NCBI GenBank assembly: GCA_012798435.1
Contig: JAAZNF010000098.1
Coordinates: forward strand, 1 to 43,792
Length of the DNA: 43,792 bases
Source of the DNA: Myxococcales bacterium
GTDB lineage: Bacteria; Myxococcota; B64-G9
Reading direction: 5' to 3'
In this document: one piece after another, positions 1-43,792 of the stretch
Position numbering within the stretch: position 1 is the stretch's first letter
How the letters are laid out: every line of letters begins with the position of its first letter
Made by a program: the position numbers and the translations under genes
The notes under the pieces: model-generated
Told to the model about the DNA's origin: nothing
Databases searched by the model: none
What the model saw: only the letters and a program-made list of their open reading frames with translations

Positions 1-248
1 CTCTCGGGGGCCGGGGCGGGCGGGGCTTCCACCGCCCGGCGGCGGATCACCTTGCCGCTGATCCGGGACTGGACCACGTTGCTCTTCTGCTCGCCGCGGA
101 TCTTGTCGATGGCCTCCCGGGCGTCGACATCCTCCAGGGAGCTGGCGTGGTTGCGAACGTCGTACCCCATGGCCTGCAAGCGCGCCACCAGCGCCTTGCT
201 CTCGATACCGACTTCCTTGGCGATCTCGTAAACCCGAACCTTGCCCAT
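1..248 (-). CDS. infB: Translation initiation factor IF-2, N-terminal fragment (cut by window edge)
   Basis: The first 82 residues of IF-2 are present; the rest lies beyond the window. IF-2 is the GTPase that brings initiator tRNA to the 30S subunit. The start MGKVRVYEIAKEVG, followed by a stretch with LVARLQAMGYDVRNH, is the conserved IF-2 N-terminal domain, and it then runs into the Ala/Pro-rich linker usual in long IF-2 forms. It is the last visible gene of the rimP-nusA-ylxR-infB order found in most bacteria. The ATG at 248 lies 49 bases after the ylxR stop. The GTPase domain cannot be seen here. Confidence 0.95.
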   Translation of the reverse strand, partial: MGKVRVYEIAKEVGIESKALVARLQAMGYDVRNHASSLEDVDAREAIDKIRGEQKSNVVQSRISGKVIRRRAVEAPPAPAPE

Positions 249-297
249 CGAAACCACCTGCGAAATGCGGCCCTGGGGGCCCGAAGTTGTGGCGGCA

Positions 298-969
298 TCA
301 TCCCCTATGCGAGCGGGTGCTGTCAACCGCCGCCGCCGGTCGCTTTCCCCGGTCTTCCGGGGACGACAGCAATCGTTTCCAATTGTCCAAGTGGGTTGCC
401 AGGCTGCGGGCCAGGCCCCGGTGCAGGATCCCGCCCACCGCGAACGGTCGATGTTCCGCCCGGGACGGGAGCGCAAGCCCGACGGTCAGCTCGCGCCAGG
501 GCACCGTGCGAAGCTTGCACAGCTCCAGCATCTCGCGGCGCAGGGCCTCTCCCGCGTCGGGGGCGAGCAACAGGAGCGCCAGGCCGCCGCCGTTCAGCCG
601 CCGCCGCACCGCGTCGTGGCCGGTCACCAAAAACCCGCCCGAGCCGGCCGCGCCCAGGATGGAGCGCGCCTGGCGCTCCTGGGCGGCCCGCAGGGTCTCG
701 AGGAGTTCCTCCCAGGGAGGGGGACGCAGGTTCGCTTCCAGGGCGCGCCGCAGCGCGCCGGTTTCCAGCGCCCGGCGAATGCAGGCCGGGTCCGGGCACA
801 AGCGCGCGCCCCGGCCGGGGAGCCGGCCGGTGAGATCGGGGAGCACCGCACCGTCGGGACCGGCCACCAGGCGTATGCTGGCGCCGTGGGCGAGCTTGCG
901 GCGGCAGCCCAGGCAGGTGCGGATGGGCCCGGCCCGGCGGCCGGAACGCTTCTTGGGTCCAGTGCGCAA
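298..969 (-). CDS. ylxR: YlxR/RnpM family RNA-binding protein (DUF448) with extended C-terminus
   Basis: A 223-aa protein. The N-terminal 80 residues carry the DUF448 signature: RTCLGCRRK near residue 17, then GRLPGRGARLC and a DPACIRRAL helix. Members bind RNA and, in Firmicutes, the RNase P RNA. Typical YlxR is about 90 aa. The extra 130 residues here contain a GGFLVTGHDAV-type segment that could be an L7Ae-like (YlxQ) domain fused to YlxR; YlxQ is often the next gene in this operon, so a fusion is plausible but not proven. The start is a TTG at 969 with AGGAG about 9 bases upstream. It sits between nusA (24-base gap) and infB (49-base gap). Confidence 0.85.
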   Translation of the reverse strand: MRTGPKKRSGRRAGPIRTCLGCRRKLAHGASIRLVAGPDGAVLPDLTGRLPGRGARLCPDPACIRRALETGALRRALEANLRPPPWEELLETLRAAQERQARSILGAAGSGGFLVTGHDAVRRRLNGGGLALLLLAPDAGEALRREMLELCKLRTVPWRELTVGLALPSRAEHRPFAVGGILHRGLARSLATHLDNWKRLLSSPEDRGKRPAAAVDSTRSHRG

Positions 970-993
970 CGTGACGGACTCCTGCGCGGCGGA

Positions 994-2574
<1,581 letters not shown>

Positions 2575-2604
2575 GGTCTACTCCGGCTCGTCAACGCCCG
2601 GCCC

Positions 2605-3069
2605 TCAGGGCTCGGGCACCAGGTTTGCCTTGGATACGTTCGAAAGCGCGATCGAATACTCCCGGCCGTCCACCCGCAGGCGCACCACGCCGTCCGTGGC
2701 GCCGAGCAGCGTGCCCTTGAAGTGTCGCCGCCCCTCGACCGGTTCCGCGGACGAGAGCGTGACCAGGCGGCCGGCGAAGCGCACGAAGTCCCGCTCCCGG
2801 CACAGCGGCCGGTCCAGGCCCGGCGAGGAGACCTCCAGCGCGTAGCGGCCGGGGATCGGGTCTTCCACGTCCAGCACGTCGGAGAACTCACGCGAGAAGT
2901 CGCTGCAATCGTCGATGGTGACGCCGCCGGAGCGGTCCAGAAACAGGCGCAGCACGAACCCGCCGGCCTCCCGGCGGTACTGCACCTGCACGACCTCCAG
3001 CCCGCGCGTTGCCGCCAGGGGTTCGGCCAGGGCCAGGACTCGCTGCTCGATGTCGCGTTCTCGGGTCAA
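2605..3069 (-). CDS. rimP: Ribosome maturation factor RimP
   Basis: A 154-aa protein needed for 30S subunit maturation. It has the two RimP domains: an N-terminal alpha/beta domain with GGVTIDDCSDFSRE and the conserved YALEVSSPGLDRPL segment near the domain junction, then an SH3-like C-terminal domain ending VSKANLVPEP. Length is normal for the family. The start is a TTG at 3069 preceded by GGAAG at about 4 bases. It is the first gene of the nusA-infB operon. The ribosome binding site directly follows the T-tract of an intrinsic terminator (separate entry), so expression probably depends on read-through. Confidence 0.95.
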   Translation of the reverse strand: MTRERDIEQRVLALAEPLAATRGLEVVQVQYRREAGGFVLRLFLDRSGGVTIDDCSDFSREFSDVLDVEDPIPGRYALEVSSPGLDRPLCRERDFVRFAGRLVTLSSAEPVEGRRHFKGTLLGATDGVVRLRVDGREYSIALSNVSKANLVPEP

Positions 3070-3078
3070 TGCGCTTCC

Positions 3079-3110
3079 AAAAAAAAGAGAGTGGGCAGCT
3101 GCCCACTCTC
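3079..3110 (-). terminator. Intrinsic terminator/attenuator in the rimP leader
   Basis: On the minus strand, GAGAGTGGGCAG is followed directly by its exact reverse complement (plus-strand 3087-3110), then eight T residues (3079-3086): a textbook rho-independent terminator. It ends only about 9 bases before the rimP start and abuts the GGAAG ribosome binding site. A promoter-like sequence lies about 30 bases upstream at 3139-3167. It could end ttcA transcription, attenuate the rimP-nusA-infB operon, or do both. Confidence 0.85.
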
Positions 3111-3138
3111 AGTTGAAAACTCCTCAAGAAGCACGGTT

Positions 3139-3167
3139 CGTATAGCACCGGCAAGATCCACATGCAA
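3139..3167 (-). promoter_or_regulatory. Putative sigma-70 promoter for rimP-nusA-ylxR-infB
   Basis: Minus strand: TTGCAT (3162-3167), 17-base spacer, TATACG (3139-3144). The transcript would begin near 3132, about 22 bases before the terminator stem. The -35 box matches consensus only in TTG; the -10 box matches in TATA. Position between ttcA and rimP supports it. Confidence 0.45.
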
Positions 3168-3244
3168 GAAAAATCTGCGCTGCCCGTGGAGGGCTCTCCA
3201 ACGGTGCAGGTTCCGCGTCGCCGGGCAGGCTCCTCCGCGCCGGG

Positions 3245-4123
3245 CTAGAGGCCGTCCTGCGGGCCGGGCGAGCGTCGCGAGAACAGGGCGCGATCGAGCA
3301 GGTGGGTGGGCCGGACGTGCTTGAGGGCGGCCAGCGCGGAGCGGCGCAGATCGGGGATGTCCCGCGCCAGCGCCGCGATCCAATGTTTCACCGCCTCCCG
3401 GCGCGGATCGCGCGAGCCGTCGCGGTAGGGGCAGGCGATCTCCACCGCATGAAAATCCGCCGCCGCGGCGAAGGCCCGCAGCGCCTCCTCCTCGATGTAG
3501 CACAGGGGCCGGATGACCCGGTTGCGCCGGTCATCCGAGAGGAGGTTGATGCCCATCGCCTTGAGCTGGCCCGAGTAGAAGAGGTTGAGGAGCAGCGTCT
3601 CGATGAGATCGTCCAGGTGATGCCCCAGGGCCAGCTTGTTGCAGCCGCGCGCGGGAGCCAGGTCGTACAGGACGCCGCGGCGCAGCCGCGAGCACAGGGC
3701 GCAGGGGTTGGTGCCGGGACGCAGGTGGTCTCGCACGCAGCCGCGGATGTCGCGCCGGAAGACCTCCACCGTGTAGCCGTGACGGGAAAACTCGGCCGTC
3801 ACCCGCTCCCCGGCGCCCTCGTCCCAGCCGGCGTCCACGAACACCGGCAGCAGCGAGAACTCGAAGGGAGCCCTGCGCCGGTGCAGGTCGAGCAGGTGCA
3901 GCAGCGAAAACGAGTCCTTGCCGCCGGAGATGGCCACCAGGATCCGATCCTCCGGCTCAATGAGTCCGTGATCGCCGATGGCTTGTCCTACGCGGCAAAA
4001 CAGCAAATGTTCCAGACGTGAGACGGGCTTGTTGCGGCGCGCGCCGAGCGGCGTCTCCCCCGGCAGCGCGCGCGAGGGCGAGCGGACCTCCGGGTGGCGG
4101 CGTTTGGCGAATCCGCGGGCCAC
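3245..4123 (-). CDS. ttcA: tRNA 2-thiocytidine(32) synthetase TtcA
   Basis: A 292-aa PP-loop ATPase that thiolates cytidine 32 of certain tRNAs using a [4Fe-4S] cluster. The PP-loop SGGKDS is at residues 66-71. The TtcA cysteine pair PCALC (C141, C144) is followed by RLRRGVLY, and the third cluster ligand is probably C231 in EIACPYRDG. GHHLDDLIETLLLN, a TtcA hallmark, is also present. The first 35 residues are basic and do not resemble TtcA; the start is a GTG at 4123 and no better in-frame start is seen before the conserved core. It begins 3 bases after the stop of the 72-aa membrane protein gene, so the two are co-transcribed. Confidence 0.92.
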   Translation of the reverse strand: MARGFAKRRHPEVRSPSRALPGETPLGARRNKPVSRLEHLLFCRVGQAIGDHGLIEPEDRILVAISGGKDSFSLLHLLDLHRRRAPFEFSLLPVFVDAGWDEGAGERVTAEFSRHGYTVEVFRRDIRGCVRDHLRPGTNPCALCSRLRRGVLYDLAPARGCNKLALGHHLDDLIETLLLNLFYSGQLKAMGINLLSDDRRNRVIRPLCYIEEEALRAFAAAADFHAVEIACPYRDGSRDPRREAVKHWIAALARDIPDLRRSALAALKHVRPTHLLDRALFSRRSPGPQDGL

Positions 4124-4126
4124 CGC

Positions 4127-4345
4127 TCAGGCGTCCCGAGGGGGCGGGTTCTGCCGATCGCGGCGCCGGCGCACGAAGAAGCGCACCAGGCAGTACAGCG
4201 CGATCAGCAAACACAGCCACCCTCCGTTCAGGGGGAACCCGATGAGCTGGTCGGTGAAGCGCACGCCGATGAACGGGCCCTCGGCGAAGCGGTTCCAGGC
4301 GAAGATCCCCGCGGCCAGCGCGAGCCAGATGACGGTGGACCACAT
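4127..4345 (-). CDS. Small two-helix membrane protein of unknown function
   Basis: A 72-aa protein with two hydrophobic stretches (about residues 4-18 and 41-58), a short loop containing RFTDQLIGFPL, and a strongly basic C-terminal tail with VRRRRDRQ, which predicts a cytoplasmic C-terminus by the positive-inside rule. The ATG at 4345 has an excellent GGGAGG ribosome binding site 4 bases upstream, and a promoter-like pair lies at 4370-4398. It sits directly before ttcA on the same strand. I do not recognise a family. Confidence 0.75.
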   Translation of the reverse strand: MWSTVIWLALAAGIFAWNRFAEGPFIGVRFTDQLIGFPLNGGWLCLLIALYCLVRFFVRRRRDRQNPPPRDA

Positions 4346-4369
4346 GTTTCCTCCCGGCGACCGGGCGTC

Positions 4370-4398
4370 ATTGTGGCAGCATGCCCGCGCCAGGGCAA
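4370..4398 (-). promoter_or_regulatory. Putative sigma-70 promoter for the small membrane protein-ttcA unit
   Basis: Minus strand: TTGCCC (4393-4398), 17-base spacer, CACAAT (4370-4375), each 4 of 6 to consensus. Transcription would start about 18 bases before the ATG at 4345. Confidence 0.45.
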
Positions 4399-4457
4399 GC
4401 GCAAGAATGAGGCGTGGAGCCGGTACTGGCGAGCGACGCCGGCGACCCTGCCGCGTC

Positions 4458-5537
4458 TCACGGGGCGGGGATGGTGCCGATCACGCCCTCCACGAACTCC
4501 ATCATGGACAGGATCTGCTCGTCGCTCAGCTTGTCGCCGGCGGCGACCCAGGGCGTTCCGTCCTGGTGGTTGAATGGGCCATAGAACACGTCCCAGCTCC
4601 CGGAGGTGATCTCGGCCTTCTTGGCCGCCACGGAATCCTTGACCGTCTGCGGCACCATGCTGCCGTAGGCGCCCAGGTCGACCACCCCGTCCGGGATCCC
4701 GCCCAGGTAGGAGCGCGAGGTCCAGGTCTTGTCCCGGACCGCCTGGATCTCCGCCTGGTAGTACGGCGCCCAGTTCCACACCGCGGAGGTCAGCACGGTG
4801 TTCGGGGCGAAGGAGAGCATGTCGGAGTGGTAGCCGATGGCGTACTTGCCGGCGTCGCGGGCGGCGAACACGGTGGCGGTGCTGTCCTGGTGTTGGGACA
4901 TCACGTCACAACCGGCGGCCAGTAGCTCGTTCGCCTTCGCGCCCTCGACGGTGGGGTCATACCAGGTCTTGGTCCAACGCACCTCCACCGTGGCCTGGGG
5001 GTTCACGCTGCGCACGCCCAGGGTGAAGGCGTTGATCATGTAGATCACCTCGGGAATGTCGAACGCCGCCACGTAGCCGACCTTTCCGCTCTGGGTCATG
5101 GCGCCGGCCACCATGCCGGTGAGGTATCGAATCTGGTACATGCGCCCGAAGTAGTTGCCCATGTTCGCGGCGGTCAAGTTGCTGGAACAGTGGTCGAATT
5201 TCACCTCGGGGTTGGCCAGCGCCACGCTGTGCGTAGGTTCACCGTAGCCGAAGCTCGTGGTGAAGATGATGTGGTTGCCCGCGTCCGCCAGCGCCTGGAT
5301 GGTGGTCGCCGCATCGTTCTCCGGGACGTTCTCCTCGTAGCTGGTAATGACCTTGGGAAGGTTGGCCTCCGCCGCCTTGCGTCCCTGGTCGTGGGCGTAC
5401 GTCCAGCCATGGTCGCCGGGCGGGCCGATGTACACCCAGGCGGCCTTGATCTCCGTGACGGTGTTGTCATCGCCGCCAGAGCAGGCTCCCATCGAAAAGA
5501 CCAATGCCATGCCGAGAAGGGTCAGAACGGTGCGCAT
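4458..5537 (-). CDS. BMP-family (PnrA/Med-like) substrate-binding lipoprotein
   Basis: A 359-aa periplasmic-binding protein of the basic membrane protein family, whose studied members bind purine nucleosides for ABC importers. A lipoprotein signal ends at SMGAC with the lipidated cysteine at residue 19. Family features include AAWVYIGPPGDHGWTYAHDQG at the start of the first lobe, a NYFGRMYQIRYLTGMVAG segment, and VMSQHQDSTA in the second lobe. The ATG at 5537 places the signal peptide at the start; an in-frame extension to 5618 would add 27 residues ahead of it. It lies downstream of the LivJ-like lipoprotein gene (114-base gap). No ABC permease or ATPase is nearby. Confidence 0.88.
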   Translation of the reverse strand: MRTVLTLLGMALVFSMGACSGGDDNTVTEIKAAWVYIGPPGDHGWTYAHDQGRKAAEANLPKVITSYEENVPENDAATTIQALADAGNHIIFTTSFGYGEPTHSVALANPEVKFDHCSSNLTAANMGNYFGRMYQIRYLTGMVAGAMTQSGKVGYVAAFDIPEVIYMINAFTLGVRSVNPQATVEVRWTKTWYDPTVEGAKANELLAAGCDVMSQHQDSTATVFAARDAGKYAIGYHSDMLSFAPNTVLTSAVWNWAPYYQAEIQAVRDKTWTSRSYLGGIPDGVVDLGAYGSMVPQTVKDSVAAKKAEITSGSWDVFYGPFNHQDGTPWVAAGDKLSDEQILSMMEFVEGVIGTIPAP

Positions 5538-5651
5538 GCGGGTTTCCCCCTGGTTCGGGTGGATCCAACGGCGCCAGTCGCCTCTTCGAATTTTCAACAA
5601 GTGCTCGACCGAAATCAAGACCGGACCTCGCCGGACGTTTGCCGAAGCGGC

Positions 5652-6881
5652 TCAGGGCTCCTCTCGGATGCGGTCGTCCTCGATGGTCCAGAAGCGCGCC
5701 TCCTGCGCCAGCACGTCTCCCTGTTCATCGAAGTCCATGGAGCCGGTGACCCCTTGATAATCGATATCCACTCCGCGCTGAATCATTTCCAAGCCCCTGG
5801 CGAGATCGGACCAGGCCACCGGTTCTCCGGGCGGGCTGGAAACTTCCTGGAGGGCGCCGGGCAGCGTCGCGTTGTCCGGAGTCTGCCCGCCCCGCGCAAC
5901 ACGGGCCAGGGCCAGCGCGGACAGGGCCGCGGCGTCATAGTAGAAATACGCGGCGTCCAGCGGATAGTCCCCTGCCCACCGTTCCCCGAACTTGGCGGCG
6001 AAGCTCGCGGCGTCGGTGGCCAGCGCGGGCGCCACCCCCACCGCCCCGTCCAGGGCGCCGGGGGGGACGTTGACCACGAAGCCTTCGGACTTCAAGGCGG
6101 GGGTCAGGTACCAGCGCCCGCGGCCGCCCCGCACGGCCCATTCCTGGACGATGGCCGCGCCGGTCCCGGGATAGGCCACCAGCACCAGGCCCTCGGGGTG
6201 GGCGGTCAGCAAGGTCTGCAAGACCTTGGAGTAGTTGGCCTGCTGGGGATCGAACGACACCAGCGCGGACACCTCGATCGAGCGCAGGGCCAGCTCGCTG
6301 GAGAGCACCGCGGCGAAGCCCGAACCGTACTCGCTGTTTACGTACAGCACCGCGGCGCTGGTCACCCCGTCCTGCCTCATGCGATCCGCCAGCGCCCGGC
6401 CGTACAGGCTGGCCGAGGGACAGGTGCGGAAGAAGAAACCGCCGTCCTGGACGTTGCGAAAGGTCGGAGACGTCACGCCGCCGGAGATCTGCAAGACCTG
6501 CCGGGCGGAGATCAGCCCGATGAGGTTGGAGGCCAGGTCTTCGTCCTCGGGCCCCAGGATGACGCGCAGGCCGGGCTCGTTCAGCAGATCCCGGGCCGCC
6601 TCCAGGCCGCGGCGCGTGTCGGAGTGGGTGTCACGCGAGATCAAGCGCAGGCGCTCGCCCCCCACCCTCCCGGCGCCGTTCACCTCCTCGAGCGCCAGAC
6701 GCGCCGCGCGCTCGATGTTGGTGCCGGCGGCGGCGATGTCGCCGGTGAAGGGGAGCAGGGCGCCGACCGGGAGCCCCGTCTCGGAGGTTTCGGGCGGCAG
6801 GACGCAGCCGGCGAGACACCCGAGCGCCACCGCCACGAAGACCATCGAGAAACATCGACAGACACGGGTGGAGGGCCGCAT
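5652..6881 (-). CDS. Type-1 periplasmic-binding (LivJ/Peripla_BP_6-like) lipoprotein
   Basis: A 409-aa protein with a lipoprotein signal ending LAGC (cysteine 26). The mature part opens with PVGALLPFTGDIAAAG and NIERAARLALEEVN, the typical first lobe of branched-chain amino-acid-type receptors, and continues with VILGPEDEDLASNLIGLI, LYVNSEYGSGFA and a C-terminal region with YYDAAALSALALA. It acts at the periplasmic face of an envelope membrane. Its ATG (6881) follows the stop of the TonB-receptor gene after one base, so the two are very probably co-translated and linked in function. No transport permease is present, so it may be a sensor or scaffold rather than an importer part. Confidence 0.87.
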   Translation of the reverse strand: MRPSTRVCRCFSMVFVAVALGCLAGCVLPPETSETGLPVGALLPFTGDIAAAGTNIERAARLALEEVNGAGRVGGERLRLISRDTHSDTRRGLEAARDLLNEPGLRVILGPEDEDLASNLIGLISARQVLQISGGVTSPTFRNVQDGGFFFRTCPSASLYGRALADRMRQDGVTSAAVLYVNSEYGSGFAAVLSSELALRSIEVSALVSFDPQQANYSKVLQTLLTAHPEGLVLVAYPGTGAAIVQEWAVRGGRGRWYLTPALKSEGFVVNVPPGALDGAVGVAPALATDAASFAAKFGERWAGDYPLDAAYFYYDAAALSALALARVARGGQTPDNATLPGALQEVSSPPGEPVAWSDLARGLEMIQRGVDIDYQGVTGSMDFDEQGDVLAQEARFWTIEDDRIREEP

Positions 6882-6882
6882 G

Positions 6883-9102
6883 TCAGAACTCCTGCTTCCA
6901 CAGTAGCAGCAGCGTGCGGGGCGCCAGCGGGTAGTCGATCCCCGAAAATCCGGGATCGGGACCGGCGCTGCCGAGGAGGTTGCGTCCGATCAGCATCAGG
7001 GTCGTGGCCCGGTAGGGCAGAAGTTGGAGGCCGGTGAAGGTCAAGGCGCCGGAGAGCAGGGTGGTCGGGGCCAGCTCGTAGGGCGTGCCGGCGGCCAGGA
7101 TGTTGCTGTCGGAGGCGCGCCGGGAGGACCGGAACGAAGCCTCCACGGAGAGCCGCAGCGGAAGCTTGGGGAGGCGCCCCATGACTCCCAGGTTGACGGT
7201 CAGGGGGGGGTAGATGCCGTTGCGCCAGCCCACCAACTCGGCCGCATAGCCTTCTTCCCCCCGGTCGCGCACCACCCACACCAGGGTCAGGTTGAGGTAG
7301 GCCCGCAGCCAATCTTTCCAGTGGAGCTCGGCCTCGGCCTCCCAGGACAGCGCGCCCAGCTCGGAGATGTTGCGGGCCACCTTGTTGGCCCCCTGTTGGG
7401 TGAACTCGGCCTGGTCCATGACCAGGCTGTAGCCCACGTCGGTGGACAGGTGCAGGACCTCGGAGGGGGACCACAGCACCTGCCCCTCCAGGGTGTGCAC
7501 GTACTGTGGCTCGAGGTCGGGGTTGCCGATGATGTCGCCGGAGCGCAGCGGGACGCCGTACAGCAGCTGCGGCGAGGGTGCCTTGAAGGCCGAGGCGTAC
7601 ACCAGCTTCAGGTGCAGGTTTGAAAGCGCCTTGACCACCAGCGCCGCCCGGCCGCTGGGTTGGCCGCCGTAGATGTTGTGATGGTCGAAGCGAAAGCCGC
7701 CGGTGAGCCCGATGCGCCCGCCCTCGGACTGCCACAACGCCTGCAGGTAGGCGCCCGGATTGAAGAGCGCCTTGTGCCCCTGGCGCACCGAGGTGGACTC
7801 GCGGATGTCCCCGGCCTTCAGCCCCCCCACCGACAGCTGCAACACGTGCAGCATCGAGGGCAGCGCCTCGTCGTCGTAGAAAAGGTCGGTGCCGGCCATG
7901 AGCTGGAGGGAGGGGATCGGCTGGTAGCGGGCACCCAACGACACCTCGCATCCCGAGAAGCCAAACTCCCGCCGCACCCAGTAGGTGTCGGAGCCCACGT
8001 CGATCCGATCGGAGGGGCGCGGCCCGCCGGTGAAGTAGGTGGCGGAGGCGTTCAGCTCGAGCTGCTCGTTCAGGGCGAAGGTCGCGCCCAGATCCACGTA
8101 CCCCATGACCAGGGCGATCTGGTTCTTGCGGGAGTGGCCCTGGGCGTCGATGCCGTTCGCCAGTTGCTGCCAGTCGGCGAACTCGGCCACCCGTTCGATG
8201 GTGGACATGCCGGCGGCCAGCGTAAGCCGGCTTTTCTCGCCCAGGTGGTAGATGAGCTTCAAGAGCCCGGTGCCGGAGAACATCCGCTGGCCGCTGGAGG
8301 TGAGCGTGGCCTGGCTATAGTCCGGGATCTGCGGGGCAGGGGAGGAGCCCGGGAGCGAAAGGCCCGAGCGATCTTCGGAGTGGACGCGCGCCCCCAGCAG
8401 CACCTCCACCGCGCCCAGCCGGGTGCTCAGGCTGGCGTCCATGTCGCCGCCCAGGTTCTTGCCCGTCAAGCTGACCCCGGTGGTCAGATCGGCGCCGCGC
8501 TGATCCTTGCCGGCGCGGGTGATGACGTTGATCACCCCCAGGAAGGCGTCCGCGCCGTAGAGCGCCGAGGCGGGGCCGCGCACGATCTCGATGCTCTCGA
8601 CCGCCGTCAAGGGGATGAGCTCGGGCCCCAGCCACACGCCCGAGGTGGAGCGAAAGGCCACCGATCGGCCGTCGATCATCACCTTGAGGATGCCGCTCTC
8701 GGCCCGCAGGCCACCGATGATGCCTCGGACCGCGACGTTCGGCAGGACGTGGTCATCCTGGACGAAGAACCCGGCCAGGTGGGAGAGGACCTCGGCCACC
8801 GAACGGTAGCCCCAGCGCTCGATCTGCTCGCGGGTGACCACGGTGATGACCGCCGGCGCTTCCTCGACCTTCTGCATGGACTTGGTGGCGGTGGTCACCT
8901 CGACCTGTTCCTGGAGCATGTCCAGCTCGTCATCGAGCCCTTGGGTGTCGTCATCCTCCTCGGCGGGCGGCGCCTCGGGCGCCTCTCCCTCGCCGGGCGG
9001 GACCTCCGCAGAGGCTCCTTCGTCCTGCCCGAGCGCCGGGCCGGCGACGAGCAACACGGACAAGAAGACGAAGGACGACGCTGTTGGAAAGTTTCCCGGC
9101 AT
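6883..9102 (-). CDS. TonB-dependent outer-membrane receptor
   Basis: A 739-aa beta-barrel receptor. It has a signal peptide ending near GPALG, an acidic Pro/Glu-rich segment (residues 25-60), a plug domain with VITVVTREQIERWGYRSVAE and GPASALYGADAFLGVINVITR (split by normal family spacing), then a long barrel ending in phenylalanine (LLLLWKQEF). Receptors of this type import large or scarce ligands using TonB energy; the ligand is unknown. The start is uncertain: ATG 9102 is used, while an in-frame GTG at 9120 would add KIALN with a positive charge. Neither has a clear ribosome binding site. A longer open frame upstream is not real. It heads a unit with two solute-binding lipoproteins. Confidence 0.92.
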   Translation of the reverse strand: MPGNFPTASSFVFLSVLLVAGPALGQDEGASAEVPPGEGEAPEAPPAEEDDDTQGLDDELDMLQEQVEVTTATKSMQKVEEAPAVITVVTREQIERWGYRSVAEVLSHLAGFFVQDDHVLPNVAVRGIIGGLRAESGILKVMIDGRSVAFRSTSGVWLGPELIPLTAVESIEIVRGPASALYGADAFLGVINVITRAGKDQRGADLTTGVSLTGKNLGGDMDASLSTRLGAVEVLLGARVHSEDRSGLSLPGSSPAPQIPDYSQATLTSSGQRMFSGTGLLKLIYHLGEKSRLTLAAGMSTIERVAEFADWQQLANGIDAQGHSRKNQIALVMGYVDLGATFALNEQLELNASATYFTGGPRPSDRIDVGSDTYWVRREFGFSGCEVSLGARYQPIPSLQLMAGTDLFYDDEALPSMLHVLQLSVGGLKAGDIRESTSVRQGHKALFNPGAYLQALWQSEGGRIGLTGGFRFDHHNIYGGQPSGRAALVVKALSNLHLKLVYASAFKAPSPQLLYGVPLRSGDIIGNPDLEPQYVHTLEGQVLWSPSEVLHLSTDVGYSLVMDQAEFTQQGANKVARNISELGALSWEAEAELHWKDWLRAYLNLTLVWVVRDRGEEGYAAELVGWRNGIYPPLTVNLGVMGRLPKLPLRLSVEASFRSSRRASDSNILAAGTPYELAPTTLLSGALTFTGLQLLPYRATTLMLIGRNLLGSAGPDPGFSGIDYPLAPRTLLLLWKQEF

Positions 9103-9134
9103 GTTCAGTGCGATCTTCACGATAGAATTGGGGA

Positions 9135-9164
9135 TTTCTACTCGAACTCGAGACGTCGGGTCAA
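9135..9164 (-). promoter_or_regulatory. Putative sigma-70 promoter for the TonB receptor unit
   Basis: Minus strand: TTGACC (9159-9164, 5 of 6), 18-base spacer, TAGAAA (9135-9140, 4 of 6). The start point would be near 9128, 8 bases before the alternative GTG start and 26 before the ATG. Confidence 0.5.
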
Positions 9165-9239
9165 GAAATGAACCAGGTCTCGTGATGGCGCGGCAAATTC
9201 GACAGCAGCGCCCTGCGGAAGCGATTTCTTTGAGAGCGG

Positions 9240-10673
9240 CTACCCCGCCTGGGGTCCGGTGAGCGGCTGCGGTGGCGATAACGGCGCATCGCTGCGGGCC
9301 TGCTTGAGCAGGGCCCGGTTCTCGCGCCGCCAGCGGCGCACCTGGTTGGCGGCGTAGGCCCGGATGACCGCCCGCTGGAGTTTCCCGCGCAGCAGCAGGC
9401 CCAGGGTGCGCCGCCAGGCATACACCTCGGCCATCCCGTCCATGGTCTCTTGCATCAGCGTGGATGCGGACATATTGCACGGGCGGAACACCGCGTGGTG
9501 CGCGTCGTAGAGCGACCAGTCGCGCGAGAGCAGGCGCCCGTCGCGCTCCATGTCTTCGAAGACCGGGGTCCCCGGGAACGGGGTGAGCACCAGAAACTGC
9601 ACCGTCTCGATGTCTTCTTGGACGACGAAGCGCGCGGTGGCGCGGATGTTCTGGACGGTGTCGCTGTCGCTGCCGGTGATGAACATGCCGTGCACCCGGA
9701 TGCCGTGCCGGTGGAAGGCGCGCACCGCCTCGCGGATGTCGTCCTGGTTCTGGCGCTTGCGGAAGAGCTTCAGCGACTCCTCCTGGATGGACTCGAAACC
9801 CACGTACACCACCCGGCACCCGGCCCGGGCCATGAGCGCCAGCATCTCCTCGTCCTGGGCTGCGCGCACCGAGACCTGGGCCGACCACTCGGGAAAGAAG
9901 ACGTTGCGCCGCAGCAGGTAGTCGAGCAGTTCCTTGGTGCGGTGGGGCGAGGCGCAGAAGTTGTCGTCGTAGATGAACATGGCGTCGCCGCAGCCGCGCC
10001 GGCGCTCGAGCTCCTCCGCCACCCGCTCGGGGGAGGCGTAGCGCATGCGGTGGCCGAACATGGGCGTGACCGAGCAGAAGCGGCAGTGGTGCGGGCAGCC
10101 GCGCGAGGTCTGGATGGGGATGACCCCGCGGTGGAACCAGCCCTTCATGCCGGCCACCAGCGAGAAGTCGGCGATGGGAACGCGATCCATGTCCGCCATG
10201 CGCGTGGGCAGGGGGTTGTGGCACGTCTCCTCGCCGGCGTGGAAGCTCAGGCCGGGAACCTCCGAAGCGGTCTTCTCGCCGGCCAGCATGGCCAAGAACT
10301 CGGCGAAGCTCTCCTCGGCTTCACCGCGCAGGACGAAGTTCGCGTGCGAGAGCGCCTCATCGGGCATGAAGGTCGCGTGCGGCCCGCCCATGATCACGGT
10401 GGCGCCACGCTGGCGCGCCTGGTCGGCGAAATGGTAGGCGGCCGGCGCGGTGGAGGTGATGGTGGAGATGCACACGACGTCGGCCCAGGAAAGGTCGTCT
10501 TTTGCAAGCGGCCGCTGTTCTTCGAAGACGATGCGGACGGTGTGTCCGAGTCCCTTGGCGATGGTGCCGAGGATGGGCAGACCCAACCGCGGGATGGCGT
10601 ATCTCGAGAAGATGTGTTTCCCTGGAGACTTGGGCTCGATCATCAGGATACTGTATTTTACTCGATTATTCAC
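9240..10673 (-). CDS. B12-binding-domain radical SAM enzyme (BchE/class B-like)
   Basis: A 477-aa enzyme. Residues 1-140 form a cobalamin-binding Rossmann-like domain (ISTITSTAPAAYHFADQ, MGGPHATFMPDEAL, LRGEAEESFAEFL). The radical SAM core starts with the cluster motif C193-x3-C197-x2-C200 in TSRGCPHHCRFC, and contains FIYDDNFCAS and VGFESIQEESLK. Related enzymes methylate or rearrange unactivated carbons in tetrapyrroles, lipids or antibiotics; the substrate here is unknown. The C-terminal 90 residues are basic and helical. The start is a GTG at 10673 with a strong GGGAGG upstream. A TetR gene lies just upstream, and the two promoters share the same operator-like sequence. Confidence 0.9.
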   Translation of the reverse strand: MNNRVKYSILMIEPKSPGKHIFSRYAIPRLGLPILGTIAKGLGHTVRIVFEEQRPLAKDDLSWADVVCISTITSTAPAAYHFADQARQRGATVIMGGPHATFMPDEALSHANFVLRGEAEESFAEFLAMLAGEKTASEVPGLSFHAGEETCHNPLPTRMADMDRVPIADFSLVAGMKGWFHRGVIPIQTSRGCPHHCRFCSVTPMFGHRMRYASPERVAEELERRRGCGDAMFIYDDNFCASPHRTKELLDYLLRRNVFFPEWSAQVSVRAAQDEEMLALMARAGCRVVYVGFESIQEESLKLFRKRQNQDDIREAVRAFHRHGIRVHGMFITGSDSDTVQNIRATARFVVQEDIETVQFLVLTPFPGTPVFEDMERDGRLLSRDWSLYDAHHAVFRPCNMSASTLMQETMDGMAEVYAWRRTLGLLLRGKLQRAVIRAYAANQVRRWRRENRALLKQARSDAPLSPPQPLTGPQAG

Positions 10674-10686
10674 GGTACCTCCCTGA

Positions 10687-10713
10687 CCAACCAGTTAGTT
10701 AATGAGCAGACAA
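10687..10713 (-). promoter_or_regulatory. Promoter/operator of the B12 radical SAM gene (second copy of the TetR site)
   Basis: Plus-strand CCAACCAGTTAGTTAA (10687-10702) matches the perfect palindrome upstream of the TetR gene in 12 of 16 bases, and both are followed by TGAG. On the minus strand TTGTCT (10708-10713) takes the place of a -35 box at the same distance from the site as in the TetR promoter. Over 33 aligned positions the two regions agree at 23. It lies in the 49-base gap between the TetR stop and the radical SAM start. Confidence 0.6.
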
Positions 10714-10722
10714 AAAAAACAC

Positions 10723-11508
10723 CTACGGTCTCTTGCAGCCGAGGCCGGCGAATATCAGGTCGAGGATGGACTCGCATCGCTCTCTCAAGATCTTTTCCGA
10801 GAGGGGATCCTCGCCGAACATCATCCCCACGAACTCCCGGTCCGAAAAATATCCGATGGTCATGGCGTAGATCGAGACCAGGAACTGGCGCGCGTTGACC
10901 TTCTGGAACACCCCGGTCGACACGCCCCGCTCGATGAACTTGACCCCTCGGTCGAACAGCGGCGCGAAGAACGTCTCCACCAGGCGCGCCAGGTAGCGAT
11001 CCGAGGAGCCCACGTCCATGGTGGTGAGCCGCGAGAAGTTGCGGTGGGAGGAGATGTAGTCGAAGAAGCCGCGAAAGAACGACTCGAGCTGGCGCGCCAC
11101 CGGGAGTTCATCGCGCAGCGTCTCCTGGGTGAGCTTGATGAGGTCGAAGAGGATCTTGTCCAGCACGGCGTGGAAGAGCTTCTCCTTGCTGTCGAAGTAG
11201 TAGTGGATCATGGCCTTGTTCACCGCGGCCAGATCGGCTATCTCGCGCGTGCGGGCGCCGCCGAAACCCTTGCGGGCGAAAACCGACTCGGCAACATAAA
11301 CGATGCGCTCCTTGGCGTCGCGGATCTGCTGGAGCTTGCGCACGAAGTCCGTGCCGTAGTCGATGGCCGCCTGCTCCATGAGCTCTCGGCGGCGTCGGTC
11401 CTTCTTCGAGACCTCGGCGGTGTCCCTGGGCTCTTCCTGCTCTTCGGTGCGCCAGTCGTCGTCGCTGGAATCGAGAAGGTGCAGGGTGCTGTTTTTTTCT
11501 TCTTCCAT
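10723..11508 (-). CDS. TetR-family transcriptional regulator (controls the adjacent radical SAM gene)
   Basis: A 261-aa repressor-type protein. The first 60 residues are an unusual charged, acidic extension (EEEKN, DSSDDD, TEEQEEPRD). The TetR helix-turn-helix follows at about 68-115: IVYVAESVFARKGFGG, then TREIADLAAVNKAMIHYYF, the typical recognition helix and YYF motif. The remaining all-helical domain binds an unknown ligand. The ATG at 11508 is chosen because the palindromic operator and promoter lie just upstream; a longer open frame would place these inside the coding region. It is upstream of the B12 radical SAM gene on the same strand and very probably regulates itself and that gene. 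Confidence 0.9.
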   Translation of the reverse strand: MEEEKNSTLHLLDSSDDDWRTEEQEEPRDTAEVSKKDRRRRELMEQAAIDYGTDFVRKLQQIRDAKERIVYVAESVFARKGFGGARTREIADLAAVNKAMIHYYFDSKEKLFHAVLDKILFDLIKLTQETLRDELPVARQLESFFRGFFDYISSHRNFSRLTTMDVGSSDRYLARLVETFFAPLFDRGVKFIERGVSTGVFQKVNARQFLVSIYAMTIGYFSDREFVGMMFGEDPLSEKILRERCESILDLIFAGLGCKRP

Positions 11509-11517
11509 GTCGACCCC

Positions 11518-11546
11518 AGTTAACCAGATGGTTAATGAGTTGTCAA
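11518..11546 (-). promoter_or_regulatory. Autoregulated TetR promoter with perfect palindromic operator
   Basis: Minus strand: TTGACA (11541-11546, 6 of 6), 17-base spacer, TTAACT (11518-11523). The perfect palindrome TTAACCAGATGGTTAA (11520-11535) fills the downstream part of the spacer and overlaps the -10 box, as expected for a TetR repressor site. A related copy precedes the radical SAM gene. Confidence 0.75.
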
Positions 11547-11570
11547 GGACAATGTCGAAACAGGCGAACC

Positions 11571-12518
11571 TCAGCGACCTCTCCCGGGCCGTTGGATCTG
11601 GGCGGAAATGCCCGAGATGTCCTCGTCCAGCTCGACGATCATCCCCTGCGGTAACACTCGGCACCCGGAGCACTCGGAGGCCCGGAACTCGACCCGGTAG
11701 CGGCCGCCGGGGAGCTTGTCGAAGACGAACCTGCCGTCCTCGCCGCTCGCCGCCTCTCGCTCGGCGGGCCCGGACACCCGGACAAGAGTCTTCTCCCCCT
11801 TCTTCTGGCCTTTCACCTGGCCACTCAGACGGTAGACCGGGCGTTCCACGAGCGGCTTGCCGGATTCATCGACCGGGGCCTCGAGCGGGACGGCCGAACC
11901 CTCGCTGGGCTCGGCCAGAAAACGCATCCCCAGGATGGGCTCGCGCTCGATCTCGAGCTCCATCTCGACCGGGACGAAGCGGTAGCGATCGTCGCGGGGG
12001 ATCAGGCGGCAGGCGCCGGGCTCGCGGGGTTGGAGGCTGAAGGCGCCGCCTTTCGCGGACTTCCCTTCGACCGGGATGCGGCAGGCGAGTTCGAGCAGCA
12101 CCACCTGGCCCTTCTGGAGACCCTCCACCCGTCCCTTCACCGCCCCCGGGTTTCCCGCGGCGCGTCGCGAGATGGCGTGGAAGTTGACCGCCTGGACTCT
12201 CGGCTCGCGCACCACGACCGTCCTCGAGGAGGGGGAGAACTGGTAGTTGGCGTGCTCCGGGCGCACCAGGTATTTTCCGGCGGAAAGCCCGCAGGCCTCC
12301 CACTGGCCTCCGGGCTGGCTCTGGACCCGTAGGCTGACCCCGCCCTCGATGTTCAAAAAGGCCGCGTCCTGGCCGGAAAGTCCGGTCACCCAGCCCCGCA
12401 CGCAGGCGGCCTCGGCCCACGGGGCGGCGAGCAGTATCCCGATGATGAGCGCCGCGCCAAGGTGCGTATGGCTTGCCGCCTGCCGGCGCCGTCGGCCCGG
12501 ATCCCGGAGGTTTTCCAT
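11571..12518 (-). CDS. Secreted protein with carboxypeptidase-regulatory-like (Ig-fold) domains
   Basis: A 315-aa protein with a basic N-terminus (PGRRRRQ) and signal peptide ending around PWAEAAC. The mature protein has repeated beta-sandwich signatures: GGQWEACGLSAGKYLVRPEH and, near the C-terminus, GEDGRFVFDKLPGGRYRVEF, the second being a classic carboxypeptidase-regulatory-like motif. A RVEGLQKGQVVLLELACRI region may be a middle copy. Such domains usually serve in adhesion or cell-surface structure rather than catalysis. The ATG at 12518 has AAGG 8 bases upstream. It is divergent from the nuo-like cluster; a TTGACA on the minus strand (12548-12553) may be its -35 box, but no good -10 was seen. 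Confidence 0.75.
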   Translation of the reverse strand: MENLRDPGRRRRQAASHTHLGAALIIGILLAAPWAEAACVRGWVTGLSGQDAAFLNIEGGVSLRVQSQPGGQWEACGLSAGKYLVRPEHANYQFSPSSRTVVVREPRVQAVNFHAISRRAAGNPGAVKGRVEGLQKGQVVLLELACRIPVEGKSAKGGAFSLQPREPGACRLIPRDDRYRFVPVEMELEIEREPILGMRFLAEPSEGSAVPLEAPVDESGKPLVERPVYRLSGQVKGQKKGEKTLVRVSGPAEREAASGEDGRFVFDKLPGGRYRVEFRASECSGCRVLPQGMIVELDEDISGISAQIQRPGRGR

Positions 12519-12571
12519 GGCCTGACCTTGCCGGTGGCCGGACGATTTGTCAACCCGAAAGCCGCTTCGCC

Positions 12572-12600
12572 TTGACAGCCGTGCCGGCTTCCCATACACG
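12572..12600 (+). promoter_or_regulatory. Putative promoter of the nuoJKLMN-like cluster
   Basis: TTGACA (12572-12577, 6 of 6), 17-base spacer, TACACG (12595-12600, weak). Transcription from about 12607 would leave a short leader that includes the GGAGG (12612-12616) of the first gene. Confidence 0.45.
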
Positions 12601-12620
12601 ATGGTCCGCACGGAGGCGGG

Positions 12621-13097
12621 ATGGACGTCATCCTGTTCTGGATCCTGGGTGTGATCACCTTGGGCGCGGCCGGGTTCGCCATGCTGCATCCCCGGCCGGC
12701 CCCCGCCGCGACCGCCTTGTCGCTCACCATGGCGGGCAACGGCGGCATCTGCCTTCTGCTGGGCCAGTACCTCTTGGGAATGGAGGTCCTGCTGGTGCTG
12801 GCCGCCGGGGCGCTCTTCTTGCGCGCCTTCATGCGCGGCCGGGAGATCCTCCACATCCACACCGGGGGCAAGGCCCGCTGGAGCCTGGCGCGCGTCTCGG
12901 GCGTGGCCGCGGCGGCGGTCTTCTTGTGGCTTCTCCTCCCCCTCCTCTCCGACGTGGAGCGCCCGCGGCTGGCCGAGGGTGCGGAGGCCATCTCCACCAC
13001 GGCCTGGCTGGCGCTGCTTTCGCTGCTGACCGTGGCCATCACCGGCGGGTTCGTGGTCCGCGCGCGCCGCGCCCAGAACGGAGGCTCGGGCTCGTGA
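12621..13097 (+). CDS. nuoJ: NuoJ-like (complex I chain 6) membrane subunit
   Basis: A 158-aa protein with five hydrophobic segments. The first three align well with E. coli NuoJ (comparison from memory): FWILGVITLGAAGFAMLHPR, then a GQYLLGMEVLLVLAAGALFL segment matching the NuoJ TM3 region. In complex I this subunit couples the quinone site to the antiporter chain through a pi-bulge helix and a conserved tyrosine (Tyr59 in E. coli); here that position is leucine, while the nearby glutamate (E55) is kept. A GGAGG lies 4 bases before the ATG. The stop overlaps the GTG start of the nuoK-like gene. No NuoA-I subunits are in the window. Confidence 0.8.
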   Translation: MDVILFWILGVITLGAAGFAMLHPRPAPAATALSLTMAGNGGICLLLGQYLLGMEVLLVLAAGALFLRAFMRGREILHIHTGGKARWSLARVSGVAAAAVFLWLLLPLLSDVERPRLAEGAEAISTTAWLALLSLLTVAITGGFVVRARRAQNGGSGS

Positions 13098-13396
13098 TCC
13101 CTCTCGAACACGTGCTGTGGCTGGCCATGCTCCAGGTCAGCCTCGGGCTGGCCGGCCTGCTGCTGCGGCGCTCGGGGCCGGTGGTCGTGCTGGCGGGGAT
13201 CTTGATGTTGAACGGCGTGCTCCTGGCCGTCGCCGGGCTGGCGGCCAACCGGGAGGGCGCGCCGCTCCAGGCGCCGGGCGTCGTCATCCTGGCGCACATG
13301 GTACTGCTGGTGCTCTCGGGCGCCGCGGTGGCGTACGCCTTCGAGCGATTTCGCCGCCCCCTCAACGTGGACGAGCACGACAGGATGAAACATTGA
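13094..13396 (+). CDS. nuoK: NuoK-like membrane subunit lacking both key glutamates
   Basis: A 100-aa protein, the same length as E. coli NuoK, with three TM helices. It starts IPLEHVLWLAML and ends PLNVDEHDRMKH, matching the NuoK ends IPLQH and NLNID...M. An ungapped alignment with E. coli NuoK (recalled) puts isoleucine at position 36 and leucine at 72, where NuoK has the proton-path glutamates E36 and E72. N40, G76, R85, L90, N91, D93 and M98 are kept, so the homology is sound but the proton path is not. The GTG start overlaps the nuoJ stop (GTGA), and the stop overlaps the TTG start of nuoL. Confidence 0.8.
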   Translation: MIPLEHVLWLAMLQVSLGLAGLLLRRSGPVVVLAGILMLNGVLLAVAGLAANREGAPLQAPGVVILAHMVLLVLSGAAVAYAFERFRRPLNVDEHDRMKH

Positions 13397-15078
13397 CGCT
13401 GTCTTCCCTGGCAAACGCCGCCGTGCTCCTCACCTGGGCGGCGCCCGTGGCGGCCTCGCTGCTGCTCTCTCTCCTGGGAGGCCGGATCCCGCGCCGGGGG
13501 CTCACCCTCCTCTCGCTTTCTGGTAGCGCCCTCCCCCTGTTGTGCGGCGGGTTCCTGCTGGGCCTGCGCTGGTTGGATCCGGGCTCGGCGCCCCCGGCTC
13601 CGGATGGGACCGCCCTGTGGGCGCTGCTGCTTTCGAGTTTTTTGGCCCTGGGCGCCCTGTGGCAGGCGCAGCGCTCGGTGGCCGCTTTCAGCGGGCGGCA
13701 CCGCTTCTACGCGCTGATGATGCTCCTGCTGGCCGCGGCCGGCTTCCTGTTCACGCGAGCGGCCCTGGACCTGGCCTTTCTGGTAGGCTGGGAGGGGCTG
13801 TCGCTGTCGGGCGGGTTCCTGGCCGGCTTCTGGGCTATCGAGGAGCGGGGAGGGCGGACCGGGGTGCACTGGTTGCTACTGGGCCGCGTCTCCGGGCTTT
13901 TGCTTCTGCTTTCGCTGCTCACCGCCGCGGGCCCTCACCCCGAGTGGTCCACCTCGTTGCTCCTGGCCGCGGCGCTGGTTCGCGCCGGCGTGGTGCCGTT
14001 CCACGGCACCGTGCCCGAGCTGGGACGAAGCCGGTCCACCGCCGCGCTCCTGGTTCAGACCCTGGCCTCGTGGGTGCCCGCGGTGTTCTTGCTGGACCGG
14101 GTGCAGGATTCGTTGGAGCGCTTCCCCGTCTTGCTCGACTGGCTGCTGTGGCTTTCGCTGGCCAGCGTGGCGTTCTCCCTGGTCGCCGCCATGCAACCGC
14201 AGGCGCCACAAAAGATCGTCGGCTGGCTGACCATGAGCGCGGGCAGCCTGGCCCTGCTGGGGTTCGCCGCGGGCGACCCGGTGGCGGCCCTGACGTTGTG
14301 CGCCGGCGGCGCGCTGCTCCTGGCCGGGCGCTTCTTGCTGAACGGCCGGCCGGAAGCGGAGACGGGGCCGGATGAGATCGCGGCCGGGCCGATCTTCCGC
14401 CTGCGCGCCGTGTCGCTGGCCTCCGCGGTCGTCGCGATGGCGCCTCCGGCGCTGTGGTTCGCGGGCTGCGCGCGGCTGCTCGCGGCCGCGGCGGGGGATG
14501 AGCGGGGAGCGTGGATCACCGCGGCCGTCTTCGCCGTCCAGTTCGGCATGGGCGCCGCGCTGCGCCGTCTCCACGAAGCGCTGCCCGCCGAGGAAGGGGC
14601 GCGCTGCTGGCCCTGGCCGGCCCTGCTGTTCTCTGTGGGCCACCTGATCGTCGGCGCGGCTGGCATCCTGCTGTTCGGTGAGGCGTTCTGGGGCGGGGCG
14701 ACGGGGATCCGCCTGGGGCTCGGCGCCGTGCTGGCGGCCGGGGCCGGCTGGCTGCTGGCCGGTTCTTTCGCGCGGCTCAAGGTCGCGCCCCGCTTCATCG
14801 GCGCGCGGCGCCTCATGGAGCTCCTGGCCGACACGGGTCTCGGGCTGGGCCGGCTGGTGATCCTGCTCCCGGTGGGGCTGGCCAAGGCCCTGGGAGTGGT
14901 GCTGTGGCGGCTCCTGGGCGACATCTTGATCGACGGCCTGGGGACCGGGTTGCCGGTGCGCACCGTCGAGGGCACGGGGCTGGTCCTGCGACACCTGCAC
15001 GACGGGCGGATCCGGCGCACCTTGCTCATCGCCGCCTGGACTGCGCTGGCCCTGCTGTGGGCCTGGACGCGGAGCTGA
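13393..15078 (+). CDS. nuoL: NuoL-like antiporter-type subunit, proton-relay residues changed
   Basis: A 561-aa, highly hydrophobic protein (E. coli NuoL is about 610). The TM5 motif LVGWEGLSLSGGFLAGFW keeps the conserved glutamate. The TM7-8 segment reads AALVRAGVVPFHG and ALLVQTLAS, where active NuoL has lysine in GKSAQ and histidine in ALIHA; here these are Arg and Gln. The TM12 lysine is also absent (APPALWFAGCARLL). A C-terminal amphipathic stretch with LRHLHDGRIRRTLL matches the NuoL tail. The TTG start at 13393 overlaps the nuoK stop and is favoured by that coupling; no ATG lies nearby. It may form part of a non-pumping membrane arm. Confidence 0.78.
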   Translation: MTLSSLANAAVLLTWAAPVAASLLLSLLGGRIPRRGLTLLSLSGSALPLLCGGFLLGLRWLDPGSAPPAPDGTALWALLLSSFLALGALWQAQRSVAAFSGRHRFYALMMLLLAAAGFLFTRAALDLAFLVGWEGLSLSGGFLAGFWAIEERGGRTGVHWLLLGRVSGLLLLLSLLTAAGPHPEWSTSLLLAAALVRAGVVPFHGTVPELGRSRSTAALLVQTLASWVPAVFLLDRVQDSLERFPVLLDWLLWLSLASVAFSLVAAMQPQAPQKIVGWLTMSAGSLALLGFAAGDPVAALTLCAGGALLLAGRFLLNGRPEAETGPDEIAAGPIFRLRAVSLASAVVAMAPPALWFAGCARLLAAAAGDERGAWITAAVFAVQFGMGAALRRLHEALPAEEGARCWPWPALLFSVGHLIVGAAGILLFGEAFWGGATGIRLGLGAVLAAGAGWLLAGSFARLKVAPRFIGARRLMELLADTGLGLGRLVILLPVGLAKALGVVLWRLLGDILIDGLGTGLPVRTVEGTGLVLRHLHDGRIRRTLLIAAWTALALLWAWTRS

Positions 15079-15080
15079 AC

Positions 15081-16559
15081 ATGGACGGCTCGCTCGCGCG
15101 GATCCTGCTGGTCTGCCTGCCGTCGTTGCCGGCGCTCGGCGCGCTGGCGGTGGGAGTGTGCCCGCCGCGCGCCACCCGGCTGGCCCGGTCCCTGGGCTGG
15201 GCCTTCTCGCTGGGGGCGCTGGGCGCGTGGATCGGCCTGTGGTGGCTTTCGAAGAATGGCTCGCTGCCGGTGTCGCTCGAGTTCCCCTGGGTGCCCGAGC
15301 TGGGGATCGGTTTCCACCTCGGGTTGGACGCGGTCGGGTTCTGGTTCAGCGGCCTCATCGTGATGGTGGGTGGCGCGGCCATGATCGGGACGCTGCCGGG
15401 ACTCCCGGATCTCAACCGTTCTCACCTGGTGTGCCTGCTCCTCGCCGAGTGCGGCATGCTGGGCGCGGTGGCCTCCTGGGACCTCATCCTGTTCATCGCC
15501 TTCTGGGAGGTCACCCTGGTGCCCTTCTTCTTGTTGATGGGGCGCGGGCCGGAGCTGCGGGGCGTGGCGGCGGCCACCCGGTTTTTCGTGACCTCCATCG
15601 CTTCCAGCGTGGTGCTGTGGGTCGGGGTCCTGCTGCTGGTACGCGCCGCCGGCGAGCCGCGCACCTTCGATCTCGGAGAGCTTTCGCGACGATTCGAAGC
15701 GGCACCCGCCGGAGGCCTGGCCTGGTTTTTCGTGCCGGCGTTCGTCATGCGCCTGGCGGTCTTCCCACTGCACACCTGGTTCCCCGTGGCCCAGTCGGAT
15801 AGCCCCGTGGCGGCCTCGGTCATGTTGGCCGGTGGGGTGCTGCCGCTGGGTGGCTTCGGCGTGTACCACCTGCTGCATCGTATCTTCGGCGCACAACTGG
15901 GTGGCACGGCCCATGCGCTCGCCTGGTTGGGGCTCGGGACGACGCTGCTGGGAGGGCTGGTGGCCCTGGTGCAGCGCGATCTCAAACGTCTGCTGGCCTG
16001 CCTGTGCCTCGGACAGACGGGGCTGGCGCTGCTGGGGCTGTCGCTCGGAAGCCCGGCGGCGGTGTGGGGAGGTCTCGTGCTGCTGGCCTCGGCCGGTCTC
16101 TCCGGCGCGGCGGCATTCCTGTTCGCGGGGGTGGTTTGCCAGGCCCGCGACAGCCAGCGAGTCGTCGACATCAGCGGCTTGTGGCGGCGGCAGCCGCTGT
16201 TCTCGGGCCTGTTCTTGCCCGCGGTGGCTTCCCTGGGGGCGTTGCCGGGCACGGTGGGTTTCTCGGGGGCCTGGCCCGTCCTGCGCGAGTTGCAGGGCGA
16301 AGGGCTGATGCTCGTGCTCGCCGCGTTCGCGCTGCTCGTGCTGGGCGGGGCGGGGTTGTGGACCAGCCGGCGCTTGAGCGGAGGGGTGTTCCAGGCGGAC
16401 CTGTGGAATAGCTCCCGTTGGCCGCGGCGGCGGCAGGTGGTGGTGCTGCTGCTGCTCGCCGGTGTCATCCTGGCCGTGGGCTTGTGGACGGCGCTGGACC
16501 AGGCGGCGCCGGACCCGGCCGCGGCGGCCGCGTCCATGGGTCTGGGGAGGTCCCCGTGA
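15081..16559 (+). CDS. nuoM: NuoM-like antiporter-type subunit, proton-relay residues changed
   Basis: A 492-aa protein with about 14 TM helices, normal length for NuoM. FIAFWEVTLVPFFLLMGRG matches the NuoM TM5 glutamate motif. The TM7-8 region FVMRLAVFPLHTWFPVAQSD, then SVMLAGGVLPLGGFGVY, is clearly NuoM, but the two central lysines are replaced (Arg in FVMRLA, Leu in VLPLG). The segment VALVQRDLKRLLACLCLGQTG carries Gln where His is usual, and the TM12 glutamate is Ala in GFSGAWPVL. The ATG at 15081 is 2 bases after the nuoL stop. The stop overlaps the nuoN GTG start. Confidence 0.82.
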   Translation: MDGSLARILLVCLPSLPALGALAVGVCPPRATRLARSLGWAFSLGALGAWIGLWWLSKNGSLPVSLEFPWVPELGIGFHLGLDAVGFWFSGLIVMVGGAAMIGTLPGLPDLNRSHLVCLLLAECGMLGAVASWDLILFIAFWEVTLVPFFLLMGRGPELRGVAAATRFFVTSIASSVVLWVGVLLLVRAAGEPRTFDLGELSRRFEAAPAGGLAWFFVPAFVMRLAVFPLHTWFPVAQSDSPVAASVMLAGGVLPLGGFGVYHLLHRIFGAQLGGTAHALAWLGLGTTLLGGLVALVQRDLKRLLACLCLGQTGLALLGLSLGSPAAVWGGLVLLASAGLSGAAAFLFAGVVCQARDSQRVVDISGLWRRQPLFSGLFLPAVASLGALPGTVGFSGAWPVLRELQGEGLMLVLAAFALLVLGGAGLWTSRRLSGGVFQADLWNSSRWPRRRQVVVLLLLAGVILAVGLWTALDQAAPDPAAAAASMGLGRSP

Positions 16560-18025
16560 GCCCGATCCTGAGCCTGCCGCCGGCCACCATGGCCCTGTTC
16601 TGGTTGCCGACCCTGGCGTGTGCTGTCGTGGAGGTCGCGCTCCCGGCCCAGAGAGCGTTGCGCGCTCTGCTCTCGCTGGCCGGGCCCGTGGCCGTCCTCG
16701 GGGTCGTGGGGTTCCTGTGGCCCGAGGTGGCGGGGCAGAGCCCTCCCCTGGCCACCTTCCTCGGAGACGGTTTTGGCCGTTTCGCGCTGGGGACCATCTG
16801 GGTGCTGGCGTTCTTCGCGATCGCTCTGCGGCGAGGCGAGGAACCACGGTCCGCCGACGGCGGGGACACGTTGCTGCTCTTGTCGGCCGCGGGCGGGTCG
16901 CTGCTCGTCCTCTCCGCGGACCTGTTCGCCACCCTCTCCGGCTTCGCCCTGACCCTGGTCCCGGTGTGGGGGCTGGCTTCCGTCTCCGGCAGGATCGAAG
17001 GACGCGAGGCGGCGCTCAAAGGGCTTTTGGCCGGCGTCCTGTCCCTGGTGCTCTTCGCCCTGGGCTCGGCCTTGATCCTTGCCGCCACGGGGCACTCCAC
17101 CCTGGCCGGGATCGGTGGCTTTTTGCGCGATCTTCCTCCCGGTGAGGCCCTACCGCCCTTGCTGGCGCCGGGGGTGGCGCTGCTGTTGGGTGGCCTGGGC
17201 TTGTTCGTGGCCGCGGTACCGCTGCACATGTGGTTTTCAGACCTGGCGGAGGGGTTGCCGGCCTCGGCCTCGCTGTGGCTCACGGGCGGGGTGCTGGTGG
17301 CCGGGCTGGCGGTCTCGGCGCGGATCTTGCTCACGGCGCTCCTGCCGCTCGCGCAACACCCCCAGATCGGTTGGGTGGAGCTACTGCGGGGCGTCGGCCT
17401 GGTGGCCCTGCTGGTCGCCAACGCGGTGGCCCTGGTGCAGTCCCGCCTGCAGCGAATGGCGGGCTACCTGGCGGCCGGGCAGACCGGGTTCTTGCTGCTC
17501 GGGATCGCCGCCGCGGGAGAGGTGCGCGGCGAGGGCGAGCACATCGTGGGTGGCATCCTGGTCTTCTTGCTGGTCCATGCCCTCACCTGGGCGGGCCTCT
17601 ACGCGGGGTTCTCCCGGCTCACGGGTCCCGAGCCACCGCGGGTGAGCCACCTGGAAGGCCTGGCGCGGCAATGTCCCTGGCTGGCGGCGGTCATGGGCCT
17701 GGCGCTGTTGTGTCTCTCGGGAATGCCGCTCACGGCCGGCTTCTTCTCCCGGCTCGTCTTGCTCGAGGCCATGGTGAGCGCGGGCTGGACGGGGACGGCC
17801 GTGCTGGCGGCCCTGTCCCTGGGCCTGGTGCTGGTCATGAGCCTGGGGCTGGTGGCGGCCATGGTCATGCGGCCGCCGACTTCGGCATCGCCGCGCCCGA
17901 CGGGTGTCTGGCCCGCGCTGGCCGCCGCCGTCACCGCCGTGGCCATCCTGGCGATCGGGTTCTTGCCTGGCGGAGTCCTGCGCGTCGCGCTGCAGGCCGC
18001 CCGGAGCCTGGCTCTGGGGTTCTGA
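16556..18025 (+). CDS. nuoN: NuoN-like antiporter-type subunit, proton-relay residues changed
   Basis: A 489-aa polytopic membrane protein, usual length for NuoN. AAVPLHMWFSDLAEGLPASA corresponds to the NuoN TM7-8 AVPFHMW..D..EGAP motif, but the conserved lysine before it is replaced by a hydrophobic residue. The TM5 glutamate is Ala (LSGFALTLVPVWGLAS). The late motif SGMPLTAGFFSRL has Arg for the conserved Lys. The GTG at 16556 overlaps the nuoM stop. It is the last gene of the module and converges with the PilZ gene, leaving a 10-base gap without a visible terminator. Confidence 0.78.
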   Translation: MSPILSLPPATMALFWLPTLACAVVEVALPAQRALRALLSLAGPVAVLGVVGFLWPEVAGQSPPLATFLGDGFGRFALGTIWVLAFFAIALRRGEEPRSADGGDTLLLLSAAGGSLLVLSADLFATLSGFALTLVPVWGLASVSGRIEGREAALKGLLAGVLSLVLFALGSALILAATGHSTLAGIGGFLRDLPPGEALPPLLAPGVALLLGGLGLFVAAVPLHMWFSDLAEGLPASASLWLTGGVLVAGLAVSARILLTALLPLAQHPQIGWVELLRGVGLVALLVANAVALVQSRLQRMAGYLAAGQTGFLLLGIAAAGEVRGEGEHIVGGILVFLLVHALTWAGLYAGFSRLTGPEPPRVSHLEGLARQCPWLAAVMGLALLCLSGMPLTAGFFSRLVLLEAMVSAGWTGTAVLAALSLGLVLVMSLGLVAAMVMRPPTSASPRPTGVWPALAAAVTAVAILAIGFLPGGVLRVALQAARSLALGF

Positions 18026-18035
18026 TTCTGGTGGC

Positions 18036-18419
18036 CTATTCCGATCGCCGCGGCAAGGGCGGGGGTCCGACGGGGGCCGGTGCACCATAATGAGTGGAGA
18101 CGAAGCGGCGGATGGCTTCATGGGCGGCGGCGTCCATACGGACGAAGCGGACGCCCATCCAGTCCGAGGACACGCCCCCAGAGCTCCGTTGATGATAACT
18201 CACCTCGGCGGAGGCGCTGATGGCGGGCTGGTTCTCCGACAGAGAAAACTCCACCTCCACCGCGCTGCCGACCGGGGGCAGCTTGGGCAGGTAGATACCC
18301 ATGCCCCCCTCGCTGAGATCCCGCCCCACCCCGTTGAACCGGCCGCGGATGGTGTCCACCTTGACGCGGAAGGCCACCGGTATTCGCAGAGTGCGCCGTT
18401 TCTCGCTTCCCAGGCTCAT
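18036..18419 (-). CDS. PilZ-domain (c-di-GMP-binding) protein
   Basis: A 127-aa single-domain protein. It has both halves of the c-di-GMP-binding signature: KRRTLRIP (the RxxxR half, residues 7-14) and DLSEGGMGIYLP (the DxSxxG half, near residue 39). A second beta part ends WMGVRFVRMD, followed by a helix with HEAIRRFV and a proline-rich tail. It would act as a c-di-GMP effector in the cytoplasm, target unknown. The ATG (18419) overlaps the selB stop in an ATGA, with GAGGAG upstream inside selB, so it is translated with selB. No functional link between Sec insertion and c-di-GMP is established. Confidence 0.88.
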   Translation of the reverse strand: MSLGSEKRRTLRIPVAFRVKVDTIRGRFNGVGRDLSEGGMGIYLPKLPPVGSAVEVEFSLSENQPAISASAEVSYHQRSSGGVSSDWMGVRFVRMDAAAHEAIRRFVSTHYGAPAPVGPPPLPRRSE

Positions 18420-20374
18420 GATTCTTCTCCTCGTCCCGCGCCGGCCGTCCGCGGCACCCGTCGGTCGCCGACTCGCAGGGTCACCTTTTCCCGATCGAAG
18501 TACTCCGCCAGCGGAATGGCGAACTTCCGGCTGGTTCCGACCAGCCCCTTCCACTCCTGCGTGGTGATGGCGCCCCGCTGTTCGAGGTGTTGCCGCAGGC
18601 GCGCGCGCAGGTCCTCGATGGCCGGCGCCGAGAAGAACAGCTCGGCCGATACCCGGATCAACCGCCGGGAACGGACCAGGTGCGAGAGCAGCTCGGTCAC
18701 TTCCTTCACGCCGCAGGACAGGCGCTGCGCCGCCTCCTCCGGCCGCGGTGGGGCCAGACCGGCCTGGTCGAAGAGCGCGGCCAGCTCCTCGCTCTGACTC
18801 GCCCGCTGGCCCGAGAGCCGTACCCGGTGCGTCGAGAGTCGCACCGCGTCCGCCTCGGCCGCCAGCGCGCCGCGGCGGCAGAAGTCGTCGAGCAGCGCGC
18901 GGAAGACGCGGGGCGAAAGCTCGGGTTGGAGCCGCTGGCGTAGCGCCTCGGTCGGCATGCCGGGAAGCAGCGGGTTCTCCTGGTGGAAACGCTCCAGGGT
19001 GCGGTGCGCCCGCTCCAGCGCCTGCGCGCGCGCGCCCGCCCCGATGGCCCGTTGGCGCTCCGGATCGGTCCACAGCAGCCCGCCCTCGCCGGCGATCTGC
19101 TCCAGCGCGGCCTGGATCTCGGAGGGCCCCGCGCCGGTCTCCAGGGCGAGTTCGGCGGCGCTGGCCCCGGCCAACTCCCGCCCGTCGAGCAGGATCGAGA
19201 CCCGCTCGGCCAGGGTGCCGCGGTCGAGCCGGCGCAGGCGCTCCAGCCGGACCTGGGCCTCGCGCGTTCGCCGCCGGGGTGGATGGGGGTCCAGCACGCG
19301 TCCCCCGCCGATGGTGGTCCCCCGGCCCGGGATCGGGGCGAACCCCCGCAGGATGAAACGCTGGCCGGCGAAGAGAGCCAGCGGCTCCTGGGCGTGGATG
19401 CGGGCGAAGGCGGCTTCGCCCGGCGAGAGGCGCTCGGCACCCCACAGGCGCACCCGGACCTCGCTCTTGGCGGTACCCGCGTAGAGGATGGCCGAGAAGC
19501 GCGCCGGGCGCGCCTCGGCGCCGGCGACCAGTTCGAGGCGCGATTCGAAGTCGCGGCTGGGCTGGAAGCCGGGTTGGCAGATCACCTGACCTCGCGAGAG
19601 CTCTTCCTGGGCGACGCCGGACAGGTTGACGGCGACACGCTGTCCGGCAAAGGCCTCGGGCTGCTCGCGACCGTGGCTCTGCAGGGCGCGGATCTTCACC
19701 TTGCGCAGCTTCCCGCCGGGATCGGGAACGATGTCCACCATGCCGTCCGAGCGCAGCTGGCCCGTCAGCAGGGTGCCGGTGACCACCGTGCCGAAACCCT
19801 GCGCCGAGAAGATGCGATCGATGGGCAAGAAGGGCGGGGCCGAAAAATTCCGCGGGGGGACGTCGCGGCCCGCTTCCAGCAGGAGCCGCTTGAGCTCGGC
19901 GAGCCCCTGGCCGGTGCGGCTGGAGACTCGCACCTTCGGGCTGGCCTCGAGGAACGTGCCGGCCAGCTCGCGTCCCAGGTCGGCGAGCACCTCTTCCTGC
20001 CAGGCCGGATCGGGGGTCAGGTCGATCTTGGTGAGCGCCACCACGCCGCGGCGGATGCCCAACAGGTGGCAGATGTCCACGTGCTCGCGCGTCTGGGGCA
20101 TGACCCCCTCGTCCGCCGCTACCACCAGCAGGCACAGATCGATGCCGCCCGTTCCAGCCACCATGTTCTTGACGAAGCGCTCGTGGCCCGGGACGTCGAC
20201 GATGGCCGCGTGCAGATCGGGCGCGAGTGCAAGTTCGGCGAAGCCCAGGTCGATGGTGATGCCGCGCTTTTTCTCCTCCGGCAAGCGATCCGGATCCACC
20301 CCCGTCAGCGCGCGAACCAGGGCCGACTTCCCGTGATCGATGTGGCCGGCCGTGCCGATGACGATCGAGCGCAT
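18416..20374 (-). CDS. selB: Selenocysteine-specific elongation factor SelB
   Basis: A 652-aa GTPase that delivers selenocysteyl-tRNA to UGA codons followed by a SECIS hairpin. The EF-Tu-like G domain shows GHIDHGKS (G1), KKRGITIDLGFA (switch region), DVPGHERFVKNM (G3) and TKID (G4). Beta-barrel domains 2-3 follow (FSAQGFGTVVTGTLL is a SelB/EF-Tu domain-2 motif), then the family's C-terminal winged helices, ending in EWKGLVGTSRKFAIPLAEYF and RVGDRR, the final wing that reads the SECIS. The ATG at 20374 has GGGAGG 3 bases before it; an in-frame upstream ATG at 20410 would add 12 residues. selA, selC and selD are not in the window. Confidence 0.96.
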   Translation of the reverse strand: MRSIVIGTAGHIDHGKSALVRALTGVDPDRLPEEKKRGITIDLGFAELALAPDLHAAIVDVPGHERFVKNMVAGTGGIDLCLLVVAADEGVMPQTREHVDICHLLGIRRGVVALTKIDLTPDPAWQEEVLADLGRELAGTFLEASPKVRVSSRTGQGLAELKRLLLEAGRDVPPRNFSAPPFLPIDRIFSAQGFGTVVTGTLLTGQLRSDGMVDIVPDPGGKLRKVKIRALQSHGREQPEAFAGQRVAVNLSGVAQEELSRGQVICQPGFQPSRDFESRLELVAGAEARPARFSAILYAGTAKSEVRVRLWGAERLSPGEAAFARIHAQEPLALFAGQRFILRGFAPIPGRGTTIGGGRVLDPHPPRRRTREAQVRLERLRRLDRGTLAERVSILLDGRELAGASAAELALETGAGPSEIQAALEQIAGEGGLLWTDPERQRAIGAGARAQALERAHRTLERFHQENPLLPGMPTEALRQRLQPELSPRVFRALLDDFCRRGALAAEADAVRLSTHRVRLSGQRASQSEELAALFDQAGLAPPRPEEAAQRLSCGVKEVTELLSHLVRSRRLIRVSAELFFSAPAIEDLRARLRQHLEQRGAITTQEWKGLVGTSRKFAIPLAEYFDREKVTLRVGDRRVPRTAGAGRGEES

Positions 20375-20469
20375 ATCCTCCCGATAGCAGAGAGGGTGCC
20401 CGGTGATCAAGAGCCGAGAGCATCGATCGCCAAAATGCCTAACCGGCGAAAAAAACAGGCGATATTTTC

Positions 20470-20499
20470 TTGCCAGAGGAGTGCCTCGGGAATTATCAT
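20470..20499 (+). promoter_or_regulatory. Putative sigma-70 promoter of the zinc-ribbon/TPR gene
   Basis: TTGCCA (20470-20475, 5 of 6), 18-base spacer, TATCAT (20494-20499, 5 of 6). The leader would be about 72 bases. It lies in the 203-base divergent gap with selB; no clear selB promoter was found there. Confidence 0.55.
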
Positions 20500-20577
20500 C
20501 CTCTTCTTGAAGGTGGTGTGTTCCCTGGTGGCTCGATTCCCTGGCGCCGTCTGCGCCAGGCGCGACAGGGTGCCTCC

Positions 20578-22698
20578 ATGGTCGTTGTTTGTCCCCACTG
20601 CCAGCAATACTTCGAAGTGGACGAAGTGTATTTCCAGCAAGGCATCCCGGTGCCTTGCCCCACCTGCCAGGGTCCGCTGGTCCCCTATGTGGCGCCGGCC
20701 GCCCCGCAGGTGGAGCCCGCGTCCGGTGCTACCCCGGAGCCGCCGCCGGCCACTGCCGGGCTTGCCCTCGATCAGGGTGTGGCGAGCCCGTCGGCGCCCG
20801 AGCCGGCGCCCTCCGCGCCGGCGTGGAGCAGCGGCGATCTGCTGTGGTCCGGTTCGCGGCCGCCGGAGCCTCCTCCTCCCGCTCCACCCGAGCCTTCGTT
20901 GGCTCCGGCCGAGGTCTCGGCGCCCGCCGAGCCCCCTTCTCCGCCAACCTCCCAGCCGGAAGAACCCGCGTCGGCGCCCGCCATCGACACCACGCCGGTC
21001 GCATCGTCGGCCGTGACTCCAAGCGCAGACGCGGATTCACAGCCGGCGGCCGCCGCGATGGACGCCTCGGCAGCGGTAAAGACATCGCCCGGACGGCCTG
21101 CCTCGTCCTGGGAAGAGGTGGGTCAGCTTTCATGGGGGGCGCCGCCGCCCCCGGTCCCAGGCACGTCGCCCGCGGCGGCGTTCAGCTCGCCCGACGTGGT
21201 CCCGCCGCAGGCCCCGGCGCCAGGCGCCTGGGGACCGGTGCAGAGCCCCGGCGCGCAGTTGCCCACGGCCCCGGTGGCCGCCTGGGCCGAGGTCGACCCC
21301 GGCTTGCCGCCGCCGCCACCCCCGGTGCCGGAGCCAACGCAGGAAGCGCCGGTGGGCGCTGTCAGCGCCCCCGAGATCGTCCCGGAGGCCGCGCCGGTGG
21401 AGGCGTGGGGCACCGTGCCGAGCGCGCCTCCGCCAGCGCCGGTGGCCGAGGAGCCGGTGGCTCCACCGGTCCCAACGAGCGGAGAGGTGGCCCCCGGCGT
21501 TCCCCCGACGCCCGCAGGTCCGGCTGTGTCGGGTCCGGACGGAAGCGGCGCGGACAAGGACTGGGCCGACGCCGCGGCTGCCTGGGCCGCGAGCGGGTTC
21601 GCCGCGGACAAGATGCCGGTGTTCGTGCGACAGCGTCAGAGCGAACCCCCGCCGGTCGCACCGGCCGCCCCGGGCGCGCCAGCGCCGCTGCTGACGGAAG
21701 GAGACGTCGCGCCGGAGTTGCCGGCCGAGTCGCTGGTGAGCGCGCCGGCGGCCGCCCCGCCTCCGCCGGTCGTCGCCCCCACACCCCCGTTCGTGGTGGC
21801 GGCGCCGGTGCCCCCGGTGGCGGTACCGCCGCCACTCAAACCGCCCAGCAAGCCGGAGATCATCCTGCCCTCGCCGGGCGTACCGCCGCCCCTCGCGGGG
21901 CGGGCCGCCTCCACCTACGTGATGAGGGGCAGCGGGGAGGGACGGACCTCCGACGCCCCCTGGACCCAGGACTCGGTCCCGCCTCCCGCGGGCCAGTCGC
22001 AGCCGGTACGCATGGTGTTGCCCAGCATCCCCCCGGAGCCTTTGACGGCCCCCGCCGCGGCACCCAGCCTGCCCGCGCGCCGGGGCGGCCACCCGGTGCT
22101 GTGGACGGTGCTCGTGCTGATGTTGCTCGCGGGTGGCGCCTTTGCGGGGTGGTGGTTCTTCCTGGGCGGCAAAGAGCGGTTCCTCGGCGGCGGCGGCCGG
22201 CCGGACGCGCGGGACGCCGGGGTGGCGGCCCCGGCGGCGGAGCCGGCGCCCCCGGCAGAAGAAACCGCGTCCGCGCCGCCCGACGCCGGACCGGAACCGG
22301 ACAAGGAGAAACCGCCGGAGGTAGCGGAGCCGGTTGTGCCGCCCAAGCCGGAGCCGCCCAAGATCCCGCCGCGGGTCGACACTCCCAAGCCGCCCAAGCC
22401 CGACCGGCCCGTGGCCGCGGTGGACCGCAAGGCCCGGGCGGCGGAGGCCGTGGAGTTCTACAAGAAGGGCAACGAGGCGGTGAAGAAGGCCCAGTACCAG
22501 GAGGCGGTCCGGAACTACCAGAAGGCCCTGGAACTGGACCCCACGCTGTCGGTCGCGCACCGGGGGCTCGGCATCTCCTTCGCCCAGCTCCGCCGGAACC
22601 AGGACGCCTGCCGCGAGTACCGGCTGTACCAGAAGAGCTTGCCCGCCAATTCCAAGGAGCTGCCCGCCCTGCAGCAGATCCTCAAGGACTGCAAGTAG
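20578..22698 (+). CDS. Zinc-ribbon, proline/alanine-rich, single-TM, TPR protein
   Basis: A 706-aa protein in four parts. Residues 1-37 form an MJ0042-type zinc ribbon (CPHCQQYFEVDEVYF, then CPTC). Residues about 40-500 are a low-complexity Pro/Ala/Val linker with repeated PP(P)(A/V)P runs. One TM helix follows near 515-535 (VLWTVLVLMLLAGGAFAGWW). After a second Pro/Lys-rich spacer, the C-terminal 90 residues contain TPR helices: AVEFYKKGNEAVKKAQYQEA, then YQKALELDP and HRGLGISFAQL. This layout places the ribbon in the cytoplasm and the TPR in the periplasm. Such proteins recur in Myxococcota; function is unknown. The ATG at 20578 places the ribbon at the N-terminus; upstream in-frame sequence is unlike protein. 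Confidence 0.85.
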   Translation: MVVVCPHCQQYFEVDEVYFQQGIPVPCPTCQGPLVPYVAPAAPQVEPASGATPEPPPATAGLALDQGVASPSAPEPAPSAPAWSSGDLLWSGSRPPEPPPPAPPEPSLAPAEVSAPAEPPSPPTSQPEEPASAPAIDTTPVASSAVTPSADADSQPAAAAMDASAAVKTSPGRPASSWEEVGQLSWGAPPPPVPGTSPAAAFSSPDVVPPQAPAPGAWGPVQSPGAQLPTAPVAAWAEVDPGLPPPPPPVPEPTQEAPVGAVSAPEIVPEAAPVEAWGTVPSAPPPAPVAEEPVAPPVPTSGEVAPGVPPTPAGPAVSGPDGSGADKDWADAAAAWAASGFAADKMPVFVRQRQSEPPPVAPAAPGAPAPLLTEGDVAPELPAESLVSAPAAAPPPPVVAPTPPFVVAAPVPPVAVPPPLKPPSKPEIILPSPGVPPPLAGRAASTYVMRGSGEGRTSDAPWTQDSVPPPAGQSQPVRMVLPSIPPEPLTAPAAAPSLPARRGGHPVLWTVLVLMLLAGGAFAGWWFFLGGKERFLGGGGRPDARDAGVAAPAAEPAPPAEETASAPPDAGPEPDKEKPPEVAEPVVPPKPEPPKIPPRVDTPKPPKPDRPVAAVDRKARAAEAVEFYKKGNEAVKKAQYQEAVRNYQKALELDPTLSVAHRGLGISFAQLRRNQDACREYRLYQKSLPANSKELPALQQILKDCK

Positions 22699-22768
22699 GC
22701 CGGCCGCTTCGATTGCCCGCGCAGGGGAAGACAGCCCAACGAGAGGGGGTCTCTTCCTGGGAAGCTTC

Positions 22769-22789
22769 ACCGCGGAGCGCAAGCGCGGT
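22769..22789. repeat. Inverted repeat in a convergent gap
   Basis: ACCGCG (22769-22774) and CGCGGT (22784-22789) flank a 9-base loop between the convergent TPR and radical SAM genes. There is no T-tract. It may be a weak bidirectional terminator. Nothing else is seen in the 216-base gap. Confidence 0.25.
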
Positions 22790-22914
22790 TCGCCCCGCCT
22801 GCCATCTGGCCGCTGGCGCTGCTCCCGGCGAAAGGCGGCCGCCGAACACCTGTCTCACACGGTGCCAGGGCGGTCTTCTGCCTCTCGTTCCTCTTCCTCG
22901 TCCCGTTCGTCCCG

Positions 22915-24192
22915 TCAAGAGCGAGCCTGTTTCGCGCCCACTGGACTGTTGCGCGCCAGGTCCGTGACGACGGCGCCTTGCGCGGCGGCCTCGATGGCCG
23001 CGATGGGATAGGGCAGCTGCGCGCCCGGCGGGATCAGATCCACCGTGCACGAGCGGAACTTCTGGTTCTGCATTCGGCAGTCCTTGTGCCGCTTGCACCA
23101 CAGCGGGTGGTGGGTCATGCGTTCCCACACCGCCCGCACCCCCTCCTCGACCGCGTTGCCGAAGGCGATGGGGGTGAAGTCGCAGGGGCACATGTCGCCG
23201 TAGGCGGTCATGTAGAACTGGTTGTAGGCCCCGAAGCAGCCCATCGAATCCGGCGAGTTGACCAGCGCCTGGGCGGTGAGGCTGGGGTACGCCGGATCGC
23301 GGTAGTAGCGCAGTGCCTCCTTGCGGATGGCCTCGCGCTCCTCGGGCGTGAGCAGGATGTCCTTCTGCCCCGCCAGGCGCCCGGTGGGGATGGCGTCGAA
23401 CTGCACGATCTCGTTGATGCCGAGCTTCTTTCCCAGATCCATGAAGCCGGCAAGCTCCCCGTCGCGGAACTTCTCGCCGGTCAGGTAGATGGAGAAGCCC
23501 ACCATCAGCCCGGCGCGCTTCGCGTTCTCGATGTTGCGCATGATGGCCTGGTACAGGCCGGGACGGCGCCGCCGCTCGTCGTGGATCTTCTCGTCGGGGC
23601 TGTCGAGGCTGATGAACAGGGCGTACAGTCCGGCGTCGCGCAGCCGGGTGCAGGCGTCCGGGGTGAGCCGCTCGCCATTGGTGAACATGAGGCAGGTGGC
23701 CCGCTCCTTGTCCACGCAGGCGGTGAGCTCGAAGATGTCGGGACGCAGCAGCGGCTCCCCGCCGGTGAAGATGACGTTGGTGGTGCCGAGGTCCACCGTC
23801 TCGCGGATGATGCCCTTCCACTGCTCGGTGGAGAGCGGCGGCCACCGGCGGATGTTGGGCTGGCAGGAGCAGTGGACGCAGTCGGCCTGGCAGGCGTAGG
23901 TGACGGCCAGGGTGGCGGCGGCCGGCTTGCGCGCCTTGAGGAACACCCGCTCCAGGCGGTCGATCAGCCCGCGCTTGCCAGGGCCGGAGGGGAGCGGAGG
24001 GTCGAAGAACGACACGCTGCGCGCGCCCCGGAAAAAGCCCACCGTCTTGAAGTGGTTGAGCCGCTCCAGGTGTCGCTCGAGGTAGCAGCGCGCGTCCGCC
24101 GGGAGCCGCGGCTCCGGCCGGAGCGCGAGGCGCCCGTCCTCCAGTGCCACCTCGAAGGCCGCCAAGGACTCTGGATCCAGAGTGGGGATCAT
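22915..24192 (-). CDS. Radical SAM protein with SPASM-like C-terminal cysteines
   Basis: A 425-aa enzyme. A leader domain of about 90 residues precedes the radical SAM core with C101-x3-C105-x2-C108 (TYACQADCVHCSC). VIFTGGEPLLRPDIFEL is the usual GGE/P motif for SAM binding, and LFISLDSPDEKIHDERR matches PqqE/AnSME-type cores. The C-terminal part has CFGAYNQFYMTAYGDMCPC, then CKRHKDC and SC, resembling a SPASM/twitch domain holding an extra Fe-S cluster. Substrate unknown; relatives modify peptides or heme-like tetrapyrroles. No precursor-peptide gene was seen nearby. The ATG (24192) overlaps the TetR stop (ATGA), so the gene is co-expressed with its likely regulator. Confidence 0.9.
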   Translation of the reverse strand: MIPTLDPESLAAFEVALEDGRLALRPEPRLPADARCYLERHLERLNHFKTVGFFRGARSVSFFDPPLPSGPGKRGLIDRLERVFLKARKPAAATLAVTYACQADCVHCSCQPNIRRWPPLSTEQWKGIIRETVDLGTTNVIFTGGEPLLRPDIFELTACVDKERATCLMFTNGERLTPDACTRLRDAGLYALFISLDSPDEKIHDERRRRPGLYQAIMRNIENAKRAGLMVGFSIYLTGEKFRDGELAGFMDLGKKLGINEIVQFDAIPTGRLAGQKDILLTPEEREAIRKEALRYYRDPAYPSLTAQALVNSPDSMGCFGAYNQFYMTAYGDMCPCDFTPIAFGNAVEEGVRAVWERMTHHPLWCKRHKDCRMQNQKFRSCTVDLIPPGAQLPYPIAAIEAAAQGAVVTDLARNSPVGAKQARS

Positions 24193-24818
24193 CGTCTGTT
24201 TCCTTTCCGTACAGCGCCCGCGCGTCGGGGTGAGAGCATCGAGCCGAGCCAGCGCCGCGCCGCGACGAGCAGGGCCCGGGACGAGAACGCCCCCTCGTCG
24301 TAGAGCCGCTGCAGCAGCGGGCCCTCGACCAGGGATAGCACCAGCACCGCCATCGCCGCTGGTTCGAAGGTGCCGCCGCGCCGGCGGCGGATCTCGGCCA
24401 GATCCTCGGTGAGCCGGCGCCGCAGGCCGGCCTGGACCAGCCGCACCGCCTCGCGCACTCTGCGCTCCTGCAACCCGTACCCCCAGTACTCGATCCACAC
24501 CCGGGTGGTGTCGCGGCTGCGCGCGTCGGAGGGCGCCAGGTGGAAGGTGAGCACGGCCAGCAGCCGCTCCAGCGGATCGGCGAAGCGCGCCCGGTAGGCG
24601 TCGAGCGCCGAAAGGTGGGCCTCGCCCAGCGAGCGCATGAGCGCGGCCAGCATCTCCTCCTTGCTGCGAAAATAGTAGTGCAGGATGCCGCGCGGCAGCT
24701 TCGCCTCGCGCGCGATGTCGGACACCGAGCAGGCCGCGAACCCCTTGCGGGCGATGGCCCGAAAGAGCCCGTTCAGGATCTGCTCGCGCCGCAGGGGCGC
24801 CACCACCGGCCGGGCCAC
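24189..24818 (-). CDS. TetR-family regulator coupled to a radical SAM gene
   Basis: A 209-aa regulator. The HTH is at about residues 10-57: REQILNGLFRAIARKGFAAC, then VSDIAREAKLPRGILHYYF. The C-terminal domain has FHLAPSDARSRD and WIEYWGYGLQE features common in the BetI-like subgroup. The GTG at 24818 is preferred: it has AGGAGG just upstream, while a TTG at 24851 would put the operator and the -10 region inside the gene. The stop overlaps the radical SAM ATG. It is divergent from the outer-membrane protein gene at 24987, which it could also regulate. Confidence 0.9.
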   Translation of the reverse strand: MARPVVAPLRREQILNGLFRAIARKGFAACSVSDIAREAKLPRGILHYYFRSKEEMLAALMRSLGEAHLSALDAYRARFADPLERLLAVLTFHLAPSDARSRDTTRVWIEYWGYGLQERRVREAVRLVQAGLRRRLTEDLAEIRRRRGGTFEPAAMAVLVLSLVEGPLLQRLYDEGAFSSRALLVAARRWLGSMLSPRRAGAVRKGNRR

Positions 24819-24835
24819 GCCTCCTCCTGGGTTGG

Positions 24836-24880
24836 TTGGACGGCCATCCAAATATCACCCCTCGGCGCCGCTGGCGTCAA
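24836..24880 (-). promoter_or_regulatory. Autoregulated promoter/operator of the second TetR gene
   Basis: Minus strand: TTGACG (24875-24880, 5 of 6), 18-base spacer, GATATT (24851-24856, 4 of 6). The near-perfect palindrome TTGGACGGCCATCCAA (24836-24851; 7 of 8 half-site pairs match) follows directly and covers the expected start point, as for a TetR repressor site. It differs from the operator of the first TetR gene. Confidence 0.6.
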
Positions 24881-24986
24881 GTGTTGCGGCGTGGGCCGGG
24901 GGAGATGCCGCGGCGCCTTGGGGGAGGCGCGTTCGCCTGTTGCACCGCGGGCGGCAAACAGGGAAGATAAGCCCCCGGGAGACGAC

Positions 24987-26705
24987 ATGAGCGGATTCGC
25001 TTCCACCGCACGGTCGGTTCAGTCGCGAGACGGGTGCGCGCGGTGTGCCCTGCTGGTGGCGCTTCTGGTGGGCGCGCTGGTCGAGCCGGCTCTCGGCGCG
25101 GACGAGGCCGAGGCGGCGGAGCCGGGGGAGGCCGAGCTGCTGGATGCGCTCGCGGCCTTCGACCCGGAGGCGCCGACCGGCACGTCACCGCAGGGCTTTT
25201 CCCTCGATGCCTCGCTCCAGCTCCTACAGCGCTTCAACGCAAAGCGCAACATGCTCAACCTGGACCAGTCGTTCTCGGTCGGGATGCGCGCCGGCCGCCT
25301 GGGGGTCACCGGCGCCGAGAACCCGCTCAACCTGCGCTTCGACAAGGACGAGCTGGGGTACTCGGCCCTGCTGGCCGGCCGCCTGTCGGCGCGGCTGTCT
25401 CGATTCGGACTGGTCCTGGCCCTCGACAGCGGCGAGGTGAAGTTCCGGCCGCTGCTGGCCTACGACCCGGCGCCCGATTGTTCGAGCGGCGACGTGCGCT
25501 GCGAGAGCGTCACGGCCAACGGGCGTCCCATCGGCGACGAGGCGAAGGAGAGCCTATTTTTGCGGGAGGTGTTCCTGCAGGCCCGGCTGGGAAATTCCGA
25601 GTGGCTCGACCTCAGGGCCGGCAAGCTCCTGCTCTCCGCGGGCGGGGGGTTCTTGATGGACAACTACGCCCTGGGGCTTTCCGCCCAGGCCGACCTGGAC
25701 GAGGCGGGTGCCGCCCCCGTGCGGCTCGAGCTGGACGCGGTGTTCCCGAACGGCGATTTTTCCGCCTCCGGCAAACGCAGCCCGCTGATCTACGCGGAGG
25801 CGGCCTGGCTCCGCTCGTGGTTGGAGGAGATCGGCCTGTTCGCCGGGTACTTTCACGACGGCGACTCCAACCTGGCCGAGATCCTGCGCTCGGTGATGCT
25901 GGAAGTGGTGCTCCATGGCGACATCGCCCAGACGGCCGATCCGCGCCTGTTGTACGCGGCCACCCTGGAGGCGGACATCCAGACCGAGGGCGATCTCTTC
26001 TACCTCGGCGTCCACGGCAACCTGCTTTTTGCGCGCGGCAGCTTGTCCTGGACCGCGGCCGTGGAGTTCGGGAGCTTTTCCCACCTCACCACCCTGCCGA
26101 GGGCGGGCACGTTCCCGGGCTTGACCCGAACCGGCCGCAGCGAGTGCCTGGGTGGCATGCTCCACCTCGCCACCCACTGGGACGTGACCGAGCGGCTCAC
26201 CCTGGGCGGGTTCTTCCTGTACCTCAGCGGCGAGAGCTTCAGCGCCGATGACATCCGCTCAAAGAACGTCGGCCGCTTCGGGAGCTTCATCGGCATCTAC
26301 CCGTGGATCACCGCCACCAACCTGTTCTTCTCGGGCGGCATGAACCAGACCTTCGGTGCGCGCTCGCTCTCGGCCTCCGGGGTGAACGCCCGCGGGGTGC
26401 TGGCTCCCGGCCTCGACCTGGGCTGGGACATCGTGGAGGGGCTGACGCTGCGGCTCGTCGGCGCGACGCTGTTCTCCCAGGGGGCGCACCTGGACTCGGG
26501 CGGACGCTTCTACGGCGTCGAGGCGGACCTCAACCTCTCCTGGGATATCTCGTGCCACCTGCAGCTTCTGGCCGAGGCGGACTACCTGTGGACGGGGGAC
26601 TTCTTCGACTTTGAAAAACCGCTGGAAGAACCGGAAGTTGCGCGGTCCATGGCGCGCGAGCCCGGAGTCTTCAAGGCCATCGTCGGGCTCAATTTGTTTT
26701 TCTAG
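24987..26705 (+). CDS. Outer-membrane beta-barrel protein of unknown function
   Basis: A 572-aa protein with a signal peptide (ALLVALLVGALVEPALGA), an acidic Glu/Ala-rich stretch, then a long alternating beta-strand region rich in Gly, Tyr and Phe and ending in FF (VGLNLFF), as in outer-membrane barrels. Segments such as LREVFLQARLGNSEWLDLRA and LDLRAGKLLLSAGGGFLMDN resemble porin or alginate-export-like barrels, but no family is certain. The ATG at 24987 has GGGAGA upstream. It is divergent from the TetR gene and lies 33 bases before the ECF sigma gene, so it could head or belong to the sigma regulon. No confident promoter was found in the 135-base divergent gap. Confidence 0.75.
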   Translation: MSGFASTARSVQSRDGCARCALLVALLVGALVEPALGADEAEAAEPGEAELLDALAAFDPEAPTGTSPQGFSLDASLQLLQRFNAKRNMLNLDQSFSVGMRAGRLGVTGAENPLNLRFDKDELGYSALLAGRLSARLSRFGLVLALDSGEVKFRPLLAYDPAPDCSSGDVRCESVTANGRPIGDEAKESLFLREVFLQARLGNSEWLDLRAGKLLLSAGGGFLMDNYALGLSAQADLDEAGAAPVRLELDAVFPNGDFSASGKRSPLIYAEAAWLRSWLEEIGLFAGYFHDGDSNLAEILRSVMLEVVLHGDIAQTADPRLLYAATLEADIQTEGDLFYLGVHGNLLFARGSLSWTAAVEFGSFSHLTTLPRAGTFPGLTRTGRSECLGGMLHLATHWDVTERLTLGGFFLYLSGESFSADDIRSKNVGRFGSFIGIYPWITATNLFFSGGMNQTFGARSLSASGVNARGVLAPGLDLGWDIVEGLTLRLVGATLFSQGAHLDSGGRFYGVEADLNLSWDISCHLQLLAEADYLWTGDFFDFEKPLEEPEVARSMAREPGVFKAIVGLNLFF

Positions 26706-26738
26706 CGCAACTTTGGGTTCAAACGAGGGTTTCAGCAG

Positions 26739-27302
26739 ATGGAGGCGAAAGGCGCACCTTGCATGGACGAAGACGCCGAACGCATGCTGCGCTTTGCATC
26801 CGGAGACGAGGCCGCCTTCGACGAGCTGGTGCGGCGGTATGGCCAGAAGTTGCTCGCCTTCGCCGATCGGTTCTTTCACAACCGGGCCCGGAGCGAGGAG
26901 ACGGTGCAGGAGGTGTTCTTGCGCGTGTTCGAGGCGCGCAAACGCTATCAACCCAGGGCGCGCTTCTCCACCTGGATCTACACCATCGCCACCCGGCTGT
27001 GCCTGAACGAGCTGCGCCGACGGCGGCCGGAGGCGCAGGCCGGCGGGAGCGAGGCCGAGATGTTTGGCTCCGCCTCGCCGGCGCAGGAGCTCGAGGCGGC
27101 GCGGCTCGCCCGGTCGGTGCAGCGTGCGGTGGACGAGCTTCCGGAGAACCAGCGCGCCGCGCTCCTGCTCTCCCGCTTCGAGGACAAAAGCTACGCCGAG
27201 ATCGCGAAGATCCTGGACGTGAGCGAAGGCGCGGTGAAGTCCTTGCTGTTTCGGGCCACGGACGAGCTGCGCCGCGTATTGTCGCAGGAGGAAGGCTCAT
27301 GA
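26739..27302 (+). CDS. ECF-family RNA polymerase sigma factor
   Basis: A 187-aa sigma-70 family factor. Region 2 spans about residues 20-90 (FDELVRRYGQKLLAFADRFF, ETVQEVFLRVFEARKRYQPR, FSTWIYTIATRLCLNELRRR), and region 4 about 120-180 (VDELPENQRAALLLSRFEDK, SYAEIAKILDVSEGAVKSLLF). This is the ECF layout without region 3. An alternative ATG at 26763 would remove 8 residues. The stop overlaps the anti-sigma start (ATGA). Sigma, anti-sigma, acidic secreted protein, FecR and DUF3106 form one plus-strand run with tiny gaps, so the sigma factor probably responds to an envelope signal. Confidence 0.93.
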   Translation: MEAKGAPCMDEDAERMLRFASGDEAAFDELVRRYGQKLLAFADRFFHNRARSEETVQEVFLRVFEARKRYQPRARFSTWIYTIATRLCLNELRRRRPEAQAGGSEAEMFGSASPAQELEAARLARSVQRAVDELPENQRAALLLSRFEDKSYAEIAKILDVSEGAVKSLLFRATDELRRVLSQEEGS

Positions 27303-27757
27303 GCTGCGAAGAGATCAGGCCGGATCTGGTGGCCTACCTGGACGGGGAGCTCTCGAACGAGCGGCGGCAGGCGCTCGAGGGCCACCTTTCGGGGTGCGAA
27401 GGCTGCGCGCGGCGGCTCGGCGAGTTTCGCCGTGCCCGCGAGGCCCTGGCGGCGCAGCCGGCCCTGGAGGCCGTGCCGGGGTATCTGCAACGAGTCATGG
27501 CCCGCTCGCGCGAGGCGTCCCGCGGCGGATTTTCCGGCCGCTTCCTGCGCTGGCTGGCGCCGGCGGCGGCGCTGGCCGCGGGGGCGCTCATCGTGGCCCT
27601 GTGGCCAAGCCGGCCGGCCCCGGAAGTCTCCGTGGAGCCGGCGGACGAGCTCGAGATCGCCTCCGAGTTCGAGCTCTACGCCGACTACGAGCTCATCGCC
27701 GAGCTCGATGTGCTTTCGGATCTCGAGGCCATCGAGAGCCTGGAAGACGAGGGTTGA
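27299..27757 (+). CDS. Zinc-finger anti-sigma factor (zf-HC2) with acidic periplasmic tail
   Basis: A 152-aa protein. Residues 1-36 match zf-HC2/ZAS: C3, H29, C33, C36 with YLDGEL and HLSGCEGC. A TM helix lies at about 85-104 (WLAPAAALAAGALIVALWP). The 45-residue C-terminal tail beyond it is strikingly acidic (DELEIASEFELYADYELIAE, then LDVLSDLEAIESLEDE). The cytoplasmic zinc finger should bind the ECF sigma; the tail should be periplasmic. The ATG overlaps the sigma stop. The next gene encodes a secreted protein with a similar acidic helix pattern. Confidence 0.9.
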   Translation: MSCEEIRPDLVAYLDGELSNERRQALEGHLSGCEGCARRLGEFRRAREALAAQPALEAVPGYLQRVMARSREASRGGFSGRFLRWLAPAAALAAGALIVALWPSRPAPEVSVEPADELEIASEFELYADYELIAELDVLSDLEAIESLEDEG

Positions 27758-27758
27758 C

Positions 27759-28019
27759 ATGCGCCGCTCTCTCGCCGCCATCGCCTTCGCCGGTGCGCTG
27801 GGGGGCGCCGGCCCGCTGGCCGGGGTGGATCGGCCCGACGCGGGGACGCCGCCTGCTTCGCCACCGGCGCCGGCGCAGCAGGCGACCGCCCTCGCCGAGT
27901 GGGAGCGTGAGGTGCTGGCGCACATCGAGCTCCTGATCGATCTCGAGGTCGTCGAGGACCTCGATCTTCTCACCCAGCTCGACGAGATTTCGATTCTTTC
28001 GGAAGGAGAGAGCCGATGA
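27759..28019 (+). CDS. Small secreted acidic protein with anti-sigma-tail-like helix
   Basis: An 86-aa protein with a signal peptide (RRSLAAIAFAGALGGAGPLAG), a short Pro/Ala spacer, and a C-terminal acidic leucine-patterned helix (EREVLAHIELLIDLEVVED, then LDLLTQLDEI). This pattern follows that of the anti-sigma tail encoded just upstream (E-L-x-x-[DE]-L-[DE]-V and D-L-[DE]). It begins 1 base after the anti-sigma stop, and its stop overlaps the FecR start (ATGA). I know no characterised family. A role in sensing with the anti-sigma factor is an inference from position and pattern. Confidence 0.8.
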   Translation: MRRSLAAIAFAGALGGAGPLAGVDRPDAGTPPASPPAPAQQATALAEWEREVLAHIELLIDLEVVEDLDLLTQLDEISILSEGESR

Positions 28020-29179
28020 AGACCTTGGCTTTTGCATTTTCTTTGCTGTGCGCTGGGTATGCGCTGGCCGGCGAGCCGGACGGCGCCGCGGACGGGGTGT
28101 TGCTGGAGGTTGCGGGCGAGGTGTGGCGCTTGCCGCTGGACGGCGAGGCGTGGGCGCCGGCCGCGGCCGGCACGGCGCTGGCCGCGGGGGATTCCATCCG
28201 CACCGGCAAGAAGTCGCGCGCCCGCGTGCGGATCGGTACGAACATCGACCTTCGGCTGGGCCCGAACGCCGAGCTGCAGATCGAGGAGCCTGAGAGCGGC
28301 GAGCAGCCGGTGCCGATGGTGTCGCTCCTGCTCGGCTGGCTCCAGGCGACGGTGAGCCACGCGCCGGGCGAGAAGGTCCCTTTCGAGGTGCACACCGGCA
28401 ACGCGGTGGCGGGTGTGCGGGGCACGGAGTTCGTGGTGGCCGCCGGTCTCGATGGCCTGACGCGGGCCGAGGTGCTCTCGGGAGAAGTGGCCTTCGCCGC
28501 CGAAGAGACGGAGGTGGCGGTGGGCGCAGGCTATGCTTCCGAGGCCACCGAGGGCGCGGCTCCGCTGGCCCCCGGCGCCGCGAAAACGTCGGACTGGGAA
28601 GCCTGGCAGGAGGAGCGCGAGGGCCGGGCGCGAGAGCGCGCCGAGGAGATGGCGGCGAGCTTCACCAGCCGTGTCGACGAGCTGGCCGGGAGGCTGGACG
28701 GGCTGCGCAAGGCGGAATCTCGCCAGCGCGAGAAGATCCGCTGGTTGATCGCGAAGCTGTCGCAGGCCCGTCGGGCCAACCAGCCCAGGGTGGCCGAGAA
28801 GGCGCGGGAGCGGCTGCTCGACCTCATGGCCCAGCAGCTGCGGCTGCACAAGGAGCTGCGCCGGGCGGCGGTGCGGCTGTCCGGGTTCATCCGACGGCTG
28901 GTGCGGCTCGAGGAAGCCATCGCCGGCGCCGGCGGGGAGAAGGCCGCCGAGGCGCTGGCCGCGCACCCCAGGCTGGCGAGCGCGCTGCGCTGGTTGCGGA
29001 CGAAGGACGCCACCGGGAAGGACCCCGACCGCTTGCGCGCTCTGGAGCGGGAGCGGCGCGAGACGTTGCGGCAGATGGCGGCGTTCCGGGCGATGTTCCG
29101 GGAGGCCGGCTTCACCCGCGCCGATCTACGCGAGGCGCGCGAGCGGCTGCGGCGGTTGCGCGGCGACCAGCGGCCATGA
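28016..29179 (+). CDS. Secreted FecR-domain protein with coiled-coil C-terminus
   Basis: A 387-aa protein with a signal peptide (TLAFAFSLLCAGYALAG). Residues about 25-170 form a FecR domain: ALAAGDSIRTGKKSRARVRI, LRLGPNAELQI and the hallmark VHTGNAVAGVRGTEFVV, plus VLSGEVAFA. The remaining 200 residues are very basic and acidic helix, predicted coiled coil (WEAWQEEREGRARERAEEMA; LRALERERRETLRQMAAFRA). Unlike classical FecR it has no TM segment and no N-terminal anti-sigma part, so it is a periplasmic FecR-like protein in an ECF operon. The ATG overlaps the previous stop. Confidence 0.88.
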   Translation: MKTLAFAFSLLCAGYALAGEPDGAADGVLLEVAGEVWRLPLDGEAWAPAAAGTALAAGDSIRTGKKSRARVRIGTNIDLRLGPNAELQIEEPESGEQPVPMVSLLLGWLQATVSHAPGEKVPFEVHTGNAVAGVRGTEFVVAAGLDGLTRAEVLSGEVAFAAEETEVAVGAGYASEATEGAAPLAPGAAKTSDWEAWQEEREGRARERAEEMAASFTSRVDELAGRLDGLRKAESRQREKIRWLIAKLSQARRANQPRVAEKARERLLDLMAQQLRLHKELRRAAVRLSGFIRRLVRLEEAIAGAGGEKAAEALAAHPRLASALRWLRTKDATGKDPDRLRALERERRETLRQMAAFRAMFREAGFTRADLREARERLRRLRGDQRP

Positions 29180-29189
29180 GGGAAGCGGT

Positions 29190-29306
29190 GTGAGGACCAA
29201 CGAATATCTGTGCGTACGATGCACGCGCAAGACGCACATGTTTCCGAGCGCGACCGACCGCGGGGCTCCCCCAGCCAGCGCGGGCAGGCGCGCTTACCGC
29301 GGATGA
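29190..29306 (+). CDS. Possible 38-aa CxxC small protein
   Basis: A GTG-initiated frame (29190) with YLCVRCTRKTHMF near its N-terminus, i.e. a single CxxC, ending at TGA 29306. A GGGAAG lies about 5 bases before a nearby GTG. It would fill the 147-base gap between FecR and DUF3106. The evidence is thin and it may be non-coding. Confidence 0.2.
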   Translation: MRTNEYLCVRCTRKTHMFPSATDRGAPPASAGRRAYRG

Positions 29307-29326
29307 GTCGCGCAAGGAGGCGTGCC

Positions 29327-29863
29327 ATGGTGCGGTGGATTGCCTGGATCGGTACGCTGATGTTCGCGCTCGCGGCCCACGCACAAGGCCGGAGCGCTCC
29401 CGAGAGCCCGGACCCGGCGGCCGCGCCTCTGTCGAGCGCGGAGAAACTGCCGTCCGAGCTCGTCGAGCGCTGGCAGAAGCTCTCACCAGAACAGAAGGCC
29501 GCGCTGCGCGAGCGCTGGGAGCGGTTCCGTGCCTTGCCACCGGAGAAGCGCGCCGAGATCCAGAAAAGGCTCGAGCGGTTCCGCGCCTTGCCGCCCGAAG
29601 AACGGCAACGTCTCCGGCGCAACCTCGAGATCTTCCGCTCGCTGCCACCCGAGGAGCGCGCGCGCATTCTCAAGCGCTTCGAGCGCTGGCGGGAGCTGTC
29701 GGACGCCGAGCGCGATCGGTTGCGGCGGGCCTTCTCGCGCATCAAGCGCATGGAGCCCGCCGAGCGGCGACGTTTCATGAAGAAGCTGCGGCGCTGGATG
29801 GAGCTTCCGCCCGAGGAGCGCGAGCGGCTCAAGGAGCGCATCCGCGATCGGCTGGGACGCTAG
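29327..29863 (+). CDS. DUF3106-type secreted helical-repeat protein
   Basis: A 178-aa protein with a signal peptide (VRWIAWIGTLMFALAAHAQG) and about seven tandem repeats of some 20 residues built on the pattern W/F-x-x-L-x-P-E-x-[RK] (for example RFRALPPEKRAEIQKRLE and RWRELSDAERDRLRRAF). This is the DUF3106 pattern, often found at the end of ECF/anti-sigma operons. The mature protein is very rich in Arg, Lys and Glu. It has a strong AAGGAGG site 6 bases before the ATG. It is the last gene of the run and converges with the cysteine-rich protein gene. Confidence 0.87.
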   Translation: MVRWIAWIGTLMFALAAHAQGRSAPESPDPAAAPLSSAEKLPSELVERWQKLSPEQKAALRERWERFRALPPEKRAEIQKRLERFRALPPEERQRLRRNLEIFRSLPPEERARILKRFERWRELSDAERDRLRRAFSRIKRMEPAERRRFMKKLRRWMELPPEERERLKERIRDRLGR

Positions 29864-29924
29864 GCGCACGGGCCTTCGGGGCTTCGTTCGGGGACGTGTT
29901 TGAGCACAGGTGACCTGGGAGTCA

Positions 29925-29954
29925 GACCGCGATGCCGAAAGAGCGAGCGCGGTC
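29925..29954. terminator. Inverted repeat between convergent genes, possible weak terminator
   Basis: GACCGCG (29925-29931) and CGCGGTC (29948-29954) flank a 16-base loop between the DUF3106 and cysteine-rich genes. No T-run follows on either strand, so this is a weak candidate. The inner ACCGCG...CGCGGT is also found in the other convergent gap at 22769-22789. Confidence 0.25.
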
Positions 29955-29980
29955 CGACGCGGCGTGCGGGGCGGCGGGGG

Positions 29981-32470
29981 TCACTGGCAGGTGTAGATGA
30001 TCGCGGCGTTGGTGTACGGCAGGCAGGCTTTCTGCGTCCCGTTGTCCGGATCGAAACAGTCGGCGTCCGAGGCGCACACCACCATGCCATCGAACCTTTT
30101 GCATTCCTGGAGGCTCGTCATGCAATCCGCAACCAGGTGCCCGCTTCGCGAGGCGAGGCAGCACACGCTGTCAATTCCCGGGAAGGCATGGAGGCAGTCG
30201 AGGTTGTCGTTGCAGTCGAGCTGCACCATGCCGGCCTGGAATCCGCAGCTTTCCAGGTCGGTGCAAGTAGGCACAGCGCCTCCGAGGTTGGTGTCCCAGC
30301 AGCAGATGGCGCCGCCGCCCGGAAGGTTGCATGGGATGGGACACACGCCGATGCCATAGTCCCCGCAGGTTTCGAAAGATAAATTGCAATCACCGACCAG
30401 ACAGGTGTTGCCGCACACCTTGCAGCCTGGCTGGCAGGTGTTGATCTCCGGATACGTCGGGTGGCCGCAGCAGGCCGTGGGGTTGAAGGGATCGCTCGGG
30501 CAGTCCCGGTTCAAGCTGCACAGCGGAATACCGTTCGAAGGTTGGGAATCGCGGCAGACCGAAACTGACACGGTCGATTGAGAAAAGAGCCAGCACCTTT
30601 CGAACGGTGCGCAATCCTCGGAGCCGTCGCAGGTGACGATGAGGCCGTTCGTCTGGCATTGCCGGATTTCGCCGGTGCACGTTCTCGAGCCCCCGGCGAT
30701 TGCGCAGCAGACCGAGCCGCCGGTGCAGTTGTCGGACTGTTCGCAGATCACCCCTGGCTCGCCACACACGCCGTTCGTGCAAACCTGGCCCGGCGCGCAG
30801 GCGGTACTGCAATCGCCGCAGTGGGCGGGGTCGGTGAGCAGGTTCGTCTCGCAATTGGAACTCCCGGCGCCGGTGGGATTGCCGCAGGTGACATACGGCC
30901 ACCGGCATTGGGTGTAGTCGCATCTCCCGCCGACGCATCGGGGGACAGAGTTGTCGGGAGCGTTGTCGTAGCAACTGGTGGTGCAGTTGCCGCAGTGGGT
31001 GACGTCGGTCGCAAAATCCGGGCACGAACCATCCTGGCAGCGGAACTGGGAGCACGTCTCATCCGTGCATCCATCGGCGGTGCAACTTTCACCGGAGGTG
31101 CATTCGTTGTTGCAGTGGAGGCAGTTCCACATCGTGCCGCCGCCGGTCTCGCAGTTCATGCTGGTCGTGTCGCAGTTGAACCAGCCGGGGAGGCAATCGC
31201 TGCGGCAGGTTCCCTCGACGCAGGAAACGAAGGTGTTTGTCGGGATCGGGCAGGCAACGCCACAGGCCCCGCAATGGAAGATGTTTTCTCCCTTCACCAT
31301 GGTCTCGCAGCCGTTGAAATAGAGCCCATCGCAGTCTCGGAAGTCGCCCTCGCAGGCGCCATCGGGGATGACGCAGATGCCGTTTGCGCACTCCAGCGCA
31401 TCCGACCGGGTATTCGGCGCCGTGCACACCCGGCCGCAGGCGCCGCAGTGCTCGGGCTTGTGCAGGATGTCATCGCAGCCGTTCTCGCGGATGCCGTCGC
31501 ACTCGGAGGCCCAGGGCTTGCACTTGACGTAATTGCACTGGCGGCTGTTCCCGTCGCAATAGGTGCCCTCCGCGTTTAGCACCTCCTGCGTGCAGTCCCG
31601 GAGGTTGCCGCAGTCCGACCCGCAGCTGGTCGCGAGCACGAGCGAGGTCTCGCAGCCGTTGGAGGGGTCGTTGTCGCAGTCGCCGAAGTCGATCTTGCAC
31701 TGGGTGTAGCCGCAGGCGCCGTTTTCGCAGGTCACTGCTTCTACGTTTCTCATCGTGGCCAGGCAGTCCACGTCGCCGCCCAGACAGGACGGCTTGCAGG
31801 CCCTGATGTTGTCGAGGAACGTCTCGCACCCGTCCGCCACCCCACCCCCGCAGTCGCCCCAGCCGGGATCGCAAATCATGGCGCAATTGTCGTTGATGCA
31901 TGCCACCGCGCCTTGAGGGGTTGGTGTCTTGACTTGTTGGCTACAACAGGCCCTGCCGCAGGGGGATTCACCATTGTCGCAACCGGACGCGCACTGGTCG
32001 CCGTTGCACACCTGATTTTCAGAACAAGAGCGACAATCGGCGCAGTGCTGGAACGTCCCCAGCGGATCGCAGCCGTTTTTCCAGTCACCGTCGCACTCGG
32101 CGGAGTTCGTGGGGCAGACGACGGCGCATTGGGAGGTTAGGCAAACGGGCTCGCCGATGCTGCCGGTGAACTGGGCGATGCAGTCCGTCTCGCAGCTTCC
32201 GCAGTGGCGGGGGTCGCTGGTGAGGTCCACGCACTCGCCCGCGCACACCTTGCCGCCGGAGGGGCACTGGCACTTCTGCGGGTCGAGCGTCTCGGACAGG
32301 CCCTTCCTGGGCACGCACACCTTGCCGTCGAGGCAGGCGCAGTCCGGGTGGTCGCAGGAGCCGTCCTCGTGGCAGGGGAGGTAGCCGTGCTCCCCGAACG
32401 GCGGCGTGTCGAAGGTGCAGGCAAAATGCAGAGCGACGCAGGCGCCCAGGGCGAGGACGAGTCTTTTCAT
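29981..32470 (-). CDS. Very cysteine-rich secreted protein with HCGxC repeats
   Basis: An 829-aa exported protein, cysteine-dense along its whole length. The signal ends near HFAC (C18), which may be lipidated although the lipobox is not canonical. Repeats of about 40 residues contain a variant of D-x-x-HCGxC-x3-C (RHCGSCETDC, EHCGACGRVC, FHCGACGVAC, THCGNCTTSC, AHCGDCSTAC) and blocks ending in SxxC/NGC (ECDGDWKNGCDP). This kind of repeat protein is frequent in Myxococcota genomes and may be disulphide-crosslinked on the surface. The ATG at 32470 has GGGG upstream and a good promoter at 32492-32520. Function unknown. Confidence 0.9.
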   Translation of the reverse strand: MKRLVLALGACVALHFACTFDTPPFGEHGYLPCHEDGSCDHPDCACLDGKVCVPRKGLSETLDPQKCQCPSGGKVCAGECVDLTSDPRHCGSCETDCIAQFTGSIGEPVCLTSQCAVVCPTNSAECDGDWKNGCDPLGTFQHCADCRSCSENQVCNGDQCASGCDNGESPCGRACCSQQVKTPTPQGAVACINDNCAMICDPGWGDCGGGVADGCETFLDNIRACKPSCLGGDVDCLATMRNVEAVTCENGACGYTQCKIDFGDCDNDPSNGCETSLVLATSCGSDCGNLRDCTQEVLNAEGTYCDGNSRQCNYVKCKPWASECDGIRENGCDDILHKPEHCGACGRVCTAPNTRSDALECANGICVIPDGACEGDFRDCDGLYFNGCETMVKGENIFHCGACGVACPIPTNTFVSCVEGTCRSDCLPGWFNCDTTSMNCETGGGTMWNCLHCNNECTSGESCTADGCTDETCSQFRCQDGSCPDFATDVTHCGNCTTSCYDNAPDNSVPRCVGGRCDYTQCRWPYVTCGNPTGAGSSNCETNLLTDPAHCGDCSTACAPGQVCTNGVCGEPGVICEQSDNCTGGSVCCAIAGGSRTCTGEIRQCQTNGLIVTCDGSEDCAPFERCWLFSQSTVSVSVCRDSQPSNGIPLCSLNRDCPSDPFNPTACCGHPTYPEINTCQPGCKVCGNTCLVGDCNLSFETCGDYGIGVCPIPCNLPGGGAICCWDTNLGGAVPTCTDLESCGFQAGMVQLDCNDNLDCLHAFPGIDSVCCLASRSGHLVADCMTSLQECKRFDGMVVCASDADCFDPDNGTQKACLPYTNAAIIYTCQ

Positions 32471-32491
32471 GACATCACCCCTTCTCGGCCC

Positions 32492-32520
32492 ATTCTAAAC
32501 GATCCCTGGGAAAAGGTCAG
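32492..32520 (-). promoter_or_regulatory. Putative sigma-70 promoter of the cysteine-rich protein gene
   Basis: Minus strand: CTGACC (32515-32520, 4 of 6), 17-base spacer, TAGAAT (32492-32497, 5 of 6). The start point would be about 15 bases before the ATG. Confidence 0.6.
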
Positions 32521-32580
32521 GGGGGGTGCGGCTTCACGCGCCGGGCGAAGGCGAAACGGGCGAGGGCTACGCGGGCGGAG

Positions 32581-33036
32581 TCAGGGGTTCTGGTAGAGGG
32601 CGAGCGGTACCTCGCCCAGGTTGACGGCGCTGCCGTCCCACTGGATGGGATCGGTCACCCGGCCGGCGTAGTCCACTCCCACCACGGGCGAGGTGGTGCC
32701 GCCGCCGGGCATGTACAGGGCGACGTAGAAGTAGTAGGTGCCGTTCGCGGCGGTGATGTTTTCGGCCTTGAGGTCGAGCGGCTTCTGGGGCCCGATGTCG
32801 GGTGTCGGCACCTGGGCCAGGATGGCCGCCGGCATGCCGGCCGGGGTGGGGGTGGTAAAAAAGAGGGCCATCAGGTTGGTGGGCGTGCCGGAGAAGGTCT
32901 GTGGCACGGTGAGCCGGGCGCACAGCGACTTGGCCTCGGTGCAGGTGACGGGCGGGTTGTCATTGCCGTCGCCGCCGCAACCGAAGAGGGAAAGCGCGAA
33001 AAACACCACCATCATGGACAGGCCGAAGGTTCTCAT
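32581..33036 (-). CDS. Lipoprotein downstream of a TonB receptor
   Basis: A 151-aa lipoprotein with signal ending SLFGC (C20) and a Gly/Asp/Asn spacer after it. The mature part is mainly beta: TVPQTFSG, NLMALFFTTPTP, GTYYFYVALYMPGGG and VVGVDYAGRVTDP. Its layout (short beta-sandwich, a central proline loop, then an aromatic strand) is similar to that of the lipoprotein encoded upstream of the TonB receptor. A GGAGG lies upstream of the ATG at 33036. It is the third gene of a lipoprotein-TonB receptor-lipoprotein operon. No family recognised. Confidence 0.78.
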   Translation of the reverse strand: MRTFGLSMMVVFFALSLFGCGGDGNDNPPVTCTEAKSLCARLTVPQTFSGTPTNLMALFFTTPTPAGMPAAILAQVPTPDIGPQKPLDLKAENITAANGTYYFYVALYMPGGGTTSPVVGVDYAGRVTDPIQWDGSAVNLGEVPLALYQNP

Positions 33037-33065
33037 GGATTCCTCCTTCCGATTCGCTGTAAAGC

Positions 33066-35090
33066 CTACATTCCCGCGAAGGCGGCTTCAAGGAACACCT
33101 CGCGGCCGGGGGCGGGGTACCCCTGAATGGCGTACACTCGGGCGTCGAGCAGGTTGGAGGCCACGATGGAGAGCGCCATCGGCCGCTGATGCCAGCTCGC
33201 GCGCAGGTCGACCGTCGCGTACGCGCCCAGCGTCCGTCGCGGAAAGCGCAGAAGACCCGTCTCGGGATCCAGCGTGGCCGCGCCCGAGTCGAGAAAGTCG
33301 TCATAGTACCGGCTCCCCATTGCCGCCACGAACGCGGAGATCTCGAAGTCTCGCCAGAGCGCCCGCGCCTCGAACGAGGCCTTGGCCGCGGGCCGGTAGA
33401 GCAGCGGCTTCGCGCCCGGAAGTGCGACCGCGTCGAGCGTCGACAGCGCCGCGGAAAGATCGAGCCAGCGGGCCGGCCGCGCGCGCAGCGAAAGCTCGGC
33501 ACCGAGGATGCGCGAGCGTGCGAGGTTTTGGGCGGACACCGGCGAAGAGTACACGAACTCGATGGTGTCGGAGCCGAGGTTGGCAAAGCATACGAGCTCG
33601 GCCGAGAGCCGGCCATCCAAAAAGGCGCGGCGCGCGCCGATCTCCGCGGCCCATACCGACTCTGGCGAGAGCTTCGGGTTGCCCTGGAAGGTGAGGCCAT
33701 AAGTGGTGGCATAGCTCAGGTACATCTCTCCGATGGTGGGAACGCGGAAACCCCGGTTGAGCGCGGCCCACAGCACCGCGTCCTTCGCCGGGCGGTAGGC
33801 CAGGCGGGCCTTGGGGCTTATGGAAAAGAAGCGCTGGCGGGTGTCGAAGGCGTGCCCGTCGAGGCGCAGCCCGGCGCTCGCCTCCACCCCCGAGCCCAGG
33901 TCGACCTGGGCCTGCCAGAACGCCGCCCCGACCAGCGCCAGGTAGGCGCGATCGGCGTCCGCCTGCCCGAGCTGGAACACCGTGCCGCCCACGCGGTCGA
34001 ACTGCAGCTCGAGGCCGCCGGTGTGCAGGCTCCTTCCAAACAGCGGCAGGCTCAACTGGCCGCGCAAGCCCACGCGGTGGCAGCGGTACTGGTTTGGATT
34101 TGCACCCCCTGGATCGGAAACCGTCTGGGAAGAGGCGTTCCAGTAAGCACCCGCCTCAGCCAAGAGCCCGGCGGCCGGCCGGTACTCCCAGCGGGTCCCG
34201 AGCTGGCTCTGCACGCGGCGAAAGACCCGCGAGCGGCTGCGCTCGGAGGTTCCCTCGAACCCCGGGTTGCCGCCGCTGCCGCCGCCGGCGAAGGCGGTGG
34301 CCAACAGGCGGTGTCCCGGCGCCGGCTCGATGCTCCCGCGGGCCCGCAGGCCGAAGGTCTCGCTCTGCGAGTTGTGGCGGAACTCGTCCTCGCCCCCGGG
34401 GCGCAGCCCGAGGTAGCGCTGCCACTGGCCGGCCATGCGCAGGCCGCCGCCCGCGGTGCCCTGGGACCACAGCGCCTGGAGCCGGGCGCGGTTGCCGTCG
34501 GTGCCGGCGAACCCCTGGCCGAGCGCGAGGTCGCTCTCGGGCGCCGGGGGGTTCGAGAGGAACTGGATCACGCCCCCCACCGCCGCCGAGCCGTAGAGCG
34601 CCGAGGCCGGCCCGCGCAGGACTTCGATCCGGCCGAGGTCGAAGAGCGGCAGCGACGACCAGTCCACCCCGTCGGCGTCCGGGGTGTTCAAGGGGAAGCC
34701 GTCGAGGAGCACCAGCACCCGGTTGCCGAACCCGCCGGGCTTGAAGTCCGAGGAGCCGCGGATGCTGACGTTGCCGCCGAACCCGCCCGGGCTCATGCTC
34801 TGGGCGTCGACCCCTGGGGCCTGTCCTAGAATGGCGGCCGCGTCGGCCGGGCCGCGCCGGGCGATGGCGTCGCCGTCGATCGAGGCGAGGCTGGCGGCGA
34901 CCTCTCTCGCGTCCTCCGGCCCGCGCTCGGCGGTGACCACGATCTCGGTGACGTCGTCCTCCTCGACGACGACGGCGGGGCCGTCTCCGGTCTCGAGCGC
35001 GCCGGCATCGACAGGTTCGAGCGCAGCCACCGTCCACGGGACGAGGGCCAGGATCGACGGCCAGAAGACAGTGGCAGGGAAGCGGCTCAC
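33066..35090 (-). CDS. TonB-dependent outer-membrane receptor flanked by two lipoproteins
   Basis: A 674-aa receptor. Signal peptide about 1-23, then an acidic segment and a TonB-box-like DDVTEIVVTAERG (about residues 45-57). The plug shows ILGQAPGVDAQSMSPGGFGG, VSIRGSSDFK, RVLVLLDGFPLNTPDADG and GPASALYGSAAVGGVIQFL, as in BtuB/FepA-like plugs. A barrel follows with NRGFRVPTIGEMYLSYATTY and the late IYAIQGYPAPGREVFLE-type closing strand (IQGYPAPGREVFLEAAF). The GTG start at 35090 overlaps the upstream lipoprotein stop. Ligand unknown. Confidence 0.92.
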   Translation of the reverse strand: MSRFPATVFWPSILALVPWTVAALEPVDAGALETGDGPAVVVEEDDVTEIVVTAERGPEDAREVAASLASIDGDAIARRGPADAAAILGQAPGVDAQSMSPGGFGGNVSIRGSSDFKPGGFGNRVLVLLDGFPLNTPDADGVDWSSLPLFDLGRIEVLRGPASALYGSAAVGGVIQFLSNPPAPESDLALGQGFAGTDGNRARLQALWSQGTAGGGLRMAGQWQRYLGLRPGGEDEFRHNSQSETFGLRARGSIEPAPGHRLLATAFAGGGSGGNPGFEGTSERSRSRVFRRVQSQLGTRWEYRPAAGLLAEAGAYWNASSQTVSDPGGANPNQYRCHRVGLRGQLSLPLFGRSLHTGGLELQFDRVGGTVFQLGQADADRAYLALVGAAFWQAQVDLGSGVEASAGLRLDGHAFDTRQRFFSISPKARLAYRPAKDAVLWAALNRGFRVPTIGEMYLSYATTYGLTFQGNPKLSPESVWAAEIGARRAFLDGRLSAELVCFANLGSDTIEFVYSSPVSAQNLARSRILGAELSLRARPARWLDLSAALSTLDAVALPGAKPLLYRPAAKASFEARALWRDFEISAFVAAMGSRYYDDFLDSGAATLDPETGLLRFPRRTLGAYATVDLRASWHQRPMALSIVASNLLDARVYAIQGYPAPGREVFLEAAFAGM

Positions 35091-35602
35091 AGCGGCGGGT
35101 AGTGGGAGCGCATCTCGGCGGCGGTGGGGTATAGGACCATTTCGGGCATCACGATGCCTTTCTCCTCGGGATGGTCCGGGCTCAGGGTGATGGGGGAGGC
35201 GTTCTCCATCCGGTCGAGCGTGGTGCCATGAACCGAGACAGGGCGCATGCCGGTCCGCGGGTCCGTGTCATCGGGGTCCTTCCAGGCGACCATCAGGGCG
35301 GCGTAGCTGCCGAAGGCGATCGGCGGGTTGTCGAACGAGAACGAAAGAGGGCTCGAACTTCCCGCCTGGAAGTACTTGAAGGCCGCCGGCGCGCCGGGGA
35401 CGTACTCCGGGCTCCAGGGCGCTATGCGAAACAGCGAGAGCACCAGGTAGCCGGATTCGGGCCAGGTGCCGGAGTAGGCGATGCTGCCCGAGATGATGCC
35501 GGCGGTGGGCGTGGGCTCGCCTCCGCAGGCAGCCAGCCAGGCCGCCAGAAGGGCCGGGGACAGGAGTGAGAATCCAGGCCTATGCTGCCAGGGCCTCGAC
35601 AT
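35087..35602 (-). CDS. Lipoprotein at the head of a TonB-receptor operon, probably leaderless
   Basis: A 171-aa lipoprotein with signal ending AAWLAAC (C26). The mature region is a probable small beta-sandwich: IISGSIAYSGTWPESGYLVL, FRIAPWSPEYVPGAPAAFKYF, FGSYAALMVAWKDPDDTD. It resembles the lipoprotein at 32581-33036 in layout. The ATG at 35602 is preferred over a GTG at 35608: the A of this ATG is the 7th base after a TAGTAT -10 box, so the mRNA would start at the codon itself, and no ribosome binding site is visible. Its stop overlaps the TonB-receptor GTG. Function unknown. Confidence 0.78.
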   Translation of the reverse strand: MSRPWQHRPGFSLLSPALLAAWLAACGGEPTPTAGIISGSIAYSGTWPESGYLVLSLFRIAPWSPEYVPGAPAAFKYFQAGSSSPLSFSFDNPPIAFGSYAALMVAWKDPDDTDPRTGMRPVSVHGTTLDRMENASPITLSPDHPEEKGIVMPEMVLYPTAAEMRSHYPPL

Positions 35603-35608
35603 GGCCAC

Positions 35609-35637
35609 ATACTATTCAGTGTTGCTCACCGCGTCAA
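35609..35637 (-). promoter_or_regulatory. Putative sigma-70 promoter, leaderless lipoprotein-TonB receptor operon
   Basis: Minus strand: TTGACG (35632-35637, 5 of 6), 17-base spacer, TAGTAT (35609-35614, 4 of 6). The predicted start point is base 35602, the A of the ATG. Confidence 0.6.
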
Positions 35638-35670
35638 TTCGGTTGCAAACCCGCCAAACCCTGCGAACCC

Positions 35671-35690
35671 GGGGCCTGTCCCCAATTTTT
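35671..35690. repeat. Short hairpin with AT-rich tail in a divergent gap
   Basis: GGGGCCTGTCCCC (35671-35683) forms a 4-base-pair hairpin with a 5-base loop, followed by AATTTTT. Read on the plus strand it resembles a weak intrinsic terminator, but no gene reads into it from the left. It also looks like short palindromic repeats found in many copies in some genomes. Confidence 0.3.
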
Positions 35691-35754
35691 GTTTCATTGT
35701 TTCAAGTGGTTGTCCAAACAGTCGGGCGTCTCAGAGGATGACTGGACGAGGTGG

Positions 35755-35783
35755 TTGCGGACTGTAAATGTGTTCAGTATCAT
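35755..35783 (+). promoter_or_regulatory. Putative promoter of the radical SAM/HhH gene, possibly leaderless
   Basis: TTGCGG (35755-35760, weak), 17-base spacer, TATCAT (35778-35783, 5 of 6). The expected start point is at or one base before the ATG at 35791, whose upstream region lacks a clear ribosome binding site. Confidence 0.4.
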
Positions 35784-35790
35784 GGGGCCC

Positions 35791-36915
35791 ATGGACACCG
35801 ACAGGAAACTCGAGATCCTCGGCGAGAGCGCGTCCCAGGACGTCGCCGGGGCCACCGATCGACCGGAGTGCCGGAGGAAAGACATCGGGGAGTTCATCTA
35901 TCCGGCGCAGCTTTCCGGCGGCAGGGTGCTGCGCCAGCTCAAAGTGTTGCTGGACAACGCCTGCCCGTTTTCCTGCGCCTACTGCGCCCAGCGCGCCGGG
36001 CGCGACACCCCCCGCACCCGCTTCACCCCCGAGGAGCTTTCGAGGTTGTTCGCTTCCCTCGTGGAGCGGGGCGCGGTGGACGGGCTGTTTCTCTCCTCGG
36101 GCATCGGCCGAAGCCCCGTCGCCACCATGGACCGGATGCTGGCCACCGTAGAGATCATCCGCCGCCGGTACGACTTTCAGGGTTTTGTCCACCTCAAGAT
36201 TCTGCCCGGCGCTGAGCCCGCCCAGATCGAACGCGCGGCCGAGCTCGCCGATCGGCTGTCTATCAACCTGGAGGCGCCCAGCGCGGCCTACCTGTCGAGA
36301 CTTTCCGCGCAGAAGGATCTGCCGGGAGATATCCTGCGGCGTATGAGCTGGATCTCGACCGCCGTCCGCGCTCGCCGCGCGCGGGCCCGCAGCCACACTA
36401 CCCAGTTCGTGATCGGCGCCGGCGAGGAGAGCGACCGCGAGGTGCTCGGCGCGGCCTGGCGGCTATACCGCCAGTATTCTCTGGGACGGGCCTACTACTC
36501 CGCCTTCCGGCCCATCCCCGGGACGCCGCTCGAGGACCGGCCCCGGGCGCCGCTCTTGCGCCAGCATCGGCTGTATCAGGCCGACTTCCTGCTGCGCCAT
36601 TATGGCTTTTCTCCCCACGAGTTGGTGGTCGAAGACTCTGGCAATCTGGCCGCAGGAGGCGACCCCAAGCTGTTGTGGGCGTGCGCCCATCCAGAGCTCT
36701 TTCCCGTGGAGGTCAACCGCGCGCCGCGGGAGCTGCTCCTGCGCGTGCCGGGGTTCGGCGAGCGGACGGTGCGGCGGATTATCGAGGCCCGCAAGATCCA
36801 GCCCATCCGGGACCTGGCCGAGCTGGCGCGGCTGGCCCCGCTGGCCCAGAAGGCCGCGCCCTTTCTCCTGATCCGCGGCAAGGCGGCCCGGGCGCAGCTC
36901 GATCTGGGCCTGTAG
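35791..36915 (+). CDS. Radical SAM protein with C-terminal helix-hairpin-helix (DNA-modification/repair-linked family)
   Basis: A 374-aa protein. The N-terminal half is a radical SAM core with C58-x3-C62-x2-C65 (NACPFSCAYC), then GLFLSSGIGRSP and HLKILPGAEPAQIERA. The C-terminal part reads HRLYQADFLLRHYGFSPHEL, FPVEVNRAPRELLLRVPGFG and RTVRRIIEARK, a helix-hairpin-helix seen in DNA-binding proteins. As I recall, this is the TIGR03916 family (putative DNA modification/repair radical SAM protein), usually encoded with a uracil-DNA-glycosylase-related partner. No such partner is in the window. The in-frame ATG at 35782 would add 3 residues; the promoter spacing favours 35791. Confidence 0.86.
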   Translation: MDTDRKLEILGESASQDVAGATDRPECRRKDIGEFIYPAQLSGGRVLRQLKVLLDNACPFSCAYCAQRAGRDTPRTRFTPEELSRLFASLVERGAVDGLFLSSGIGRSPVATMDRMLATVEIIRRRYDFQGFVHLKILPGAEPAQIERAAELADRLSINLEAPSAAYLSRLSAQKDLPGDILRRMSWISTAVRARRARARSHTTQFVIGAGEESDREVLGAAWRLYRQYSLGRAYYSAFRPIPGTPLEDRPRAPLLRQHRLYQADFLLRHYGFSPHELVVEDSGNLAAGGDPKLLWACAHPELFPVEVNRAPRELLLRVPGFGERTVRRIIEARKIQPIRDLAELARLAPLAQKAAPFLLIRGKAARAQLDLGL

Positions 36916-36997
36916 CCGTTCGGCGCCGCGGGCCACAACGCTCTGGATTCTTTGGGCCAGATTCGGCATGATCTGTGGCGCTCCGTGGGGACCCGGC

Positions 36998-39247
36998 ATG
37001 GCGAACGAGTCGGACATCCGCGATCGTCTGCTGTCGCTCGAAGAGGAGAACCGCCGCCTCCACTCCGAGCTGCAGTACTTTCGCGAGTCGTTCGAGAACC
37101 AGCTCGAGGGGATCGGCCTGGTCGATCTCGAAGAGCGGTTCATCCTGGCCAACCCGGCCGCCCACGAGATCTTCGGGGTCCCACCCGGCACGCTGCAAGG
37201 ACGCCGGCTCCACGAGTTCATTGATAGCGAAACCCTGGCCCGCATCAAGGAGCAGACCGCGGAGCGCCAGGATGGGCGCTCCTCCGTGTACGAGATGGAC
37301 ATCGTGCGGCCCGACGGCCAGCGCCGTACCATCCTGGTCTCGGCCGTTCCCCGCCGCGATCCGGAAGGAGGAGTGAGCGGATCGTACGGCATCTTCCGCG
37401 ACGTCACCGAGCAGCGGCGCATGGAACGCGCCCTGGCGGACGAAAGCAGCTTCATCAACGCCATCCTGGACACCGCAGACGCCCTCGTCGTGGTGTTGGA
37501 TACCACCGCGCGGGTGGTGCGGTTCAACCCCGCCTGCCAGCGGATCACCGGCTACTCGTTCGAGGAGATGCGCGGGCGGCCCATCTGGGAGCTCATTCCG
37601 CCCGAAGAACGCCCCGCGGTGCGACAGGTGTTCGCCAACCTGTCGGAAAAGACCATCCCCAACACCTTCAAGAACTACTGGCTCACCCGCTCGGGTGGGC
37701 GCCGCCTCATCGCCTGGTCCAACACCGTGCTCAAGGATGCGGAGGGCGGCGTGCGCTGGGTGGTGGGAACGGGCATCGACATCACGGAGTTTCGCGCCGC
37801 CCAGGAACGGGCCGAGGCCGAATTCCTCAAGCTCTCCGCCATCCTCTCCGGCATGGAAGAAGGCGTGGCCTTCGTGGACGAGACCGGCAGCATTGGAGAG
37901 ATCAACGACTTTCTGTGCCGGATGTTCTGCAAGACCAGTGAGGAGCTGGTGGGGCAGCCGCTGCGGGAGCTCGATCAGTTGTGTGGTGGCGGCGGCGACG
38001 AGTTCACCGCCTTCTTCGAGCGCTTCCGCGCCGAGCCCACGGGCACGCCCGCGGTGGCGCAGCGGAGCTTCCAGGGGTCCGAGATCATCATGCGCTTGCA
38101 ACCGATCTGCCAGGGGGGGCGTTTCTTCGGCATGGTGATCAACTTCATCGACGTCTCCGAGCTGGTGCGGGCCCGCCGCCAGGCCGAGGAGGCCTCCCGG
38201 CTGAAGAGCGAGTTCCTCGCCAACGTGAGCCACGAGATCCGGACGCCGCTCTCCGGGATCATCGGCCTGACAGGGCTCCTGCAGGAGTCCAAGCTCTCGA
38301 AAGAGATGCGCGAGTGGACCGATCTCATCCTGTCCTCGGCGAAGTCGCTGCTCTCGGTGATCGACGACATCCTGGATTTCTCGCGTATCGAGTCTGGCCG
38401 CTTCGAGATCGGCGAGGAGGAGTTCGAGGTGGCGCGCATGGTCGAGGACCTACGCGCGCGCTTCTTGCCCCGAGCGGTGGAGAAGGGGCTGCGCTTCGAC
38501 TCCGAGATCGAGCCGAACGTCCCGGCGCGCCTGCTCGGCGACGGCACCCGTCTGCGCCAGGTCTTGAGCAACCTGCTGGACAACGCCGTCAAGTTCACCG
38601 ATAGAGGCACGATCCGCGTCGCGGTATCCAGCCCGACGCGCGGCCCGGCCGAGGGCCACTACCAGGTGCGCTTCGAGGTGGCCGACAGCGGCATCGGCAT
38701 TCGCGCGGAAAGGCTCTCGCAGATCTTCGAGGCCTTCGTCCAGGGAGACGGGTCCTCCACCCGGCGGCACGGCGGAACGGGCCTGGGCCTGGCCATCTCC
38801 TCGCGGCTGGTGGCCGCCTTGGGCGGCAAGCTCGAGGTCACCAGCCAGGAGGGCAGCGGCAGCCGCTTCTCCTTCACCCTTCCGTTCAAGGATCCGATCG
38901 GGGGCCGCATCCTGGACGAGGCGGGTCTGACCGAGCGCACCGGTGGTGATCGCGCCCTGGTGCGAGAGCTCTTCGGTATCTTCGAGGAGAGCTGTTGCCG
39001 CACCACCACCGAAGTGCGCCAGGCCATCCTGCGCCGCCAGAGCGAGCCGCTGCGCCGCCTGGCGCACACCCTCAAGGGAGCCGCCGCCAACCTGGGGGCG
39101 CGGGAGGTCGCCGAGGTATTGTCCCGGCTGGAGCAAGCCGGCCGGGCGGAGAACTGGGAAGAGGCCGGGCGGCTGATGGGTGCGCTGCACCCGACCCTGG
39201 ACCGCTTCCGCGCGCGCATGCAGGAGTATCTGGTGAGCCGCAACTGA
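36998..39247 (+). CDS. Multi-PAS histidine kinase with C-terminal Hpt domain
   Basis: A 749-aa cytoplasmic sensor with no TM segment. Three PAS domains (about 35-135, 150-265, 275-390) follow a short N-terminal coiled coil (SLEEENRRLHSELQYFRE). The HisKA phospho-acceptor is His412 in NVSHEIRTPLSG. The ATPase domain shows NLLDNAVKFTD (N box), VADSGIGI (G1) and GGTGLGLAIS (G2). The last 110 residues form an Hpt domain with its own phospho-histidine in RRLAHTLKGAAANLG. A receiver domain, which normally links HisKA and Hpt, is missing; the separate response regulator follows at once. The ATG at 36998 is preferred over one at 36968 since it lies close before the coiled coil. Confidence 0.93.
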   Translation: MANESDIRDRLLSLEEENRRLHSELQYFRESFENQLEGIGLVDLEERFILANPAAHEIFGVPPGTLQGRRLHEFIDSETLARIKEQTAERQDGRSSVYEMDIVRPDGQRRTILVSAVPRRDPEGGVSGSYGIFRDVTEQRRMERALADESSFINAILDTADALVVVLDTTARVVRFNPACQRITGYSFEEMRGRPIWELIPPEERPAVRQVFANLSEKTIPNTFKNYWLTRSGGRRLIAWSNTVLKDAEGGVRWVVGTGIDITEFRAAQERAEAEFLKLSAILSGMEEGVAFVDETGSIGEINDFLCRMFCKTSEELVGQPLRELDQLCGGGGDEFTAFFERFRAEPTGTPAVAQRSFQGSEIIMRLQPICQGGRFFGMVINFIDVSELVRARRQAEEASRLKSEFLANVSHEIRTPLSGIIGLTGLLQESKLSKEMREWTDLILSSAKSLLSVIDDILDFSRIESGRFEIGEEEFEVARMVEDLRARFLPRAVEKGLRFDSEIEPNVPARLLGDGTRLRQVLSNLLDNAVKFTDRGTIRVAVSSPTRGPAEGHYQVRFEVADSGIGIRAERLSQIFEAFVQGDGSSTRRHGGTGLGLAISSRLVAALGGKLEVTSQEGSGSRFSFTLPFKDPIGGRILDEAGLTERTGGDRALVRELFGIFEESCCRTTTEVRQAILRRQSEPLRRLAHTLKGAAANLGAREVAEVLSRLEQAGRAENWEEAGRLMGALHPTLDRFRARMQEYLVSRN

Positions 39248-39249
39248 CA

Positions 39250-39275
39250 ACGCCCGACGCGCCTGGGTTTTTTTT
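39250..39275 (+). terminator. Weak T-tract between kinase and response-regulator genes
   Basis: An eight-T run (39268-39275) follows a GC-rich stretch with a poor stem (GCCC/GGGT). It could reduce transcription of the downstream genes, but the stem is too short to be convincing. Confidence 0.2.
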
Positions 39276-39293
39276 ACTGCAGGAGGACGTACC

Positions 39294-39917
39294 ATGAAGG
39301 TGTTCGTTGCCGAGGACGATGCGGTATCCCGCCGGCTGCTCGAAGTCCGCCTCGCCCGCTGGGGGTACGAGGTGGTTTCGGCCTCCAACGGCAAGGAGGC
39401 GCTCGAGCGCATCCTGGCCGAGTCGGGCCCTCGGCTGGTGATCCTGGACTGGATGATGCCCGAGGTGGACGGCATGGAGGTGTGCCGGCGGCTGCGCGCC
39501 CAATCCAAGGGAGACTACACCTACATCATCATGCTGACCGCCAAGGTCCAGGAGCAGGATCTGGTGGCCGGTTTCGAGGCCGGGGCGGACGATTACATCA
39601 CCAAGCCCTTCCAGGAGGCCGAGCTACGCTCTCGCATCCGGGCCGCGGAGCGCATCGTCAACCTGCAGGGCGATCTGAAACGCAAGGTCGTTGAGCTGGA
39701 GTCGGCGCTGGAGCATGTCCGGACCTTGCAGGGACTGCTCCCCATCTGCATGCACTGCCACAAGGTGCGCAACGAAAAGAACCTGTGGCAGAAGCTCGAG
39801 GCCTACATCGAGGACCACTCCGACACCCGCTTCTCGCATGCCTTGTGCGAGGAGTGTCTGGAGAAGTACTACCCCGAGGTCGCGCAGAGCCGCGCCGAGA
39901 AGACGCCGACGAAATGA
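39294..39917 (+). CDS. Response regulator with coiled coil and cysteine-pair C-terminal domain
   Basis: A 207-aa protein. The receiver domain (1-120) has the acidic pair ED at 7-8, the phospho-acceptor Asp52 in VILDWMMPEVDG, T/A at LTAK and the lysine of ITKPF. A coiled coil (about 125-145) leads to a cysteine-pair domain: LPICMHCHKVRNEKNLWQKL, then FSHALCEECLEKYYPE. This C-terminal block recurs after receiver, PAS or GAF domains in signalling proteins and probably binds metal; its role is not established. It carries no DNA-binding or enzymatic output domain. GGAGG lies 7 bases before the ATG. Its stop overlaps the manA start (ATGA). Confidence 0.92.
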   Translation: MKVFVAEDDAVSRRLLEVRLARWGYEVVSASNGKEALERILAESGPRLVILDWMMPEVDGMEVCRRLRAQSKGDYTYIIMLTAKVQEQDLVAGFEAGADDYITKPFQEAELRSRIRAAERIVNLQGDLKRKVVELESALEHVRTLQGLLPICMHCHKVRNEKNLWQKLEAYIEDHSDTRFSHALCEECLEKYYPEVAQSRAEKTPTK

Positions 39918-40879
39918 TCTCGTCCTTTTTGCCGCCGCTGGTCTTTACGCCTGTCGTCCAGGCGCGGGTGTGGGGCGGCCGCGCCCTGGAGCGGTTCGGC
40001 AAGATCCTGCCCGCCGCGGTCCCCTGCGGCGAGTCGTGGGAGGTCGCCGATCTCCCCGGCATGGAGAGCCAGGTCGCCACGGGAGAGCTGGCCGCGCGCT
40101 CGCTGCGGGATCTTTCGCGCGAGCGGGCGGAGGAGTTGCTCGGGGACGCGCCTATGCTGTACGGCCGCTTCCCGGTCTTGTTCAAGCTGCTCGACGTGGC
40201 CGGGTCGCTTTCGCTCCAGGTCCACCCGGACGAGGCGGCCTGCCGCGAGCTTTCCGGAGAGGCCCGGCCCAAGGACGAGGCCTGGTACGTCATCGAGGCG
40301 CAGCCTTCCGCCCGGCTGTACTGCGGCGTTCTGCCGGGAGTGGGCGAGGCCGAGCTGCGGCGCGCCCTAGCCGAGGGACGGGTCGAGCAGGCGTTGCTGC
40401 CGCTACCGGTCCGGCCCGGAGACTTCGTGTACCTGCCGGCCGGAACGCTGCACGCGGCGGCTGGGGGCCTGCTGTTGGCCGAGATCCAGCAAGCCTCGGA
40501 CACCACCCTGCGGCTCTTCGACTGGAACCCCGTCGGCCTGGACGGCAAACCGAGGCCGCTGCACGTCGAGCAAGCCCTGCGCGCCGTGCGCTTCGAGCAG
40601 CGGGGCCGGATCGCACACGCCCCGCCGCCGTCGGGGCGGCCGGGCGTGCGCTGCCCGGCGTTCACTTTCGAGCGGGTATCGGTGGCGCCGGGCGGCGCCG
40701 TGCCGCTCGAGGCCGGCCGGCCGCGCATCCTGTGCGGCGTCGAGGGGACGGGGGAGTTCGCCGACACCGCGGGGCGGGTGGTGCCGCTGCGGCCGGGGTC
40801 CACCTGCCTGGTCCCTGCCTGCGGCGCCGGACACTTGACCTCGGGCGCAGGCGGAGTTTTCCTTCTGGTCCGGGTGTGA
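39914..40879 (+). CDS. manA: Mannose-6-phosphate isomerase, class I
   Basis: A 321-aa zinc enzyme interconverting mannose-6-phosphate and fructose-6-phosphate, at the entry to GDP-mannose and polysaccharide synthesis. The zinc ligands are visible: Gln102 and His104 in SLQVHPDE, Glu122 in KDEAWYVIE, and His180 in PAGTLHA; QQASDTTLRLFDWN near residue 195 is also typical. Length and order match the short Bacillus-type class I enzyme. The ATG overlaps the response-regulator stop, which links it to the signalling pair by co-translation. The C-terminal beta domain is complete. Confidence 0.92.
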   Translation: MISSFLPPLVFTPVVQARVWGGRALERFGKILPAAVPCGESWEVADLPGMESQVATGELAARSLRDLSRERAEELLGDAPMLYGRFPVLFKLLDVAGSLSLQVHPDEAACRELSGEARPKDEAWYVIEAQPSARLYCGVLPGVGEAELRRALAEGRVEQALLPLPVRPGDFVYLPAGTLHAAAGGLLLAEIQQASDTTLRLFDWNPVGLDGKPRPLHVEQALRAVRFEQRGRIAHAPPPSGRPGVRCPAFTFERVSVAPGGAVPLEAGRPRILCGVEGTGEFADTAGRVVPLRPGSTCLVPACGAGHLTSGAGGVFLLVRV

Positions 40880-40891
40880 GAGGAGGATCGC

Positions 40892-42382
40892 ATGCCACCA
40901 TCCCGCACAGGGATCTTCGCCTGGGGCGATCTGAACGCCTTCTTCGCCCTGATGCTCGACAACCTGACCAACCTGGTGGTGCTGATGGGCATCCTGTCGG
41001 CGCCGCCGTTCTTCTTCCCGTCCGACTTCTTGCTCACCCACATGGTGCCGGGGACGGCCCTGGGCGTGATGATCGGCGATCTCGTGTACACCTGGATGGC
41101 CTACCGCCTGGCCCGGCGCACCGGCCGGCCGGCCACCGCCATGCCGCTGGGCCTGGATACACCATCCACCATCGGAGTGGCGGTGGCGGTGATCGGACCG
41201 ATCTATCTGGAGTCCAAGGATCCCATGGTGGCCTGGCAGGTGGGCATGGCCACCATGGTGCTCATGGGACTGGTGAAGCTCGTGCTCTCCTTCTTCGGGG
41301 ACGCCATCCGCCGGCTGGTGCCGCAGGCCGGCCTGCTCGGCTCCATCGCCGGCGTGGGCGTGGCGTTGCTCGGGTTCTTCCCGCTGGCGGCGGTGTTCCG
41401 CGCGCCCCTGGTGGGCATGTTGGCGCTGGGCATCACCCTGTACGCGCTGATGGCGCGCCTGCGCCTGCCCGGCAACCTCCCCGGCGCGGCGGTGGCCGTG
41501 CTGGCCGGGACCGCGCTGTACTACGCCATGGGGCTCGGCGGCGCGCTGGAGAATTTCGCGCCCCCGGCGTTCGATGCGCGGCTCACCGTTCCCTGGCCCA
41601 CCCTGGGCTTCATCGACGGCATGGAGCGGGCGCTGGCCTACCTGCCGGTGGCCATCCCTTTCGGCGTGCTCACCATCGTGGGTGGCATCAACGTCAACGA
41701 GAGCGCCCGGGTGGCCGGCGACGAATACCGCACCCGCGACATCCTGCTCACCGAGGCAGCGGCGACCATCCTGGCCGGGGTGTGTGGCGGTGTGGCCCAG
41801 AGCACTCCCTACATCGGCCACCCCGCCTACAAACGCATGGGCGCGCGCGCCGGGTATACCCTGGCCACCGGGCTGTTCGTAGGCTTCGGCGGGATGTTCG
41901 GCCTGGTCTCTTTCATCACCCAGGCCCTGCCGCTAGCCGCGGTGGCGCCGGTGCTCGTCTTCATCGGCCAAGAGATCGCGGCCCAGGCCTTCGAGGTGGT
42001 TCCGCGGGGCCACTACCGGGCGGTGGTGCTGGCCATGCTTCCCTCCATCGCCTACCTGGTGCTCTCGCAGCCGGGCGCCCACGAACCGGCCGTGGTTTGC
42101 CTGGGAAACGGCTTCATCCTCACCGCCATGCTGTGGGGCGCCTTCGCCGCCCACTTGAGCGATCGCAGGCTGCTCGCCACCGCGGCCTTTCTCGGCTTGT
42201 GCGGGTTGCTCAGCCTGTTCGGGCTCATCCACTCGGTTCGCCCTGATGGCGGTTTGTATGTTCCTTGGACGGCCGGTAACGCCAGCGTATGGCACCTGGG
42301 TGGGGCCTACCTCGCGTTGGCCGCGCTGGCCCTCCTGGCGTCCCGATTCATGCATCGGCTCGGTGAGGGGGACGGGATCTGA
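40892..42382 (+). CDS. NCS2-like (xanthine/uracil permease superfamily) transporter
   Basis: A 496-aa inner-membrane protein with about 12-14 TM helices. The start (FFALMLDNLTNLVVLMGIL), TAMPLGLDTPSTIG and VGGINVNESARVAGDEYR fit the NCS2/AzgA-like fold, as do QSTPYIGHPAYKRMGARAGY and a VLVFIGQEIA stretch. The substrate may be a nucleobase, but key residues differ from AzgA and UraA, so it remains open. A GAGGAGG site lies before the ATG at 40892. It follows manA by 12 bases and its stop overlaps the next ATG by one base (TGATG). Confidence 0.85.
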   Translation: MPPSRTGIFAWGDLNAFFALMLDNLTNLVVLMGILSAPPFFFPSDFLLTHMVPGTALGVMIGDLVYTWMAYRLARRTGRPATAMPLGLDTPSTIGVAVAVIGPIYLESKDPMVAWQVGMATMVLMGLVKLVLSFFGDAIRRLVPQAGLLGSIAGVGVALLGFFPLAAVFRAPLVGMLALGITLYALMARLRLPGNLPGAAVAVLAGTALYYAMGLGGALENFAPPAFDARLTVPWPTLGFIDGMERALAYLPVAIPFGVLTIVGGINVNESARVAGDEYRTRDILLTEAAATILAGVCGGVAQSTPYIGHPAYKRMGARAGYTLATGLFVGFGGMFGLVSFITQALPLAAVAPVLVFIGQEIAAQAFEVVPRGHYRAVVLAMLPSIAYLVLSQPGAHEPAVVCLGNGFILTAMLWGAFAAHLSDRRLLATAAFLGLCGLLSLFGLIHSVRPDGGLYVPWTAGNASVWHLGGAYLALAALALLASRFMHRLGEGDGI

Positions 42383-42909
42383 TGCGCACCGGGTCCGCCT
42401 GTCTCTTCCTGGCTCTGGCGTTGCAACTTGCAGGCCCGGTTTCGCCGACCCGGGCCGACGAGGAGCGGGCGTTCACCGAGGTCTCGGCGCGTCTTTCGCT
42501 CTCGCAACTGGCTGACTTCTCAGGGGCCGCGTTTTCTGCCGCTCTCCAGGGATCGCTGCCGATGATGCCCTGGCTGCTTGTCGCGCTACGCCTGGGTGGT
42601 GAGTTTCCGCTTCGAACGGGAAAGATGGAAGGCGACAGGGGGCTTACACTTCTCGCCTTGCCCGCTCTGTGGGGGCGCTTCGGCGATCCCGATGCCTGGG
42701 GGTACGTCCGTGTCAGCAGCGGCCTGGCCGGGCAGTACGGCGCGGACGGCTGGGAGATGGGATGGGTGGTCGAGGCGGCAGGCGGGTTTTCGGTGGCGCC
42801 GCGAGACCTGGTGGTGTATTTTGGAGTCGAAGCCGCCGGCCTGCTGGGCATCGTCGGCCCACGAATCCGTTGCGTGGGCCTGGGTGGGTTTGTCGGCTAC
42901 CGGTTCTAG
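42382..42909 (+). CDS. Small outer-membrane-type beta protein
   Basis: A 175-aa protein with a signal peptide (SACLFLALALQLAGPVSPTR-A), then short alternating hydrophobic strands (TEVSARLSLSQLADFSGAAF, LVALRLGGEFPL, YVRVSSGLAGQYG, GWVVEAAGGFSVAP) and a terminal YRF. The pattern suits a small eight-strand outer-membrane barrel. The ATG overlaps the permease stop, so it is translated with it. No family recognised; a role in passage of the permease substrate across the outer membrane is only a guess from position. Confidence 0.72.
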   Translation: MRTGSACLFLALALQLAGPVSPTRADEERAFTEVSARLSLSQLADFSGAAFSAALQGSLPMMPWLLVALRLGGEFPLRTGKMEGDRGLTLLALPALWGRFGDPDAWGYVRVSSGLAGQYGADGWEMGWVVEAAGGFSVAPRDLVVYFGVEAAGLLGIVGPRIRCVGLGGFVGYRF

Positions 42910-42924
42910 CGTAAAGGAGCACCC

Positions 42925-43569
42925 ATGTCGGTCGAAGCGCTGCTCGCCAACCGCAAGGCCACCCGCGTGTTCTTCGAATTGCTCCCGGGCCGGGCCCGGC
43001 TCGATCGCCTGGTGCGCTCTTGCCGCCTGCCCAAGTCTGAGCTTTCGCGTTTGCTCCAGCGCATGCAGCGGGCCGGGTTGGTAGAGTCCACTCGTGGCGG
43101 CTTCGCGGTGGACTGGAACCGCTTCCTGCCCATCTTCTTACACCACGCCATGAGCATCTACGCTGCGGCCATGCCCTGGAAATTCATACCGCGTTACCTT
43201 GAAAAACCCGACGCCGATCTGGTGGAGACCTCCTGTGCCCGGGCGGAGCGCGAGCTGGCACGGGTCAAGGTGCGCCTGGCCAGCAACGATCTCTTCGGGG
43301 ATCTGTTACGCCAGTATCTTTCCAACCTGGCCGCCGAGGTGGCTGCCCCGGAAGACTTCATGCAGGATCTGCGCCTGTCCGACGCCATCGCCGAGTTCGA
43401 GTACGCCTTGCTGAAACTGGTCCCCGCCATGAAGAAACCGCGCTTGGCCGACGACCAGACCCGCGAGCTGCACCGCCTGCTGCGCGAGTGGCATACACAG
43501 ATCCAATCTTACGACACGCCGCTCGGTGCCGCCCTGCGCCAGGCCTTCCACCGGCAGGGGTTGGTGTAA
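42925..43569 (+). CDS. Probable winged-helix regulatory protein
   Basis: A 214-aa soluble protein. Residues 1-65 look like a small winged helix: ANRKATRVFFELLPGRARLD, LPKSELSRLLQRMQRAGLV, then a wing ESTRGGFAVDWNRF. The rest is helical with FEYALLKLVPAMKKP near the middle and many charged residues, and resembles no sensor domain I know. AAAGGAG lies 7 bases before the ATG. It follows the small outer-membrane gene by 15 bases and is the last gene in the window. It may regulate the permease-associated genes or a gene beyond the edge. Confidence 0.7.
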   Translation: MSVEALLANRKATRVFFELLPGRARLDRLVRSCRLPKSELSRLLQRMQRAGLVESTRGGFAVDWNRFLPIFLHHAMSIYAAAMPWKFIPRYLEKPDADLVETSCARAERELARVKVRLASNDLFGDLLRQYLSNLAAEVAAPEDFMQDLRLSDAIAEFEYALLKLVPAMKKPRLADDQTRELHRLLREWHTQIQSYDTPLGAALRQAFHRQGLV

Positions 43570-43622
43570 GATCTTTCCTTGCGGTATCGCATCCGTCCGC
43601 CGCCAACTGCCGGTTCCACCCA

Positions 43623-43661
43623 CCCCGGTTTCCCCGGTTTGCCCCGGTTTACCCCCGGTTT
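43623..43661. repeat. Four direct repeats of CCCCGGTTT
   Basis: CCCCGGTTT occurs at 43623-43631, 43632-43640, 43642-43650 and 43653-43661, with 0, 1 and 2 bases between copies; a partial copy (CCGGTT) lies at 43610-43615. The stretch is downstream of the last gene, in a 223-base tail that also holds an inverted repeat GTTTTC/GAAAAC (43706-43711 and 43724-43729). It may be a regulatory array, an iteron-like site or a local slippage product. Confidence 0.6.
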
Positions 43662-43792
43662 GTGCAAAGAATTGAACGCGAGAAAAGAGCATTTTTCTTG
43701 TGATTGTTTTCGGGTTGCCGCTGGAAAACATTCAGAACAATCTAGCGTGCACCGGTATTTCTGTTCTTGTTGGCCGCCGTTTGGGTGCCGGC

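Follow-up and report, generated by a model that had tools for sequence, protein, structure and literature searches.

A predicted TetR-regulated operon with a twin operator before a B12-binding radical-SAM gene in Myxococcota

Introduction

The operator of the E. coli regulator RutR reads TTGACCA-NN-TGGTCAA. RutR is described as binding a palindrome of about 16 bp and as repressing its own gene (PMC10891134). For FadRSa of Sulfolobus acidocaldarius, the operator sequence is reported to decide whether one dimer binds or two (PMC6449355); QacR is described as bound to two overlapping inverted repeats, with both QacR and CprB acting as two dimers (PMC4150764). At the trpRBA intergenic operator of Chlamydia, bound YtgR is reported to halt read-through from the upstream promoter (PMC6504234), and at eukaryotic Pol I terminators, which combine Reb1 or Nsi1 with a T-rich element, pausing in the T-rich stretch is placed about 15 bp before the protein (PMC12366685). 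In one account of such obstacles, LacI is a proven roadblock and many DNA-binding proteins are not (PMC10310618).

Here we describe a tetR gene and a B12-binding radical-SAM gene (rSAM) that, together with two predicted operators, very probably constitute a genuine operon under its own repressor, an arrangement of a known type. The locus is ordinary in kind and well conserved. A search of open-licence full texts, which is weak evidence of absence, found no publication joining TetR with radical SAM/B12 operators, plsC or hopanoids; the uncharacterised B12-radical-SAM enzyme gains a candidate regulator and two defined predicted operators.

Results

The window, the whole 43,792-nucleotide stretch of Myxococcales bacterium DNA analysed here, carries tetR (10723–11508, 261 aa, ATG start) and, in tandem on the same minus strand after an intergenic gap of 49 bases, rSAM (9240–10673, 477 aa, GTG start). 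The rSAM ribosome-binding site, read from the sequence as AGGGAGG (10678–10684, minus strand), has G-rich equivalents at three related loci (L032, L033 and L034). As the two genes lie in tandem on one strand, the tetR promoter may serve them both. No Rfam match was found in 9000–12700 of the window. Farther along are tandem membrane-protein frames (12621–18025, plus strand), presumably like complex I or antiporter subunits, and a long frame (18416–20410, minus strand) whose start we take to resemble SelB, the selenocysteine elongation factor, both assignments coming from the frame lists.

The TetR protein belongs to the TetR family by its domains, scoring 48.3 bits against TetR_N (cut-off 24) and 53.1 against TetR_C_29 (cut-off 26.2) in Pfam. 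Profile and fold place it near RutR and the fatty-acid regulators, but it falls below every equivalog cut-off: 59.3 bits for RutR (cut-off 368) and 46.2, 44.2 and 41.5 bits for FadR of Bacillus, PsrA and FasR (cut-offs 200, 300 and 330). Its structure model, of middling quality (pLDDT 71.7) and with low TM-scores against its matches, supports the fold only. In Pfam the rSAM protein scores 78.8 bits for the Radical_SAM domain and 53.9 bits for B12-binding and, with CxxxCxxC invariant in 10 of 10 homologues, belongs to the B12-binding radical SAM superfamily. Its scores against the HpnR, HpnJ and BchE equivalogs (135.7, 139.6 and 143.9 bits) lie below the cut-offs of 650, 577.6 and 481.35; by profile it is nearest BchE, HpnJ and HpnR, and by fold, from a good model (83.7), AprD4, TsrM and MgmA. 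An rSAM paralogue of one relative (G001:C23) has an in-frame TGA near its C-terminus, for which selenocysteine was considered and set aside: homology seems to continue in another frame, and a frameshift or true stop is likelier.

Searches covered 195 genomes of the phylum, the window's own included: a TetR homologue (E 1e-25 or better) is present in 6 of them and an rSAM homologue (E 1e-100 or better) in 8. The two genes stand side by side in the window and in G001, G006 and G008 (loci L032, L033 and L034, respectively), family members from three other genera whose records are titled Myxococcota or Deltaproteobacteria. Identity over the alignments is 63–66% (TetR) and 58–60% (rSAM). TetR members of the family share an N-terminal extension (GTDFV) that was not seen in the relatives from G020 and G091. 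Downstream of rSAM in G006 come an oxidoreductase gene and lpxB.

Within the tetR promoter is site A (TTAACCATCTGGTTAA, TTAACC-N4-GGTTAA; 11520–11535, minus strand), a predicted operator supported by conservation and by the matrix described below. Upstream of it on the minus strand is the −35 hexamer TTGACA (11541–11546), present in all four orthologues and always 11 bases before the left arm, and overlapping it, at a spacing of 17 bp, is the −10-like TTAACT (11518–11523), which is off consensus. The four loci share the consensus TTGACA-N5-(T/C)TAACC-N4-GGTT. Described in the initial annotation as a perfect palindrome, site A is perfect in its 6-base arms and non-palindromic at the central two bases (7 of 8 pairs). 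A strict promoter scan called no promoter in 10600–11650, site A included. The tetR start codon follows the −10-like hexamer by 6–9 bases in the four orthologues (9 in the window), so the message may be nearly leaderless (window 11506–11523).

Site B (TTAACTAACTGGTTGGTC; 10685–10702, minus strand), a second predicted operator composed of two overlapping A-type sites, lies in the gap before rSAM. On the minus strand this gap reads TTGTCT (10713–10708), 17 bp and TTGGTC (10690–10685), containing TTAACTAACTGGTTGG (10702–10687). The agreement of 23 in 33 aligned bases reported in the initial annotation is exact and was reached by none of 3,000 dinucleotide shuffles of the gap (mean 15.6, maximum 21). 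Allowing up to 3 mismatches, TTAACC-N4-GGTTAA matches the window 5 times, A and B being two of these, against 1.7 expected, and at least 5 occurred in 2 of 100 shuffles, so B is not striking by this loose pattern alone. Among the four B sites the window's is also the least symmetric, with 5 of 8 pairs, a count reached by 871 of 2,000 shuffles. A matrix built solely from relatives, using five A sites (three in tetR promoters and two at plsC, the window excluded), ranks A first in the window at 28.6 and B second at 16.8, with the next position at 9.7. Scores of at least 16 occur at 2 of 160,825 positions in 18 other loci, a background that is not neutral, some of these loci having been chosen because they match the pattern.

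Comparison of orthologous loci, where loss of the sites had been named as grounds for rejection, found both at the same places in all three relatives with the gene pair, the A-to-B distance from centre to centre being about 814–893 bp in the four loci as computed from coordinates. Within 150 bp upstream of the rSAM match, the best matrix score is 13.4–16.6 at the four loci with tetR, and no such site occurs within that distance in the seven rSAM homologues lacking an adjacent tetR in the sequence covered (best −3.8 to 7.5). A chance resemblance between A and B, to which the count of loose matches lends some colour, is hardly credible, and is refuted for the pair as a whole by its retention in three other genera. 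The earlier proposal that one regulator controls both genes through two related sites is thereby supported, although its detail of a duplicated promoter and operator is not supported as stated by the analyses that follow. As a separate observation, three of the four closest rSAM homologues without tetR (L084, L085 and L090) carry a CATGAC-N5-CATGACA direct repeat with an 11-bp period, 78–90 bp before the rSAM match, which we take to resemble a Pho box on the other strand. In L095 (G002), the next gene encodes a histidine kinase and precedes a response-regulator-like frame.

Scanning the matrix across B in shifts from −6 to +6 revealed its internal arrangement. In all seven B elements the peaks lie at −2 and +2 from the element's own centre, with values below −4 at −1, 0 and +1; centred on its own dyad, B is unlike A (−24 to −36). 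Indeed, AACCAACCGGTTGGTT contains AACC-N4-GGTT twice, 4 bp apart. In relatives B is a 16–18-bp palindrome, AACCAAC(T/C)(A/G)GTTGGT(T/C), of which the window's AACTAACTGGTTGGTC is the most degenerate form; its register 1 (10687–10702, minus strand) scores 16.3 and its register 2 (10683–10698, minus strand) a weak 7.4. The alignment of A with B in the initial annotation corresponds to the left register. B is thus no simple duplicate of the operator but two A-type sites overlapping with a 4-bp shift (7 of 7 B elements).

Because both registers of B are A-like, a single TetR recognition half-site explains A and B, and a second regulator is unneeded. That a different TetR-family protein reads B while this one reads A, leaving rSAM under two regulators, is improbable: the dissimilarity of B to A about its own dyad and the many TetR paralogues in these genomes would suit such an arrangement, but the A-like peaks at −2 and +2 occur in every B element, and every exact B site that does not fall inside a long reading frame comes from a genome with this TetR or its 47% identical relative.

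The distribution of these exact sites extends beyond the operon. The exact B core, ACCAACNNGTTGGT, occurs at 8 sites in 11 genomes: 4 in tetR–rSAM gaps (G001, G006, G008 and G091), 1 before a plsC homologue of G001 and 3 inside long reading frames. The G091 core lies between the gene for the 47% identical TetR and a different B12-radical-SAM gene, starting at the tetR stop codon; this B lacks the T-run described below, and there is an A-type site close to the rSAM start, both of which count against our model. The G091 locus (L099, 8531–10979) is in its own right an independent pairing of this TetR with a DUF4070-type B12-radical-SAM gene, with B and A-type sites between them. Also counting against the model is G020, in which a 50% identical TetR has A-type sites and no rSAM gene beside it. 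Around 9500 at this G020 locus (L079), two perfect TGACC(A)-type palindromes lie upstream of the tetR gene, and a large downstream frame is, judged from the frames only, presumably a BadF-like ATPase or dehydratase-like protein.

We then consider how B might act. The idea that the promoter as well as the operator is duplicated finds no support at the −35 position, which is TTGACA in all four orthologues at A but TTGTCT, TTGCCC, TTGGGT or TTGGGA at B. In the window this −35-like TTGTCT, noted in the initial annotation, spans 10708–10713 (minus strand), and TTG alone is conserved. The −10 position of B reads TTGGT(C/T) in all four, without A at position 2. The rSAM ribosome-binding site lies 0–9 bases beyond it, and a transcript starting 6–7 bases past the −10 would lose this site in three of the four operons, making a weak case for a promoter at B; read-through from the tetR promoter explains the conflict simply. 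We regard as rather unlikely the reading, in line with the initial annotation, that rSAM has a weak promoter of its own, TTGTCT-17-TTGGTC, with B as its operator and TetR over its spacer and −10. The position of TTG, 11, 12, 11 and 11 bases before the left arm of B, much as at A, speaks for that promoter, being what duplication of a promoter-operator would produce; against it stand the −35 conserved only in TTG, the −10 hexamers, the truncated ribosome-binding site and the absence of any promoter call.

Preceding B on the coding strand is a run of eight T (10712–10719, minus strand) that ends 9 bases before it and recurs in the four orthologues: runs of 8, 8, 9 and 6 end 9, 10, 9 and 9 bases before the B arm. 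None of the three B elements outside these operons has a T-run, the longest there being 1–3 bases. Apart from it, 18 kb of G001 contains no run of at least 6 A or T, though the less GC-rich G006 has many (16 in 18 kb). In the window (−9.2 kcal/mol) and in G001 (−10.6) a weak hairpin adjoins the T-run, as would be expected were this run the tail of an ordinary intrinsic tetR terminator unconnected to B. This we judge quite improbable, as no hairpin abuts the T-run in G006 or G008, no terminator was called there in the window, and the spacing to B is fixed at 9–10 bp. We infer instead that a polymerase stopped by protein on B would hold its RNA–DNA hybrid about over the T-run, making a T-run of fixed spacing a possible release element for the stalled polymerase. 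B as an internal operator that stops read-through fits both the T-run and the ribosome-binding site better than a promoter does.

Candidate further targets of the regulator were sought by pattern. Exact TTAACC-N4-GGTTAA has a single occurrence in the 5.05-Mb genome of the window, so that the regulon search proposed with this pattern returned site A and nothing else, and the relaxed 14-mer is not enriched there (8 one-mismatch matches versus 10 for the reversed pattern). In the 7.1-Mb genome of G001, the strict pattern TNAACCN4GGTTNA has 4 matches against 0 for the reversed-pattern control: 1 in the tetR promoter, 2 before plsC and 1 elsewhere. This pattern does not recover the G006 and G008 tetR sites, which depart from it at an outer base. 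The 2 plsC sites of G001 lie 21 bp apart, before a plsC gene other than that with the B core, and the G006 relative of this gene has one B-like and one A-like site upstream. An acyltransferase domain was confirmed in the G006 protein and in that of G001:C29; the protein of G001:C27 shares 70% identity with this G006 acyltransferase. Sites were found at 3 of the 18 acyltransferase places examined (24 were listed), in two relatives; the 3 PlsC homologues of the window's genome have none, nor do the 2 examined in G008. These plsC-type genes suggest a membrane-lipid link for the regulator in two relatives only, the window's genome being without such sites, and give a first hint of a membrane-lipid context for the rSAM enzyme. 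The one other promising palindrome in the window's genome (C82, between an outer-membrane barrel gene and an adenosine deaminase gene) was rejected as a regulon member: its score of 11.0 does not rise above background, and nothing comparable was found where relatives encode homologues of the barrel.

Discussion

The tetR and rSAM genes probably form one operon, with predicted TetR binding both at A, giving autorepression, and at the twin operator B. What the sequences show is the anatomy of the locus, its conservation, the twin registers and the absence of B from rSAM homologues without an adjacent tetR; binding and repression are inferred. A TetR dimer would bind A, filling the spacer and overlapping the −10 of its own promoter, and so block initiation. 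The same protein would bind B between the two genes, where the stretch could accommodate a single dimer, in either register, or two dimers at once. B would then be a second gate at which bound TetR stops the read-through polymerase at the T-run, with rSAM consequently repressed more tightly than tetR, and an effector would release both sites. The chances of this gating role for B are about even, and we rank it above a separate weak promoter there. As to the effector, an acyl-CoA or related lipid signal is a tentative candidate, on the doubtful side.

More speculatively, the gap might be a repressor-dependent terminator, a bacterial analogue of the eukaryotic Reb1 layout, in which a polymerase stalled over the T-run releases its transcript through the weak U–A hybrid without a proper hairpin, although we think this unlikely. 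With the same reserve, the first product of the operon would set the extent of its own transcript, and the twin operator would present a firmer roadblock than A. Were the T-run and B to act together, the operon would offer a compact example, in bacteria, of a bound repressor terminating transcription.

RutR is among the top solved-structure matches of the TetR protein by both fold and sequence, and its operator resembles site A and the G020 sites; in contrast to RutR, no pyrimidine genes were recognised near the window's tetR. With HpnR, HpnJ and BchE, the rSAM protein shares domain order and alignment over most of its length. Set beside FadRSa, QacR and CprB, site A would fit the one-dimer mode and B the two-dimer mode, with a shift here of 4 bp between registers defined from sequence alone. 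YtgR differs in not being encoded by the first gene of its operon, whereas here the first gene encodes the presumed repressor. The layout at B, with a T-run covering 9–18 bp before the site, parallels that of the Reb1 terminators, although polymerase and protein are different and the hairpin needed there is inconsistent here.

What the first reader, a model, noticed from the sequence alone, without database searches (positions are those of the whole stretch)
12621..18025. nuoJKLMN-like membrane arm stripped of its proton-relay residues
Five overlapping genes keep the size and order of complex I NuoJ-K-L-M-N, with recognisable motifs, yet almost every residue known to carry protons is changed: NuoK E36 to Ile and E72 to Leu (ungapped 100-aa alignment), NuoJ Tyr59 to Leu, NuoL TM7 Lys to Arg, TM8 His to Gln and TM12 Lys lost, NuoM both central Lys lost and TM12 Glu to Ala, NuoN TM5 Glu to Ala, TM7 Lys lost and late Lys to Arg. 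NuoL and NuoM keep only the TM5 Glu. All five open frames are intact and use coupled starts, so the set is maintained, not decaying. It may be a non-pumping or re-purposed membrane module, with no peripheral-arm gene nearby. The E. coli comparison is from memory.
Basis: partly seen in the sequence, partly recalled or inferred. Interest (0 to 1): 0.75.

Follow-up and report, generated by a model that had tools for sequence, protein, structure and literature searches.

The report
Complex I arm without proton path
A family of uncultured Myxococcota keeps, beside its ordinary respiratory complex I, a spare five-gene copy of the membrane half of that enzyme in which nearly every amino acid that moves protons has been replaced, so it is probably a membrane complex that no longer pumps protons and has been reused for something else.

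Summary
Window 12621-18025 encodes NuoJ-K-L-M-N homologues with no other complex I gene nearby. The set lies in the same order beside selB in all nine held genomes of this Myxococcota family (nine genera); the NuoL form occurs in none of the other 186 genomes searched in the phylum. Two canonical nuo operons lie elsewhere in this genome. Canonical copies in eight of these genomes keep NuoK E36/E72 and NuoJ Y59 (8/8); the variants never do (0/9). NuoL K342/K399/H334, NuoM K265/E407/H322/H348 and NuoN E133/K217/K247/H305 are lost in 9/9. NuoL K229, NuoM K234 and NuoN K395 are Arg in 9/9. Folds, NuoL's C-terminal helix and the TM5 Glu of L and M are retained. Corrections: NuoM K234 is Arg, not lost; NuoL H254 is kept in 5 of 9; NuoM starts at ATG 15081. 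No third NuoH, NuoA or NuoD exists in the genome. Best reading: a maintained, repurposed, non-pumping membrane module; partner and task unknown. A peripheral-arm-less nuoJKLMN is published for Gilliamella (read there as a remnant), so the gene set is not unique; the conserved dismantling of the proton path appears new.

The parts
12621..13097 (+). NuoJ-like protein (158 aa), GGAGG just upstream of the ATG. E. coli Tyr59 position is Leu; family-specific basic loop after TM3 (GxPGRxRxN in relatives, degenerate here); invariant Glu at residue 55.
   Evidence: (Oxidored_q3 E=0.001, below cut-off)
13094..13396 (+). NuoK-like protein (100 aa), GTG start. E36 is Ile (codon 13199-13201), E72 is Leu (codon 13307-13309); conserved family-specific tail VDEHDRMKH.
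   Evidence: (Oxidored_q2 above cut-off)
13393..15078 (+). NuoL-like protein (561 aa), TTG start overlapping the NuoK stop. Keeps TM5 Glu (residue 134), K229 to Arg (residue 197), K342 and K399 lost, C-terminal region matching the lateral helix kept.
   Evidence: (Pfam only 12.8 bits)
15081..16559 (+). NuoM-like protein (492 aa from ATG 15081). Keeps TM5 Glu (codon 15507-15509), K234 to Arg (codon 15750-15752), K265 to Pro (codon 15843-15845), E407 to Ala (codon 16269-16271).
   Evidence: (PF00361 E=6e-43)
16556..18025 (+). NuoN-like protein (489 aa), GTG start overlapping the NuoM stop. E133 to Ala, K217 to Phe, K247 to Leu, H305 to Gln, K395 to Arg (codon 17750-17752); E154 and K158 kept.
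   Evidence: (PF00361 E=3e-28)
18036..18377 (-). PilZ-domain protein, convergent neighbour; homologues beside the operon in three relatives. Synteny marker, not shown to be a partner.
18416..20410 (-). SelB (selenocysteine elongation factor), convergent neighbour in all eight genomes whose contig reaches that far. Synteny marker.

Best explanation
The five genes are an old, vertically kept paralogue of the complex I membrane arm (J-K-L-M-N) whose proton path has been dismantled while fold and assembly features were kept. The products most likely still form a row J-K-N-M-L braced by the NuoL C-terminal helix. They cannot relay protons the known way: NuoK has lost both carboxylates and NuoJ its Tyr59; the central Lys and bridging His are gone from NuoL, NuoM and NuoN; the distal residue is gone from NuoL and NuoM; NuoN keeps only Arg there. 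What remains charged inside NuoL and NuoM is the TM5 Glu with an Arg at the TM7 Lys site, read here as a locked structural ion pair. Without NuoH, NuoA or a spare peripheral arm, the complex is probably a stand-alone, non-pumping membrane module used for another task, perhaps with a new cytoplasmic partner at the J/K end, where new conserved motifs lie. Shown: gene set, conservation, residue states, folds of L and N, lack of spare H/A/D. Inferred: assembly, loss of pumping, membrane side of the motifs, new partner. The task itself is unknown.
For: Same five-gene order in 9/9 family genomes, nine genera; NuoL variant E 1e-196 to 1e-261 in those nine, next best in 195 Myxococcota genomes 2e-32. 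Residue contrast: canonical 36/36 (M), 50/50 at NuoL K305/H334/H338/K342/K399, 29/29 (N K217/K247), variants 0/9 at the central and distal sites; NuoK E36/E72 and NuoJ Y59 8/8 in C117-type copies of eight of the genomes, 0/9 in variants. No replacement charged residues at the central or distal sites. Variants form one clade, support 100/100, on a very long stem among canonical NuoM. Purifying selection: NG86 dN/dS about 0.07-0.34 in the less diverged pairs with finite dS. Conservation moved: NuoL residues 301-375 fall from about 0.9 identity in canonical to 0.1-0.5 in variants, while the C-terminal 551-600 stretch is about equal. Fold: NuoN model TM 0.87 to NuoN chains, NuoL model best matches NuoL chains, TM about 0.75. 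Only two NuoH, NuoA and NuoD loci in the genome. Gained conserved features: NuoK tail DEHDR, NuoJ basic loop, NuoJ Glu55. Published E. coli NuoN K247A and K395A pump at about 35% and 20% of wild type; E133A is tolerated, thought to be because NuoK E72 compensates (PMC13073174); here E72 is gone as well.
Against: No biochemistry. Arg at TM7 keeps charge, and E. coli NuoN K217R still pumps at 88% of wild type, so residual or altered conduction is not excluded. NuoM keeps the D310/K312 motif, and NuoN E154/K158 are kept. Invariant NuoJ Glu55 could be a new titratable site. No partner gene was identified, so a new task is argued only from conservation. Assembly of the five proteins together was not modelled. 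dN/dS of the more distant pairs, the window's among them, is unreliable: dS is saturated or biased by G+C, and the window's NuoJ pairs give about 1.
Confidence: 0.6

Rival explanations
1. Exchangeable or extra membrane arm: the JKLMN proteins join the H/A/B/C/D/I core of the C117-type 11-subunit complex, in place of its own JKLMN or at its end, giving a non-pumping (uncoupled or regulated) form of complex I.
For: A C117-type complex occurs alongside the variant in eight of nine genomes by NuoM/NuoN sequence, and the ninth (G002, 70% complete) has a NuoH/NuoD locus on one contig. Streptomyces nuo2, which lacks NuoCDEFG and NuoL, has been proposed to cooperate with the canonical operon (PMC9239103).
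Against: NuoJ, which contacts NuoH and NuoA, is among the most diverged subunits (37% identity between genomes against 59% for the C117 type) and falls below the Pfam cut-off. NuoK tail and NuoJ loop differ from canonical. The genes are not near any nuo operon.
Confidence: 0.17
2. Altered ion transporter: a stand-alone Mrp-like complex that moves Na+, K+ or another solute through other residues, with the Glu-Arg pairs and NuoJ Glu55 as gating points.
For: NuoL, M/N, K and J correspond to MrpA-N, MrpD, MrpC and MrpA-C (PMC7419157), and Mrp stands alone without NuoH. NuoJ Glu55 is invariant in variants.
Against: MrpG is absent in this genome and in seven relatives. Pfam and NCBIfam match NuoM and NuoN best. 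MrpC histidines and MrpA-C E706 have no counterpart at NuoK 36/72 or NuoJ 59. The conserved polar axis is missing in the second half of each antiporter-like subunit.
Confidence: 0.12
3. Remnant of a third complex I being lost by genome reduction, as proposed for nuoJKLMN in Gilliamella.
For: Same five genes are kept in Orbaceae and were read as remnants (PMC11325843). Variants diverge 1.3-1.8 times as much as C117-type copies in the same genomes.
Against: All five frames are intact in nine genera; dN/dS is well below 1 in comparable pairs; particular replacements (three Lys to Arg, NuoM K265 to Pro, NuoM H322 and NuoN H305 to Gln) are fixed in 9/9; new motifs are conserved; genomes are 3.4-7.7 Mb, not reduced.
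Confidence: 0.06

Closest known systems
Respiratory complex I membrane arm (NuoJKLMN of NDH-1)
   Same: Gene order J-K-L-M-N, subunit sizes, NuoL and NuoN fold by predicted structure, TM5 Glu of NuoL and NuoM, NuoL C-terminal region
   Different: No NuoA/H/B/C/D/I with it; NuoK glutamates, NuoJ Tyr59, central Lys, bridging His and most distal residues replaced in all nine genomes; new NuoK tail and NuoJ loop motifs
Orphan nuoJKLMN of Gilliamella and other Orbaceae (PMC11325843)
   Same: Exactly the same five nuo genes kept without the other nine in a whole lineage (95 Gilliamella genomes)
   Different: Different phylum; there read as remnants of a lost complex, here beside two complete complexes I. 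State of the proton residues in Orbaceae could not be examined with these tools.
Mrp cation/proton antiporter
   Same: Stand-alone complex without NuoH; subunits homologous to NuoL, N/M, K and J
   Different: MrpG not found in this genome; L, M and N are separate complex I-type subunits; Mrp key residues not found
Streptomyces nuo2 cluster (PMC9239103)
   Same: Incomplete second nuo set beside a canonical one, function unclear
   Different: nuo2 lacks NuoCDEFG and NuoL; this set lacks everything except JKLMN

Membership tests
Complex I (NDH-1) membrane arm, by descent and fold | Homology of L, M, N, K, J and colinear gene order | tested here: met
   Order conserved in 9/9; Pfam PF00361 and PF00420 above cut-off for M, N and K; J and L weak by sequence, L confirmed by fold
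Complex I (NDH-1) membrane arm, by function | NuoK E36/E72 and NuoJ Y59 (E-channel) | tested here: not met
   0/9 against 8/8 in C117-type copies of eight of the genomes
Complex I (NDH-1) membrane arm, by function | Ion-pair Lys/Glu, central Lys, bridging His and distal Lys/Glu in L, M and N | tested here: not met
   Only TM5 Glu in L and M kept; TM7 Lys is Arg in L and M; central Lys 0/9; bridging His 0/9; distal residue lost in L and M, Arg in N
Complete complex I | NuoH, NuoA and peripheral subunits | tested here: not met
   None in the operon; genome has only the two H, A and D loci of its canonical operons
Complex I membrane arm | Proton pumping | not testable with these tools
   Needs purified complex or vesicles
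Mrp antiporter | MrpG subunit (PF03334) | tested here: not met
   Absent in this genome; found only in G007, at other loci
Mrp antiporter | MrpC histidines and MrpA-C Glu at the NuoK/NuoJ key positions | tested here: not met
   NuoK 36/72 and NuoJ 59 positions hold hydrophobic or small residues
DabAB inorganic carbon system | DabA (PF10070) partner | tested here: not met
   No DabA in any of the nine genomes
Orbaceae-type orphan nuoJKLMN | Shared descent or shared residue losses | not tested
   Gilliamella sequences could not be fetched with the remaining tools; known here only from PMC11325843

The most novel reading that the evidence does not exclude
Peripheral-arm-less JKLMN is a recurrent kind of membrane complex (this Myxococcota family and, independently, Orbaceae) in which the complex I membrane arm has become a non-pumping scaffold or regulator with a new cytoplasmic partner at its J/K end: a pseudo-enzyme form of complex I.
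Probability: 0.25. Interest if true: 0.82.

Novelty: new variant of a known kind. Interest (0 to 1): 0.62.

Why it matters
Complex I coupling is still debated, and the roles of single Lys, Glu and His residues are known mostly from one-at-a-time mutants. Here is a natural membrane arm in which nearly all of them are gone at once while fold and assembly features persist under selection. It is a natural negative control for proton-path models, shows which residues are needed for structure rather than pumping (TM5 Glu with TM7 Arg, the NuoL helix), and, if a partner is found, would be a new use of the complex I scaffold. Automatic annotation is likely to call these genes NADH-quinone oxidoreductase subunits and so overstate the pumping capacity of these genomes.

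Tried and rejected
Pseudogene decay: rejected by nine intact copies and low dN/dS in comparable pairs. Sequencing or assembly artefact: rejected by nine independent genomes. Key residues at shifted positions: scanned, none found at central or distal sites. Missing peripheral arm elsewhere in the genome: only the two canonical sets. DabAB and Mrp membership: not met. Partner from neighbours: only SelB, PilZ, PilZ-response-regulator, radical SAM and outer-membrane-like genes; none is an obvious partner. Origin of the variant clade: the tree nests it among canonical NuoM, but the stem is very long and the exact place unresolved. Rfam search of the window: nothing. The genome-contig scan needs close matches and gave only four family members, so absence outside Myxococcota is not shown. 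One alignment call was wasted on a dummy sequence. Promoter scan uninformative.

Full report
What is there. The window is contig C27 of a 5.05 Mb genome in 129 contigs; the window itself is 69% G+C. Related named records are MAGs labelled Deltaproteobacteria or Myxococcota. On the + strand lie five genes: J 12621-13097, K 13094-13396, L 13393-15078, M 15081-16559, N 16556-18025. K, L and N start inside the stop of the gene before; M starts at an ATG two bases after the L stop. The upstream gene (11571-12518) is divergent and carries a carboxypeptidase-regulatory-like domain; downstream, convergent, are a PilZ protein and SelB. No other gene examined in the window resembles a respiratory subunit.

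Identity. Pfam puts M and N clearly, and K just, above the cut-off of complex I families; J and L are weak. NCBIfam ranks NuoM, NuoN and NuoK models first for those three, but below their curated cut-offs. AlphaFold models from nine-sequence alignments have NuoL-type chains (TM about 0.75) and NuoN chains (TM 0.87, rmsd about 2.8 A) as best PDB hits.

Not unique to this genome. All eight other held genomes of the family, each a different genus, carry the same five genes in the same order, with selB next to them wherever the contig reaches. A NuoL-variant profile run on 195 Myxococcota genomes gives E 1e-196 to 1e-261 in those nine and then drops to 2e-32, ordinary NuoL. The genome also has two complete canonical operons, C69 (NADH type) and C117 (11 subunits, no EFG). 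NuoH, NuoA and NuoD occur only in those two.

Residues. E. coli numbering; the architecture of ion pair, central Lys, bridging His and distal residue is from PMC9271201. Canonical copies were compared with nine variants. NuoL: E144 kept 9/9; D178 lost 9/9; K229 Arg 9/9; H254 kept 5/9; K305, H334, H338, K342 and K399 lost 9/9. NuoM: E144 kept; K234 Arg 9/9; K265 Pro 9/9; H322 Gln 9/9; H348 and E407 lost 9/9. NuoN: E133, K217 and K247 hydrophobic or small 9/9; H305 Gln 9/9; K395 Arg 9/9; E154, K158 and H224 kept. NuoK E36/E72 and NuoJ Y59 lost 9/9, against 8/8 kept in the C117-type copies of eight of these genomes. Conserved charged residues in hydrophobic stretches of the variants were listed; none sits at the central or distal sites except the NuoN Arg already named.

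Selection. The variants are one clade, support 100/100, on a stem of about 4 changes per column among canonical NuoM. In the same eight genomes they diverge 1.26 (N) to 1.82 (L) times as much as the C117-type copies. NG86 dN/dS in the less diverged pairs with finite dS is about 0.07-0.34; more distant pairs are saturated and not used. In NuoL the canonical conservation peak (residues 301-375) collapses, while the C-terminal stretch that forms the lateral helix stays about as conserved as in the canonical copy. Three Lys-to-Arg and three other replacements are fixed 9/9, and the variants have gained conserved features: NuoK tail DEHDR, a basic NuoJ loop, and an invariant NuoJ Glu55. This looks like re-use, not decay.

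How it may work. Inference: the proteins form a J-K-N-M-L row held by the NuoL helix; the Glu-Arg pairs in L and M are structural; no proton path remains of the known kind. Published E. coli NuoN mutants support this in part: K247A and K395A are severely impaired, and E133A is tolerated, which the authors attribute to NuoK E72 (PMC13073174); here all of these change together. Against: NuoN K217R pumps nearly normally there, so Arg does not by itself exclude function. What the module does instead is not known. New motifs in J and K, on the side where NuoH and the peripheral arm would normally sit (membrane side from general knowledge of complex I topology), suggest a new partner; no candidate was found.

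What is known. Stand-alone nuoJKLMN has been reported in all 95 Gilliamella genomes and read as a remnant of genome reduction (PMC11325843); Streptomyces nuo2 is another partial set (PMC9239103). Neither passage retrieved mentions loss of the proton residues. Nine paper searches found no description of this Myxococcota operon; the library holds only open-licence papers, so this is weak evidence. Filed as a new variant of a known kind: member of the complex I membrane-arm family by descent and fold, not by its functional residues.

Noticed in passing
G000:C117 (L048:1108-18536): An 11-subunit complex I without NuoEFG, followed by a metallo-beta-lactamase-fold protein, a multihaem cytochrome c and a porin-like protein: possible link to extracellular electron transfer.
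   Followed up: partly
G000:C69 (L047:13376-14782): The NuoN of the otherwise canonical NADH-type operon has Ser instead of the TM5 Glu133; the NuoB, NuoC and NuoD parts appear fused in one 801-aa frame.
   Followed up: no
L039:13169-13960 and homologues in L041, L042, L044, L046: A PilZ plus response-regulator protein lies divergently upstream of the operon in five relatives, and a separate PilZ protein lies downstream in the window and three relatives.
   Followed up: partly
window 18416-20410: SelB, suggesting selenoprotein synthesis; adjacent to the operon across the family.
   Followed up: no
window 26763-29179: ECF sigma factor, zinc-finger anti-sigma-like protein and FecR-domain protein in a row.
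   Followed up: no
window 33066-35090 and 6883-9120: Two TonB-dependent receptor genes.
   Followed up: no
G007:C22 and G007:C73: One relative (G007) has two Mrp/MBH-like clusters with NuoH-, NuoD- and MrpG-like genes, not seen in the window's genome.
   Followed up: no
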